Shown piece by piece: positions 1-64,000 of a DNA stretch of 64,000 nt. The stretch is from Isoetes taiwanensis. Its lineage: Eukaryota; Streptophyta; Lycopodiopsida; Isoetales; Isoetaceae. Position 1 is the stretch's first letter, and the number at the start of each line of letters is the position of its first letter. The position numbers and the translations under genes were made by a program. The stretch spans positions 1,682,777-1,746,776 of the forward strand of contig JAJEKV010000036.1 in the NCBI GenBank assembly GCA_021234155.1. Direction: 5' to 3'. The notes beneath the pieces were generated by a model. That model saw nothing but the letters and a program-made list of their open reading frames with translations, did no database searches and had not been told where the DNA came from.

Positions 1-72
1 TGGACCTATCATGGCATGCTATGAGTTGGTCCAGCCTAACAAGCTGCTCCTTGTCATGTTGCACACGGCTTT

Positions 73-344
73 GCTGGGGATACTAAAATCATATCTCTAG
101 GCAGTGATGGATATGTGCACTCAATTGTGTCCTTCAACACTCAGCATGATTATTACGGCTAAGTTTTTTCTCTCGGAGACCCTTCAGGCGATGGCTTTTT
201 AATCCTGGACAGTAATACCTCTGTTGTGCTCTTTCTTCGTCTGGGTGCCATAGGCCTATATGTCTTCGTGGGCAATAAGAAGCCATTCACTTCTATTCAA
301 TTCTATTCTATTCCTAGCATCTTATATTATACAAGTGCTTGAAC
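73..344 (+). pseudogene. Decayed bulb-type (B_lectin-like) lectin domain relic
   Basis: One reading frame runs through this stretch with a single in-frame TAA at 160-162. The conceptual translation includes SDGYVHSIVSFNTQHDYYG before the stop and GDGFLILDSNTSVV after it. The second piece resembles the DG-x-LVL-x-DSN-x-x-VV core strand of mannose-binding bulb-lectin domains found in EP1-like glycoproteins and S-domain receptor kinases; that comparison is from memory. There is no start codon or splice context that would make it a gene, and the upstream frame (1-72) also has stops. I read it as a relic of a lectin-like gene entering the window from the left. Chance similarity of a short open frame is the main alternative. 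Confidence 0.3.
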
Positions 345-1474
345 ACTATGAGCAACTTTGCTTGAGGGATGGAGAGTACATTTAATATGTTTATATATTT
401 CTTGCTAGAAATATATGTTTATGTACTTGAAATAAACATATATTTCAATGTGTCCCCCACTAGAATTTCAACTTGCTTTTGTGGTAAAATTGACTCGCAG
501 GAAATGCTAATGAGTGTGTGGGATTAGTTTAACAATGTCATGTTTCAAATCCGTTTTCCTTTCTAACAACTTGGAGTTTCCTGGATATGTCATGTACCAT
601 TATCACTTATAAAAGATCTCAAGAATAGATGTTTCTCAACCGTAAATATTCCTCAACCAGTCTCAACCCATAAGTACGCATCTTTATCTATTCCAATAAA
701 GATGAATTATGCCTTTTTTTTTTACAAGAAATAGTGTGCAATATTCGTTTCCATTTTTTATTTAGCTTCATCATCATCGTCTCTTATAAATTGTGATTGC
801 GATATCACATCATAGCAATACAGCACCACCAAATGGTCCAACAACTTTATATATCGCTGTTGAAGAAAATCCAAATGACATTTGCGTGTCCAAGACAAAG
901 GAACATGGCAATCTCGTTGAAAGGCATCGACGACCAGTGTTAGTTGTTTAATTGACTAGCGATTCTGGACAAATGTCTATATATACTCCAATTTACCAGT
1001 TCTACCAGAGTAAAAGGTCTGATGAAACTTTGTCCTCAAATGCACATTTAACAAAATGGTCTTGTCTTGCATGTAAAAGGCTTCATCCTTAGCCACATCT
1101 TTTCTGACTTCGACTCAGCTCATCTAAAATAGTACCAACCTCAAAGCTGCTGAATTCATTTGTGAGACAGGCAGAACTTTTAGTACTAAGTAACTAAGCA
1201 TTCCTGCTCTATATTACATTTCAAACATATTACATGTGGCGGGTTATGTTCAGCAAACCAAAATGACCTAGTAAAACCAAAATACTATGTAAAGATATAT
1301 CTGGCCATATTCTTCAGCTCATAATAGTTGTCATCTGACAAGAAACTTCAAGTAGATATCCAGCAGAAGTGTTTTGCAGCAACCAACTATTTCATCTTGT
1401 ACTAGAATACTGATAATAATGAGTCCAGTCTTTTGAAAAACCAAATGGTCCCCTCCTTATGCATGGTTGTATGT
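345..1474. other. Non-coding stretch 3' of the Aux/IAA gene
   Basis: AT-rich sequence with no coding signal on either strand that I can support. It includes short poly-T and poly-A runs and presumably contains the 3' UTR and polyadenylation region of the minus-strand Aux/IAA gene that stops at 1475. Confidence 0.5.
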
Positions 1475-3344
1475 TTACTGCGATGCGACCTCTTCACTGA
1501 CTCTTCCTGCTATAAATTGGAAAACAAATCGAGATTTCACAAAAAAAACTAGACGTAAAGTTCATTTTCATGCTCATGATCTGTGGGATCACAAAATGCT
1601 TACCGAGGCCAATTGCATCAGATCCTCTCATAATCCGCAGTCTCCTTACTGTGCTCACAAACAGTCTGCAAATATTAATGAAATGTCAAACAAAGGCCTT
1701 TCCCCATTAAACTAATGCGAATGCAGAAGTGGAATTACCCCCATGGAACATCTCCGACAAGCATCAGATCGCCGTCCTTGTCCTCATAAGTAAGGACATA
1801 ATCAGAGCCATAACCAAAGTTCAACTTCTTGTTTTCCTTTAAATCCTTTGCTTGCCCTACAGAGAACCACACAAAAAAATGCATTGTCATATGGTATATG
1901 CAGTTCCAAAGTGCATATAGCAAACAGCACAAACAAGGTTGAGATGTGCAAACCGTTTATAAAATGATGGAACATTTCCTCAAGTGTTGCAGAGAGCTTG
2001 TCATAGCTATTCTGAACTTTCAAGTCCACCTTGCGGCCAATTGGCACTCCATCCATGTAGACTTTAACAAAAAGAAAATTTGATTGAGGATTGACGGGCG
2101 GCGGAGGAGGAAGAGGAGGTGCAACAACAGGCTTGGGAGCGACCTCGGTCTCAACAACAAAGGATTTGGTTGCCTGAGGTGCACTTGATGTGTTTTTAAA
2201 GAAAGATTTCTTCACTGGTGGCCATCCAACTGGTGCTCTGCAGTAACAATAAGCCATCAGAGGATAGGAAGCCTAAGAGTGGTTTCATGAGTAATGTGAA
2301 GTAATTATTTGCGTATCGCACCTTATAAAAATGATCACACATACAGGGCAATTTCCCAACATTCAAATTTTGAGGATTTTTGCTTGTAAATGCACAGTGA
2401 AAAAAGGCAGTGCAGGTTCACAAAATGCAATAACATAAACAACATACCTTGGAGGTGTAGCAATTCCCTCATCTGGAACAGCGCGCTTGTCGAGCATATC
2501 AGCAGCAGAAGTAGTTTGGCTACTGGGAGATGAAGAACAGTCTGCCAAAGTTTTGGACTGAACCTCCTGGGGGCTAGAACTAGATTCATGAGGGGCTAGG
2601 AGTAGCAGGATCAACTTTAGGTGCAAGACATCTGCCAGGAATACCCCAAGAAGGAGCAGCAGGAGCACCATATTGATTAGCTCTGAATGAATAGGCCAAG
2701 TGCTGAGCACCATCCTTGTCCCCCTGAAAGCCAGAAAAATCATCCCCCATTACTTCAGCAAAAGGCCTCTTTGCACCAGCAGAGCCTCTGGGATCATTCA
2801 CATCTGTTTCATGAACAGACTGAAGAAAATGTGGAGGCTTAAACTCTCTAAGCAATCTGGTTGCAGCAGGATGCCAGAACAGATCACCACCTCCTGCAGC
2901 CTGTCTAGATTTAAGCCCTCTAGCAACCAAATCTGCATCTTCCTCACCTAATTGAGCGCAGCATTTCTCCACCAAATTGTTAGACTCCTGAGCATCAGAC
3001 TCTTTGCCAAAACTTGCTATACAACTTTGTTTACCAGTTTCGTGATCAAGCAGAGCTTCTTTTGCACAAGCAGGAGGCGTTTCTAGCTTGGGTTTTGGCT
3101 GGAAGGGGGCCCCCTCCTGATCAGGAGAAAGAGGAGGCCCCAACCTGAGCTCTGTCCTCTCTAGATTTAATCTCTTCATATCTGTGCGTCCTCCATAGCC
3201 TGGAAGTGAAGAAACGGCACCTTCTGACAAGCCAATATAGTCGTGTTCCTTGAGTCCTGACTCTGTTTCTGGGCTGCTGATCTTGGCTGACGGTATTTCT
3301 TTCGCCTCTCCTTCGCTTGCTGGAGCTGTGCAATCCATACCCAT
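1475..3344 (-). CDS. Aux/IAA auxin-responsive transcriptional repressor (five exons; one frameshift)
   Basis: Nuclear repressor that binds ARF factors through its C-terminal PB1 fold and is degraded through TIR1/AFB when auxin is present. Exons on the minus strand are 3344-2448, 2237-1954, 1856-1739, 1665-1604 and 1506-1475. All junctions are GT-AG and in phase, giving about 463 residues. Domain I carries an EAR-like [14 protein letters not shown] pair lies upstream of the degron [11 protein letters not shown] (domain II). Domain III reads [19 protein letters not shown]. Domain IV runs from [21 protein letters not shown] to [20 protein letters not shown]. Exon 1 is readable only with a one-base shift: its first frame ends at a TGA at 2586-2588, while [16 protein letters not shown] and the KR motif lie in another frame. 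Removing one C of the CCCC at 2592-2595 restores both the frame and the phase of the next exon. The last exon (ten residues) is inferred from splice sites only. The family assignment is very secure. Confidence 0.93.
2592..2595 (-). other. Probable single-base frameshift in Aux/IAA exon 1
   Basis: A run of four C on the minus strand lies exactly where the upstream open frame (domain I side) hits a stop and the downstream frame (degron side) is already open. Exon 1 is 897 nt, and one base less gives the phase-2 end required by exon 2. No plausible GT-AG intron separates the two frames. It is either a real inactivating insertion or a homopolymer error. Confidence 0.7.
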
Positions 3345-5074
3345 CTCTGCGTTTCCGCTAAAAAACCTCCGGCATTGCCATGATCCGGCGAAACAAGAAC
3401 TTGGGCGATGGGTTTTTTCTGCAGAAGAATGAGGCAGTGTGGTTTAGCAAGGGTAGAAAAAGACTCCTGCCACTCGTCAGAGGCTGACCAGTTGCATATG
3501 TGTTACACTTGTGTGGGGATAGGGTGTCTGCCGGAAGCGAGACCTGAGAGCGACTATGGAGCCGAATGCTTTCTGAGTGGTGGACCTTCTTTGTGGGCTC
3601 AAATCTGATGTGGGTGGGTCATTCAAGAGCCGGGCTAATCAGTGAGCAGAAAAGATTTATTGAGCATGGCAGATCGGAGTTGTGGGTTTTAAAACCGGAT
3701 TATGGTTTTAGTCTATCGAGATGGCATGGAGAAAACATGCGGCCTTTGAAAATGGCAGGCCTTTGGGATTTATCTGCAAGTGGGGATGATGATTATGATA
3801 AGAAGGAGGAAAAGGAAAAGGGATGCTTGCGCTCTGTGCTGCTGATGCTGGGCTGATGCTTCTCAGAAATGAAGAGGCTGCCTGTCTAAAGCTCTGCTTC
3901 CAAGGGCAGATTTTTTTTTTTCTCAAGAATTGAAAGAGAGATGAGAGAGAAAGACCCTAAAAACTGGACCCTTCAGCCTGATTGATTGGTACAGCCCTCC
4001 TGCTTGCTTGTGTTCCGGTAGGGTACAGCAGCATTGCTTGCATTACTTACTCCGACGGATCTGGCTCTTGGGTAAAAAAACAAAAAAAAAAAGAAGGGTA
4101 AGTGCTCAGCTGCCTCGCAGAACAAAAATGTTTAACCTGTTATCTTCTTTTCTTAATATTTTGGGGCTTTGCGGTCCTGCTTCCATGGCCCAACTTGCAT
4201 ATCTTATATATACTACCTCTGCAGCACCTTCTGCACAACCGATTCATATGGATTTTCCCTTCTGTAACTGTAATTGCAGACACTAATTCTCTTGCTTGCC
4301 GGAGTAAGTAAAAATGGCGAGGCTTTTTACTCGATCAAACCCAGAAACCTTTCTGCTCCGATTTTTTTTAGAGTTTTTTTTCTTAGTGGATTTGTGCAGA
4401 TCGGATTGGCCATACCAATGACAAGTACCTGCTTCTTTCTTTGACTGGTAGGGCTTACGATTGGCCGCTATCTATTCTTCTTCTGTGTTTTCTGTGCAAA
4501 ATAATATTTCTTTGCTTTTAGCATTTTTAGGTTTTGAGTTTTTGGATCCCCATATCACCCAAAACCCTTAAAAAGATAGGTCAAAGGATATGCACCATCT
4601 TTGGCAACCTTTATCCCATATAATCCTTCTCTTTGAATCCAAACATCAATCTCCATTCAATTCAATTCATATCAAACCATATCAAACACCATGCCCGATA
4701 CGATCTTGTTCCCCATGCCTCCGTTTCTTCTCCCCCCTGCATTATTTTAATCGTTCCTCGGATCATTCCCAGCTATTTTTTTAGACAACCCAAGCTCTCC
4801 TGTATCTTGCCATGTTCTTCTTGCCCCTGTGCCCTAACTTCCAAGCAAAGTGAATGAGAATATGAGAAAACTGTAGTATTTACATTGAAATTCTCATTTG
4901 TTATATGTTGGCATGATGCTTCCTCTTAGCTCATCCCATCCCCAGGCAAACATTGCGGCTCAATTATATCCAATTTTATATTTCTGATGGACCTGCAACA
5001 GTTTTCTCAATTATTCGTTCTAAAGCAAGCGCACTTGCAGCGCAAATGGCATGTTTGGATGTTTTATGTTGCAG
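3345..5074. other. 5' flank of the Aux/IAA gene, no gene recognised
   Basis: This should contain the Aux/IAA promoter and 5' UTR, since the gene reads leftwards from 3344. Pyrimidine-rich and poly-A/T tracts occur around 3910 and 4075-4095. Short TGTCTG/TGTCTA strings near 3526 and 3882 resemble the TGTC core of auxin response elements, but such short motifs are expected by chance. The longer open frames here have no recognisable protein features. Confidence 0.4.
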
Positions 5075-5218
5075 GATTCCTTTGACATGTGCACATTTAA
5101 TGACAAAAAGGTTACTTACATCTTGCCAATGTTGAGAAGTCAATATGAATGCACTTGGAAGCCTTTCTTGTATAAGTCAAAAGACTTGCCCTTCTTTAAA
5201 ACCCAGAAGATAAATAAG
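5075..5218 (+). other. Possible orphan exon
   Basis: A 144-nt open block of 48 codons sits between a good acceptor (pyrimidine-rich stretch ending TTGCAG at 5074) and a donor (AAG followed by GTAGAT at 5219). It encodes DSFDMCTFNDKKVTYILPML and further charged and aromatic sequence. I do not recognise the protein and found no neighbouring exons, so it may be a captured fragment or a chance open frame. Confidence 0.2.
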
Positions 5219-5879
5219 GTAGATATATGCTATAATCTACAAGATTTACTCTAGACATGTCATAATTTCACGTGCATGCAAACATTTGTGATGACAATGC
5301 ACCCACTAACATGGCATGATGATATTCACACAAAACAAAACTTTAAACTGTGAAGTATTATGTAAATTTCATGCATGCAACTTTTCTAGTGGTTAGCCGC
5401 TATACCAGTAGGAAGGACAATTGCAATTCATGATGAACAAACTTTTAGTAAAATGCCCCATTTTTAAACATGTAATAGCTGGAATTTTAACATCAGGTAT
5501 GTTGGCCACGCCAAACATAAGCTTCAACCCTTGAGGAGGAACTATCGCCATCATTATTGGAATGGCATATATAAGCTTCGGTGTTGAATAAGAGAAATTT
5601 AGTTGTTTTCATGATACAATGGTTCTATAGGGTTCATAATTGCATTGTGAAAAATGAAATAAATTATAATATGCTAGCCCTCCTTGGCACATTTTCAAAA
5701 TAATGAGATAACTAAATGGAAAGTGAAATCTATCATGGCGGCCAAAGCCGCCAAGATCTTATCAACTCGCGTACTAGTTTGAATTGTATCTATTGCAAAC
5801 AGTGCAAAAGGCATCCTTAAACACATGGGATCTCAGCATACATTTGTGTCTTGTGTTCTGGTGACATTTTGACCACAAG
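5219..5879. other. Non-coding AT-rich stretch
   Basis: I see no gene, RNA or repeat that I can support here. Confidence 0.4.
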
Positions 5880-6420
5880 TTATACGGAAGATTTCCTTAA
5901 GATTTCTCTAGATTCCATAGATTCCTTCAATGTTCTTTGGAAATGTCTGCCAGATCCTTATTAATTCTTCAAGATTCTATCAAAATTCCCCAAGGTTCTC
6001 AAAGATTCCCATACATTCTCTCAGGAATCTCGAGATCCTCCCTGATTCTCCAAGATCCCATTGGATTCCATCAATATTCTCTTAGATTCTCTAAAATTTC
6101 CTTAGATACCCTTCAACATTTCTTGACTTCTTTGCGCATGTGGGACCACTCTTTTGAAAGCTCTTGACAAGCCAGTGTCTGGCTCGACCAGTGTTCAAAG
6201 TTCCTTTATTTTCTTAGATTCCATTAATTCAAATTATTCCTTAAGATTCCCTAAGATTCTTTGATATTCTGTGAAGATTCCTCAAGGTCTCTAAGTTTTC
6301 GTGAAGATTCTTTAGAATTCCTCCTCTAATTTCTAGAAACTTCCCTAAGATTCCTTCACACACATTTTGTGAAATTCTCTTTAGATTCTTTAAGATTCTA
6401 TTGAACTCGATGGCGCGATG
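5880..6420. repeat. Degenerate GATTCC/TTCCT-rich repeat
   Basis: The motif GATTCC or AGATTCT recurs every 10-25 bases for over 500 bp, in strings such as AAGATTCCCTAAGATTCT. There is no fixed unit length, so it looks like an old, diverged minisatellite. Both strands stay open for short distances because of the repeat, which explains the spurious small ORFs. A non-repeat island lies at about 6130-6190. Confidence 0.7.
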
Positions 6421-7564
6421 TTCCACTCAAACCATTACTTTTGGAAAGCTCTCAGTCAAATGACACCAATTTCGCTCAATTCTGCACTTTTACTGCAAGT
6501 TAATGCGTCTAAGTAGTTTGTTAAAGGGCATATTTAACGTGATTTTTCATTACTATACGACTTGTCATTAAAACCTTAAGGTATCACTTTTTCATAACAT
6601 ATATCATAAAAATGGTGCCATTAATTGTCTTTCATTAATTGCAAAAATCTCAAGAATTAGGATTTCTTTTTTCCTTTTCTATCCAACACTCGATATTGGC
6701 TGCACAAATCTACGTGTTACCTCTTATAGTGGCATCAACTAAGGTGCCATGCATTAAGTGCCACTATTAATAAAAACAAGGTGCTGCGCACGGAGGGTTG
6801 CCCTCCATGGCCGGAGAGTGAAGTGGCTTAAGTCATAGTTGTAGACAATAGAGTATTTAAATCGAAATTGCTATTTTAAAACATTAACATTTTGTGAAGG
6901 TGATGTTGAGCTCTTCTTGGACTAGGATCGAGGTGGACACATGGACTTTAGGGTTTGAGTGCAACGTATTGGTGTCACAAAAGGAAACCGCAGTTGAGAT
7001 TTTGCTCCCAAGTGCCGTTGCCGATAGTGGAATCCGACCCGTTGAGCCCTAGGGATTTCTTAACTTATCTTCTTGGTTTTTTTTTTTTTTGCAGACAACT
7101 CGAGAGCGCATTGCCTCTAGTTTGGATGGAAGTTGCAGTTCATAGGCAAGAATGAAGATCTATAGTGAAGGCATTTTCAAAACTTGAGTTCTTCATTAAC
7201 TTTTTTGTTTAACTGTGCTAGTCAGCATGAGGGTATACTTTAGTATAGTTAGATGTTGCTATTATAGTCAGGGTTTTTCCTCTAAAACCCGAAAGGGCAA
7301 GGTTTTTTAATCCCGGCCATAATGGTTGCATTTTATCAGCATTCAACATTGTTTCCTGTTGGTTTCGTTTCCTGTTGTTTGCCGTTGGTTTCAAAGAGAT
7401 GCCCGTGAGGATTTTATTATTGTTTCCTGTTGGTTTCAAAGAGATGCCCGTGAGGGTTTTATCCCATTGTTTTCTGTTGGTTTCAAAGAGATTCCCGTAA
7501 GGCTAAAAATTCCTTGTCTTGTAAGTCGTTCTTCAAACCATTCGTGCCAATAACTTCCTACTCA
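6421..7564. other. Non-coding stretch with a short dispersed motif and a tandem duplication
   Basis: No gene is recognised. A 32-base block at 6773-6804 (starting AAAACAAGGTGCTGCGCACG) is repeated exactly at 20745-20776 in the same orientation. Around 7370-7500 a GTTGGTTTCAAAGAGATGCCCG-like phrase is repeated three times at intervals of about 55-65 bases. Confidence 0.5.
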
Positions 7565-8208
7565 TTTTCTGGTTTGAATTCTAAATTTTTGTCACACAAG
7601 AGGTGGCGTCCCTTGAATCCCCCAACACATAACAACCAACACATAACAACCATTTATATTAACAACCAACACATAACTACCATTGACATTAATTAACACA
7701 ACCATTGGGTCCAACACATTTAAATTAAAATCCCCCTTAAACCCCCTTTGGTTTGGGTGCATATTCACCGGGTGACTCGAGCAACGAGTTTGTTGGATAG
7801 GCATATTCACCCCTTATTCCTTAATCTACACCGTGCGTAAAGTTCCTCATTTGTGGGGTATGCAAGTACAAAATTTGCTATCTTGTATAACAAGATTCGC
7901 AAAATACTATAAGATTTCAAAGCGGAATACTATATGGTGTTGATTTCATACGTGTAAAAATACAATTATGAGGGCTCACCGCCCCTACGTCACCCCCCGT
8001 GTGAATATGCACCCAAACCAAAGGGGGTTTAAGGGGGATTTTAATTTAAATGTGTTGGACCCAATGGTTGTGTTAATTAATGTCAATGGTAGTTATGTGT
8101 TGGTTGTTAATATAAATGGTTGTTATGTGTTGGTTGTTATGTGTTGGGGGATTCAAGGGACGTCACCCCCCCGGGTGTGACAAAAAATTTAGAATTCAAA
8201 CCAGAAAA
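7565..8208. repeat. Foldback structure with about 210-bp inverted arms
   Basis: The left arm (7565-7774) and right arm (7989-8208) are near-perfect reverse complements. They carry the same phrases: TTTGAATTCTAAATTTTTGTCACAC at the outer ends, GGGGGATTCAAGGGACG, repeated TGTTGGTTGTTA units, and GTGAATATGCACCCAAACC at the inner ends. About 215 bp separates them. The right arm is also part of repeat E1, which starts at 7809. The left arm is therefore an additional inverted copy of one internal module of E1, not part of the E1 unit seen at 25983. Confidence 0.8.
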
Positions 8209-9102
8209 AAACTAGAATTCATTTGAGGCTTTCATCACCTGTAGCTTTTGAATTTGATCACAATAAAACAAATAGAACATAAGTAAAAGTTACCATAAAG
8301 ATAGAGCAGATTGATCCATAAAGTTTGCAACACCCATACACAAACATTTTTCAACTGGAATTTAACAGCAGCCTTTGGCCTCCATGGATTCTTGTGGTGA
8401 GAAACCAAAGTGGGAAACTTTTCTGCTTCTTAGCACAAGGATCTAGAAGCCTTGGAATTTGCTTAATAACTGCCTCAAAATCTAAAAATGCATGGTAATT
8501 TTTTGCAAGCTTCATTCGGAATGAGCCATAAAACAATATCCAATAGCGCAATCCTGTATTAATCAGCTGGTAGGATGTGAAAGCCTACCAAACCCGGTCG
8601 CAAAATTGCTGTTTTAGCATAGATAACTTAACCAAACATATCCATATCATACACTATCAAAAGATCTCGGGGAGAGCTTTCCAACGCAATAAAATTCATC
8701 TCAAACAGAGCTCTGGATCAAAAGTTATGATAAGAAATGTGTTGCCGGCGGGGAAACTGCACTACATGCGCCCTTCAAGCCCTTCATGTGCCCATTATGC
8801 ACCACACACACAAAAAGAGGGCTTTTGTTGTGAGCCATTGGTTGTTGACCATTCGAAAAAAAGGCTAAAATCAATGGCCCTTCATGTGCCCATTATGCAC
8901 CACACGCACAAAAAAGGGGCTTTTGTTGTGAGCCATTGGTTGTTGACCATTGAAAAAAAAAGGCTAAAATCAATGGCTCAGAAATGGTGCACTCTAGATG
9001 TACGCATTAGTACATCCATTTGAATACATCACGAAATAATAGGAAAACCTTAGTGAAAAGCGTACAAAAACACAAAGAAAACCCCCTGTTATTATGCTAC
9101 AT
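7809..9102 (+). mobile_element. Repeat E1, copy 1 (unclassified, about 1.3 kb)
   Basis: This block is colinear and highly similar to 25983-27347. The shared sequence starts ACCCC(G/T)TATTCCTTAATC and ends TTATTATGCTACAT. Both copies are bordered on both sides by ATTC (here 7805-7808 and 9103-9106). It has no long ORF, no TG...CA ends and no evident terminal inverted repeats. Inside are a module of TGTTGGTTGTTA repeats, a hairpin-forming GTCACCCC...GGGTGTGAC, the phrase GAGCTTTCCAACGCAATAAA, and a near-3' inverted repeat GATGTAC-GCATTA-GTACATC. It is probably a non-autonomous element; its class is unknown. Confidence 0.7.
8784..8975. repeat. Tandem duplication inside E1 copy 1
   Basis: Two copies of about 92 bp start at CCCTTCATGTGCCCATTATG and end in AAAAAGGCTAAAATCAATGG. 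The second E1 copy carries a differently rearranged version around 27045-27225, so the array is unstable between copies. Confidence 0.75.
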
Positions 9103-9106
9103 ATTC

Positions 9107-10020
9107 TCAAATCTAAAAACCATAGAAAAGTCCAAAATTAAGATTAAAAGAAGGGTCAAAGGAAAAAGGAAATGGGTTGATGCAAAAAAAAGCCTTTTCA
9201 AGCTCGTCAAAGTCCAATGCATGATCACAATCCTACACAGGAGAAGGTGTATCTGGGTTAATTTTAGAACATATATTTCAACCAGTCAAAGTTGTTTATC
9301 TCATGGCATATGCCTGAGCATGATCTAATTTTCTCCTCGTGCAAATAATGAACAAGAGGAACATTGAACTATTAATAATGAACAAGAGGAACATTGAACT
9401 ATTTTTTCCACCAATCTTGGCCTTGCATTCATAATTGACGCACTAATCGAAGGGTTCCCCTCTTTAGGCGACCCAAAATACAAAAAAGAAAGAAGGGAAA
9501 AATTCAAATATACCCCTCAAGTTTACAAATATTCCAAGAATACCCCCAAAAATAGGGTATCTGGATCAAATGGCGATAACATTTTGTGATCGATCAAATA
9601 AAAAGTGCCCTACATAAAAATTGTAAATGAGAGACCTTTTCGGTACCAGTAGAATCATCTAAAATGGACCTGGAAGTTATAGTGTTCTAAAGAGTGTTAT
9701 AAAAAACAACTCAAATAAACATAACTTTGTAAAATTCAACTCCGATTCCAATGAATTGACAACTTTTAAATTTGAGGAGACTATATTAGCATATTTACAA
9801 AAATGCTCTTCATTTGGAGGGTATTTTTGGAATATTTACAAACTTGAGGAATTTCCCCAGGGACAAAAAATAGAACATTACCCAAAAATTGTTTATGTTT
9901 CATTAGTTACATTATATTGGTTGTCAAACACCTTTGACTTAAAGTGTAAGAATAAAATTTGTATCAGTTCGGGAAAAGAAATGCCAAAACAGTGGCAGCT
10001 AGCGCATCATCTAATTTGGT
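9107..10020. other. Non-coding stretch between E1 and the kinase gene
   Basis: No gene is recognised. A 26-base phrase (AATAATGAACAAGAGGAACA and following) is duplicated in tandem at about 9345-9400. Confidence 0.45.
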
Positions 10021-13000
10021 TCAGTCTGAAAAGGAGTCATAGAAATCACTTGCACAAGGTGTAAAGCTCTCAGCTTGAAGCATATTCACAACTATAGCCA
10101 TGTTAGGTCGATCATCTGCATTTGCACTGATGCACATTGCTGCAACTTGAAGGACTGGCTCCATGCTCTGGGTGAAGAGGCAACATTTAGAGTCAAGAAT
10201 TTTGGCATATTTTCTCTCACTTATCAGCCTCGTAGCCTGCCAAAAGCTTCCTCATCAGTGCACTGTATGCGTAAACCTAAAACCAAACACAGAATTGGAA
10301 TCACAGAAAGACATACCCATCCTACTATATTGAGACCCTTTTCAACAAAACACGGGTATGTTGGTCTCCTTCCACTCAGCAGCTCTAGCAGAACTACTCC
10401 ATAGCTATATACATCACGTTTTTCTGTTGCTCTTCCATGTTGCATGTATTCTGTATCCTCTATGTTAGCATTGCAGTAGTTGAAATATACGATTGAGTCA
10501 ATAAATTATGACATACCTGGAGCCAGATAGCCAAATGTTCCAACAACAATGGTGGTCACATGAGATTCATTCTCCTCCAATAACTTGGCTAGTCCAAAGT
10601 CTGACACCCTTGGCTCTAGATTCATGTCAAGGAGTATGTTGCTTGACTTAATGCCCCTATGTATGATTCTCGGATTGTATTCATGATGTAAATAAGACAA
10701 TCCTCTTGCAGTTCCAATAGCAATTTTAAGCCTAGCTGGCCAACTTAGTAATGCTTCCTGATTCCTGGAATCTGCTTAACAACAGAGTATCATATTAAAA
10801 GATTTTACTTCAGGTACTATGAAGAACTATTGGGCAACATAATGTACAGCATTGTCTATTGCAGTTTACAATATTTGTTTAGCTTTATTCATACACATAG
10901 CAAATGAAGCTATTTCTTTTTCATCCTTACCATGAAGGAGTTGATCCAAACTTCCGCATGGTAGGTAGTCATAAATCAGTAACTTCGCCGAAGCTGAATT
11001 GCAATACCCCCTTAGGTTCACCAGATTCCTATGCTTCATACTACCTAGGACTTCAAGTTCTCTCTCAAACAGTCTATTGGATACGGAGCCGTTTTTTCCT
11101 ATCTTTTTAACGGCAAATATGCTCTTTTCATCCTTTACCAATTTGTACACTGTGCCAAATCCACCAGATCCTATGATATCACTGCTATCAAGCATTTCAA
11201 TCTTCCTTGAAATATCTGCTGCTGACAATGGCATGTCTCCGTGGAATAAAATCAATTTATAATCTGATTCTCAAATTTTAGCATGTTTTGGAACAGAAAA
11301 AGCTGATTAGTTTCTAGATTATGACCTCTTTGTGCATTAGTCTGTCTCCTGCATGGATTTCCACGAACTCTGTCGTAGAGCAGAAAAGCCCAGAAACAAG
11401 CAAAGGTCAAAGCACGAATTCATTAATTAGATAAAAAAGCGAGATTTTGAGAATTTTGAATACAGCTCTCCGGGTCCACCACAAGCAAAAAGTGGTTCAC
11501 TTCAATTTGAAATTGTCCCGCCCAACATGGGCGGGAATAGAGAATTAGGTGCATAATAATTATCCAATTTCATTTAATTTAAATTTGAGTGCGGGTAGCG
11601 ACCATGAGTGGTCGCGAGCGACCATGCCGACTTCCTCTTCTTCCGGATTTTCTCTTCCGTTTCCTTCTCTTCCAGCCATTGCAGGATCTCGTCGCCATAA
11701 CCAAGGATTTCTTCCTTCTCTTCCGACCATTGCGGGGATCTCAAATTAAGCCATAGCCAAGGATTTCTTCTGGGGGCTTCCTGGATCTCCAAAGTTTTTT
11801 TTCGCAGGGGCTTTTATTACGAGGTTTGAATCTCAAAATTTCTGCGTGACCATAAAAGAAAGGTAAGATCTTAGGGCTTTTATTACGTAACTTCCGATCT
11901 CCAAGTTTTATGTAGCGGCCATAGCGAGGGCTCGAGGTTATAGGGCTTCGGATCTCAATGCTGATATCTATCCTTGTTTTCTTGTTTCTACATTTATTGA
12001 GGCAAATCGGTTGCCTTTTGCGCATCTGAAACGTAACTCTCAAATGCGTGATAAGGAGCCTTCAAATACCCAGGTCTGCTATCCGCTTGCCACTCCATGG
12101 GTTAATCACAACAGCTTTGTAATCTCAATAAAATTTCTATAGCCAAGGTATTCCACAGACCAGAGAAATAGCAAAGATTATCCCTTCTTTAGTCTCCAGT
12201 TCTGTAAAATCATTCTGTAAAATCATTCTGCTTAGCATTTGGGCTGTTAGTCGCTTAAAATCATTCTGTAAAATCATTCTGCCAAGCATTTGGGCTGGAC
12301 TTGTTTCTGTACTGCATATCTAGCTATTATACACCTACACCGATGTATGGACTAGAGAAGATTAAGGCGTTCTATAGCAAAATATCAGAGAAACATCAGA
12401 GAAACAGGAGGTTTTCTCACTCAATTACCGGTAAGTTCTGATAATTCATTTGTCTTTTCGCTATGTAGATGATTCTTACCATCTAATTGCAAGCTTACCA
12501 TCCGTACAGAATCAAGCAAGCTCTAATTTATGGAAGGTTAATGGTCCATGAAATCGCCATGGCGATTTGGATGAACACAACCAGGGGGACACAGCTATAT
12601 TCTTGCTCAAGCAAATCGCGGCCGCGATTGTTTTGAGCCGAAAAAAATTGTTATTTAATGTTTTTTTCAATATTGGATAAACAAAATTGCATTTAAGATG
12701 TATAAAATAAAATTGTTATATTGTCTTTGGGTGTCTAATATGCACCCATTTCTTGTTCTAAAAGATCGCAACGGCGATCTTTTCAAGCCCATCATGTGCA
12801 ATATCTAAGTCAATTACAATACCATATGCCTTAAAAATTAAATATATTTGTCTTCCAAGTGCAAAATGCTCGCGACCGCGATTTGTCCAACCTTTTTTTC
12901 TTGTGTTTGGGCCACCAATGAGGTCCTCGTGAAGGTATTTTTGCAATTTATATGGCCGCTGCAACCTATTTCAAGCTAAACGAGAATTCCAAATTTCTCA

Positions 13001-13366
13001 ATATAATGAATTCGTGCTTGTCACTGATAGAGAGGCACCAATAGTACCAAGGGCACTCAAAAGTAGTCCATTTGAGTACTTCTTTCCTTTCCTTGAATCT
13101 GTTATTGCCAGTTCAATATTTGTATCAAATGCAAAATCTTAAATTTATTGGCAAGAACATAAGCAAAATAGCATGTATGGCAATGCTTTGATCACCAAGA
13201 CTTACACTTGGAGTATACTTTACTTCATATATAGATCACAGTAACTGCTTCCCCTATAGGGCTTTTACCTGTCTGAGCAAATTGATTCCGAGGAGCAGGG
13301 CTAGGAGCTGGAAATATACAAGTCTGATTCACTTGACTGCCGCACAACCCTAAATTCTCCAAAAAC
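10021..13366 (-). pseudogene. FEI-like LRR receptor kinase, 5'-incomplete, HRD to HRG
   Basis: Minus-strand exons with in-phase GT-AG junctions are 13366-13269, about 11430-11326, 11263-10931, 10771-10517, 10450-10317 and 10236-10021. The first encodes the post-LRR cap FLENLGLCGSQVNQTC. The second encodes a membrane-spanning ALTFACFWAFLLY and a basic stretch. The rest form a kinase closest, from memory, to Arabidopsis FEI1/FEI2 (cell-wall/root growth signalling): glycine loop [10 protein letters not shown], lysine in FAVKK, DFG in [18 protein letters not shown], and a C-terminus ending FYDSFSD. The catalytic loop reads [10 protein letters not shown], so the catalytic Asp is Gly (GGC). In-frame TAA and TGA stand directly before the membrane exon, and I found no exons for the LRR repeats upstream. 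It is therefore a truncated gene or a pseudokinase. The five kinase-side exons contain no frameshift. Confidence 0.8.
12201..12296. repeat. Tandem duplication of about 50 bp
   Basis: Two copies of a unit made of AAAATCATTCTGTAAAATCA and then CATTTGGGCT lie within the large intron-like gap of the FEI-like locus. The rest of 11431-13268 shows no gene. It includes GC-rich palindromic words such as GCGGCCGCG near 12620. Confidence 0.8.
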
Positions 13367-13570
13367 CTGCAGTATTTTCAATGATGGAAGTGTCATTAGC
13401 CAGCAGAAGCACCTTTATGAAAACATTAAAAGTACAGATACATACGAGCGAACTTTCGCAAGAAGTAAACAGACGAATAAAGTGATCAGAGAGACATGCA
13501 TTTGAAGCAAGCCCACCTAGTCCTATCAAAAACTATAATGTTTACCAGATTCCAGGTCTCCCAACTTGGT

Positions 13571-13682
13571 GCATTCTTGAACGAGCACTTAAGCAGCTTC
13601 TCGGGAGATAGATATGCCTTGCATCTTATTCATGAATGAGCACGTAAGCAGCTTCTCGGGAGATAGATATGCCTTGCATCTT
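13571..13682. repeat. Tandem duplication, 56-bp unit, two copies
   Basis: The unit begins GCATTCTTGAACGAGCACTT or its variant and ends GATATGCCTTGCATCTT. Both copies are nearly identical. No coding role is seen. Confidence 0.8.
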
Positions 13683-13858
13683 CTGACGATTTTCCGTGAA
13701 ATGAAAAGCCTCATCCAAGTGTGTGGAATGCTTGAACTACATTCTTTGCATGCACAGAGGAACAGAAAACAGAGGGTCCCTTTTCTAGAATCCGGTTAGC
13801 CGGTTTCGAAATCCATGGCTAAGAACAGCCACGACCGCCAATTTACACCCTATAGCAA

Positions 13859-13964
13859 GTTTTTAGCAGTCAATGGCATATTCTTGGCATATACTAGCAT
13901 ATACTTAAAATATGCCATAAACCCACATAAACAAGGGCTTGCCCCCCTAGGGGCAACCCAAAAA
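13859..13964. repeat. Dispersed repeat R2, copy 1, ending in a GC hairpin
   Basis: Shares its order and sequence with 24794-24897: TTTTTAGCAGTCA, several CATATACT words, AACCCACATAAAC, then a near-palindrome TTGCCCCCCTAGGGGCAA followed by CCCAAAAA. The hairpin-plus-A-run end suggests a mobile-element terminus, but no mate end was identified. Confidence 0.6.
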
Positions 13965-14149
13965 TAAGAAAAAACTAACAGGGGGTCTCTATTTTCCTTA
14001 GAATAAAAACAACTCCCATTAATCAAATATATTTTTATGCACGCGTGGTAAACTGTATTTTATTCAATGGCCAAAATGAACGGTAGAGATCTTGATCCAC
14101 ATCCTATGCTTCTTATTGGCTCTGAAACTTAATGGTTGAGATTGAGAGC

Positions 14150-14390
14150 CGAGATCAACGGCACAGATTGAAGGCTTAGAATGAGTTCCCCCCCTAGTTT
14201 CTGCGCCGAGCTTCGTATGGCTATAGCAGTCAGAAGGATTTCGGCCTTGTGAATCTGCGCCCAGTTTCGTATGGCTATGGCAGCTTTTCTGTTGCCCTTG
14301 TGAATCTGCGCCCAGCTTCTTATGGCTATGGCAGCTTTTCTGTTGCCAGTAAGCCCCAACTGTGAAATCTCTCCCCCTTTATTCTACGAC
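14150..14390. repeat. Short tandem repeat cluster upstream of the pogo-like element
   Basis: Units of about 50 bp containing TGCGCCCAGTTTCGTATGGC and TATGGCAGCTTTTCTGTTGCC are repeated three times, followed by AGTAAGCCCCA and CCCCTTTATTCTACG. The same phrases recur once at 19180-19273, beyond the transposase genes, in the same orientation. Confidence 0.7.
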
Positions 14391-14465
14391 CAAACATTTT
14401 TTGAGTTTTGGCCTTAGAAAAATAGCTTGCAAAGCAAAGATCCGCCATCGTTCTAACCCTAATCA

Positions 14466-14669
14466 ATGGCCGAGAGGGAGGAGGCAAGGAAGCGGCTTGC
14501 TGTGGCGCTGGCGATCGTGAAGACTATCCAAAGAGAAGGCCGAGCTGCCAAGCAATGCCAAGATTTGAATCTGGATGATTGCAGCAGAAGCAAGAACATG
14601 CGGCCCCTCCAAGATGAGCTTCAGCATATGCGTGATAGGAGCCATGATCAGATTGAAGGCTTAGAATGA
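14466..14669 (+). CDS. Small ORF, 67 residues, function unknown
   Basis: ATG-initiated frame starting MAEREEARKRLAVALAIVKT, charged and probably helical, ending at a TGA at 14667-14669. The last part overlaps a phrase (GATTGAAGGCTTAGAATGAG) that also occurs at 14167-14186, so the frame is partly built of local repeat sequence. It could be a 5' leader ORF or captured fragment carried with the transposon. No family was recognised. Confidence 0.2.
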   Translation: MAEREEARKRLAVALAIVKTIQREGRAAKQCQDLNLDDCSRSKNMRPLQDELQHMRDRSHDQIEGLE

Positions 14670-15521
14670 GTTTTCCCGCCCTTGTTTTTGCCCTTGGACG
14701 GAACAGAGATCCGTCCAGCTATGGCCATGGCAGCTTTTCTATTGGAAGGATTCGTATGGCTAATGGAGGGTGCCTCGCTATGGGGACCCCCCACGCGACG
14801 GAAATTCGTTACGCCATTTTTTGTGCCTTTATTTTCGGCGAAGAGGAAACGTGAGAAACTTTTTAGGGTTTGTAGAAGACTCTTAGGGTTTACACAGGAG
14901 CAGCAACGCCATGGCGGTTGCCCTACGATGGAGATGCCCTAGACCCTAATAGATCCGAAATCTCCTTTCTTGGTACAGGGTTTGGCGCTCAATGGCGACC
15001 TCTGAACAGCTAAGATGGCGACTTCTTGAGGAGGATTCCTTGTATTTGGAGGGAGATTTGGCGCCAACTGCATTGCTGCTGTATTCTACAGACTTGCAAC
15101 CATGGATTGAGGATTAAGAAGCTACGTATCATTCCCATTTGATTTTTAGAAGCTTTGACCATGCATCTTTTACTTATAACCTTTTTTCTTCCATTTTTTG
15201 CAGTTCAAGAATTGCATGCATCTTTAGAAAAGGGCTACTGCATGCACTACGGGATTGATGTGCTGGCTTCATCCACAACCATAGGTTTGTGTTTCCCTCC
15301 AAGCTTTTCTGTTTTAGTAATTCCCTCCATTAATTCCCTCCACTAATTCCCTCCCAAATGTAAAAGCAGTTTCTTTGTCTCCTTATATCACGATCTCAAA
15401 AATCGGATGAGCATCACGCAAGTTAAGTGATCATTCACCCTTGCTTTACTTCTACTTCAATTCTTGTGTTTGTCTCGAATTCTACTATTTCAATTCCTGT
15501 TGTTTGATTGCTCTTGTCATC

Positions 15522-16838
15522 ATGCATCTTCGAGGCAGAAAGATTGATGCACCTCCACCTTCTGATCCAAAGGCTGTTACCAAAGCCAAAAGATCTGCTA
15601 GACCCTTGATCCATACTCCTGTTCCTCCATCCACTCTTGGCAGCAAAAGAATAAGATCAACCAAGAGGGGAGCCTGGACTATAGAGACAATGCAAGAGGC
15701 TTTAGATTCTATAGATGATGGCATGTCCATCAGAAAGGCCTCTTTGCATTATGCCATTCCTGCAACCACGTTAACTCGTTGGGTTTATGGTGAGTGTGAG
15801 GTTAAGGGAGGATCCAAACCCAAGGGCTTCACACTAGAGGAAGAGGAAATCCTTGTAAAATGGGCCTTGCAGATGTGTGACGAAGGAAGGGGAATTTCAC
15901 TTGGGATTATGAGGGAAAAGGCATCAGAAATGTGTGCCAATAGGCAGACTTGTTTTAAGGATGGGATTCCTGGAGACAAATGGTGGAGGAGCTTCAAGAA
16001 AAGGCATCCTGAAGTTACGCTTAGATCCACACAATGCGTGGAGGTCCAACGGGTCAAGGCAATTAATTCCACTAACTTAATTGGCTTCTACACTGGCCTT
16101 AGAAAGGCTTACGATGATTTTAGCTTTGATCCATCTAAGATATGGAATTGTGATGAAACAGGTGTGCAGGCTGGCAGCAGGGCTGGCATGAAAATTCTAG
16201 CAAGGAAAGGGCAAAGAAATGTCACTCAGACCATCCCTAAGAATAGGGAGTGGTTAACTGTTTTGTGTTGTGTAAATGCAGCAGGCCAAAGCATTCCTAA
16301 TCTTTATGTCTTCAAGGGAAAAAAATTGAGAGACAGGGACTTGCTTGCTGGATGTGAGCCAAGGGCTGCCATGTGCTATCAAAAAAAGGCATGGATTACC
16401 CATGAGCTATTTGATGCATGGCTTGAACACTTCAAAACTAATGTGCCAGGGGGTATTAGTCCAGAAAATCCTCACCTACTGATTTGTGATGGCCACGGAT
16501 CACATGTAAATCTGAAAGTGATCCAACATGCTAAGGAAATGGGTTTGCATATCTATCAATTGCCAGCCCACACTTCTCATAGGCTCCAGCCACTTGATGT
16601 GTCATGTTTTGGCCCCATGAAAGGAGCCTTCAAGAGTCTAAGATCTAAATACATGCGAGACCATGAGCTTCTTGAGCCTTCCAAAGAAGACATGGCAGCA
16701 TTAGTCTCAGCATCACTTAGACAATCATTGACCGTTCATAACATCAAAGCAGGCTTTGCTAAGACAGGTATATGGCCATGGAAAATGTTGGCTGTGCAGC
16801 CTGATCCCATTGCTTTGAAAGTCGATTGTAAGAGATAG
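15522..16838 (+). CDS. pogo/Tigger-like DDE transposase
   Basis: Cut-and-paste transposase of the Tc1/mariner superfamily, pogo branch. I take the ATG at 15522 (MHLRGRKIDAPPPSD), giving 438 residues. An earlier in-frame ATG at 15441 would add a cysteine- and phenylalanine-rich stretch that looks untranslated. Domains in order: a psq-type helix-turn-helix around residues 50-90 (GAWTIETMQEALDSIDDGMS, then SIRKASLHYAIPATTL); a CENPB-type second HTH; and a DDE_1 catalytic core with Asp211 in IWNCDETG, Asp323 in LLICDGHGSH and Asp359 in LQPLDVSCFG. The spacing D-x111-D-x35-D fits the pogo DD35D pattern. The transposase part is complete. It runs directly into a damaged second part in another frame. 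Terminal inverted repeats and TA duplications were not located. Confidence 0.9.
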   Translation: MHLRGRKIDAPPPSDPKAVTKAKRSARPLIHTPVPPSTLGSKRIRSTKRGAWTIETMQEALDSIDDGMSIRKASLHYAIPATTLTRWVYGECEVKGGSKPKGFTLEEEEILVKWALQMCDEGRGISLGIMREKASEMCANRQTCFKDGIPGDKWWRSFKKRHPEVTLRSTQCVEVQRVKAINSTNLIGFYTGLRKAYDDFSFDPSKIWNCDETGVQAGSRAGMKILARKGQRNVTQTIPKNREWLTVLCCVNAAGQSIPNLYVFKGKKLRDRDLLAGCEPRAAMCYQKKAWITHELFDAWLEHFKTNVPGGISPENPHLLICDGHGSHVNLKVIQHAKEMGLHIYQLPAHTSHRLQPLDVSCFGPMKGAFKSLRSKYMRDHELLEPSKEDMAALVSASLRQSLTVHNIKAGFAKTGIWPWKMLAVQPDPIALKVDCKR

Positions 16839-18043
16839 TGAAGATGAAGAGGATGATCCAAATGTTTGCTCCTAATTATCGTATCGTTTCTATTGATGTC
16901 CAGCAAGTTGGAGACAATCTTGATATTGCTGCTGTTCCTGATCCAATTGATATTGCTGCTCCCATTCCTAATGCTGCTGTTCCTGATCCAATTGATATTG
17001 CTGTTCCCCCTAATGCTGTTGTTCCTGATCCAATTGATGCTGTTGATTGTAATGATGTTGCTGCTGCAACAATGCCATGCAATCATGTGAATGGTTCCGG
17101 TTCTGCTACAGCAAAGGTGGCAGCCAATTCTAATATAGATTGTGTTAGGGCTAAGAGAAGCAAGTTGCCAATTGAATTGGCTCATAGGCTCATGGTCACT
17201 TCGGATGAGATGATCAAGGCAAAATTAGATGAGCACAATAGGCAAGTGGAGGCCAGCAGACTTAGGCAAGAAAAGCTGGCCGAAAAGAAAAAGAATCAAG
17301 CTGAGAAAAAAAGAATCAAGGAGATACAATTGAGGCTAAGGGCTGAGGCCAAGGCCTTGAAAGAGGCAGAAAAAAATGCAGAAAAAATATGTGAAGCCAA
17401 TGCCATGAAAATGAGAAGTATGTTGTTCAATGCGGATGGAAAGAGGCAGCTATCAGTTGAACAGATATTTGGCCCTTCTAGGCCTTTCTCAAATGAGACA
17501 ATTCAGGCTAGGAGGAGGGCAAGAATGAAACTCATGGTCAGAAGGGGTTATGACCCCAAAAAGTTAGATATTGATGCAATGAACCATTGTGGTCATGACC
17601 AGATTGCTAATGTTGTGGAGCAGGCTGATCATGATCATGTGAATGATGTTCAATTGGCTGTTGGCTGCCACATCCACTATGGAGGCACTGATCTTCCTCC
17701 AAGCAACTTCATAGATAGTCAAGATCCATATGAGGATTATGAGGAGGATGAAACTTGCTTGCCATGTAGCCTTGAGGAGACACATATTTGTTCATGGGAT
17801 CAGAGATGCCAAAAGAAACAAAAGGTACAACATCATAAACTTGGTGAGAACACATCCGATTTTTGACCGAGGCCCGATGCCTGCCATGGTAGGTTTGTTG
17901 GGGACAATATTAATACACGTGGTCCCACCACCCCTATTTTTGATGATGATTCTGAAGATGTTGGAATAGCAAAGAAAACCAAATGTCTAGATGACCTTTA
18001 TAGGGAGGAGGCGGAGGCTCACTTGAAGAAGTTGGGAATGTAA
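16838..18043 (+). pseudogene. C-terminal part of the pogo-like protein, separated by frameshift and a stop
   Basis: The open frame from 16838 overlaps the transposase stop and continues 342 codons to a TGA at 17864-17866. The same frame then stays open to a TAA at 18041-18043, with RGPTTPIFDDDSEDVGIAKK, so the TGA looks like a late nonsense change. The start is a repeat of PDPIDIA units, followed by a lysine/glutamate coiled coil (about 17200-17420) and acidic segments. Between 16820 and 16875 an acidic DSEDEEDDPN stretch is open in the third frame. The original protein was probably one chain, or spliced (a GTAAGAG donor-like site lies at 16825), and is now out of frame. Its function is presumably as the accessory tail of the transposase. 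Confidence 0.65.
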
Positions 18044-18376
18044 GCATGCATTGCTTTAAGTTTTGTTTTTTGAACTGAAGCCAATTTTGTATCCATGTAA
18101 AGGCTGAAATCTAATGAATGTGCTGCATTATAATTATTAGAATGAACTGTTCTGTTTGGAGCAGCACGTTTATGGCTTGACAAATGATAAATTAAATGCA
18201 TAAGGTAAACTAATTTGCTATTATTGATGTGCATTGGAATTTGAAGTGTTAATTGGTGTAATAATTTGATGGTAATGACAGTGGTACACAAGTTTTGTTG
18301 CTGCAAGTAGAATTTGTTGATAAAAGTAAGCAATTTATCAGGTTTGCACTATTTACCCTCCTATCCCGATTTTTCC

Positions 18377-18402
18377 ATGGGCAGAGGTGATCCTCTGCCC
18401 AT
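18377..18402. other. Perfect 11-bp-stem hairpin
   Basis: ATGGGCAGAGG at 18377-18387 pairs perfectly with CCTCTGCCCAT at 18392-18402 across a TGAT loop. It stands in otherwise unstructured sequence 35 bases before the tRNA-like fragment. No U-run follows, and this is a eukaryotic context, so it is not a bacterial-type terminator. Confidence 0.75.
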
Positions 18403-18437
18403 TCCCCACTAATATGTTTGCTGATTTTGCAGCCGGG

Positions 18438-18490
18438 ATGTTTGGAAGTGGCCGCCAATGCTACAGGGGTTCAATTCCCCTCGTCCCAGT
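18438..18490 (+). other. tRNA-like fragment lacking a normal D arm
   Basis: AGGGGTTCAATTCCCCT forms a perfect T-arm-like 5-bp stem and 7-base loop. It is followed by CGTCCC, which pairs with GGGATG 47 bases upstream (one G-U pair), like an acceptor stem. The 24 bases between acceptor and T arm are too few for both D and anticodon arms, and no anticodon is defined. It may be an organelle-derived or SINE-like relic, or chance. Confidence 0.25.
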
Positions 18491-18813
18491 AGGTAATCTT
18501 GGCCTTGTGATACACAAGTGCAGAGCACTTGAATGAGCTAACAGAATGCAAAACAAGGTAACAGAATCCAGCACTTGCAGAATTGGAATGCAATAACTTA
18601 GAAGGTAAATGCTCTGCTACATGTATAATTTAATATAAGTTCATAGTTTGAACATGCACTGATTTGGAAAAATTATTAACGGTTGTAGGTAATTGGATCA
18701 CCATGCAAGTCTGCTGCCATGCCGTGTTGGACAATCGTTGCACCATTCTGATAATAAGTGCACCATCTTTAGGCAAGTTGCAAACCATCTTTAGGCAAGT
18801 CATAGACCATGAT

Positions 18814-18936
18814 GGCACTGGGCTGCACCATTCAGCACCACATAAGGCACTGGGCTGCACCATTCAGGTTTTGCAGCTCACCACATAAGGCACTGGGCTG
18901 CACCATTCAGGTCTTGCAGCTCACCACATAAGGCAG
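18814..18936. repeat. Tandem repeat, 45-50 bp unit, about 2.5 copies
   Basis: The unit is CACCACATAAGGCACTGGGC then TGCACCATTCAGGTTTTGCAGCT. Two full copies and one partial copy are present. A related CTTTAGGCAAGT duplication lies just upstream at 18768-18800. Confidence 0.8.
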
Positions 18937-19174
18937 GGACGTCACCAAACTCCTATCACCATGAGGGCCAGCATATCACCATAAAGGGCAAAAACCTACC
19001 TTGTTTTGATTCCAAATTGCATGCTGATGCCACTGATTTTCTGAGGAAAAAAAAAGTGATTATGTGCATTAGGATCTAGAGAAGCAATTTCACAAAAAAA
19101 ATCTCAGGTTTGGCATGCTTCAAGCCCTGGTAATTACGATTTAGCCACTGGCAAACCGTAGGTGGGCACCCTCC

Positions 19175-19290
19175 CTTATGGCAATCGGAAGGATTTCGGC
19201 CATTGGCTATGGCAGCTTTTATGTTGCCAGTAAGCCCCAGCTGCCTTGATCTTTCCCCCTTTATTCTACGAAATCAGGAGCCATGATCAT
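19175..19290. repeat. Second copy of the 14.2-kb repeat phrases
   Basis: Contains ATCGGAAGGATTTCGGCC, TGGCTATGGCAGCTTTTATG, CCAGTAAGCCCCAGCTG and CCCCCTTTATTCTACGA in the same order and orientation as 14235-14390. The two copies bracket the pogo-like genes as direct, not inverted, repeats. Confidence 0.65.
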
Positions 19291-20559
19291 CTGCTTCGGA
19301 TAAGTCTGAGTTAAGGTTATATTATTTGCTCTTATGAAAAGCTTTTTCCTGTTCAACATTCTGTTCTTGCTTTTGTTCTCTAGTTACGGTGGGCGACGCA
19401 AATCCGGCAGCGCTCTTGAACCCAAGCCAAGGGAACATTGATCCGTTATTTTTCTTGTCCAGCCGAGTTCTAAGACGCCCTTTTGCCGTGTTTGAAGGCA
19501 TTGCTTCTAGGATCCAGCTGTAGCATGAAACTGGTGGCATGTAAGATCTTTTGGGGCCCTAGTTGAATCATTATTTATGTTCTTTTTTCTATCTGACCAA
19601 CATTTTCATTTACAGGGTTCCTCTGAATAGTAGCAATGGCCAGAGGTTCATTCCTCCACGGATTTAAAATCTTTGTATGGGACGATCCAGAAGAATATTA
19701 GATGTTGCTGTTTTTAAGCAGGCAAAGTATGAAAACTGCATTTGCAAGCTTGAAATTATTTGCTCATCTTCACCTTGGTTTCCTTTATGTTTAGGAAATA
19801 TGAACTTTAGCCTTCTGCAAGGCCGGGCAACATATCAAATGTTGCTGTTTTCAAGCAGAGTAAGAAATGATGAACTTTAGTCTTTGGGGGGTTATATTAT
19901 ATATCTCTATTCTTGCAGCCTTTTATTGCAGAGGTTTTTGCTATAGTTCAGGCTTCGGTAAGGGATTTTTACCTCTATTTCTTTTCGTCTGGATTTTTTG
20001 CTTTTGTTTTATACCTATATCTTCTGTTGATCTTTCTTTCTCCCTCTTCCCATCTCCCTAGTTCCTATAGCCAGTTATTTAGCTTTAATTTGACTCTCGA
20101 TACTATGTCATTTATGTGTCAGGGTAGTTCTTGCTCGGGTAGTTCTTGCTCGACTTCATGCTTTGAACCTTAAACAATAAATTTAATTGTTTTGAATCTT
20201 AACCATTACTTTAATGTTTTGTAATAAATTTAATTGTTTTGAATGTTAACCATTACTTTAATGTTTTGTAATGTTTTGAACGTAATCATTGAATATTCAA
20301 TGTTTTAATTTAATGTTGGTATTTGAATTGCCTATGGCTTTGTTTGGGTTCGATTCCCAAAGGCTTTCTTATTTTAAATTAAAAAAGATCACTAAAACAT
20401 GATATTACTAGTCTAGAGTTGAGGCTTTTTTTTTTTGAAAAATTGAGTGCCACGTGTCAATATTTGATTGGCTATATAGATGTTTCAGAGTGGACCAAAC
20501 GGGTTGTTTCTCTAAATTTAAATAAAAGCCACATATATTTTATTTCATTGAGACAACAG
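19291..20559. other. Non-coding stretch with one tandem duplication
   Basis: No gene is recognised. Short open frames here are phenylalanine/serine-rich translations of T-rich DNA. A near-perfect 47-bp tandem duplication at 20176-20269 is listed separately. Confidence 0.45.
20176..20269. repeat. 47-bp unit, two near-identical tandem copies
   Basis: Copies 20176-20222 and 20223-20269 both begin AATAAATTTAATTGTTTTGA and end TAATGTTTTGT. They differ at one base (CTT versus GTT). Confidence 0.9.
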
Positions 20560-20776
20560 CTACATTAAGAAACAACGTGTCTACTTCTTAATAGCTACAT
20601 ATCAAATCAAGGAAAACAACGATTGAAAATAACAATTTTTTTTAAACCCTATATGTGGGTTTCTTTAAAACTACGTATTGTTTTTTAAGAAAACAATGAT
20701 AACTTTTAAAACCAACATGTAAAGAAAAAACATAATACATATAGAAAACAAGGTGCTGCGCACGGAGGGTTGCCCT
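20560..20776. repeat. Dispersed AAAACAAC-rich repeat R3, copy 1
   Basis: Shares order and many phrases with 24905-25075, for example AGCTACATAT, GAAAACAACGATTGAAAA, ATATGTGGGTTTCTT, ACTACGTATT and GAAAACAATG. It ends with the block AAAACAAGGTGCTGCGCACG (20745-20776), which also occurs at 6773-6804 and is followed in both places by an incomplete GC-rich inverted repeat. Confidence 0.55.
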
Positions 20777-23700
20777 TCGGTGGCCCGAGAGTGTGTTTTC
20801 ATGTTTCTTGCTGTCGTTTCGTTTCATGGTTCTTGTTGGGTTTTGGGTTTATTAATGGTTTGAAAGGGGGTTTTTGTTTTGTGTTGTATATTAGAGTTAG
20901 CAAAACAACTGGAAAGAAGCAACAATGAGTGCAAAAGTCTCACCTTGCATGAAGTTCCATGGCTTCATTCTATGCGTTGAAATTTGTTCTTGGGTTTGCC
21001 CCAAAAAAGAACAGCCAGACTTCCCCAATTCCTCAGATCAACATGGCTCATTGTATACAATTGTTTTCTAATGCATCAGAATGAGAAAATGGAAAACAGA
21101 CACCTGAATCCTGCAAAAGAATGACGGGCACTTGGTAATGCATCGTGGAATTTTCAGTGAAGATGGAGAAACCCTACATGGCATAGTTCTAGTCAAACCC
21201 CTGCAATTTCCGGCATGGCTGACGACCCTGGAGCCAATGTTCTCCTGGAGTCAACAAGGCTTTTTACCAGAAATTTCAAGAATCCAATCACGCATTTAGC
21301 CACACAAGGCACTTTGCTTAGTTTTAGGGTGCGGGGCATTCAAAGATTTCATATTTAACAAAACGACAAAATGAGGAGCTCAAAGCTCCAAAACTGCAAT
21401 CTTTAGGGAGCTGTAACATGTAACACAGTAACTGTTCTGGGATTCAGAACTCTGATGTTCAGAAACGGGCACATCAGCACAAAGGGCCAGAGAATGGGCA
21501 AAATCAATGTTTAACCTAACCTAGAATGCAGTCTCGATATCGTCCAGAACAATTGAAAAAGCAAGCTTTATGCCGCTTCCTTTTGCTTGCTTGCTTGTTG
21601 CAGGTCTTGAGTCTCGGGACGGTCCCGCGCTGCCGCTGCAGCTCGCTTCAAGCGCTGCTCTAAATGCAAAAAATCGGGTGGCATTAAACGGGTCGGGGGT
21701 ATTTGCAGGGATATTTAGTGAGCAGGTGGGCCTTCAATATTTGGGTCAAAGATTCCGCGGGTGCGAACTCTGCTGCCCGTTTTGCCGCACTGGCCAGGTG
21801 ATCTGCCTATAGATTTGCTGCAAACAGTTTACACGATGATCTACATTTTGTGCAACAAAATTTTCAGAACCTCTGTTAAAGTGAATACGCCAATACACCA
21901 CTGCCCTGCAAATCCAAAAAGCCCTTTGCATGGCAGGATATTGCAAAACTTCAATTTTGCCACAGAGGCATCCGTGAAGTTGAAGCGCCTGGAATCCAAG
22001 CCTGGAGTTAAGGCAATTATCCCATTTCTAACCAACCTGGGTCATACAAAATGTGCTTATTAAGTATACCCTTGAAAAACTTGGTAAGCTGAACTGTTGC
22101 ACCAAAATGCAATTGATATGTTTGTTTGTACTGCAGGGTCAATCAATTATTATTTACACCAGGAGCTGCTATTGTAGATGCAAATAGGAGGCAAAAAGTG
22201 TTTGAAGCTGTACGGTCCAGTAGAACTATGATACCAATTTGGAAATTGTGATTATTCTTAAAGAAGTCTTGTTTTCTTCTCGGATCATTTGCCTTTCACG
22301 ACAAACCAATGCGGATGTAGTTTTTAATGAGCTCCTCACATCATCTATAAAAGAACTTCATAGAAGGGATGGAACAATTAAAAGGCATCTCTATACGCCA
22401 TAAATAAAGACATCATAAGATCACAGTTATTGTCAACAAAAGGACTACCATGGGCATATTATTTATTCACATTGAACAGCAATCTTTCAACAACGAATAA
22501 ACTGCATCCAATGCACATATAGACAAACCATGCATTTGCAAGAAACAAAAAGTTATAGCCATGAGTAGAAAAAATGCAATAACAAGACCTTTATCATGGG
22601 GCAATTATCCCATTTCTAACCAACCTGGGTCATACAAAATGAGAGTTTGCTCTGGTCTTACAGCATGTGTACTCTACATAAGCCCCACAAAGCCGTTTGT
22701 GTTCTTATTCACCGTCGGCACCTCAATAGGCATCCAAAACTCCTTTGCACCTATTTGCAGCATAAAAATGTGGTTACAGTAAACATGTAATCAAGTCCAT
22801 TTCCAATAAACTACAGATGAGCTTTTAGCATGTCTCTAGATAATCTTGAAGCCAGTATTCCTCACCAAGCATTACACTAGTTGAGCTGCTATAAAAGCTG
22901 GTTGTTACAAATATTAGCTAACTCGAGCCTTCTTATGTGCAAGCTCCAGAATCTTGAAAGAGAAAGAGCCATTATCCTGTAAGTTAGACTACTTTATTAA
23001 TTACCACATTTAAGTTCATCAATCACATCTAGGTTCATCAATCTTGTCACACACAACAACCATTGAATTAGATCCTATCATTATATATTAAGAATAATGA
23101 AAAAGCAACAACCTGGTTGAACTTACTATTCATTACAACAATAACATACACGTATTCTTTATTTCGAAGCATTTCTGCTACCAATCTGAGAAATATACGC
23201 CTAGGCTCATTTGAAGGTCTTCTTCTCATCTTTCCAGCACATGCTCTTGCACAAAAAACGGAGGTTGTTTAAGAAAGTTATGGCCATGTTTCTAATTATC
23301 TCTCAAATTGAGACAGCAAATGTATTTCCATTTATTTGACATGCTTACCTTAGAAAATTCAGAAACATGCACCTAGCATCATTTTTGGAACTCTCATTGA
23401 GCTCTCCAACAAAGCCCCTTGTCTTTGAGAATGGAGCTTCTCTTTGAGATTTATACACATCCTTCTAATGCTATAGGTAAACCCGGTTGTTAGTTTCCTT
23501 TGCGAACTCAAAGTGAAGATTCCTCCTTCATTTCATAGTCCAAAATGACAGAGGCAACAAGATTGACTATCGGTCTATCAATATCGATAATAGATAGATG
23601 TATTTTTATGCACGATTTTACCCTTTAACTTAAATGCGAAGATCAAGTTTGAGGCCGAACTGTGGCGAGAAGGCTTAAGCTCACATCCATTCTCATCTAT

Positions 23701-24793
23701 TCTTTACTTGTCCGGAACCATAACGGAACCATAATGCACCGCCGGATCCTATCCAACAGTCTCCGGAATTTATGGGTGTATGGGAACATGAGGGGCTCAA
23801 AATTTGCCGCTAGGAGTCCGGATTATCGCATTGCTTTTGGAGAATGCGTGGCGAGGGGGCTAAGCATCAAGCATCAACAATTGCTACTAATTACTAACTC
23901 CTAACCCCTGTTTCTCGAATCGAATCGGAAGCAAAATGTCAAATAGAACCCTATATGTATTGAAAAAATCACAAGTATCTGGCCGAATACATTAACGGGT
24001 TTTATTCCTTCAAGAAATGGAAGCCACACATGTCTCAAATGGTCTGATAAGAAGACGATAACCTTGAATGCACAAACCGTAATGGCCTTAGAGCGTAGAT
24101 GCCAGCTATTTCTTATTTGCCAAAGCAACAGATTGAATAGCCTGAAGAATCCAATTGCAAAAGCTTGGCTATGGCTGTTGGTTTTGCATGAGAGAAAAGA
24201 GCAATGCAACATCATAAAATATATACGACACTGAAGAGAACCGATCACACAGAGGAATTCACAAATCTAAATTTAACCTTCTACCGTAAACAAAGCTGCC
24301 CAGGCAAGGAGAAATCCATCAAATTAAGAGAAGTTTTGGCAAAACGGTCAGGAAGCATGCTTGCTCTAAAGATCTTGTATGCCCGAACCGATGGAGGCAT
24401 CCCGGATATTTGGAAGGAGCAAACACATAGTAGGTAGCAGAAATAAACATAACAGGGATATATAAGAACGAGCTATCAAACTGTTTGACCTATGTGCTTG
24501 CTTTGCCACTGCCAGTTCTCTTTTATGCGCATATTGATGCCCGCCAAAAGCTTGAAAGCTTTGAAATTTCTTTGGCAATACGGACATGGAAAACCCCTTG
24601 GCTCTGTCGGTTGCAAAGCCTATTTTTGTCTGCGGCCATAGCTGCTTCCACAGCCTCAGAGACTGCCCTTTTATTTGCATCAAAAAAGGTGGAGGAATGG
24701 AAGATTGGAGCTTCGTCTGTCTTCCCAGTTAGCCGGTCCAGAATATCCTTGATCCACAACGCAACTGACCGTGCATTTACAGGGAACAAAGGG
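20777..24793. other. About 4 kb with no recognisable gene
   Basis: I read all frames and found no domain that I can name. A block of about 40 bp (GGCAATTATCCCATTTCTAA and on to CATACAAAATG) occurs at 22012-22052 and again at 22600-22641 in the same orientation. The best unidentified open frame is on the minus strand at about 24523-24820; it is weak and treated among rejected items. Confidence 0.45.
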
Positions 24794-24897
24794 TTTTTAG
24801 CAGTCATCAACATATACTGAGTATATTCCAGCATATACTCAGTATATCCCACAAACCCACATAAACGAGGGTTTGCCCCCCTAGAGGCAACCCAAAA
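24794..24897. repeat. Dispersed repeat R2, copy 2
   Basis: Colinear with 13859-13964. Two odd palindromes, ATATACTGAGTATAT and ATATACTCAGTATAT, stand in place of the CATATACT words of copy 1. It ends with TTGCCCCCCTAGAGGCAA and CCCAAAAAA, then passes directly into repeat R3 copy 2. Confidence 0.65.
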
Positions 24898-24904
24898 AAG
24901 GATA

Positions 24905-25080
24905 TATCTAATAACTACATATTGTCGTAGTAAAACAACATTTGAAAACAACAATTATTCTAAAACAATACATGTGGATTTCTTAGATAGTACGTATTTT
25001 CTTTTGTGAAAACAATGTTAACTTAAAGAACTACAAGTGGAGAAAACAAAACAACACACATTGAAAAGGAAAAAAAACTA
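24905..25080. repeat. Dispersed AAAACAAC-rich repeat R3, copy 2
   Basis: Diverged match to 20560-20740. The AAAACAAC-type wording continues to about 25400, where both strands give short open frames that are only repeat translation. Confidence 0.5.
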
Positions 25081-25419
25081 TTTTTTTTTTTCAGTTTTCC
25101 ACGTATTAATATTCAAACCTACATGTGTTTTTTGGAAGACAAACAACGCGTGGCTCCTCCAAGAAACAACAGTCAAGAAAAAACCACACGTTGACAAAAG
25201 TTCGTGAAAAACAATAGTGAAAAAAAAGGACACGTTGACCAAAAAACAAAAAGCTGCCAGAAAAACCACAGTGGGATGTTTTTGCCAAAAAACCACTGTC
25301 TCTTTGTGCAAATCCGGATAAACGGGCCACGTGGACTTTTGGGGCCATTTTGATGTTGTTTTTGGCATAAAACAACACTTCCGTACAACTAAAAAACAAC
25401 TGTGGACCAAAAATTGGGG

Positions 25420-25975
25420 TCAGTGTGGTATCTGGTATTTGTCTCGTATAGATGTATATGCAATACACCTAAGTAAGGCATGTTCTTCATCTTCCACCTG
25501 CTCTTCCCCACATATTTTACAAAATCTTTTATGCCTAGGAATGATATGTCCCCAACGCCCTACTTCCACCCCTAAATGATGTGAGCACAGTCGAATCCTG
25601 CTAATAACATGTCTTTTATGAATGGACAATTCTTCTCGCCGCAAGTGCCTTGCCACCTCCAAATTGGGATTCATAATCTGCTTGTATAGTAGCATTTTGG
25701 TTTTAGGTTGGGACCACAATTTCTTATGTATCTTAGCTAATACCCATTGCTTCAAGTGATCACCTATAGAAAGTGCCTCTTCCCAATGGATATCCCATCT
25801 ATGGAACCACCGCTCCACATCATCAAATCATCTCTTTTCTGTACTAAACCTGAATGCTCTGTGTGTTAGAGAGGTGTCATTTTTTAGTCTTACCTTCTCA
25901 TAATGGCTTCTCCTTCAAGTGGCATGAACCCACTTTCCGTCAACATCATCGGATATGGTGTTTGTGATTTGACTC
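25420..25975 (-). pseudogene. LINE ORF2 C-terminal end with CCHC zinc knuckle
   Basis: The open part (25818-25420) contains RLCSHHLGVEVGRWG and FCKICGEEQVEDEEHALLRC. The spacing C-x2-C-x9-H-x4-C matches the C-terminal zinc-binding motif of plant LINE ORF2 proteins. The preceding 160 bases continue LINE ORF2 from the E1 insertion point, with stops and shifts. It is the 3' continuation of the reverse transcriptase at 27354-28520. Confidence 0.8.
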
Positions 25976-25982
25976 CTAATTC

Positions 25983-27347
25983 ACCCCGTATTCCTTAATC
26001 TACACCGTACGTAAAGTTCCTCGTTTGTGGGGTATGCAAGTACAAAATTTGCTATACTGTATAACAAGATTCGCAAAATACTATAAGATTTCAAGCGGAA
26101 TACTATATGATGTTGATTTCGTACGTGCAAAATACAATTATGAGGGCTCTCGCTGCCCTACGTCACCCCCCGTGTGAATATGCACCCAAACCAAAGGGGG
26201 TTTAAGGGGGATTTTAATTTAAATGTGTTGGACCCAATGGTTGTGTTAATTAATGTCAATGGTAGTTATGTGTTGGTTGTTAATGTCAATGGTTGTTATG
26301 TGTTGGTTGTTATGTGTTGGGGGATTTAATTTTTATATGTTGGATGTTAATGGTTTGTGTTGCAAAAAATTTTTTTTGGCCCCTTCGGGGCCTTAGGGAC
26401 GTCACCTCCCCCCCGGGTGTGACAAAATTTTTAGAATTCAAACAAAAAAAAAAAAAAAACTAGAATTCATTTGAGGCTTTAATCACCTGTAGCTTTTGAA
26501 TTTCATCACAATAAAACAAATAGAACATAAGTAAAAGTTACCATAAAGATAGAGCAGATTGATCCCATTATTCTGAAAGTCATAAAGTTTGCAACACCCA
26601 TACACAAACATTTTTAACTGGAATTTAACAGCAGCCTTTGGCCTCCATGGATTCTTGTGGTGGGAAACCAAAGTGGGAAATTTTCTGCTTGTTAGCACAA
26701 GGATCTAGAAGCCTTGGAATTTACTTAATAACTGCCTCAAAATCTAAAAATGCATGGCAATTTTTTGCAAGCTTCATTTGGAATGAGCCATAAAACAATA
26801 ACCAATAGCATAATCCTGTATTAATCAGCTGGTAGGATGTGAAAGCCTACCAAACCCGGCCGAAAAATTGATGTTTTAGCATAGATAACTACTTAACCAA
26901 ACATATCTATATTATACATTATCAAAAAGATCTCGGAGAGAGCTTTCCAACGCAATAAAAATCATCTGAAACAGAGCTCTGGATCAAAAGTTATGATAAG
27001 AAATGTGTTGCCGGCGGGGAAACTGCACTACATGTGCCCTTCAAGCCCTTCATGCGCCCTTCAAGCCCTTCATGTGCCCATTATGCACCACACACACAAA
27101 AAGAGGGCTTTTGTTGTGAGCCATTGGTTGTTGACCATTATGCACCACACGCACAAAAAAAAGACTTTTGTTGTGAGCCATTGGTTGTTGACCATTGAAA
27201 AAAAAAGGCTAAAATCAATGGCTCAGAAATGGTGCACTCTAGATGTACGCATTAGTACATCCATTTGAATACATCACGAAATCATAGGAAAACCTTAGTG
27301 AAAAGCGTACAAAAACACAAAGAAAACCCCCTGTTATTATGCTACAT
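25983..27347 (+). mobile_element. Repeat E1, copy 2, inserted in the LINE
   Basis: Similar over its whole length to 7809-9102. Because the LINE reading resumes exactly across it, its ends are defined: the empty site would read CCTAATTCATGTC. ATTC occurs at 25979-25982 and again at 27348-27351, consistent with a 4-bp target duplication or with ATTC being part of the element. A GGCCCC-TTC-GGGGCC hairpin (26382-26396) and an extra stretch of about 75 bp are present here and absent from copy 1. No coding capacity is seen. Confidence 0.75.
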
Positions 27348-27353
27348 ATTCAT

Positions 27354-28520
27354 GTCTCAAAAATTTACGTAACACTTGCTCAATGTCATCCCACAGCCCT
27401 TGAGGAAGACTTGGCCCCCATATCTCACATCCATATAATATCACAGTCTGCACTAAGGATTCAAAAAGAATAACCTTAAGATGCCATGACCATACATACG
27501 CTTGCCTGCACATACTCTGTAACGCATACAATGCTTTTTGCCCACCATTAACTCGTTGTGCAATACACTGATTCCACCTGTGGTTTCTACTAAACTCAGC
27601 CCTAGATATTTATATGACTCACATGTATCAACTGTATTTCCTTTATATGTGAAATGCCCATGCTTAAGTGCTCCTACTGTCATCATCTTCGTCTTTTCTA
27701 AGTTCACTTGCATGTCTGTAATATAACAAAAGCACGACAATCCATCCAAATGTTTTTGCATATGCTCTTTCGAGCGTGCAAAAATAACAACATCATCAGC
27801 ATACATCAATAATTGGATCACATATCCATGTATTTCCATACCTCCAGGACAATTTTCATGCAGCCAATCTTCCAAGCTATCAATAAACACACCAAAAAGC
27901 GTTGGCGAGAGTGGGCATCCTTGCTTCACCCACGTGTTACTTTCAATGTGACTAAAAGAACTGGGTGTAGACAGCTGTACCAACACTTTTTCATACAAAA
28001 CACGGGTTGCATCCCGCAATTCTGATGGGATCTGTAATTTTTCCATTCTTTCCCATAGTTTCATTCGTGGGACTCTGTCAAAAGCTTTCTTAAAATCCAC
28101 AAAGAGCACATATACGGGTTTCTTGGTTCCTTTAACAGCATCAAATATTGTTTTTAACACAAGAAGGTGATCCAGAGTGGACCTCCTTGCTCTAAAACCA
28201 GCCTGACTCTCTGCTCGCTTATCATTTTCTTCTGCCCATTTGCTGATTTTCTTCTCTAAAATGGTTGCCAATAACTTTGAAAATAGACTGCTGACCATAA
28301 TGGTCCTATAATTACTCACATCCTGGTTTGATCCGCCTTTATGAATTGGCACAATTCTGTTTAACTGCCATTCTAACGGAAGATCTTCTCTCATGGTTGC
28401 AGAGAGGAGCTTAGCAATGATTTGATGGATAGAGTTTCCTGCCCATTTTAAGTGTTCTGTGCACAAGCCATACAGATCCTTTGCCTTATTATTTGCTAGG
28501 CCCGCTATCCCATCAGCCAC
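27354..28520 (-). pseudogene. LINE reverse transcriptase domain
   Basis: RT motifs are clear: FVDFKKAFDRVPR (fingers/palm A region), QGCPLSPTLFGVFIDSL, and LLMYADDVVIFAR with the catalytic YADD. It is in the same frame as the endonuclease upstream; only a TAA at 28526-28524 separates them. Near 27535 the frame shifts by one base: KHCMRYRVCAGK continues in one frame, while ALQSMCRQAYVWSWHLKV is open in another. It then runs to the E1 insertion at 27352. Confidence 0.88.
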
Positions 28521-28523
28521 GTC

Positions 28524-29861
28524 TTATTCATTTATCTGGAGATCCGACCTTATACTAGTTTCTGCCGGAACATTATATTGGTGATACAACCGACATACAT
28601 GTTCCCACAATGTCTCACCTGAGATGGGGATCTTACTCATTTTTTTATTCTTCAATTCTTTCCAGAATAACTTGGGTTCAGCAATATATTTATGACACAT
28701 AGCTTCCTGCCGGCATTTTATAAATCGCTGTTTCTTACTTCTTACTATGCTTTTATACTGTTGCTTATATAAGCCTTTATCCTTCTGTTCACAATGCTTC
28801 CATTTAAACTTCCCCAATCTGCAGTCTTGATCAAACCAAGATCTACAAGGCAGTCCCTTTTTGGCCCTACTAGAAACAAAAGTTTCTTGCGCAGTGTTCA
28901 CTAGCAGCAATCTTAACTGTTGACATGCTAAGGACGTGTCATCCGCCCATCTGGCGTGGCTGAATTTCATTTCAAGATTGGCCTGGAATTTATCCTGTAA
29001 GTGGGGATTTATATGTATGGCTGATTTCGGCACCACAGTTTGTGTTACAGGCTGGCTAGCAGATAAAACAAATCTCAAGAATGCATGATCAGATTCCAAG
29101 TTTTCATCACTAACATCAAATGCTAATAATTGTTCTAGTGTGTCATCTGCCATGATCAAGTAGTCTACTGTGCTTCTGCCTCTACAAGTATTCTTTTTGG
29201 ACTTTGGAAATCTTACTAAACCATTACAAATTAAAAGATTTGTGTTACCACATAGACTCAATAACTGCCTACCTGATTTGGTCACAATATTGTCCATCGA
29301 ATCTCTATTCCAGCCCTGCAGCTTAAGTTCATCTTCAGACATGGCCTCTAACCAGAGTGGGTCTTTAGCACCTGTGTACATGGATGTTTGATTGTGTCCT
29401 GTTCTGCCATTAAAATCTCCAGCTAGAATAATTTTGCCTTTATTTCGATACTCCATAATATCCTGTTCCAAACAATAGAACATATCATCGCTACAAGCAT
29501 CAGTATCCGTATATACCTTCCCATGCCTGGGAGCAAAATAGCATATAGCCAAAAAATACAATGAATGTGATCCTTTTATTTGAACCCAACAATATTGATT
29601 ATTTTTATCTTTTCTGACACCTTGTATAATATTTCCAACAAATGGTCTGGCATAACAAGCTACGCCGCCATTTCCCATATCCCTGTTTCTAAATCTCTTA
29701 CTACTAACAGAATATATCAGATTGAAACCTTCAATTTCTGGAAGTGAATAAAGATCGTGTTCCTTCGTTTCAACAAAGCATATCACATCTGTGGTGTTGA
29801 GAATATCCTTCATACTATATATTTTTTCCAGAGTCAGCCTATTTATATTCCATACTACCAC
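28524..29861 (-). pseudogene. LINE ORF2 apurinic-type endonuclease domain
   Basis: Exonuclease-endonuclease-phosphatase fold: VVWNINRL near the start, CFVETKEHD (catalytic Glu), AGDFNGRTG (Asp and Asn) and LESDHAFLRF (Asp-His). The frame runs 445 codons and ends at TAA 28526-28524, after which the reverse transcriptase continues in the same frame. The TAA is therefore a nonsense mutation inside what was one ORF2 polyprotein. The role is target-site nicking for target-primed reverse transcription. Confidence 0.88.
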
Positions 29862-29882
29862 TCTGAGACCTCCCTCAAGTCC

Positions 29883-30621
29883 CTATGGAGATATCACGGC
29901 CTTGCCTTTCACGCATTTGACCAACTGATTTTGCTTTTTAGCTTCCTTAAACTTCTCGATTTCGTGCTTCTTCTCTTTCATTTGTTCTTGGGTAAGGTCA
30001 TCATTCACCCAGGTAAACTTCCCTTTCAATGTATGCCTCTGTTTAATGACTTGAAGACGAGCTTCACGGTCTGGAAATTTCACTAATATACGTCTGGTTC
30101 CCTTGTCTTTCTTTCCAATCCTATAAGCCTCAGTAAAATCCGGTGTTGCTATCTGCATTTCTTCTCGAAAGAATTTTTCCACCACATTCTTAGTATCTTT
30201 CGGAGGTTTGTTCTGGAAGTCCCACAATGCGCAGATTCAGGGCTCTATGTTTTCTCTCTTGGGTTTCTACATATTGCTCAAAGGCTGTCCTGAGTTCATC
30301 GATTTCGTCTGATGCATGTGGTATATCTCCACGATCTTGTAGCTCCTTAATTTCCTGCTTAACCACATCCATGTCTTTATACATTTGCTGAAAATCTGCC
30401 CTGAGCGTTTCATTCTCCTTCCTCAGAAATCGTATTTCCTCCAAAAGATTATTCTCTCTTGCCGTAGCTTCCTGTCTGAAACTTATCAATTCAACCCAAA
30501 TTGTAGCCAAAGATATGTCAGCCCCATTGCTAGGTCCCTGTTGTTCCAATTCTCCATCAGATTCAGAGCTGGATTTAGGCTTCAATGAGGGTTTTTTGGA
30601 AATTTTCTTTGGAGCAGTCAT
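29883..30621 (-). pseudogene. LINE ORF1 protein (RNA-binding), one frameshift
   Basis: The N-terminal part (30621-30190) is lysine/serine-rich (MTAPKKISKKPSLKPK) followed by a long coiled coil and then RALNLRIVGLPE, the start of an L1 ORF1-like RRM. The second part (30227-29883) continues in another frame with PPKDTKNVVEKFFREEM and RRILVKFPDREARLQVIKQR, the rest of the RNA-binding region. The two frames overlap by 38 bases near 30200, so a single-base indel explains the break. It stands 21 bases upstream of the ORF2 frame. Confidence 0.82.
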
Positions 30622-31064
30622 GGCAATGTCCTCATTACTGTAACAGCGGGTCTGTGGACCTTCAAATCAGGTACCAAAAACAGGTACCGAGAGTTGTTGG
30701 TGCCTCAGAACCTATTTCCAAGGCTATGGCCTCGTTACTGTTTTGTGGGCCTCGAGCCTGCACTGAATCTGTCCCTTCAACGAATGCCTCATAACTCCAG
30801 CGAATGTGGCTGAGCCGATATGCTCCAATCAACTCAATAGAAGACTTTTTGCCTCTGAGATAGCCAAGAAAATCTGATGAGAAAGTGACCAACAGCCAGA
30901 ACTGGCAAGTGCTGAGCACTGATTCAGACACACGGCTTACAGGCCCTAGCCTTGTCTAATACAAACAGAGAACAGAGCAGTTGGCATCGAACAGAGAACA
31001 AAGTTTCTTTTTTGCAACGAACAGAGTTTTTTGGAGCGCACACAACTAGCGCCTAGGGTTCTGC

Positions 31065-31589
<525 letters not shown>

Positions 31590-32692
31590 GTGCCCCCTAG
31601 ATCCGAAAAATTGCATTTGAAGAGGCCTAAGAAAATGACTAGACAAGTTTCAGCCCCCGTTGCAATGGAGATTAATTCTCAACCTCAAGATGCAAAAGAT
31701 TGCAATCCAAGGAAGAAGAGAAAGGAGTTGTCCACAAATCCAGGTGAGTCGATGCCCTCCCAAGATTCTTTGGCTCTGATTATTCATGACAATTAGAATG
31801 ATGCAATCCAAAGCAAGAAAAGAAAACGACCAGTTGATTGGTCTGATAATGCAATTGGGACAATGCTTTCGTAAATAAAAGAATACAAAGTTCATAACAA
31901 TAGGAACATCAATCTTTCTGTTAGTCAATGGAGAGAAATCATGATCAAACTCCAACCCTTGGTTGAGGAATTGGAAGATTTGAGGCAATTGAGGAATAAA
32001 TTGGACAAGTTGCAGATAAAGTTCAGGGATGAAAAAGAGGCTTATGAAAAAACTGGTGCAGAGCCTTCAAATTAGCCATGGCTTGAATTCATGGAAGACT
32101 TGAAACATCGCCAGACTAATGAAAGAGACATACCTGGTGGAGGTGCTGATGGTGATTTTGGCCCTGAAGCATTTGAAGAAGCTCAAATGTATACAAATGA
32201 GTTCATGTCATTTGCATATTTTGAAACAATAGGTACTGATGCATCTTTTCGAGAAGAAGATTTTATAGATGTCGAGAACTCAGGAACAATTCCTCATAGC
32301 CCTATTGATACCGAGAAGAATAGCAGCAAGGATAATTCAAGTGGTCAAAAGTGTCTAAAGCTAACCCAAGATCAGCTGCTTGTAATCAACCAGGAGTGTC
32401 TGAAAAGCCTACAACAAAGAGGAGATCAAGAGTGCATATTGATGAAGACATTGCAAGTGGTATTACAAAAATGGCAAACAGTTTTGGTGAAAATGAGGCA
32501 AGGAAATTGGAATTCTTGAAAGAGGATTCTCAAAGGAAACATGAATTGATCAGAGAATTGGAGATAATTAGATCAGCAAACAGCTTGAAAATAGCAGAAT
32601 CCATGGCCAGCATGACACAAAGTATATGTCAGATGACCAAGGATACCTTACTGGAGATAGCCAAGCTAGCTTCTGCCAAACAGAATTCATAA
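31590..32692 (+). pseudogene. Myb/SANT-like protein of PIF/Harbinger-element type, decayed
   Basis: One frame runs from MPPRSEKLHLKRPKKMT at 31590 to about 32350, interrupted by three in-frame stops (TAG 31794-31796, TAA 31872-31874, TAG 32073-32075). It then shifts by one base into the frame ending at TAA 32690-32692. Before the shift it reads KRPVDWSDNAIGTMLS and VSQWREIMIKLQPL, then LRNKLDKLQIKFRDEKEAYE and WLEFMEDLKHR. This is the pattern of the Myb/SANT-like DNA-binding protein that accompanies PIF/Harbinger transposases and of its host-domesticated relatives. The C-terminal part (RRSRVHIDEDIASGITKMAN and a helical tail) matches the usual dimerisation tail in character. No partner nuclease is visible nearby. 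The identification rests on remembered family features. Confidence 0.6.
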
Positions 32693-32917
32693 AAAGCAAG
32701 GTAAGTCTCCTATTTTTGTGTTGCATGTTTCATTCTGTTATTAGGTTCTTGTAAATCTGTTATTAAATTCTGTGATTCGAGGAGAAGAGTTCGAAGTTCT
32801 GGCAGGAAAACTCTTGTCATTTCTCTGTCCAAATCTGTAAAAAGGGGTTGTCCCAATCATGACATTCTGAGTACTTAATCTGGTACGAAAAAAGTAATTT
32901 ATTGTCTTGATTAGAGC

Positions 32918-33349
32918 TTGGGATGGTGCTCAAATGCTTTGTCCTTTCATCTCCTTCCCTGCATGGCGCGTCGAAAGGCTTTAGCTCGGCGCCCTTTTCC
33001 TAAGTACAGCTCAAGCTCTTCAAGCTCCTCAAGTTCGAGACCTCCTTCAAGCTCTTCTTCCAGTTCAAGCTCTTCTTCAGCGATGGGAAGTCAAGGATAT
33101 TCCTCAACAACCATTGAATCCGAGGCAGTTGAGATACTGCAGACTAGGAGCTTTCATCAGACCATCTCACAAAGGGTTGTGATGGGGTATTTTGCGATGG
33201 GGGTTTTAATTGAACCCCAGATCATGGAATGGGCCGAGGGTGTAGAACTTGGCCAAAGGGTGCATGCCGAGGTAGTTTTTGTTAAGCAAGGAGATTTTTG
33301 GGGTATGCTCCAACTGAGGATTCCAACCACTGCTTGCGAGTTCTGCTGA
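32918..33349 (+). CDS. Serine-rich ORF of 143 residues, function unknown
   Basis: The frame carries a run of serines encoded by mixed TCA/AGC/TCT codons (33012-33083), preceded by a basic stretch ARRKALARRPFPKYS. After it comes a non-repetitive region including RSFHQTISQRVVMGYFAMGV and VELGQRVHAEVVFVKQGDF. The latter looks protein-like but is unknown to me. It may start at the internal ATG at 32964 rather than 32918. It may belong to a retroelement or be a fragment of a larger gene. Confidence 0.3.
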   Translation: MGWCSNALSFHLLPCMARRKALARRPFPKYSSSSSSSSSSRPPSSSSSSSSSSSAMGSQGYSSTTIESEAVEILQTRSFHQTISQRVVMGYFAMGVLIEPQIMEWAEGVELGQRVHAEVVFVKQGDFWGMLQLRIPTTACEFC

Positions 33350-34639
33350 AGATTTTAACTCTGACTGTCCATTTTTCTTTTGTTTTATTTTTTGTGTATT
33401 TGTAAGGACTTGTAAAAACTGTCTCTCGTCGTATGTGACGAGATATTAAAAAAAAATAGTGCATGTGGCCGGCGCAAGAGAGGCTCATCACTATCTACAT
33501 AAAGCAGTGTAGTTTCTGTCCTTAAAAATTACAACTCTAAGATTTCTGGGTTGAGGACAGCCCTGGGATCAACGCATATGTTTTTTTAGGCCTATTCGAA
33601 TTTAAAAAAAAAAAAAAAAAACTTGTCAAAAGCACGTTTGATTGCTTTGGATAGCAAATTGTAGGATGTGGTATGGGTAAGGACAAGAGCTATCATAAGA
33701 ATGCATGGAAGAATAAGAGCTATAACAATATAGAATGCTTAATTGGGCATTTGGAAATTTAAATAGATGGCATTCAAGGGAGATTATTATGTCAATTTGT
33801 AGATTATTATCTCACTCTAGAAAGTTTGCACTGTTGCGCAAGGAAGGCAAATTCAAACAAATTTAAAAGTGTTCTGCATAATAGAAGTGTACACAGAACT
33901 TGCAAAGTCTAATAGTAAATTCAAACATGCAAATTAAAACAAATTTAAAAGATTGAAAGAAATTTGAAAGATCAAGTATCTTTGAATTTGGTCGCAACAA
34001 TGTTCAGCATAATAGAAGTGTATCTACAACTTGCAAAGTCTAATTCTTTAATAGCATATGCACTGTGTAGATCATCTCTCGCACTGATTGCACATGTAAT
34101 TTTGCAATTACTTTTTCTCTTGCAAGTTCTCACAGATCTCATCTAGCTTTGCTTGTGTTATGTGGATGGTTGGAGTGAAAGTCTCAATTAAATTGAATCA
34201 GTGTGTCTCACATTAAGATGAATCCTTGTCAATTTGTTTGATGATTGCTATTAGATGGTCGACATCTTTGTCCGTGGGATGGAGGGACTTTAGGATCTAC
34301 TACTTCTTGACTTAATGGCTTGGGTGCAGCAACTTCCTGGAATGGATGGCAATGTTCCTAATTAGGCAGAAGTATCTAATGGTTTGAGTGATTGAGAAAA
34401 TTGAGTAAAGAGTCCTTTGGCAAGCCTTTGTTTGAGGGAGAAATGACACAAACAATACAAGTGAGATAAACAAGCAGATGGCCAATCTTACGAGCTAACA
34501 ACTTACTACCAACTTGTAAATATTGTGATTATAGTTTTCTTTGGGTGGTCAACATTAGCAGATCTACCAAGAATATTAAGCAAAATATCTTACATTATCT
34601 ACACTGTCTTAAGAACCATTTTTATGCTTGCTTATGGTG
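33350..34639. other. Non-coding AT-rich stretch
   Basis: No gene is supported. Poly-A tracts occur at 33448-33456 and 33604-33620. Two related segments near 33840-33960 and 33965-34040 share AACTTGCAAAGTCTAAT and the phrase AATAGAAGTGTA, a diverged local duplication. The right part may already be internal sequence of the LTR element. Confidence 0.4.
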
Positions 34640-35138
34640 TCATCTGCCAATTGATTCAAGCTTGCACAATTGATTCAACTTGATGATCCAATGTGGAGCT
34701 TGATGTAGTTTCCTTGGCAGTATTACCAGAATATTCAATCTCATCAGAGGTCCATCAGAGTTTACAGTTTCCTTAGTGTTCACTATACGGTTATCTACAA
34801 TTTTGTCTGTGGATGAAGATACCACAATCGGTTCACTATGCTTAAAGAATCTCATTCCTTTTGTTTACTCCTGCTACTCAGATCTGCCATTCCAAACTCT
34901 ACACGATTAAAGTTATAACAAGGGTGCTAACTTTGTTCACACGTCCCCGAAAACCAGAAACTGTTAATCACTTCATCACAAACAAGAATTAGTCCAAGAA
35001 AATGACTCCATACTGATTGGCTGGATGCATCGATGCTTTAAGAAAAAAGAAGCTGGATTAAACCACTTAATTTCTATAATTCAAATCTATAAATCTAAAT
35101 TCCATAGATCCTAGAGAAACCATGCACTGATACCAATT

Positions 35139-36007
35139 TGATACGAACCTGTAAACTCCAGAGTGATTCTGCAAAACCATCATCAGAAAATAAGATAAAT
35201 AAACCCAAATCCACCCTTTAAGGGCAAAGCTCACCACCCAACCGGGCTATCTTGAGCAAGAGAATCTCCGAGAAAGACATAAATCGTAGAAGAAGGAAAG
35301 GTTTAAGAGAATGTCCAAGTAGCCACCAGAGATACGCTCCTGCAAATTCTCAAATTTAAGACAAGAATAGGTAAAGGGAAATGCAAATAAGCACTAGAAC
35401 TCATTCTCTAGCAACCGCACAAAATCTTAAGGAAAGGCTGGGCTTAAGAATTGGTTAAGGCAAGAAATTGGGCAATCACAAAGAATTAAAGGCTTATCTA
35501 AGCAATCAATCCATAACTCAATTGTATACTGGAACTCGCCTGGAAAGTGGCCAATTTTTGTATTGCTCCCGAATCTGTAACAGAAGATCGCTTTTAGTCT
35601 AACATGGTAGTCGCAGATGTCCACCAATTGGCCACCCAAGATTTACTACAGATGTCCAGTTTGTCGATGCCTGGTCGCCCATATCTGGCCTGGTCACTAG
35701 TCTCCTGATGTGTTTTAACAAAGATTACTGCCATCTTTTATAGAAGTAATCATAGGCCTTTTAGATAAAAAGTATCGATGCCCCTTTTATCCTTAGACAC
35801 CCATAAAATATCTTTAAAGGCTTTGCCCCTTTTTTAGCATAAACCTTTCTCAAAGACCTCAAGAATAAGTAAAGCTACCATTTCCTAAGATCTTTAACTA
35901 TTACAACTTGGCTTTCATATTATACTCAAGGTTTTGGCTTCTACAATTTAACTTTTTTTTCTCATTCCCTTGCTCCGATAACCACTCCCCCGAGCACCAC
36001 CATATCA
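35139..36007 (-). repeat. LTR A (3' LTR of the upstream unit)
   Basis: On the minus strand it starts TGATATGGTGGTGCTCGGGG and ends TTCGTATCA, so the ends are the short inverted TGATA/TATCA. It is preceded by a purine tract (GGAAGGGGAGGAAT, minus strand, 36021-36008). It differs from LTR B by small substitutions and a deletion of about 50 bp. Confidence 0.85.
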
Positions 36008-36021
36008 ATTCCTCCCCTTCC
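36008..36021 (-). other. Polypurine tract
   Basis: GGAAGGGGAGGAAT on the minus strand directly abuts the TGATATGG start of LTR A, where plus-strand DNA synthesis would be primed. Confidence 0.75.
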
Positions 36022-37303
36022 TGGAATTGATCGTCCTCGATCAAGGAATTATATGGCAAATTTAACATAACCAATTTATGATTGCAACCTTGATTGAGTC
36101 CACAAGCAGAAACAAGTCCATCCCTTGAAGGCTAAAAATTTACGAAGTCCAACTATTATGCTGTAGACATAATAGTTGTCTCGAAAGGCATTAACATAAA
36201 GACAAAAGCAGAAGGCTATTCTTATAACAAAGTTTTAGCTTTACAAAATGGGAGGAATTGGGAGACAAACACCTTAAGATCTTTTAAGCCAAAAAAACAC
36301 AAGTATTCAAAATTTGGCTTTTGATTTGGAAGGAAAGTGTCAGTTAAAAGGTAAATCAATGTAACCACTCGAGAACACTTCTTTAGCAACAAACCAAATA
36401 TGGGAAAATTTAGAAAAAGATAATTCAATAAAACTACTAGAGATTGCACTCTGTAGCAATTCAAATTTAAAGTTCAGGCTTCAAGAATTGGCTTAAGGGA
36501 ATATCAGGATTTGTTTTGGCTACTTGCAGACAAAGCATATGGCTTTTAATATAACAAAATAGAATTAATATCTAGAAGTCTTCTGAAGTTGCCTGCCGGA
36601 TCTAGTATCCATTGAAGTAAAAAATGAGGTCGGAGATGTCTTTGACATATTATTTGTAATATGTCTTTGAAATCTGCAGTTGAATGCAAAATTTTTTCCT
36701 TTACATAAGTTGGGCTATGCGCAACGTTGTTCTGCCTTTCGGCCTATATCAATCTTTACTTTCTATGGAAGCTTCCTTTCTATACGCCTGTTGCAACTCA
36801 TTAAAACTCCTTCTGCAAATCCTCAGTAAGCAAATCTGCCAATGAATTGCTCTCTAGTAGCGAATCAATCTCATCACCACTTATTATGGTATATTTCTTT
36901 AATCTTAATTCATTCTTGCATTCTACTGCAATCTAACACATGATCATTAATAATTTCAGCTGAAAATATCATGGTAGATCAAAACTTAATTGGTTGCATC
37001 AGATTGTGCTACAAGTTTCCAAAAGAAACTTAGAACTTCTAATCTAGCTGCTCAGATCAGCCATTTCAAACTCTAGTTAATTAAAGTTATAACAAGGGTG
37101 CTAATTGTTCACACATCCCCGAGAAACCAGAAACTGTTAATCACTTCATCACAAACAAGGGACTAGTCCAAGAAAATCACTCCATACTAACTGGCTGGAT
37201 GCATCGGTGCTTTAAGAAAAAAGAAGCTGGATTGAACCACTTAATTCCTATAATTCAAATCTATAAATCTAAATTCCACAGATCCGAGAGAAATCGGAAC
37301 CGT

Positions 37304-37315
37304 GCTCTGATACCA
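37304..37315 (-). other. tRNA-iMet primer-binding site
   Basis: TGGTATCAGAGC on the minus strand, three bases after the end of LTR B, matches the initiator-methionine tRNA 3' end used by most plant LTR elements. The equivalent site after LTR A (35124-35135) reads TGGTATCAGTGC, with one mismatch. Confidence 0.85.
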
Positions 37316-37318
37316 ATT

Positions 37319-38259
37319 TGATACGAACCTGTAAACTCCAGAGTGATTCTGCAAAATCATCGTCAGAAAATAAGATAAATAAATCCAAATCCACCCCTTA
37401 AAGGCAAAGCTCACCACCCAACTGGGCTAACTTGAGCAATAGAATCTTTGAGAAAGACTTGAATCGTAGAAGAAGGAAAGGTTTACAAAAATATCCAAAG
37501 TAGCCACTAGAGATCCGCTCCAAAAAATTCTCAAATTTAAGACAGGAATAGGTAAAGGAAAACGCAAATAAACGCTAGAATTCATTCTCTAGCAACCACA
37601 CAAATCTTAAGGAAAGGCTGGGCTTAAGGATTGGTTAAAGCAGGAAATTGGGCAATCACAAAGAATTGAAGGCTTATGTAAGCAATCAATCCATAACTCA
37701 ATTGTATACTGGAATTCACCTAGAAAGAGGATAAGAAAGGAATTCAAGAGTTGTTGATGAGAGATTGACTTTAAAAAAGTGGCCGATTTCTATGCTCTTC
37801 AAATAGATGATGTAGAGATTGTTGAATCTGTAATAGGAGATCGCTTTTGGTCTAATATGTTAGTCCCAGATGTCCACCAATTGGTCTCCCAAGATTTACT
37901 GCAGATGTCCAGTTTGTCGACGCCTAGTCGTCCATATCTGGCCTGTTCCCTGGTCTCCCGATGTCCTTTAACAAAGATTACTGATGTCTTTTATAGATGT
38001 AATCATAGGCCTTTTAGATAAAAAGTATCAATGCCCCTTTTATTCTTAGACACCCGTAAAATATCTTTAAAGGCTTTGCCCTTTTTTTAGCGTAAATCTT
38101 TCTCAAAGGCTTCAAGAATAATTAAAGCTACCATTTCCTAAGATCTTTAACTATTACAACGTGGCTTTCGTATTATATTCAAGGTTTTGGCTTCTATACT
38201 TTAACTTTCTTTCTCATTCTCTTGCTCCGATAACCACTCCCCCGAGCACCACCATATCA
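37319..38259 (-). repeat. LTR B (5' LTR)
   Basis: Same ends as LTR A. It contains an additional 50-base segment at about 37728-37778 that LTR A lacks. The outer flank (ATAGGAGCTT) has no matching target duplication that I could find, as expected if the array's other end is internal sequence. Confidence 0.85.
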
Positions 38260-38589
38260 ATAGGAGCTTCCCAAGCATTAGACAGAACTGCATATATCAA
38301 ACAAAATTATGACGCTTTAACACAATAATGGTCCAAATACCATTATTGTGTCAAATGCAGTATGAAATCGAGCGCCTGCTGGCCCCTCACGATACAAAAC
38401 ATGCATGCTGCCATCTTCTTCTTGACCTGAACATTAACATAGAAACATTTTAGTCGAATCATCACAACAGGTTACTATTCATGCAATCCATACCTGTTTT
38501 ATAAATTTACATACACATTTTATTAATTGAACCAATGTACAGGCAAGCACAGCAGATAGCAGAGCATCTATCCATTACTAGCTGATTAA

Positions 38590-38945
38590 GCTTTCTTAAT
38601 ATAACTTTATGTTTGACCATAATTTTCTTAATATAACTCTATTGGTAAAATGTAAGTAGCCATTGAAAATATCTTTAAGAGAGCCAGCTTTCATACTAGG
38701 TAAGCTTTTTGTAAATTTTGAGCTCATCTATGTTGAAAATGAAAAAACACCTCCGCTGTTATAAAATTACAGCCGCGCTAAATTGGTTATAACTTTCTTA
38801 ATATAACTCTATTTCTCTAAAATAAGACACTGTTGGAAAACCCTTTAAAGGATCTAACTTTCGTACTAGGTAAGATTTTCACAGTTTTTTAGTCTAACCA
38901 TACTAAAAATGTGAAAACCCTCAGCTATCATAAAATTACAGGTGA
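38590..38945. repeat. Diverged tandem duplication, about 180-bp unit
   Basis: Both units contain CTTAATATAACTCTATT, then a segment with CTTTCATACTAGGTAAG or CTTTCGTACTAGGTAAG, and end in ATCATAAAATTACAG or TGTTATAAAATTACAG. The wording (stress on ATAAAATTACAG and TACTAGGTAAG) is typical of a dispersed repeat, not a gene. Confidence 0.7.
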
Positions 38946-39798
38946 AATTACAATCTAGATCCATTTCGCATTACTCCATTTAATATTTGTGCTTAATTTG
39001 TTTCATCATTTGACTTGCAAAATATTTAACACTCAGTGCATGCTAATCTGTTAATCTACTATAAGTAGTAGATTCAGACCTGTAACAACCTAACCATGCC
39101 ATTGTAACTAAAACTATAGAGAGCCTTTCAAAAATAAAAAAGCACCTAGGATTATGACGTTGTCACACCAACAACAGTATTTCACCCTTGAATCCATTAT
39201 ATTGATAACATACACCACATATATCTTTTCCTGCTTCTTTATCCCTATATTTATGCTCTATGAACCCTAATCATTCCATTTTGAAAGTGCACCATGATTT
39301 ATCCATTAGGGTAACAAGCAAATCCATGAGGGCTATCTGTCCACCGTGGCTTTTTCCTTCTATTTATGAGAAAGCAAATAATCTTAGCTATCCATGAACT
39401 TAAAGCTGTAGAGATGTATTATCCTTGCCAAAACTGCGATAAACTGCCCACTGGATAATTACAACGTGTTTAAATGTAACATACTGTTACCAAGTACAAT
39501 AGATAATTCTGCAAATATAGTAGTACTTACAATAAAAAAAACCCAATTGTTCGTGCCGCACTCTTCCAATTTTATAAACACACTTCTATCTCCACCAATA
39601 TAATCATAAAAGGAAAATGAATAATAATAGCTGCCTCATCCATTTGATGACTCCATCTGGAACCAACATGGAAGCAAGCTTTCATATTGTGCTAGGTTTT
39701 AAAGAGGAAAGGCAAAAGGAAATCCTGTAGTTCAGATGATGGTAGCCATATGATCGGGAGCTAGAAATATGGTGCGAAATTGATCTACATGATCAATT

Positions 39799-39823
39799 AT
39801 AATAATAATAATAATAATAATAT
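39799..39823. repeat. (AAT)n microsatellite
   Basis: About eight uninterrupted AAT units. Confidence 0.95.
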
Positions 39824-40189
39824 TAAATCGAGCTTCGTGAGACCCAAATTATATCTAGCGTGTTGTGACTGGCAGAATGCAATGGCATTCTTATGATGAT
39901 AGCATATGTAAAAGACAGATTAAAATTAGCAGACTATAATAGTCTATAATGTTTTGTAAAAAAACTGGGTATTGGCTAGAAGTTGCAATTATGCTTGATA
40001 GACTATCTGAACAAAGTGTTGAATTATTTAGCTGTGTTCGATTAGATGGGTTTATTTATCTGTGCAACTCATAATTTAAGGAGCTGGCTTCCGTTTTGCC
40101 CATTTGCAATCACTACCAAACAAACAAATTTATGGTTTAGATCTTGGATTAAATGTGTCTTGTTCTTTGAAGAAAATGAAGAAAGGAAG

Positions 40190-40587
40190 GAAGGAAGTAT
40201 ATTTTAACGTCCACGGAGACCAACTGGCCTATGAGACGGTTTTACAATATAGCGGAAAGTTTCCAAACACAAAATAAAACCACAGAAACCCTGTACAATG
40301 TGTCTCTACCACTGGGATGAAAAAACCCCTCGTGTGGGAGGAAAAACCCTATTTGGGCGTTCAAATTCCCTGTGCTGTGAGGGACTCCCTGACGGTGGAG
40401 ACTTGCAGAATGTAGGACGCAAGACTTGCCACCATTGGCGAAGCCAGCAGTTGGTGAAGTGCTATCTTAGAGCATCTGAGATCGGCATGAGCTGCTCGGA
40501 TGTGTGCATATGATGGGCATTCCTGTAGAGCATGGTGTTCATCTTCTACTATCTGCATGTGTCATTTTTTTTTTTTTTTTTTTTTTA
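40190..40587 (-). mobile_element. 3' end of a second LINE family, copy a
   Basis: The minus-strand frame 40558-40361 reads QIVEDEHHALQECPSYAHIR and ends LTAQGI. The HHALQEC piece corresponds to the terminal H-x4-C of the LINE ORF2 zinc knuckle. The 3' UTR follows to about 40200, containing the phrase TCATAGGCCAGTTGGTCTCC then GTGGACGTTAAAATATACTT, and ends in a (TTCC)n tail (minus strand). A 22-base T run at 40566-40587 borders its 5' side. It is 5'-truncated. Confidence 0.7.
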
Positions 40588-43018
40588 GGATCAAAATATA
40601 TTCCTAGAAAAATAAAAGTTGCATATATGAGTCAAGTGGTATTATTCACCTACATGGCAAAATGCTTATAGAAGGATAACCACTCGGACGTTCAATCTAG
40701 GTGCTACAACTGAGATAGAAAGGTTTCGTAGGCTTGGGCCGCCCACTCTTCCTCTCTAAATGATGTAACGTGGCCTTCAAGGATAGTAGCAAATTGGATG
40801 GATGACTATAATATTGCAGAAAAACAAATATTCTCCTCTCTTTGGCATGTGTAAAATTGGATAGGTATATTGTCATACTTATTTGCAACCACCTTGGTCT
40901 TTCCCATACTTTGGTGGACCTTGGAAATTACTACCTTAGAATATAACCTACCCTACAGTTAATAACACATTAATACCTTAGAATATAGCTCTATGTTCCT
41001 TATCAAGAAGTTTTGTCCCTTATATCCTTTCCCTAAGGTCTGCAAAAGATCATGTGGGGTCTTTTTTAATGGTGTAGGGTTGGTTTTGGTTTTTTTTTTT
41101 GTTGATGGTCTTTTTTTTACCAGACGCATGGGCGTCACATGCGTTCCTTTTGTTGGACGAAGAGGATTGTTTCTTGTCCTTATCTGAACCTGAGGCACAG
41201 AGCGATGGCAGTGCACTTGTTAAGGAGGAGCGATGACAGCAAATCTGTCCTCGGTAAGTTTTGGGAGATTGACAAATTCGTTTGTGCACACTGGTATGGG
41301 TTCGCTGGGGTTCAACTCCCTGCCCAGTATATCTTCTTATACAGATTTTTGCGTCCAGAGACAGTTTGTTTTCCTTGGTTCTTCGGTTTCTTGTTCTTCC
41401 ACCCGTTTCGATTCTTGCTTCACTTTTTTATTTCGAATTTCCTTCCAGATTTGTTGGCATCTGATTTTGTTCTTCCTTCTGCTTCCAGATTTCATAGTCT
41501 TGTGTGCTTGTGCATGTTTATTGCTTCTTATTATATTCTGATTTTGCACCTTAAATCCGGTGTAGCACTTTAACTCCGATTCTAGATTGGAGCGGATCTT
41601 TAACGGATTGATTACCTGGTTCATCTGTCATCAAATTGAAGATTCTGCTCTGCATCTACTTGTATTTATGCATGTACATGTATTCATTGTTTAAACTTGG
41701 CAATCTAATGGTTTATAATCCAATGGTTCAGTTTAAAAAAAAAAAAACATAAGGTACAAGACATAAGGTATGGGTTAGAAGATAAAATTACTGAAACTTG
41801 GGGTACTAAAACCTCCTTCAAACAAACATAGCCTTTCATAGGATTAAATGAACTAATTAATGGGCCATAGCATTTAAAATCTTGAATGAAGGTTGAGATG
41901 AAAAAGTTTGCGTGTGAAATTTCTTGGCGGCGACAAACTTTCAATGCTTCTAATGTTTTGCTAGTGGAAGGAATAAAATTTGCTCATGATTGTTCAAATC
42001 GTTAAGTGAAATGCAGGTAAAGAGAAGGCAGTTGCAATGATCATTATGCAACAGTTATGCAACAGGAATGTCAAATTTATTTTCAAATTTTAAAACATTG
42101 AACGTTGGCTGTTCCCCTTCCATCCCATTCCCGTTCCCATGTTTTCGGTCCTATTTCGGTAAACTATGAGACGTACGAATATAATACCCGTATGATCTTT
42201 GTACATACGGGTATAATACTCTCGTGGGCGTTTGAATGGGGGCATGGCATGGCCTCCACTTTAGGCCCGATTAACCACATCCCGCATATATACGGACTAC
42301 CCAGCTTGAGCGCAACCAGCCATTTCTGCTTTTAGATATTAAAAACTACTCAAGCAATGCTTTACAAAAACCTTTAGAGAAATGCCATATCTGGATGTGG
42401 TTTCCTGGAATCCATGCTTGCAGCTGCTCTTAACCACGCATTCGTCCTGATATATTGCCTGAATCCATGTGCATATATGTAGTCCGAAATAGCTCTATTG
42501 CGAAGACTTCCCGCATGCAAAATTCATCCAACGCAACTTGCTTTATTTTATAACTATCCAGCTTATGTTTTAGGTCAGCAAATGCTCACAGGACTTGGGC
42601 GGAACTAGCAGAAAGGGGGCTCGGACACACAAGTCCTTTACAATACCAAGTAAGTCTGTTGATTGGTATATAGATTTAAGCATAGAGGGGTGATTCTCAC
42701 TTGATATTCTAGTCCTTTGCCATTGCTTTTTCATTCCTTCAGCTGATCAAAATTTGCTGAAAAGCACAGGCAAGTAATTGGGGTTAAAGAGTATATACAA
42801 TATCTGACAAAGTTTGGCATGCTTTATTTTGAAGCTTGCTAAATCTCCTCAACTATTCAAAAGTAAAAAAGTTGCACATACTATCATTTCTTACAAGGAA
42901 AGATCCTGATTATACCAAATTCTTAGGAAGTTTTGTGAACCAGACCAAACTTCGCTTAAATGTGCAAATAATATATGCACAGAATTTTATTGCATTTAAT
43001 TAGTATAATTGCATTAAA
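40588..43018. other. Non-coding stretch downstream of the LRR gene
   Basis: No gene is supported. The longest open frame (41139-41573, plus) is a phenylalanine-rich translation of T-rich DNA. A 10-bp hairpin at 42185-42213 is listed separately. The right end should include the 3' UTR of the minus-strand LRR gene. Confidence 0.45.
42185..42213. other. Hairpin, 10-bp stem
   Basis: TACCCGTATG (42185-42194) and CATACGGGTA (42204-42213) pair perfectly around a nine-base loop. Partial symmetry extends further outward into ATAATA-type sequence. Its function is unknown. Confidence 0.7.
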
Positions 43019-44692
43019 CTATTTGCAGGCAGGAAGAGGGCTGTCACACAGTCCATCATTATGTTCAAAAGCATATGCGCCGAAACCGCTGATCACGCCT
43101 TGAGGAATAGGTCCTGTAAGATGATTCATGGACACATCAAATCCTGCCAAACTGACAAGGTTCCCCAACTCCTTAGGGATTTGCCCTGACAATTCGTTCC
43201 ATTGGAGGTACAGCTCTAGAAGATTCCCAAGCTTTCCAATTTCTGAAGGTATGCTTCCATTAAACCCATTGTGGTGCATCTCTAGCTGAGTAAGTTGAGC
43301 CAAGTTTCCTATTGATCTAGGAATTGGACCCCAAAAAGAGTTGTTAGAAAGATATAAAGTTTCTAATCCAACACACTTTCCAATGGAGTCAGGAATAGCG
43401 CCGCTGAGTCCAGTCCCATCTATGAACAAGGTTTTCAATTTTGTAAACATGCCAAGATCTGGCAGGCTTCCTGTTAGCTTTCTTGCATCAGAAATAAATA
43501 TAGATTCAATGTCCTGCAATTTGCTAAGGCTGGTTGGAAGTTGCCTCTTAAGTACAAACTGTCAAAGGTTAGTCTGCGGAGCTTAACTAAATTTCCAATG
43601 GACTCAGGGATTGGACCAGCCAGAGGACCACTTAGACCAAGGTGCTCCAATTCTTTGAGGTTGCCAATCCATGGGGGAATTTGGCCCACAAATTTGTTTC
43701 CATCCAGCATCAATCTCTGTAGTTTAGAAAGCTTGGAAATAGCAGAAGGTATTTCTCCTGTCAAGCCACAACCGTATAGACCAAGGTCTGTTAAATTTGA
43801 GAGCCGTCCAAGACATGCTGGAATATTTCCAATTATAGCAGGATTCCAACCAAGTTCCAAATACTCCAACCTGCTGAGATTGCATAGCTCAGCAGGAATG
43901 TTTCCTTCAAAATTATTGTCTGCCAAGTTCAGATAGACCAGATTGGATAGCTTTCCAAGCTCCTTGGGAATTTTGCCATTAAATTTGGACATCTGCAGTG
44001 AAAGGTCTAGATGTCTCAACTTGGTCATTTGAAAGAGGCATAGTGGAATGGCTCCTTCTAGATTACAGGATGCTACATTCAAGTAACTGAGATTGGGAAG
44101 CTTGCACACTACATCAATACCGCCATATAAATGATCATTCAGCCTCAAATTTAGCTCTTCAAGTTTTAAAAGGTTGGCAATTTCTTTAGGCAATGTTCCT
44201 TTAATGCCAGTATTGGTAAGATCAAGGAACTTGAGCTCTAAAAGTCGAGTCAGTTCAGTTGGAAAGGGTAGATGCTGTATATCAACCCCTGATAAATTGA
44301 GCAGCTCAAGGAATCGAAGGCGAGGAAGATATTTTGTTAGAGGATTGAACTTCTTGAACGTATCAACACTGAGCACTCCATAGGTAAACTCCAGATTCAA
44401 TCCAATGACGTTGCCAGCACTGTCATAAAAGTGCTCAGTTTATTAGAAACAAAAAATCTGCAGAGACACTTTAAGACAATTGACCACGTTACCTGTTACA
44501 AGTAATTCCTGTCCATTGACAGCAATCCACACTGTTATTCCATTGGGGAAGGACTTCAGATGTTGATGTAAGACCTGATTTAAAGCCCAGGAGGGCATTT
44601 TTGTCTGCTTTGTTGCAAGAAAGGCTTTCGGCAGAGCCTGTTAAGAAAAAGATGAGTATGGCAGGAACCCAGTTCTTGCTCTGACGATACAT
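43019..44692 (-). CDS. Secreted leucine-rich-repeat protein (receptor-like, no kinase), one frameshift
   Basis: Exon 1 (44692-44493) gives MYRQSKNWVPAILIFFLTGS, a signal peptide, and then the LRRNT_2 cap with NKADKNALLGFKSGLTSTSE and CCQWTGITCN. A GT-AG intron (44492-44420) joins in phase to exon 2 (44419-43019). Exon 2 carries about sixteen plant-type LRRs (for example LVYLNLADNNFEGNIPAELC and GLETLYLSNNSFWGPIPRSI) and a C-terminal cysteine cap, LCDSPLPACK, then TAG. There is no membrane segment or kinase after the cap. Around 43545-43560 the frame changes: YLRGNFQPALANC is a wrong continuation, while RQLPTSLSKLQDIESIF is open one base over. Adding one base restores a chain of about 533 residues. 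The ectodomain probably binds a peptide or wall ligand. The plus-strand open frames opposite are shadows. Confidence 0.85.
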
Positions 44693-45539
44693 TGCTTAGA
44701 TCCTGTTCGCTGAATGGAAGTGTAAGATGGAATTGTGCTATTAGAAATGCTGGTTTTAAATCCATGACGGGAGATGGAGGCTGCCGATACTACAAACGTG
44801 ATAAGCTAGATGTGGCCATAAGTCGGTGGACACTAGTCGCCACACTGCCGCCGGAATGAACCTGGAAACCTGCTGTTGGGATTAGAATTAACAGACACAT
44901 TATAGTTAAGATAGAAGACTTTGGCTTTGGCGGCCGCACATGGACACCCATTTTAGACGACATTCTAACAAATAGACAAACACACTTCATTTTCGAAGCA
45001 TCTATTTAGTTGGAATTACCAATATCTGCTAGCATGTAATTTGAAACGTACATCAAAATCAAAACAGTTTATTGTTTATTCTCTCTCTCTTGGATCAGGT
45101 CGAAAGGCATAGTCTAGACATGCTCTTTATCTCGTCCCATCCAACAATGTAATAGTGGTTTTTTTTTCTATTTCATCAATCAATTAAGCAACAAGCAACA
45201 ATGGACTATATCCATTAATGGCTTCAACACTAAAGTCCTTACTTCTTGGAATAACAAGGTAGATTGATGTTGACCAGCTACAGCATCAAGTTTAAAATCT
45301 TTGAGCTCATAGTGTGAAAAGATTGATTCCCAACATTCATGGACAATGTCTAGTCGTGTAGATCTTGGCATGGTATTTCTTGACACCACCATAAGAGGGT
45401 GGGAAATCACACCACCATAAGAGGGTGGGATTGATTTCCCATAAACATTCGGATGTTTTGGCCAGTTGGTTAGGCTGGGATGGTTAAGAAACGTTAGAGT
45501 AGACCTTTAATAGCAATTGAAGCGGATGTATCAGACATG

Positions 45540-45640
45540 TGAGAGAATATATAATAGAATAGAATACAATACAATAGAAAAGATTTTTTAATGTCCACGA
45601 ACACCAATAGACCATATGATTCATACAACGCAGTACAACT
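45540..45640 (-). mobile_element. 3' end of the second LINE family, copy b (very short)
   Basis: TCATATGGTCTATTGGTGTTC then GTGGACATTAAAAAATCTTT (minus strand) corresponds to the 3' UTR phrase of copies a and c. It is followed by a TATTG/TATTC-type microsatellite tail. Only about the last 60-100 bases of the element remain. Confidence 0.5.
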
Positions 45641-45863
45641 ATTACTGCAGTACAACTATTACTGCTAGGATTCTTAAACAATTGATTCTTATCTCCAAAT
45701 GTTACAGTAATGACCATTAGGCTTAAATTACGGCATTATTCCCTTGAAATTATAGCACGTAACTGTGCTCCGGGTTTTGCGGAGCGGCGCCGCTTTCTCT
45801 GTTCCAGCATGCCAGGTTTTTTCTTGCACAGTGCAAGCTATGGAGTGCACTTCCGTCGGATTT

Positions 45864-45926
45864 GCCGGAACTGAGGCACAGATCTCCGGAACTGAGGCAT
45901 AGATGCCGGAACTGAGGCACAGATCT
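45864..45926. repeat. Tandem repeat of about 21 bp, three copies
   Basis: The unit is GCCGGAACTGAGGCACAGAT with slight variation (GGCATAGAT in the middle copy). Confidence 0.9.
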
Positions 45927-46650
45927 CAGCCTCAAAATCATCGTCTCAACTGCTGAAACCTGCTTCACCAAGGCTAGATAAAATCTTTGATCCAGACTAC
46001 ATCTCCAAATCAAAGAATCAAAGAATCAAATCTTCACCAAAGCGATTTTGAGACGATTAGGAGCAAAGAAAGGTGATTACGCCAGCCTTGAGCAATATGG
46101 GCCTCTGGTTGCCATAGCCGAAGCATAACTGGTCGCCATAGCCTTAAGCAGTCAGCTCAGCCCTGTTCTCTGTCGGATCCGCTTTCAAATAGGTCTTCTT
46201 CTTCTGCCAGAACAGAACTGACTCTTATCCGGCCAAGATACCCTTTGTATTCCCATATCCTGGCTTTGCATTTGGTTCAAGATTTCCTTTCGGCTCTATA
46301 TTCTTGGTAATCTGCCACTTATTAGTCAGCCCGAAGCTTGACAGGAATGCCGCTTTTATCCAAATTTCATTCCTGATAGCTTCAGATGCGATCTGCAAAA
46401 GAAAAAAAATGGACGAGCTTTACCTATGGCAGATGGATTGGCCAAGGTCCTTCATGCATTTTTGCTTGGAGCTCTACTATAATAGCATCAAAGAAGATTT
46501 TATGTCAAATCATATCAAGCGTCCATTATGAACAAATCAGAATCTTTGCAGACTCCGGATTTGTAGAAAGCCATCGAATCCCCTGCTTCGTGAACACAAT
46601 ATTCAACTAGTTTTCTTCTTCTAATCCACTCCTTAAGCATCTATTCTGTT

Positions 46651-46733
46651 CAACAGACCAAAACAGGGGATTCAACAGACCAAAATAGGGGATTCAAACA
46701 GGAGATTAAACAGACCAAAACAGGGGATTCAAA
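46651..46733. repeat. Tandem repeat of about 21 bp, four copies
   Basis: The unit is CAGACCAAAACAGGGGATTCAA with variants CAAAATAGGGG and ACAGGAGATTAA. Confidence 0.9.
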
Positions 46734-47469
46734 GCCTGAACAAGGGCGATGGACAATTACGAAAACCTCAGGCACAGCAGGGGTGTGGAAATTTAAGCCT
46801 AATGTTCATTACGCTTGCTAATTTGAAGGACTCGAGGCTTTACGGTTGCCAAGGCCTTTACAACACGTAAAGCCTCTCCTCCTTCAAATTACCTAGTACA
46901 TAATTTCCAAAATGCATTGTTAAAATACGTTTGTTCTCCAAATTCTCATATTCCCTAGTAGAGACGACTTGCAATCTTTGATAACTTGTTAGAATCCCAA
47001 AATTGATGTAATTAGGCTAATCCATGTACACCCATGAGACATTAACCACATGTATAAAACATCTAATTCTATGACAAAAGCTTCAGAAAAGTCAAATATC
47101 GCAAGAAAAAGAAGGCATCTAATATCCTTAGGATGGTGAAGTGTGATAAGAAGAAAATGGCATTCACCCTAAAACCCTAAATATGTTCAAGATCCATGAA
47201 GCATGCAATAGCTACCATCAAAAAAACTTTTGTAAGGAGGTATAAATCTCTAGCCTAAGCAACATTCCATATATAAATTCCGTATGCCATGATGGAATAA
47301 TAAAACTCAATGTGTTCAAATGATGTTCAAATGAATGGATAATGATCGAGCAAAACCAATAACTTCAAAATGATATCAAAGGCGTAAGTCCCAGACCCTT
47401 GAGGCAGAAATCTTGAGTTAATCTCCAATGTTTGAAAAAGGGAAATAGAATTTAAAGGGCTATCTTATG

Positions 47470-47890
47470 AGAATGAGAATGAGAATGATTTTTTTATCGT
47501 CCACTGAGGCCAATCGGCCTATGGGACCCATTAAGCCTTGCGCACAAAGAACTTATTACTTGTCCGGTTAAAAACCCCTCGGCGAAGGGTTTTCGAGGGA
47601 AAACCGTGGCGATAATAAGAATCTTTATCAAACCGCATAAGTATACATCAATGTATATATACATGTCAAGTGTGCCCCCGAGGACATAGCTGATCTCGCA
47701 TGTCCATAACCTCCTGAAGGTATGATCCCAGCACCCGTACGGATGATGTGCTCAATGTCATATGTAATGGTCGGCCGGGCTGACCAACTCAAAGATAAGC
47801 GTCCAGAATTTGATCATATGTTGGGCAACTTTGAAGGGTATGAGATTCATCCTCAATGACTCCCATCCTCATCTTATGGCAAAGGGTTAA
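47470..47890 (-). mobile_element. 3' end of the second LINE family, copy c
   Basis: On the minus strand from 47885 the translation includes VIEDESHTLQSCPTYDQILD, the same zinc-knuckle tail as copy a (VEDEHHALQECPSY). Later comes SSVRVLGSYLQEVMDMRDQL in a shifted frame. The 3' UTR has GTTTTCCCTCGAAAACCCTT and CATAGGCCGATTGGCCTCAG then GTGGACGATAAAAAAATC. It ends in a CATTCT microsatellite tail at 47470-47490. It is 5'-truncated and decayed. Confidence 0.7.
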
Positions 47891-49139
47891 TTTAATAGCA
47901 CAACCATTGGTAATTTAAATGGTAACAACCATTGATAATGTTATTCATAAACTTGCCATTGTTTTTTGAATTTTTTTTTTTTCCAAACCGGAAAAACAAC
48001 ATCTCCTATAACGCACTAAAATAAAAAATTTCAATTTTTAGCAGGCTTTCTTAACTCCCCCTTATAACACTTCCTACAATTCTAGCCTATCCACGTAGTG
48101 TGCCACATCAGCTAAAATTAATATTGTCCATCGATCTTAGAATTTTCTCATCAACAGGAAATTAGAGGATTGCTTCTAACGAAGGGCGGCTCAGAAATCC
48201 AGCCTCCGAATGGATGTTTTGAGGCTAATGCTCAAACTATCCAATCTATCCATGGAAAAGGCAGATAGTATACCAAAATAAACAGATAATACATAGCAGA
48301 TTTCTTCTCGCAGCTCCACCGGCTGAATGAATCGATGTCTCTGTATTTCCTGCTTGGGTCTTCAAAATTTGAATTTTATCCCTAGTTCATGGTTAATTCA
48401 TTTTGCAAGTGTTTAAGAGCAAGTTGAAATTTTTAGAAGATGGCTTTCTATAAGTTAATATTCTTGTTTTTATTTTCCCTCCCTTTCATTTGTTCATGTT
48501 TTGCAATATATTTCCACAGACCAAGCAAGGTGGGAAGAGATTTTTGGTTCAAACAAAGAATTTCTTATTACATGATGATGCTAGTAGTAGAAGCTTCTTT
48601 GCCTTGGAGTTTTTCCAACGCTGCCGTTGGCTCTGGTATGGCCGACGTGTTCATCTATCTTTTCCAATCTAAGTTATTCCCTTTTATCACTGCTTATTCT
48701 GTCATATAAAGAAGGTTTCTTTCTGGAAGCAACTATCTATGGCGATTTATTTTGATGCAAATATGTTGGAAAGCCTTCCAGTTCTATGCTATACTGTAGG
48801 ACTTGAACCATCTTGCCGTTTAAAAATGTATTGATCCACAACATATGGTTGCAGATACTTTTGAATTTGCACGAAGCTGCTGGTTATCATGCTCTTGTCT
48901 GAATGCCACAAGAAGCTTAACTAATGGTATCAGAAAACCATCTGATGAGCAATCAATAGAATATGCATGTGAGCCATAGTTACGAAACACGGCCACGGGA
49001 AACGCAACGGCTCCCCAAATTTTAGAAAACGGAAACGGCAACGGAACACGGAAACGAATAACACGGGAATATTCTTTAAAATACTTAAAGTTTTTAAAAT
49101 ATATAAAAACGAAATGGAAATTTCAGCAAAATTCAAAAA
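47891..49139. other. Intergenic stretch with one small ORF
   Basis: At 48440-48709 (plus) an 89-codon ORF starts MAFYKLIFLFLFSLPFICSC, which would be a good signal peptide, but it has no further recognisable feature and no conserved cysteine pattern. Around 48985-49075 there are repeated ACGGAAACGG/ACGAAACACGG words typical of transposon ends. Otherwise nothing is supported. Confidence 0.3.
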
Positions 49140-49164
49140 AAGTCGTATTTAATTAAAGTGGGAC
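49140..49164 (+). repeat. 25-bp inverted repeat, left copy
   Basis: AAGTCGTATTTAATTAAAGT plus GGGAC. The exact reverse complement occurs at 61306-61330. Outside both copies the sequence is A/T-rich. Inside, the similarity continues only loosely as GGGACTC words. Confidence 0.8.
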
Positions 49165-49804
49165 TCATTCCATTCCCATTTTTTTTCGGAACCCGGTTAA
49201 TTTACATAAAAAGTAGCACCCCGACCCGAAAACTATCCTTAATTCGAATTTTTGAATAAAACTCAAATCCGAAATTTGTCTTTAGCTTTTCCCGTGTTCA
49301 TGAAGTCGAGAACAAAAACAATGCAATCAAAACAAAGGAAATTCATTAAAGTTTGAAACCAAAGATGTAGTTGAAAAAGAATTTTTATTAATAAATTGAA
49401 TGATACAATGTATTTTACATCGGACGCTTGAGACCATGGCGGTCTTGTTTGCCACTACCACATCATCTTGGTAGGTGGTCCACCTTAGGGGATTAACTTG
49501 TGGCGCTTCTTCATGCCGCCCTCAGTAAGCCTTGGGGGCAACCTCAAGAGTGTGGAATGCCTCACGGGAGGTGCCTCTCGAGCTACCGCCGACCTGTCCC
49601 ACCCGACTTCTCCACTCGCCTCCCGACCTTTCATCGAATATGCTCCTTCCCCAACCTCCGTGGATGTTATGCAATGCTTGCAATATGCCTTGAGCTTCCT
49701 GGACTTTCTCTTTGTTCTTCGCCTGTTCTTTATTCCCAGGGTGTAGCGAGCAACCTCTGAATTCGCGAGCAACCTTGTCCCAAAGGCCGGGCAAGAGTGT
49801 AGCG

Positions 49805-49935
49805 TGACCGGGATCTGTGCCAGAACGGTATTTCTTCCGCCTTGAGCGGGATCCGTGCCGCCTGGAGCGGTCTCTGTGATGCCTGAGCGGGATCTGTGCT
49901 GGTGTCGGATCTGTGCCTGAACCACCTGGAGCAAG
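49805..49935. repeat. Degenerate tandem repeat around GGATCTGTGCC
   Basis: GAGCGGGATCTGTGC-like units occur four to five times with 25-40 bp spacing in a GC-rich patch. Overlapping open frames on both strands are repeat-derived. The stretch 49165-49800 shows no recognisable gene. Confidence 0.55.
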
Positions 49936-50411
49936 GAGAGTATGATTAACAATTACGGTGTCATTAGTCAAAACGTAGAAAAGAACGTTGAAATCAAATT
50001 ACAACGGAGAACATTCATTCCATACAACTGCATCCAATGACGTGGGAAGTAGTGTCTTTCTCGACTCGCGAGTCGAGAAAGGCCCATAAAAGTCAAAGTA
50101 CAACCATTCTCATTAGAATATGGTTGCATCCAATCACACACGGAAGCATACAAATGCTTTTGTCAACGAGACAACTAGCATGCCTTTCTCGACTCGCGAG
50201 TCGAGAAAGTCCCAGGAAACCCAATGTACAAGCATTATCATAATAGATTGTACAAGCATTTCATCAACACGACAAGCATGCCTTTCTCGACTCGTGAGTC
50301 GAGAAAGGCATCGAAAACTCAATATACAAGTATATTCATTACAAAATGGTCAATACATGTGTTCACGTTCGATTACAATATTCACACAATTTGACTATCT
50401 GAAAGCAGGGG

Positions 50412-53400
50412 TCACTCTTCTTGTTCACCAAAGTATTTGTCGTCCATAGCTTTCATGATCGGCTTGCTCTCTGGATCGGGTTCCGTGAGGCTCGGATAGT
50501 TCGTAAGCACATCGGCGACAAGAATGGCAAAGAGGATTCCGCCAAGACAGATGCCAGTCCGGAAGGACAACCACCTATCTCATCTCATATTCTTCAGGTC
50601 GATATGGCTTAGCAATGATTGTATTTTTGGCGGCGTTATGATAGCACTTGTAGGAGGAGTCGCCTATGATCGTGTTGTGTTTGCCAAAGTCCCGAATTGC
50701 TCATAAACACCGCCCAAAATTTTCACCATTATAGGCTTCCCCTTTGTGATGGCCGGATCGAGGTCCTTCACATGCTCGACCCTTTCGTTTCCCCAAACGA
50801 ACTTGAACTTCAAAACTGAAATGCCGAGAACACCAAGAACATTGACAATATTTTTCTTTGCCATACAAGACCATATGCCCACTTCGAATCCCGTGCGGGC
50901 ACCGGCCAATAATTTCCTTAGCTCGGGCCTGGATACACTATTTTATGCTCTGCTTTCACCGGGATCTGCGAGGTGTTAATCTCGGGGACGTCTTTGTCGT
51001 GGTATACCGCAGCTAATACTCCATTGACGTCAAATATTACAAGCTTGGTGGGACCACCGGATCCCGCTTGGAGTTTGGCTCGACCATATTTCCGGTTCAT
51101 CGGGATCCAAATGCGGGATCATTAACTTTTCGTGTTCTTTAAAGGCCGGGAGCGGTGTCTTGCTCGGATTTTCATTCTCATTCTCCTCGCGACGTGAACC
51201 GTTGGAATCCATTGACAATGATCCGGACTCGTTGAGCTCGAATTCCAAAATGATGACATCCGCCGAAAGAAGCGAAGTTTTTTTCGACTCGCGAAATCGA
51301 GAATGACAAGGAAAGGTATTGAAAGGAACGAGTTTTCTCGACTTCGCGAGTCGAGAAACACCGCTAGAGCAAAATAAACTCACCTCAATCTCGTGGTTTT
51401 CAATAATGTTTTCGCAGCATTCTGTCCAATCCTTCGACATCCTCGTCTCACAGTTTTGTCTCCCTCGTCCCTCGCCGCCTTTCTTTGCTTCCATTTGTCT
51501 TCCTCCCCTTGAAATGCTCATGAAGCGGATCCAAGTATGATTGAATGGTTTCAACCATGTCCTTATTTCCAACCACGGATATAGGTTTCATTCCAAACAA
51601 AGATAGCCCCCGAGAGAACAGCCATTCATGTACCACTTTCGCGATACAATTTGATCTTCCTCGACCAAAGCCGGTTATGAAGTACTTGATAACTCTTGGC
51701 CGGATAGGAATTCTATGTATAGGACCGGTCGCACCATCCTTGCTGACCTTGTCCATCGATGGAACATCCTCCATAAACCTGCCCCCCTTCCAGGGTTCCA
51801 TCTGCTCTTGAGAGATCATGAACTTGTCGAGATAATGATGCTCGCTAGACCACCACTTATCCGTGTCGATCAGATCTTGAAATCAAAACCAAAACTATGT
51901 TGGCAAAGCTTGGTGCCTTGTGCGGCAAGCCAAGTCCGCGCACTCATGATCAAGTTCAGATATGGAGTGCATGATCTTGTTGGTGAAGTTAATATCACCG
52001 CCCATTGGGAGACAAAGCAGCTTGTTTGATTGCCCTAAGCATGCAAAAGACAAGGAAACCGAAAGTATCCGTGTCGGTCATGTCCGTTTTACGCCTTGTA
52101 CCAATTGCTCTATGTCGCCTTTGTCATAAAAAAGGGTGGGGTCTTCGATCATATTGATGGCAAATAGTGCCACGGGTCCAGGTGCCAGTTCCAGACCACC
52201 AAATCCCTTGTGTCCCAAAGTAACCAGAAATGGGGGGGAGCTATCGTCTGCCTTAAATGGGACCACCCCGAATCAAGCTTCCTTTTAATTGCCATAGCAC
52301 GCTCGAGGGAAAGGAAGGGTTTTGACGTTACGCTTCAGCTTGGTGTTGATGTAGGGTTGACATAGACGGTTCAATTCCTTCATGTCTTCCTCATCAAGGG
52401 CAGCCTTTTTCCTTGTAATAATCAAAATCATGGTATTCATTAGATGCAACGCTTTAACTCCGTGATGCCTTCTTCTAACGCATCTTTGCCGCTTTAGGAT
52501 CGTGGCATAATCCTTTGCGTCCCCGCAATTTAGAACTCCCGGTCTTCCTCGCCAGGATTGTTCCCTCCAAGATTTTGCCTTGTAGGTCAAGCGTTTTTTT
52601 GTCCGTGAGGCCCCCAGATCCTCTTCATGAACTGCTTGTCAAACAACTTGGGGTCGGGCCTGCTTGGAAATTCTCCATTGCTGTCCTTCAGCTTGCCTCT
52701 TGTCCATTGAGCCCATATTTCAGTCCATTTCTCCCAGACCGCCTCAGTGCTAAGAATGAGGTCGTATTGGTCTGAGAGAGACTCCATGCCTTTCCTTGGT
52801 GTTCTCTTCTTCTTCTCCTCTTCTTCCTCTCCCTCGTCATCTTCCTGTCCCTCCAGCAGAACATATCTGCATAGTTTCTCAAAGGTCTTCCACTTATCCG
52901 GGGAGCCCCCGTTTCCTTTAGGGCCGAGGACAACCCAATGTTTTCCAATTGTTGCCTAGCGTGTATGATCTGTCGATATAAGGGCTGCATTCGGACAATG
53001 TACCAATGTCGAGCATGAAAGTATCTACAAACACCCGTGAATAAACAAGTAAAATGTAGCCCTCGGGTTTTCTCGACTTCGCTGAAATCGAGTCCCTTTG
53101 AATGTCTAATTTTCTTTTACTTCTCTGGGTTTTCTCGACTTCATGAAGTCGAGAAAGCTCGCATCCTTTGATTTTCAGCATTACCGCCTTTCGACTCGCG
53201 AAATGAAAACCCCGCTGATAATCGGCAAATGTTAGATGGCGGGGCTTTCTCGACTTCGAAATGAAAGTCCCATTCAATGTCTAATTTTCTTTTTCAAGTT
53301 AGGGTTTTCTCGACTGCGCGAGTCGAGAAAGCTCCATATCCTTTGATTTTCAGGTATTTACTCGCTTTCGACCGCGAGTCGAAAACCCCAAGTGATAATC

Positions 53401-54690
53401 GGCAAAATGTTAGATGGTAGGCTTTCTCGACTCGCGAGTCGAGAATGGAAAGATTCAGAGAGTTATTTACCTTACGTAGCTGGCACTCGCTGCTATTGTG
53501 TTCTGGCAGTGGCTAATGCTGGCCAGTTCGGTTGCTGGCGTCTCCGCCGAAAGAACTCTGCACTCTCGCTTGGCATATCTATCCTTGATCCTTTGCGGCA
53601 CCTCCTTCTCCGTCTCGCAATACTTGAGCCGCCCCTAACCAATCGTCCGTCCTACAACCCGTAACCTGGGCGTCTTTTCCCTTCAGATCTTCCTCGGACT
53701 TCCAAATTGAACAACTCACTGCCGACCGCTAAAAAAGGTATGACATCCGCAGGCATTGGATCTGCAGCGGGATGTCGCACCATCAGGTTCGTAATCTCCA
53801 AAGATGTGTCTTGGATTAAATTCCCGTGGTTGAACAAGACGACATCTCCGTGCAAACCTTCAAGTCTAATGTCCAAAGAGGCGGCTTGTGTGATATTCCC
53901 AACGCGGATAATACTGAGCTAGACGCCCATTTTCTCGTGCCCCTCTCGGTGAAAATCCTGATCTGATCATCCGGATCGAGGTTTGGGGAGTCGACCATAT
54001 CTTCGTCTCCTTCGCATCCTACTCCTCCCGTGTGGTGTCATCATCCCCATCTTTGTTTTTGGTGGACTTTTTGTGTATGAACCACAACATTCCCCACCTG
54101 CAGAGTGTTGTAGAGTCTTCAAAGACAAAGAGAAGTGAAGCTCCCGTATTGAACAGTTTTTTCCCCGACTCTGAAAATCTCCATACCAAGCTCCCTCGGA
54201 TGTTAGGGTTCCTACCTCCTTCATCCCTTCCGGATCCTTCCACCCAAGGTTCTCGACAATTTAAAGGCGCTGCCTTTTTTCTAAGTGCCCTTAGCCTTGC
54301 TCATGGAAGAGTGAGAATAATTTGAAACTCCCAATTTTTGGTGCGATAGAACTTACTCTTCCGGCGCGCCCCTCGACATGTAGTGTTAAATGCTTCGAAT
54401 CCGGGCGAGACGGAGAGCACAACACCGATTTTCTTGTACTTGTCTCCTGAGCTCTTCTTGTCCCTTTGGTGTAGAAACAGATCTTTCTCCTTCCCACTTG
54501 TCGATACCTCGACATACCACCAAGAATCTGCCCATTGTTTCAAGAAGCTCGTCTCCAAATCCCTCGATGATCGAAGAATGGAGTTCGCCGCTGATCACCA
54601 AAGAGTCCGAGGTGAATGCCGCAAGAAGAACGGATGGATCGGTTAAGGTATTCCGACAAAAGAAAAACCTCGAGCTCACCCGGGGTGTTT
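50412..54690 (-). pseudogene. Large decayed minus-strand locus ending in an FCP1/NIF-like phosphatase domain
   Basis: Many minus-strand open pieces in shifting frames look protein-like and probably are exons of one gene. In order from the 5' side they include WYVEVSTSGKEKDLFLHQRD (about 54500), KLFNTGASLLFVFEDSTTLC (54150), VVLFNHGNLIQDTSLEITNL (53830), DPKLFDKQFMKRIWGPHG (52630), RHHGVKALHLMNTMILIITR (52470) and VIKYFITGFGRGRSNCIAKV (51690). A donor GAG-GTGAGT lies at 51382/51381. The C-terminal 230 residues (51100-50412) give LVIFDVNGVLAAVYHD, RPELRKLLAGARTGFEVGIW, KHNTIIGDSSYKCYHNAAKN and a C-terminus GEQEE. This is the order of a NIF/FCP1-like HAD phosphatase, with the second Asp of DxDG replaced by Asn (DVNG). 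At least three single-base frameshifts occur in this last part. The upstream domains are not recognised. It could be a captured host gene in a transposon. Confidence 0.55.
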
Positions 54691-55659
54691 GTCTTCTTCT
54701 TCTTCTTTGCCGGGCATTGGCGAAGCATCCTCCGGGCTAAGCGCTTCTTGGATCTGAGTCATTTCTATATGCCCTCTCATCCTCTTCTGACGACTCAGAA
54801 ATTAAGTTTCCTCCGCTGGCGTTGTGAGTTTTAGGACTGCATGTAAAAAAAGATCGGGCGTGTTCTTTAATTTGAAGTTAAGGACATGCAATCATTTATG
54901 AAAAAAAAGCTAAGAAGGGTACAAAGACGGTCGGCTTTAGCCCGCCCAAACACTATTTCAAATTGAATCACATCAAGGGACTAAGTGAGTAGAGCGTAGT
55001 TTATCTTCCCCCACTAGCATTGGGGAACTCGAGGTCGGAGGGGATCATCGACTGTGAGCGACTTCCGGAATGGCGCCGCGACGCGGTAAGCTGCTAACAG
55101 CGCCTTGCATATGTGTGTTTTTTTCCCGACCGCGTCCCCATTGCAAGCGCTTGAATTGATCGATGAGCACGAGCTAAGGTAGGAAGCGGAGGGAGCTGCA
55201 TTAACCGAACTCTACATCTGCGGCGCCATGGAAAGGGGATACGCGAGAATCGCAGTGATACGAAAGTAATAGATGCGAATACACTCTTGAAGAGACCGGC
55301 GTAAGAAGCAAAGACTCGGTGAGGCTGCGGGACCCGTGATACAAAGGCCCAAGGAATTATCACAAGTGAAGAGGTGAGTTTCGAGATGCCTATGTTATTT
55401 CGGGCTTTGTAGAACATGCCGTATGTGTTTAAATAATGGAACTATTTGATAAGCTCGACGGAGTTCAGTGTTTCCTTGTCCAAATTTCTCAGCTTCGAGA
55501 TGATTTACTCTCTAGGTTGAGAGATGCTCGGCAAGGAAACATTGGATCGAGGGGTAAAGAACAGTTCCGTTTAGGTCCGTTTTTCCATGGATCGCTTACT
55601 TGGAATGTTGTACATAGATCGCTAGGACTAAGGCCCGTGAGATGCGGTTCAAATGCATC
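54691..55659. other. GC-rich stretch without recognised gene
   Basis: CpG-rich sequence (for example around 55070-55260). Open frames occur on both strands, none with recognisable features. It may hold the 5' end or promoter of the minus-strand locus. Confidence 0.35.
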
Positions 55660-56745
55660 CTCTTGTAGTTAGTCTGAGGGGCCTCCACCTGTCCCAACCA
55701 CTCCTCTTCGCAATATTCGAGGAAGATGGTTCAAGGAGAGTGGCTCAGCATGTGCTAGAGGCACTTGGGACTAAAAAAAGGAGAATAGAAAGTGCAAGAT
55801 TTGTAGAGAATGCAAGCCTTGGCTTCCTCTCGTGGTTTCCCTGTGGTTAGTTGTAGAGGCCTCCACCCAGTCCGAGCCCCTCCCTTCTCGCACTATTCGG
55901 CCTAAGATGGTTCAAGGAGAGTGACTCGACCGGGTCGAGGCCACCGCTACCGCATACGTAAGAATTGGTCGGTATGGGATTCTCGACTTGCGAAGTCGAG
56001 AATGCTTGGCTTCGTTTACATTTTCACCGCAAGTCGAGAATGCCTTGGCCATCCGTAACTCCTAAGTTAGTACACATGGAGTGCCGGTTGGGTAAGGCAT
56101 TCCCACTTCATGAGCCGAGAATGCATACAAAGAAGCTCAGGAATGCATGCATTCTCGCGACCACACACGAGAATTGGTTGCTAAGAGCTGGCCTCGCAGA
56201 CAAGAAAAACACTTCCCTTCGCAATGTCCGAGGAAGATAGAAGGAGAGTGTTTAAGACCGTCTCGCAAGCCCCGCTCTAGAGTGCACTTGAGCTCGCGCT
56301 TTCTAACTCACGAGTCGAGAAAGCAGCCAAAAGAACTGGGTTAGTCGCCGAGGCCTCCACCCAATCGAGCCCCATCCCCTTCGCAATATTCTACCAAGAT
56401 GGTTCAAGGAGACTGGGTCTTTGATTGGGTAGAGGCCACCACCACTCCACACACGAGAATTGGGTTGCTAAGAGTTGGCCTGCGGACCAAAACCACTTCC
56501 CTTCGCAATGTCCTAGGAAGATAGAAGGAGAGTGGTTGAGGCGCTCCACCAGCCAGCTCGAAAGTGCACTAGAGCTGCGTTTTCCTCCACGAAGTCGAAA
56601 AGCGGCCAGCACCTCAGCTGGTTAGTGGCCGAGGCCTCCACCCGCCGCGGAGCCAGTCCTCTTCGCAATATTCGGCGAGCATGGTTCGAAGGAGAGTGGC
56701 TCGGGCTGGGTGGAGGCACCATTTGCACAAAGAGCCATTGGCGGG
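55660..56745. repeat. Tandem array of alternating A and B units
   Basis: Type A cores (CTTCGCAATATTCG, then AAGATGGTTCAAGGAGAGTGG) lie at about 55708, 55893, 56379 and 56661. Type B cores (CTTCGCAATGTCC, then GGAAGATAGAAGGAGAGTG) lie at about 56216 and 56503. A units are preceded by GAGGCCTCCACCC. B units are preceded by CACACACGAGAATTGG and a TTGCTAAGAG phrase, and followed by AAAGTGCACT. The order is A-A-B-A-B-A. The palindromes at 56299 and 56580 follow the two B units at the same place, so the palindrome is part of the higher-order repeat here. Confidence 0.85.
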
Positions 56746-57959
56746 GTATCACATTCTCGACTCACGAGTCGAGAAAGGCCGCAGCGAGGTTCTAAAGAAT
56801 GTGAAGACATTGGGTAGGCTGTGCAATCCGAATCGGCGAAGTCGAGAATCCCTCAACACAATGTCCCCGTCCAGTGTACACTCCCTCTTCTGCGCCAAGA
56901 AGTCGAAGTTCTCGACTCGGCGAGTCGAAGAAGGCCTGTACTTCCTTGACGCTGGCAAGTCGGGTATTCTCAACTCGCCACTCCCTTCCGCATGTCTCCT
57001 GCAATGGATTTGCCGTGAGTTAGAAATGGAGATTCCGCGGAAGCAATTCCTATTCAATTCTTCTTGGGAGAAAGACATTCCTAGTTATTTTCTCATTAAT
57101 GCTCGCAATATCTTACTTCCTAACACCCGCCTCGATGATTTCTCTCTCGGTTGCTTGCTACTATAACCACTATTCTCACTTGTGCATGTACAATGTATTC
57201 AATTCAACCACAAGCAAGAAAAAGATAACAAAAACGTAAAACAATACAAAGATTATTAAGATTAATGAGAAAAACAGAGAAAAAGTGGAGAACAAAGACA
57301 GAGAAAAGTGGAGAACAAAGATGTAAAAAATGAGATTAAAAAAAGGGTATGATATTACAAAAACATACCCGGAAGATTTGTTTGGATGAGGAGGAGGCTT
57401 CCCCACTTGATTCCATGTGGGTATAGTCGTTGACAAAGCGTGAATAAGGATTTGTCGGGCAAAATTGTATCGGGGATTAATAAGAGCCTCTAACAAATGT
57501 AATATAAGAAAAAATGCACTAAAAGACTTACGTAAAACTAAAAAGCAAAGACAAAAAGGGCCTCACTTTCTTCTCGAATGCAGAACGCCCGCTGAACAAT
57601 GAACCAAGGCGAGAACTTTGGGCGCCGAAAGCGCCCTGATCACCGACCAAGCCGCTGGCATAATAAGATGGCGCTGGAATCGCTTCGGTTTGATCGATCG
57701 CCGACGGTGAAAAGCGGGCCCCTAAGGAAACAGGAGCTCAAGACCGATCGAGAAAACAGGGGAGGAAGAATGGTCGGGGAGAGGAAGAGGGTGCAAGCAA
57801 TTAATTGCTGCACCCTCGAACCCTCGTAAAAGTGCAATAATATACTTACATCACGCGTGGGCCATGCCCTCCATGACGTGGCAAAGGCGGGATTACGTGA
57901 CGTAGCCCGGTTTCACCTCTCCAAGAGGCCCACGTGGCCATGCCAAGATATGAAAGGGT
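56746..57959. other. Stretch with a 161-codon plus-strand frame but no recognised gene
   Basis: The frame 56681-57166 (plus) spans three palindromes or half-palindromes and then continues QWICRELEMEIPRKQFLFNS, which is not known to me. From 57180 to 57540 the DNA is A/T-rich with GAGAAAAAGTGGAGAACAAAGA repeated twice (about 57270-57320). GC-rich sequence returns at 57560-57940. Confidence 0.3.
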
Positions 57960-58195
57960 TAGTTATATGTTTATATATGTTGTCTTATGTATTTAATAAG
58001 GTTTCAATGGTTGAATAGTATCAATGGTATATATGGTTACAATGTTCACATATGCTTTAGAATGAGTGTGGTTGTATGCTTTAATATGGTTATATGATTT
58101 TAGTTAATATGGTTGTATGATTTAATATGGTTATATTTAATATGTTTGTATGGTTTTATATGGTTCATATGGTCATATTTGTGGTGTTTGGGGCT
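57960..58195. repeat. TATGGTT-rich low-complexity repeat
   Basis: ATATGGTTATAT, TATGGTTGTATG and similar words recur through the whole stretch without fixed period. It separates the GC-rich array region from the DUF7869-like gene. Confidence 0.7.
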
Positions 58196-58458
58196 ATATG
58201 GTTTTAATGTGAGCTTTTTCATTCAGGGGAGCATGTGAGATGAGTAAAATGGAGCCGTGGAAGTCCAAAGGAGGCCATTGCCCTAGGCTCCAATGGAGGA
58301 GGATGGGTTGCCTTTTGTTGCACCCTTGCAACCAGATGGTATTTGCAGAGGGCATAATAACCTGCAGCTTGATCCATTTGATAGTGTGAATGATGAGAGG
58401 CCGGGAGATGAACATCTTGGAGTTGGCATTGTGAAGCTTCTTATCGGTTGATACTATC

Positions 58459-61134
58459 ATGTCCCGTGGAAGCTCTAGTGATTGCATTGTGTGCTTTCGG
58501 GGTCAGGCTGAGTCCCAAGCTCAGTTGAGATGGCCAATTAGATTTATTACACACAAGAATGGTGATACTCTAGAATGCCCCATCAACTACACACCCCAAG
58601 GCCCACCCAAGGCCATGTGGAAGATTTGGTGGTCGATGAGCATCCTTTGATCACAAGGAAGAGACGCTTATGTCTTTCATAAAAAGGCACCAAAGGTGCC
58701 CAAGAGGCCTAGAAGTGACAAATATTTAGAAAGGATGGAAAATATGGCACCAACCAAAGAAAACCTCGAGGCAATTAGGGGACAAGAGTGTTGCAACCTA
58801 GATTGCACAAAGCATTACAATGTGGATGACCTCGTCTTGCAGATAAGGTCCCAATACATTGGACAGCTTCAAAAGATAGGATTAATTTCATTTACTCCTT
58901 GTGTAGGAATTCCAAATATGATGAAAACACGGATCTACCGCTATATCAATTGAGGGGAATGAAGGTATGTATGAGAGCATTGAGATGGATTCTTGGGGTG
59001 AGCAAGTCTTCATTTTACGAATCTTTGAGCAAAGGTTAGAAAAGGGCACACTTTGTTCCAACATGGTAATGCACTCACTTTGAAACCTAGAGCAAATACT
59101 CTAAAGGCCATTGCAGTCTTCGAGAGCTTTGTGAGATACATGTCTCAATCTATGCCCCACAAGTCGAAGGTGAACGAGCGCGAGTGGTGCAAAGAGTGTT
59201 GCCACAACACTATATCCAAAAGGAGTGCCTTAAGGAGGTCAACTCCATCCTAGAAACTACTGGAGGTAGGCCTCTTTCTCAATCACATTTCAGCAAGTTA
59301 TGGAGCACTCACTTCTCGGACGTGAGTGTCCTACAACACATGCCATTCTCAAAGTGCAACACTTGCATTCAACTCAAGGATACACTTGCATCAACTGCAA
59401 TAGAGAAAGAAAGAATGGCAATTAGGGAGCAATTTGCAGATCACCAAAGAGACCAAATATCATGTAGACAGCTTTGTATTGGCAAAGTGGAGAACATTTT
59501 CTCGAGATGCAAATTTACAAATTTTTGTGTATAATTCATGATAAGATGGACCAACACAAGACTTTCTTGCCAAAGCTAGATCCTTTACCCAAGCGTTGTC
59601 AAAACGCTTTTCAGATGAAAGTAAGTCTGGCGGGTGTATTAACACATGGTCATGGAACTGAACATATGGTCATTTTGTGCTTGATCTATGGAGAGATGAT
59701 CCAAACTTCCATGTGAGCTCTATTTTCAAGTGCTTGAGAACACTAGAGAAAGGATCGATAGAAGGGAGGAGGTATTCCCCTTCAAAGACCCATTTTTGAG
59801 GCTTTGATGGATGATCAACCGCTTTGTTACCAAAGGCGATAAAAAAGCTCACATCCAAGGTGCCTAGTGAATCAAGGAGGACTTGGGATGATTTCCCTTA
59901 CTAGAGAAATCACTTTGCGAGGAGCTATGTGTTCTGTTGGACAACCGTTGGAAAGAAAACAAGAATAGATGGATGTTTGGGGCAATGTCATACTTGACAG
60001 CAGTGGGAGTATTCAAAGTTGTGAAAGTGGGATTCATGATGGTTGGGCATACGCATGATGATATTGATGGATTCTTTGGAACTTTCTCCACCAAGCTCAA
60101 GAGAGAAAACGTGACCACTCTCCCTGAACTAATGGATGTGTTTGAGAGCTGCATTGACCCCAACCCAATGGCTTTCTTGATGGATGAGGTTGCGATTGGA
60201 AATCATTTGTAGAAGGATACTTGCTAGATGGCAAGGACCGGTTAATGAGGACACACAAAGCCACTTCAATTCAAGTTTTGGGTTAGGGATGGAATACCAA
60301 TCATGCAATATAAGTGGAGACCAGGTGACAAGTTGTGGATGCCCTGTACAAGGTATCGAAGTTGTGGCAAAGGGGCTGTCTTTGGTGAAGTTCTCATTCC
60401 TAAAGGGCAGCCAAAACCACTACCTCCCTTCAAGACAGTCAAAGACTCTAGCCAACCGGTGAAGGGCATCAAGGATTACATAACGACCGATGATGTTCAA
60501 ATGGAAAGCACACCTCCACTCTTAAGAAAAATCAAATGGACTCCCTAATCAAGTCTTGGGAGAAAGTTGTAACATGCTTAGAAACCCAAACAGCCATGTG
60601 GGAGGGAGCTAAGAGACGGGTTCTTGCCGAGTCAAGATGGGAGGGTTCTCAAGGTGCAAGCACGTCTAAGAATGCTCACTTGGGTCCCAAGTGGTTTTGT
60701 GGGAAGTAAGGCCTCAAAGCCGAAGTGGTTTGATCTTCCCGAGTGGGATCCCTTTGAGGACATCAAGGAAGGATACTTTGTGCTAGTAAGGCCTCGATGA
60801 TGAGGACTGTCCAATATGGTTAGGGGTGGCACTCTCCGATGTGACCACCACTATGCCCGATGGAGAGGAGTTAGATCCCGGATTCCAAATTCAATATTGG
60901 GAGCCCATTGGGAGGCACAAGAAGGGCAACTTGAAGGAGCAATACACCTCGATCAGGGAGAAGAAGTGGAGGCCAAATTATGCTGACCCTCAAAGGAGGG
61001 AATTGGTGGAGTGTGTGGTATGGTCATATCCAAGTTCTCACATTGCAAAAGACAACACACACAAGATCCCAAGAAAGGAGATGGACAAGGCCATGAGCAA
61101 CCTCCATGCTATATCATTGTATGAGGGTGCATAA
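58459..61134 (+). pseudogene. DUF7869-like transposon protein, broken into several frames
   Basis: Plus-strand pieces in order: DCIVCFRGQAESQAQLRWPI (58480); RGQECCNLDCTKHYNVDDLV (58770), a cysteine motif; ALRWILGVSKSSFYESLSKG (58985), resembling the VCKKFFL-x-LGIS helix of this family; HMPFSKCNTCIQLKDTLAST (59340), a CxxC zinc motif; VKVGFMMVGHTHDDIDGFFG (60020-60078), the diagnostic HTHxDID signature; and FQIQYWEPIGRHKKGN with a C-terminal tail to 61134. This order is that of DUF7869-containing proteins, which I associate with transposable elements and an RNase H-like core (from memory). At least five stops or frameshifts separate the pieces. The first stop at 58650 and the long 3' gap at 60550-60820 may include introns. 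Confidence 0.6.
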
Positions 61135-61305
61135 TATTGAGAAGTTTGAAAACTTTCTCAACTAGTGGTTTGTAAAATTTATGAGGAAAACAAGTAACCC
61201 AATTCTATGTGTGTCATGTGTAATTCTATTCAAGCAATCAATTCAGAAATTTCTTTTATGGTGTGTGAGTCCCATTTTCAGTCCGAGTCCCAAAATTCAA
61301 GATTT

Positions 61306-61330
61306 GTCCCACTTTAATTAAATACGACTT
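61306..61330 (-). repeat. 25-bp inverted repeat, right copy
   Basis: Reverse complement of 49140-49164 without mismatch. It lies 172 bp after the end of the DUF7869-like gene and 140 bp before the end of the hAT gene. Additional GTCCGAGTCCC and AGTCCC words occur just to its left. Confidence 0.8.
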
Positions 61331-61470
61331 AAAAAATATAGATGCATATATATTGAGATTAAGAAACGATTACATCCGATGATAATAGTAAAATGTAGTC
61401 ATATTGAAAAACGAAATTCAAATATACTTGCTACTATATGCCGAAATTTAAATACAACAAACCAAAACCA

Positions 61471-63666
61471 TCAAAGTGCACCATAATCGTCACCGTGTGA
61501 AGCTGAAATAGACGGAGGTACAAATTCTTCGTAGGATGGGATTAAGTATGCATCGCTACCATCTAGAAGTGGCTCACCTTCAATGTCATAATCCGCCAAT
61601 TGAACAAATTCTTCATCATCTTCCATGTCTTCCTCATCGTTCACATTCTCCACTAATTCATGAAGTGGAATGCTCTCTTTCTTCGCAAAACCAATGTAAA
61701 CTTCTTTCTGAATAGTCCTGTGGCTTTGCAAGAGTTTCAGATTAGCACTTACAAATACAAGATCGGATGTTCTCGAAGGTAACAATCTAACTCTTCTCTT
61801 ACTTGCCACATGCCCAAACACACTAAAAAGGCGCTCAACCGGAGATGAACTAGCCCCTTGGCTAAGTACTCTTATAGCAAGCCTTTGTAATTCTTTTGTG
61901 TCGGACCCATAATCCTCCCACCAAAGAGCAGAACCGATAAGATACTTATCAACTTGAGAATCATGTGTACCAAATCGACCCCTCTTATTGCGAAAGTGAT
62001 GGAGTTGATCCCTAATTGCTCTTCTCTCTTCATGTGTAGAAACCATTTTCTCAAGAACCATGTCCCAATCACGCCCTACATCTCTATCAGTTTCTTGAGA
62101 CCCCACCTGAAATTCTGGATCTAATACATAAGCTATTGATTGAAGGCGCGAATGATATTTATTCCACCTTCGTGTGCAAAGCTCTTTGATTCCTTTGAAT
62201 TTTATGTCATCCTTTTCAATCGTGCCAATATGCTCCACCATCCTAACCATACCCTCGTACACTTTCCCTATGCATGGAGTCATGCCATCAACAAGCCTCA
62301 TCATCAATACAATTGGCTCAACAACTTTCAAAAGGTGTTCCACCTGTTTCCAAAAACCATCATCCATAACAATATTGTAAGAACATATACCTGCTTGAGT
62401 ACTCGCAAATTTGGAGCTTTGATAGTCACCACAAACGAGCAAGGCCTTCAGTGGCCATCTTAATTCTTGCATTCTTTCAAGCATAATGAAGTTGTAGCCA
62501 AACCTTGTCTCGTAGTATTTCAAGAGCACCTTGCCATTGTGATTCTCACTAGTTAGCTTTTGAAAAACATTGCGCAATAGAGCGTGCCCATTAACAAAGG
62601 TGACAATAGATTTCCCTTGACTAATCACATTTGCATTCTCAGCAATACTACCAATATCCTTCAACAAATTATTCAAGCAATGAGCCATGCAAGGTGTGAA
62701 GAAAATATGTGGATACTCCTTCTCTACGTTGGCTCCCGCATTTCTATTTGCATTCTCCCCATCAGACACAATTTGAACCACATTTTCAGGACCAACAAAG
62801 TCAATGCTCTCTTTCCACACTCTTAGAAGATTTGCTCCACTCTTTCCTTCTTTTCCAAGATCATGAGACATTAGAAAGTATGCCTTACCTCTACAATAGG
62901 CCATCGCACCATGAATATGCCGCCCTCTCCTATCCGTCCAACCGTCAAAAATCAAGGATACTCCCCATTTCTTCCATTCCAAGCGAATGTCCCCAAGAAG
63001 GCCTTCCAAACCTTCCTTCTCTCGAATTAAATTCTTTGTGCGGAGCTCATCATAGGTTGGAGGCTCGTAGTTGGGTCCATAGCTTGCAATTTTGTTTATC
63101 ATGACCTTGAAGAAAGGTGAACGCGCTACATTAAATGCAATATGATCATGGTAAAACCACCTGGAAATAGCTCGATCCACCTCTTCTTTCTTCTTGGGAT
63201 CTAAGATTCTCTTGATGTCCTGTTGTTTCTTCGGCTTTGGTGGAAAAAAGGAACGAACGGCACTAGTACGGGCACCACTACAATCATCCATGGGCGGGGG
63301 GCTACCATAATCTCCATGTTCTTCAGGACCAATGCCAACGCCAGCTGCTGCTATGGCTGATTCCTTTCTATACTGCCTTGCACTAGAGATTTCATCTAAT
63401 TGCTTTGCAAGATTTATAAGTTGTTGCCTCTTCTCATCCATAATCCCCATGCAAACAATAATCTCATGCCCGGGCTCCCCAGTCAAATGGCCACGAGGTC
63501 TATCAACGGCAGAAGTTCTACTAGTGGAGCAATACTTATATGCCCATTGCTTGGAAGACCCCGATTTCCCCTTCCCCAATACATTCACTTCATCCCACCA
63601 ATCCGAAGGAGAAGGCCCTGACCGTTTTTTCCTCCTTAGATGCAACTCTCCTCCACCTTCTTCCAT
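61471..63666 (-). CDS. hAT-superfamily transposase, uninterrupted, 731 residues
   Basis: Single intronless frame starting MEEGGGELHLRRKKRSGPSP. Residues about 20-75 resemble a BED finger (SDWWDEV, KQWAYKYC, then H and C), but the first cysteine of the usual CxxC reads Tyr (AYKYC). A DUF659-type region follows, with Asp241 in SLIFDGWTDRRGRH, Asp302 in VQIVSDGENANRN and the conserved TPCMAHCLNNLLKDIG. The C-terminal hAT dimerisation region has ALWWEDYG, Glu611 in ASSSPVERLFSVFG and SDLVFVSANLKLL. D241, D302 and E611 are at the expected catalytic positions by motif. An acidic tail follows. No stop or frameshift is present, in contrast to every other long element gene here except the pogo transposase. 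Terminal repeats were not located; the right end may lie beyond the window. Confidence 0.92.
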   Translation of the reverse strand: MEEGGGELHLRRKKRSGPSPSDWWDEVNVLGKGKSGSSKQWAYKYCSTSRTSAVDRPRGHLTGEPGHEIIVCMGIMDEKRQQLINLAKQLDEISSARQYRKESAIAAAGVGIGPEEHGDYGSPPPMDDCSGARTSAVRSFFPPKPKKQQDIKRILDPKKKEEVDRAISRWFYHDHIAFNVARSPFFKVMINKIASYGPNYEPPTYDELRTKNLIREKEGLEGLLGDIRLEWKKWGVSLIFDGWTDRRGRHIHGAMAYCRGKAYFLMSHDLGKEGKSGANLLRVWKESIDFVGPENVVQIVSDGENANRNAGANVEKEYPHIFFTPCMAHCLNNLLKDIGSIAENANVISQGKSIVTFVNGHALLRNVFQKLTSENHNGKVLLKYYETRFGYNFIMLERMQELRWPLKALLVCGDYQSSKFASTQAGICSYNIVMDDGFWKQVEHLLKVVEPIVLMMRLVDGMTPCIGKVYEGMVRMVEHIGTIEKDDIKFKGIKELCTRRWNKYHSRLQSIAYVLDPEFQVGSQETDRDVGRDWDMVLEKMVSTHEERRAIRDQLHHFRNKRGRFGTHDSQVDKYLIGSALWWEDYGSDTKELQRLAIRVLSQGASSSPVERLFSVFGHVASKRRVRLLPSRTSDLVFVSANLKLLQSHRTIQKEVYIGFAKKESIPLHELVENVNDEEDMEDDEEFVQLADYDIEGEPLLDGSDAYLIPSYEEFVPPSISASHGDDYGAL

Positions 63667-63837
63667 AATAATTGAGCTCCTAAGGGCAACCTTGTATCAT
63701 AAACGCAATACTAATCATTATATAGTTCAACATAGATGTAGCATAGAATGTATGGAATTGCTATGGTAAGGATATATAATAATATGATAGGTAATGAAAT
63801 GAAATGGAAATGGAACACAAAGGTTATAGAAATGTTA

Positions 63838-63960
63838 AAAGGCAATGGTTATGGAAAGGAGCATAATAACATTTAAAATAAAAACATAACTTTGTTAAAG
63901 GTAATGGTTATGGGAAGGAGCATAATAATATTTAAAAATATAACTTTGTTAAATTAAAGG
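63838..63960. repeat. Tandem duplication of about 61 bp
   Basis: Two copies containing GGTTATGGAAAGGAGCATAA (or GGTTATGGGAAGG), AACATTTAAAA and CATAACTTTGTTAAA. The region 63667-63837, upstream of the hAT start codon, has no other feature. Confidence 0.85.
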
Positions 63961-64000
63961 CAATGGTCCATTCGTAGGATGGATAGACATAACATAACTT

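Follow-up and report, generated by a model that had tools for sequence, protein, structure and literature searches.

Dispersed palindromes in a large DNA transposon family of Isoetes taiwanensis: candidate sites for an element-encoded protein

Bacterial REP palindromes are short, imperfect palindromes that occur dispersed in clusters. In plants, the VANC21 motif of the Mutator-like Arabidopsis transposon VANDAL21 is YAGTATTAY (PMC5735166, PMC10398659). The soybean CACTA element Tgmt carries many palindrome-forming subterminal repeats, 2 on the left and 12 on the right, which lie within 159 and 732 bp of its ends (PMC2613891). Transposons of the Sola2 group have terminal inverted repeats, a 4-bp target duplication and a DDD transposase, and among plants they are reported in a moss (PMC10741241, PMC3627910). 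Here we analysed palindromes in a 64,000-nucleotide stretch of Isoetes taiwanensis DNA (the window) and found that their cluster is an internal part of one abundant family of large DNA transposons (Table 1).

The palindromes and their host transposon

In the window, 16 palindromes with at most four arm mismatches were scored between 49289 and 56931, ten of them near-perfect, and 10 self-complementary copies with arms of 8–16 bases lay within 50056-56928. The original prediction of around fifteen copies in 7 kb therefore holds, with one copy (49289) just outside its range, and the variant centres that it quoted are present among the copies. Allowing at most one mismatch, the arm TTTCTCGACT had 33 matches in the window compared with 3.8 expected (maximum of 100 shuffles, 10); 26 of these were in 49304-56917 and the remaining 7 were scattered at chance level, in agreement with the claim that the palindrome occurs nowhere else in the window. 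The proposed search of the genome (1.66 Gb) returned 4,619 palindromes with exact 10-base arms and none with a reversed-pattern control. Searches for RNA families and tRNA gave no match, and the 20-base palindrome core was absent from the papers searched.

All 20 other palindrome loci examined belonged to the same transposon, 18 with a terminal repeat and 2 matching element interiors. The window element has long alignments with L009, L010, L011, L020 and L022 and matches the near-complete copy C907 by protein. Terminal inverted repeats were present at both ends in seven copies, although some were imperfect (the right ends of L007 and C907), and five of these seven had a perfect 4-bp target duplication (L006 has 3 of 4 bases and L007 has none). 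The AAAA duplication of the window element is weak by itself because it lies inside an A run; four other copies have the unambiguous duplications AAAG, CTGT, AATG and GTTT. Excising C907 together with one duplication restored the 345-aa reverse-transcriptase frame of an interrupted LINE. The family thus has the terminal inverted repeats, target duplication and clean empty site of a TIR (cut-and-paste) transposon. Among 8,199 first-look candidates in the genome, at least 150 DUF7869 matches were scored. This abundance makes the family relevant to genome annotation, as predicted genes built of these repeats are transposon.

Table 1. Features of the transposon copy in the window (window positions).
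Feature	Position	Strand	Remarks
Target-site duplication AAAA, left	49136..49139	.	Partner 61331-61334
Whole DNA transposon, decayed copy, left-type end first, 12,191 bp	49140..61330	+	Terminal inverted repeats at both ends, 4-bp duplication
Left terminal inverted repeat AAGTCGTATTTAATTAAAGTGGGAC, 25 bp	49140..49164	+	
Decayed palindrome ~150 bp inside left end	49289..49312	.	Counterparts 148-166 bp from left end in L006, L024, C907
Three palindromes, 3′ flank of gene 1	50056..50307	.	50056-50081, 50184-50209, 50282-50307
Gene 1, frameshifted; last exon NIF/FCP1-like phosphatase	50415..54760	-	tblastn with C907 exons; exon limits approximate, partly by eye
Two palindromes, probable gene 1 intron	51280..51358	.	
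Five scored palindromes and decayed ones, gene 1 intron 1	53069..53446	.	53070, 53132, 53307, 53365, 53424; over 175-bp tandem repeat
Five scored palindromes and decayed halves, intergenic, upstream of gene 1	55979..56931	.	55980, 56021, 56300, 56754, 56909
Gene 2, frameshifted; DUF7869 protein, probable DDD transposase	58126..61121	+	Pfam; tblastn with C907 frame
Right terminal inverted repeat	61306..61330	-	

In long copies of the family two genes were identified, one for an NIF/FCP1-like phosphatase and one for a DUF7869 protein, the probable transposase. In the window, 59892-60209 matched PF25273 (DUF7869; E 1.8e-29). Candidate aspartates, picked by eye, lie near residues 460, 594 and 633 of the protein. 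The C907 copy of gene 1 matched NIF (PF03031; Pfam, E 2.9e-10), and the window fragments of gene 1 alone gave no significant Pfam match. Both gene names in the original prediction were right, DUF7869 in the window itself and NIF/FCP1-like in the relative C907, which tblastn ties to the window. Searches of solved structures returned nothing useful, no relative of the DUF7869 protein was found in viral contigs, and the term ‘DUF7869’ was absent from the papers searched. By its target duplication, size range and terminal inverted repeats, the element is probably Sola-like.

Placement and symmetry of the palindromes

Coding sequence, as delimited in this analysis, was touched by 0/20 palindromes in C907 and 0/16 in the window; the sites are in flanks, introns and intergenic DNA. 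Assuming independent sites and a coding share of 51% and 55% of the element, such avoidance has probabilities of 6e-7 and 2e-6, although tandem copies violate the assumption of independence. In C907, an open frame (4122-4409) contains the palindrome at 4312; the exon was taken to start below this palindrome. Similarity between the flanks of sites in the same block exceeded the 1% null in 38/61 (C907) and 10/20 (window) pairs, compared with 1/92 and 4/71 pairs from different blocks. These data show one 24-26-bp palindrome in non-coding settings that otherwise have little in common, with a local spread that takes the flanking sequence along. Tandem units carrying palindromes measure 69 bp in L006 and 49 bp in L012. 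In L025 (1000-7001), Tandem Repeats Finder detected no palindrome array, only a 21-bp repeat, so clear tandem arrays are absent from some blocks. Palindromes are also retained in five short elements that lack both genes, and each of these elements has one near its right end.

The original prediction proposed that symmetry itself is maintained while the centre of the palindrome covaries. For the arms, the first part has some support. In a strict set of 151 oriented sites, each with up to 3 mismatches in the arms, which is the count relied on, all 15 doubly changed mirror pairs were complementary (shuffle mean, 5.3; 15 reached in 0/5000; slid controls, 0-5). As 14 of the 15 paired changes belong to two substitution classes, there are few independent co-change events. 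A loose set, which allowed up to 5 mismatches and includes chance matches among its 277 sites, contained 45 complementary doubly changed pairs (shuffle mean, 23) and 29 that were not complementary, which counts against maintenance. At arm position 7 of the right-end site, a paired transversion separates C..G (L005, L006, L007, L015 and L017) from A..T (L024), and L012 carries the position-7 change on one arm only. Among pairs not used in choosing sites, identity showed a modest excess in the arms (0.818) over the flanks (0.751; 20/32 sites). For 142 site pairs with perfect reference sites the values were 0.897 and 0.818, a difference inflated by choosing perfect sites as reference. Several palindrome sites decay freely.

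The second part, a covarying centre, was rejected. In the local set, only 4/41 four-base centres other than CGCG and 1/26 five-base centres were self-complementary. Genome-wide, one-sided CpG-type changes in the centre (673 CACG/CGTG and 194 TGCG/CGCA) far outnumbered the 90 paired centres, a count that covers CATG only. Variation in the centre is therefore mainly one-sided CpG decay, and the predicted TCATGA centre is two CpG transitions away from TCGCGA. The genome count of TTTCTCGCCT..AGGCGAGAAA, which covers the paired form only, was 6. Where arms were otherwise exact, CpG-type changes were 3.5 times commoner at the two central bases than at the adjacent C/G (673 vs 194); in the local set the numbers were 12 and 7. 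Together, these results show that arm symmetry is better kept than the centre. With sites masked, CpG observed/expected across whole loci was 0.81 within 100 bp of sites, 0.66 at 100-300 bp and 0.52 beyond 1000 bp. No consistent trend of CpG retention around sites was present inside elements, and a hypomethylated halo was dropped because the trend reflects a difference between element and flank.

Could the palindromes be passive repeats, i.e. by-products of duplication whose symmetry stems from replication template switching (palindrome correction) and not from a bound protein? We consider this unlikely, but it accommodates the arrays that are tandem in places, the flank homology within blocks, the small number of independent paired changes, the non-complementary double changes of the loose set and the many decayed sites. 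It sits poorly with the same palindrome occurring in blocks with largely unrelated flanks, with the avoidance of coding sequence and with the site near the right end of every short element.

It is still less probable that the palindromes act as RNA, as stem-loops in introns or untranslated regions (e.g. small-RNA precursors or splicing regulators). The introns and flanks of gene 1 do hold many palindromes, and their self-complementary arms are able to form a stem. However, arm changes have no strand bias (C>T 38, G>A 35), and the gene 1 strand shows no enrichment of changes compatible with G-U pairing (43 A/C vs 53 G/T mismatches, element plus strand). In addition, a hairpin would place the outer centre bases in its loop, yet these vary less than the inner bases, and palindromes are also found in intergenic DNA and gene-less elements. 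A REP- or MITE-like mini-element, in which the palindrome inserts or is copied by itself, is the least credible explanation, since the thousands of genome copies and the largely unrelated contexts that favour it are outweighed by the confinement of all 20 loci examined to one transposon family, which also overturns the predicted REP-like dispersed element, and by the rest of the 64-kb window holding chance half-arms only.

A possible role and its relation to known systems

We favour, with some reservation, a reading in which the palindromes are cis sites for a homodimeric protein encoded by the Sola-like element, acting like TNPA sites or VANC motifs. Each palindrome would be a putative double-stranded site for a homodimer, for which the gene 1 product and the transposase are candidates. 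Bound to many clustered sites, such a protein could mark the non-coding DNA of its own element. This might bring the two ends together for transposition and also keep transcription repressed, like TNPA in Spm, or might keep the element unsilenced, like VANC in VANDAL. The concentration of CpG changes at the inner centre is expected if a dimer contacts the arms but not the centre, and the retention of palindromes in gene-less short elements is expected for cis sites served in trans. Against the dimer reading, template-switch correction inside palindromes could explain the symmetry, an amplified CACG subfamily could explain the difference between inner and outer centre, and the 15 co-changes are few inherited classes. 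The modest excess of arm identity, the freely decaying sites, the non-complementary pairs of the loose set, the one-sided L012 site and the lack of CpG retention around sites inside elements also weigh against it.

More tentatively, and as something we would rather doubt than assume, a Sola-like plant transposon, not Mutator or CACTA, may have independently evolved self-recognition through a palindromic code in its non-coding DNA. The reader of this code would be the element's own protein, perhaps the NIF-phosphatase protein, with RNA polymerase II as its possible target. Both the element and derivatives lacking its genes would thereby be picked out from host DNA for expression or transposition. 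Should an element protein indeed bind the palindromes, self-marking by a repeated motif would have arisen in no fewer than three kinds of plant transposon, the Isoetes case combining a palindromic code with a partner gene for a phosphatase, and transposon self-recognition would become testable by convergence.

The Isoetes palindromes differ from bacterial REP sequences in being internal parts of a transposon. The VANC motifs of VANDAL21 are alike in that a short motif is found throughout the non-coding DNA of a single family, in introns, between genes and at the termini, with local tandem build-up that differs between copies (PMC5735166, PMC10398659). The same pattern was found here, with the motif in the non-coding parts of one family and multiplied by local repeats. 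The motif here is palindromic, whereas the word palindrome is absent from the main text of the VANC21 paper. VANDAL elements are Mutator-like; a Mutator-like assignment (7-12 bp duplication, MULE transposase) was rejected for the Isoetes element, whose duplication is 4 bp and whose scanned gene pieces gave no MULE match.

CACTA TNPA-type sites (Spm/En, Tgmt) resemble the Isoetes palindromes as cis-determinants that non-autonomous derivatives have to retain and as actual or proposed targets of a DNA-binding protein encoded by the element (PMC2613891). The described Tgmt repeats are subterminal, whereas the Isoetes palindromes also fill introns and intergenic DNA. A CACTA (En/Spm) assignment was rejected as well: the element ends start AAGTCG, not CACTA, the duplication is 4 bp and not 2-3 bp, and the gene pieces scanned had no Pfam match to a tnp2-type transposase. 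The CACTA end CACTACAAGAAA had no match at 49140 or 61330; the window held 109 weak matches (2-3 mismatches) compared with 82 expected, a number reached in 1/100 shuffles, and none of the matches lay at the element ends. Sola2 and the Isoetes element share the 4-bp target duplication, size range and terminal inverted repeats; the parts of the Sola descriptions consulted mention neither palindrome arrays nor a gene for an NIF phosphatase, both of which are features of the Isoetes family (PMC10741241, PMC3627910).

Palindromes as internal motifs of a DNA transposon

The original prediction of about fifteen palindromes clustered in 7 kb was borne out, since the window held 16 copies at ≤4 arm mismatches, ten of them conspicuously self-complementary. 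The TTTCTCGACT arm (≤1 mismatch) occurred 33 times in the window versus 3.8 expected, with 26 of the 33 within 49304-56917. Across the 1.658-Gb genome (1,110 contigs), we found 4,619 palindromes with exact 10-base arms and a centre of 4-10 bases, 2,686 of which were the CGCG-centred perfect 24-mer; a reversed-pattern control in the same search gave 0 copies. The palindromes are real and abundant, and are explained as a repeated cis motif belonging to the transposon itself. Neither the palindrome core nor the name DUF7869 was found in the open-licence papers searched, in which we met no printed description of the palindrome.

The first genome matches listed in contig order were grouped by eye into 25 palindrome clusters, and 20 were fetched. 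Because the five omitted (one each from C26, C33 and C22, two from C35) were single listed sites, this 20-locus sample is somewhat biased towards clusters. A 25-bp terminal sequence, AAGTCGTATTTAATTAAAGTGGGAC, was present in 18/20 loci (≤5 substitutions), and came in two end types, the left type continuing into TCATTCCATTCCC and the right type into AAATCTCGAATTTTGGGACTCGG or near variants. The two loci without it (L013 and L014) matched the interior of the same elements. In L008, two left-type ends lay head to head, which suggests two side-by-side insertions or a rearranged pair. Seven copies had both ends: the window element, its near-complete relative C907 (read as loci L025 and L026), L005, L006, L007, L015 and L024. 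Perfect 4-bp flank duplications were found in 5/7. C907 is inserted in a LINE reverse-transcriptase frame, and in silico deletion of the element with one AAAG gave an uninterrupted 345-aa LINE frame across the site. Given the shared ends, the 4-bp duplications and the restored LINE frame, the window palindromes are therefore internal to a DNA transposon.

Features of the window and of related loci
Feature	Location	Strand	Details
Palindrome-bearing element	window 49140-61330		duplication AAAA, perfect but within an A run
C907 element	L025 + L026		duplication AAAG, perfect
Short element	L005		duplication CTGT, perfect
Short element	L015		duplication AATG, perfect
Short element	L024		duplication GTTT, perfect
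Short element	L006		duplication, 3/4 bases match
Short element	L007		no duplication
Gene 1, first long exon	L025:5074-6264	minus	
C907 DUF7869 gene	L026:2613-5570	plus	CpG observed/expected 0.18
Head-to-head left ends	L008:5768-6193		~72 bp between
NIF-like match	L024:997-1419		31% over 144 aa; outside the short element
~21-bp repeat	window 49797-49920		left part of element
~21-bp repeat, similar copy	L025 1696-1769		in C907
~21-bp repeat	window 45863-45927		3.2 kb outside element, apparently inverted
hAT transposase frame, 741 aa	window 61474-63696	minus	DUF659 + dimerisation domain; C-terminal end 144 bp past right end of palindrome-bearing element
pogo-like transposase frame, 475 aa	window 15411-16835	plus	DDE_1, HTH_Tnp_Tc5, HTH_psq

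Element genes and palindrome placement

As the window copy is decayed, C907 (11,767 bp) was taken as the guide to anatomy. Gene 1, on the minus strand, has several exons, the last encoding a NIF/FCP1-like phosphatase (PF03031, E 2.9e-10). Gene 2, on the plus strand, has an 830-aa open frame that carries on past one stop and contains DUF7869 (PF25273; E 8.4e-44 in C907, 1.8e-29 in the window); a first look across the genome gave 8,199 candidates, among which 150 DUF7869 matches were scored. Candidate aspartates picked by eye near residues 460, 594 and 633 appear to be spaced as in a DDD transposase. The first long exon of gene 1 carries VVDGQHSVRAAQ, which by eye is reminiscent of the DGQHR/ParB-like motif. 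Pfam and solved-structure searches returned nothing backing this reading, and the exon may be gene 1's DNA-handling part. CpG was strongly depleted in the C907 DUF7869 gene; the gene 1 exons and non-coding parts of C907 had observed/expected values of ~0.6-1.0 with sites masked.

One of the 20 C907 palindromes was close to the left end, at 148 bp; the other 19 were divided among the gene 1 3′ flank (two), intron 1 (seven) and the DNA upstream of gene 1 (ten). None was in coding sequence, which was set at 51% of C907 (P 6e-7), nor were any of the 16 in the window (coding set at 55%; P 2e-6), where the P values assume independent sites and exon limits are approximate, being by-eye placements that drew on homology as well as on open frames and splice-like sites (the C907 palindrome at 4312 is within an open frame whose exon start was put below 4312). 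Flanks were compared by block for 18/20 C907 and 14/16 window sites: similarity was above the 1% null in 38/61 pairs (C907) and 10/20 (window) within blocks versus 1/92 and 4/71 between blocks. Therefore, the palindrome is the unit common to blocks, multiplied by local duplication. Clear palindrome-bearing tandem arrays were present in L006 (69 bp x 5.4) and L012 (49 bp x 2.7), and the repeat finder detected none in L025. A second short tandem repeat (~21 bp, ..GGATCTGTGCC..) was also observed.

The five short elements (3.8-4.6 kb) had ends and palindromes as in the long copies, with no internal match to gene 1 or gene 2. Their palindrome array lay 0.65-1.3 kb from the left end, all five had one palindrome near the right end at a distance of 537-694 bp, and a left-end-proximal palindrome was seen in 2/5. 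The NIF-like match in L024 may belong to a further copy or to a gene of the host.

Symmetry of the arms and the centre

Symmetry had been proposed to be kept through paired changes, and this was partly supported for the arms, albeit with few independent events, and failed for the centre. In the strict set (151 oriented sites with ≤3 arm mismatches, from 19 elements or parts), 15/15 doubly changed mirror arm pairs were complementary (shuffle mean 5.3, 0/5000 reaching 15; slid controls 0-5). They comprised nine C:G->T:A changes at position 3, five A:T->C:G at position 7 and one at position 8; since they fall in inherited classes, independent events are few. The position-7 change, at the right-end site, is a double transversion and so not due to CpG decay. 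Counting against arm symmetry, the L012 right-end site had this change on a single arm, and the looser set (277 sites, ≤5 mismatches, chance matches included) had 45 complementary double changes and 29 not. Arms beat flanks only modestly in conservation (0.818 vs 0.751; 20/32 sites). Template-switch correction of palindromes is a possible source of the arm symmetry.

The "covarying centre" was not upheld. In the strict set, CGCG made up 57/98 four-base centres, and self-complementarity was seen in only 4/41 of the rest, 1/26 five-base centres and 3/13 six-base centres other than TCGCGA. Genome-wide, CACG/CGTG occurred 673 times, TGCG/CGCA 194 and CATG 90, the last about twice the ~42 expected under independence, which could come from unequal ages of copies. 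CTTCATGAAG and CTTCGCGAAG are two CpG transitions apart.

At exact-arm sites, CpG-type changes were 3.5x commoner at the two central bases than at the adjoining C and G, despite inner and outer bases belonging to the same CpGs; the strict set showed the same direction more weakly (12 vs 7). This contrast favours a double-stranded site, probably two half-sites around an uncontacted centre, which would fit a dimeric protein. It could also come from the spread of a CACG subfamily. A hairpin is less consistent with it, because the loop would include all four bases, and arm changes were even between the strands (C>T 38, G>A 35), with no excess of G-U-wobble-tolerated pairs on the gene 1 strand.

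A putative dimer site and known systems

We lean slightly towards the palindrome being a putative dimer site for an element-encoded protein, which would act on the palindromes as TNPA or VANC21 do on their own motifs. PMC2613891 describes TNPA binding to repeated subterminal Spm sites, needed for transposition, cis sites that non-autonomous Spm derivatives must retain, and soybean Tgmt repeats that form palindromes. According to PMC5735166 and PMC10398659, VANC21 removes silencing and occupies the non-coding DNA of VANDAL21 in introns, between genes and at the termini; tandem repeats build up its motif there. An anti-silencing role for the palindromes would be a conjecture by analogy, as a hypomethylated halo, sought via CpG retention near palindromes, was negative inside elements.

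The terminal sequences and the duplication length of 4 bp ruled out CACTA or VANDAL membership, as did the gene pieces scanned, in which no CACTA or VANDAL transposase domain was matched. Among inverted-repeat plant superfamilies, Sola is the best structural fit, judged by the 4-bp duplication and size (PMC10741241 and, for Sola2, PMC3627910). In placement, filling introns and intergenic DNA, the palindromes are closer to VANC than to CACTA, whereas their palindromic form is closer to CACTA repeats than to the VANC motif.
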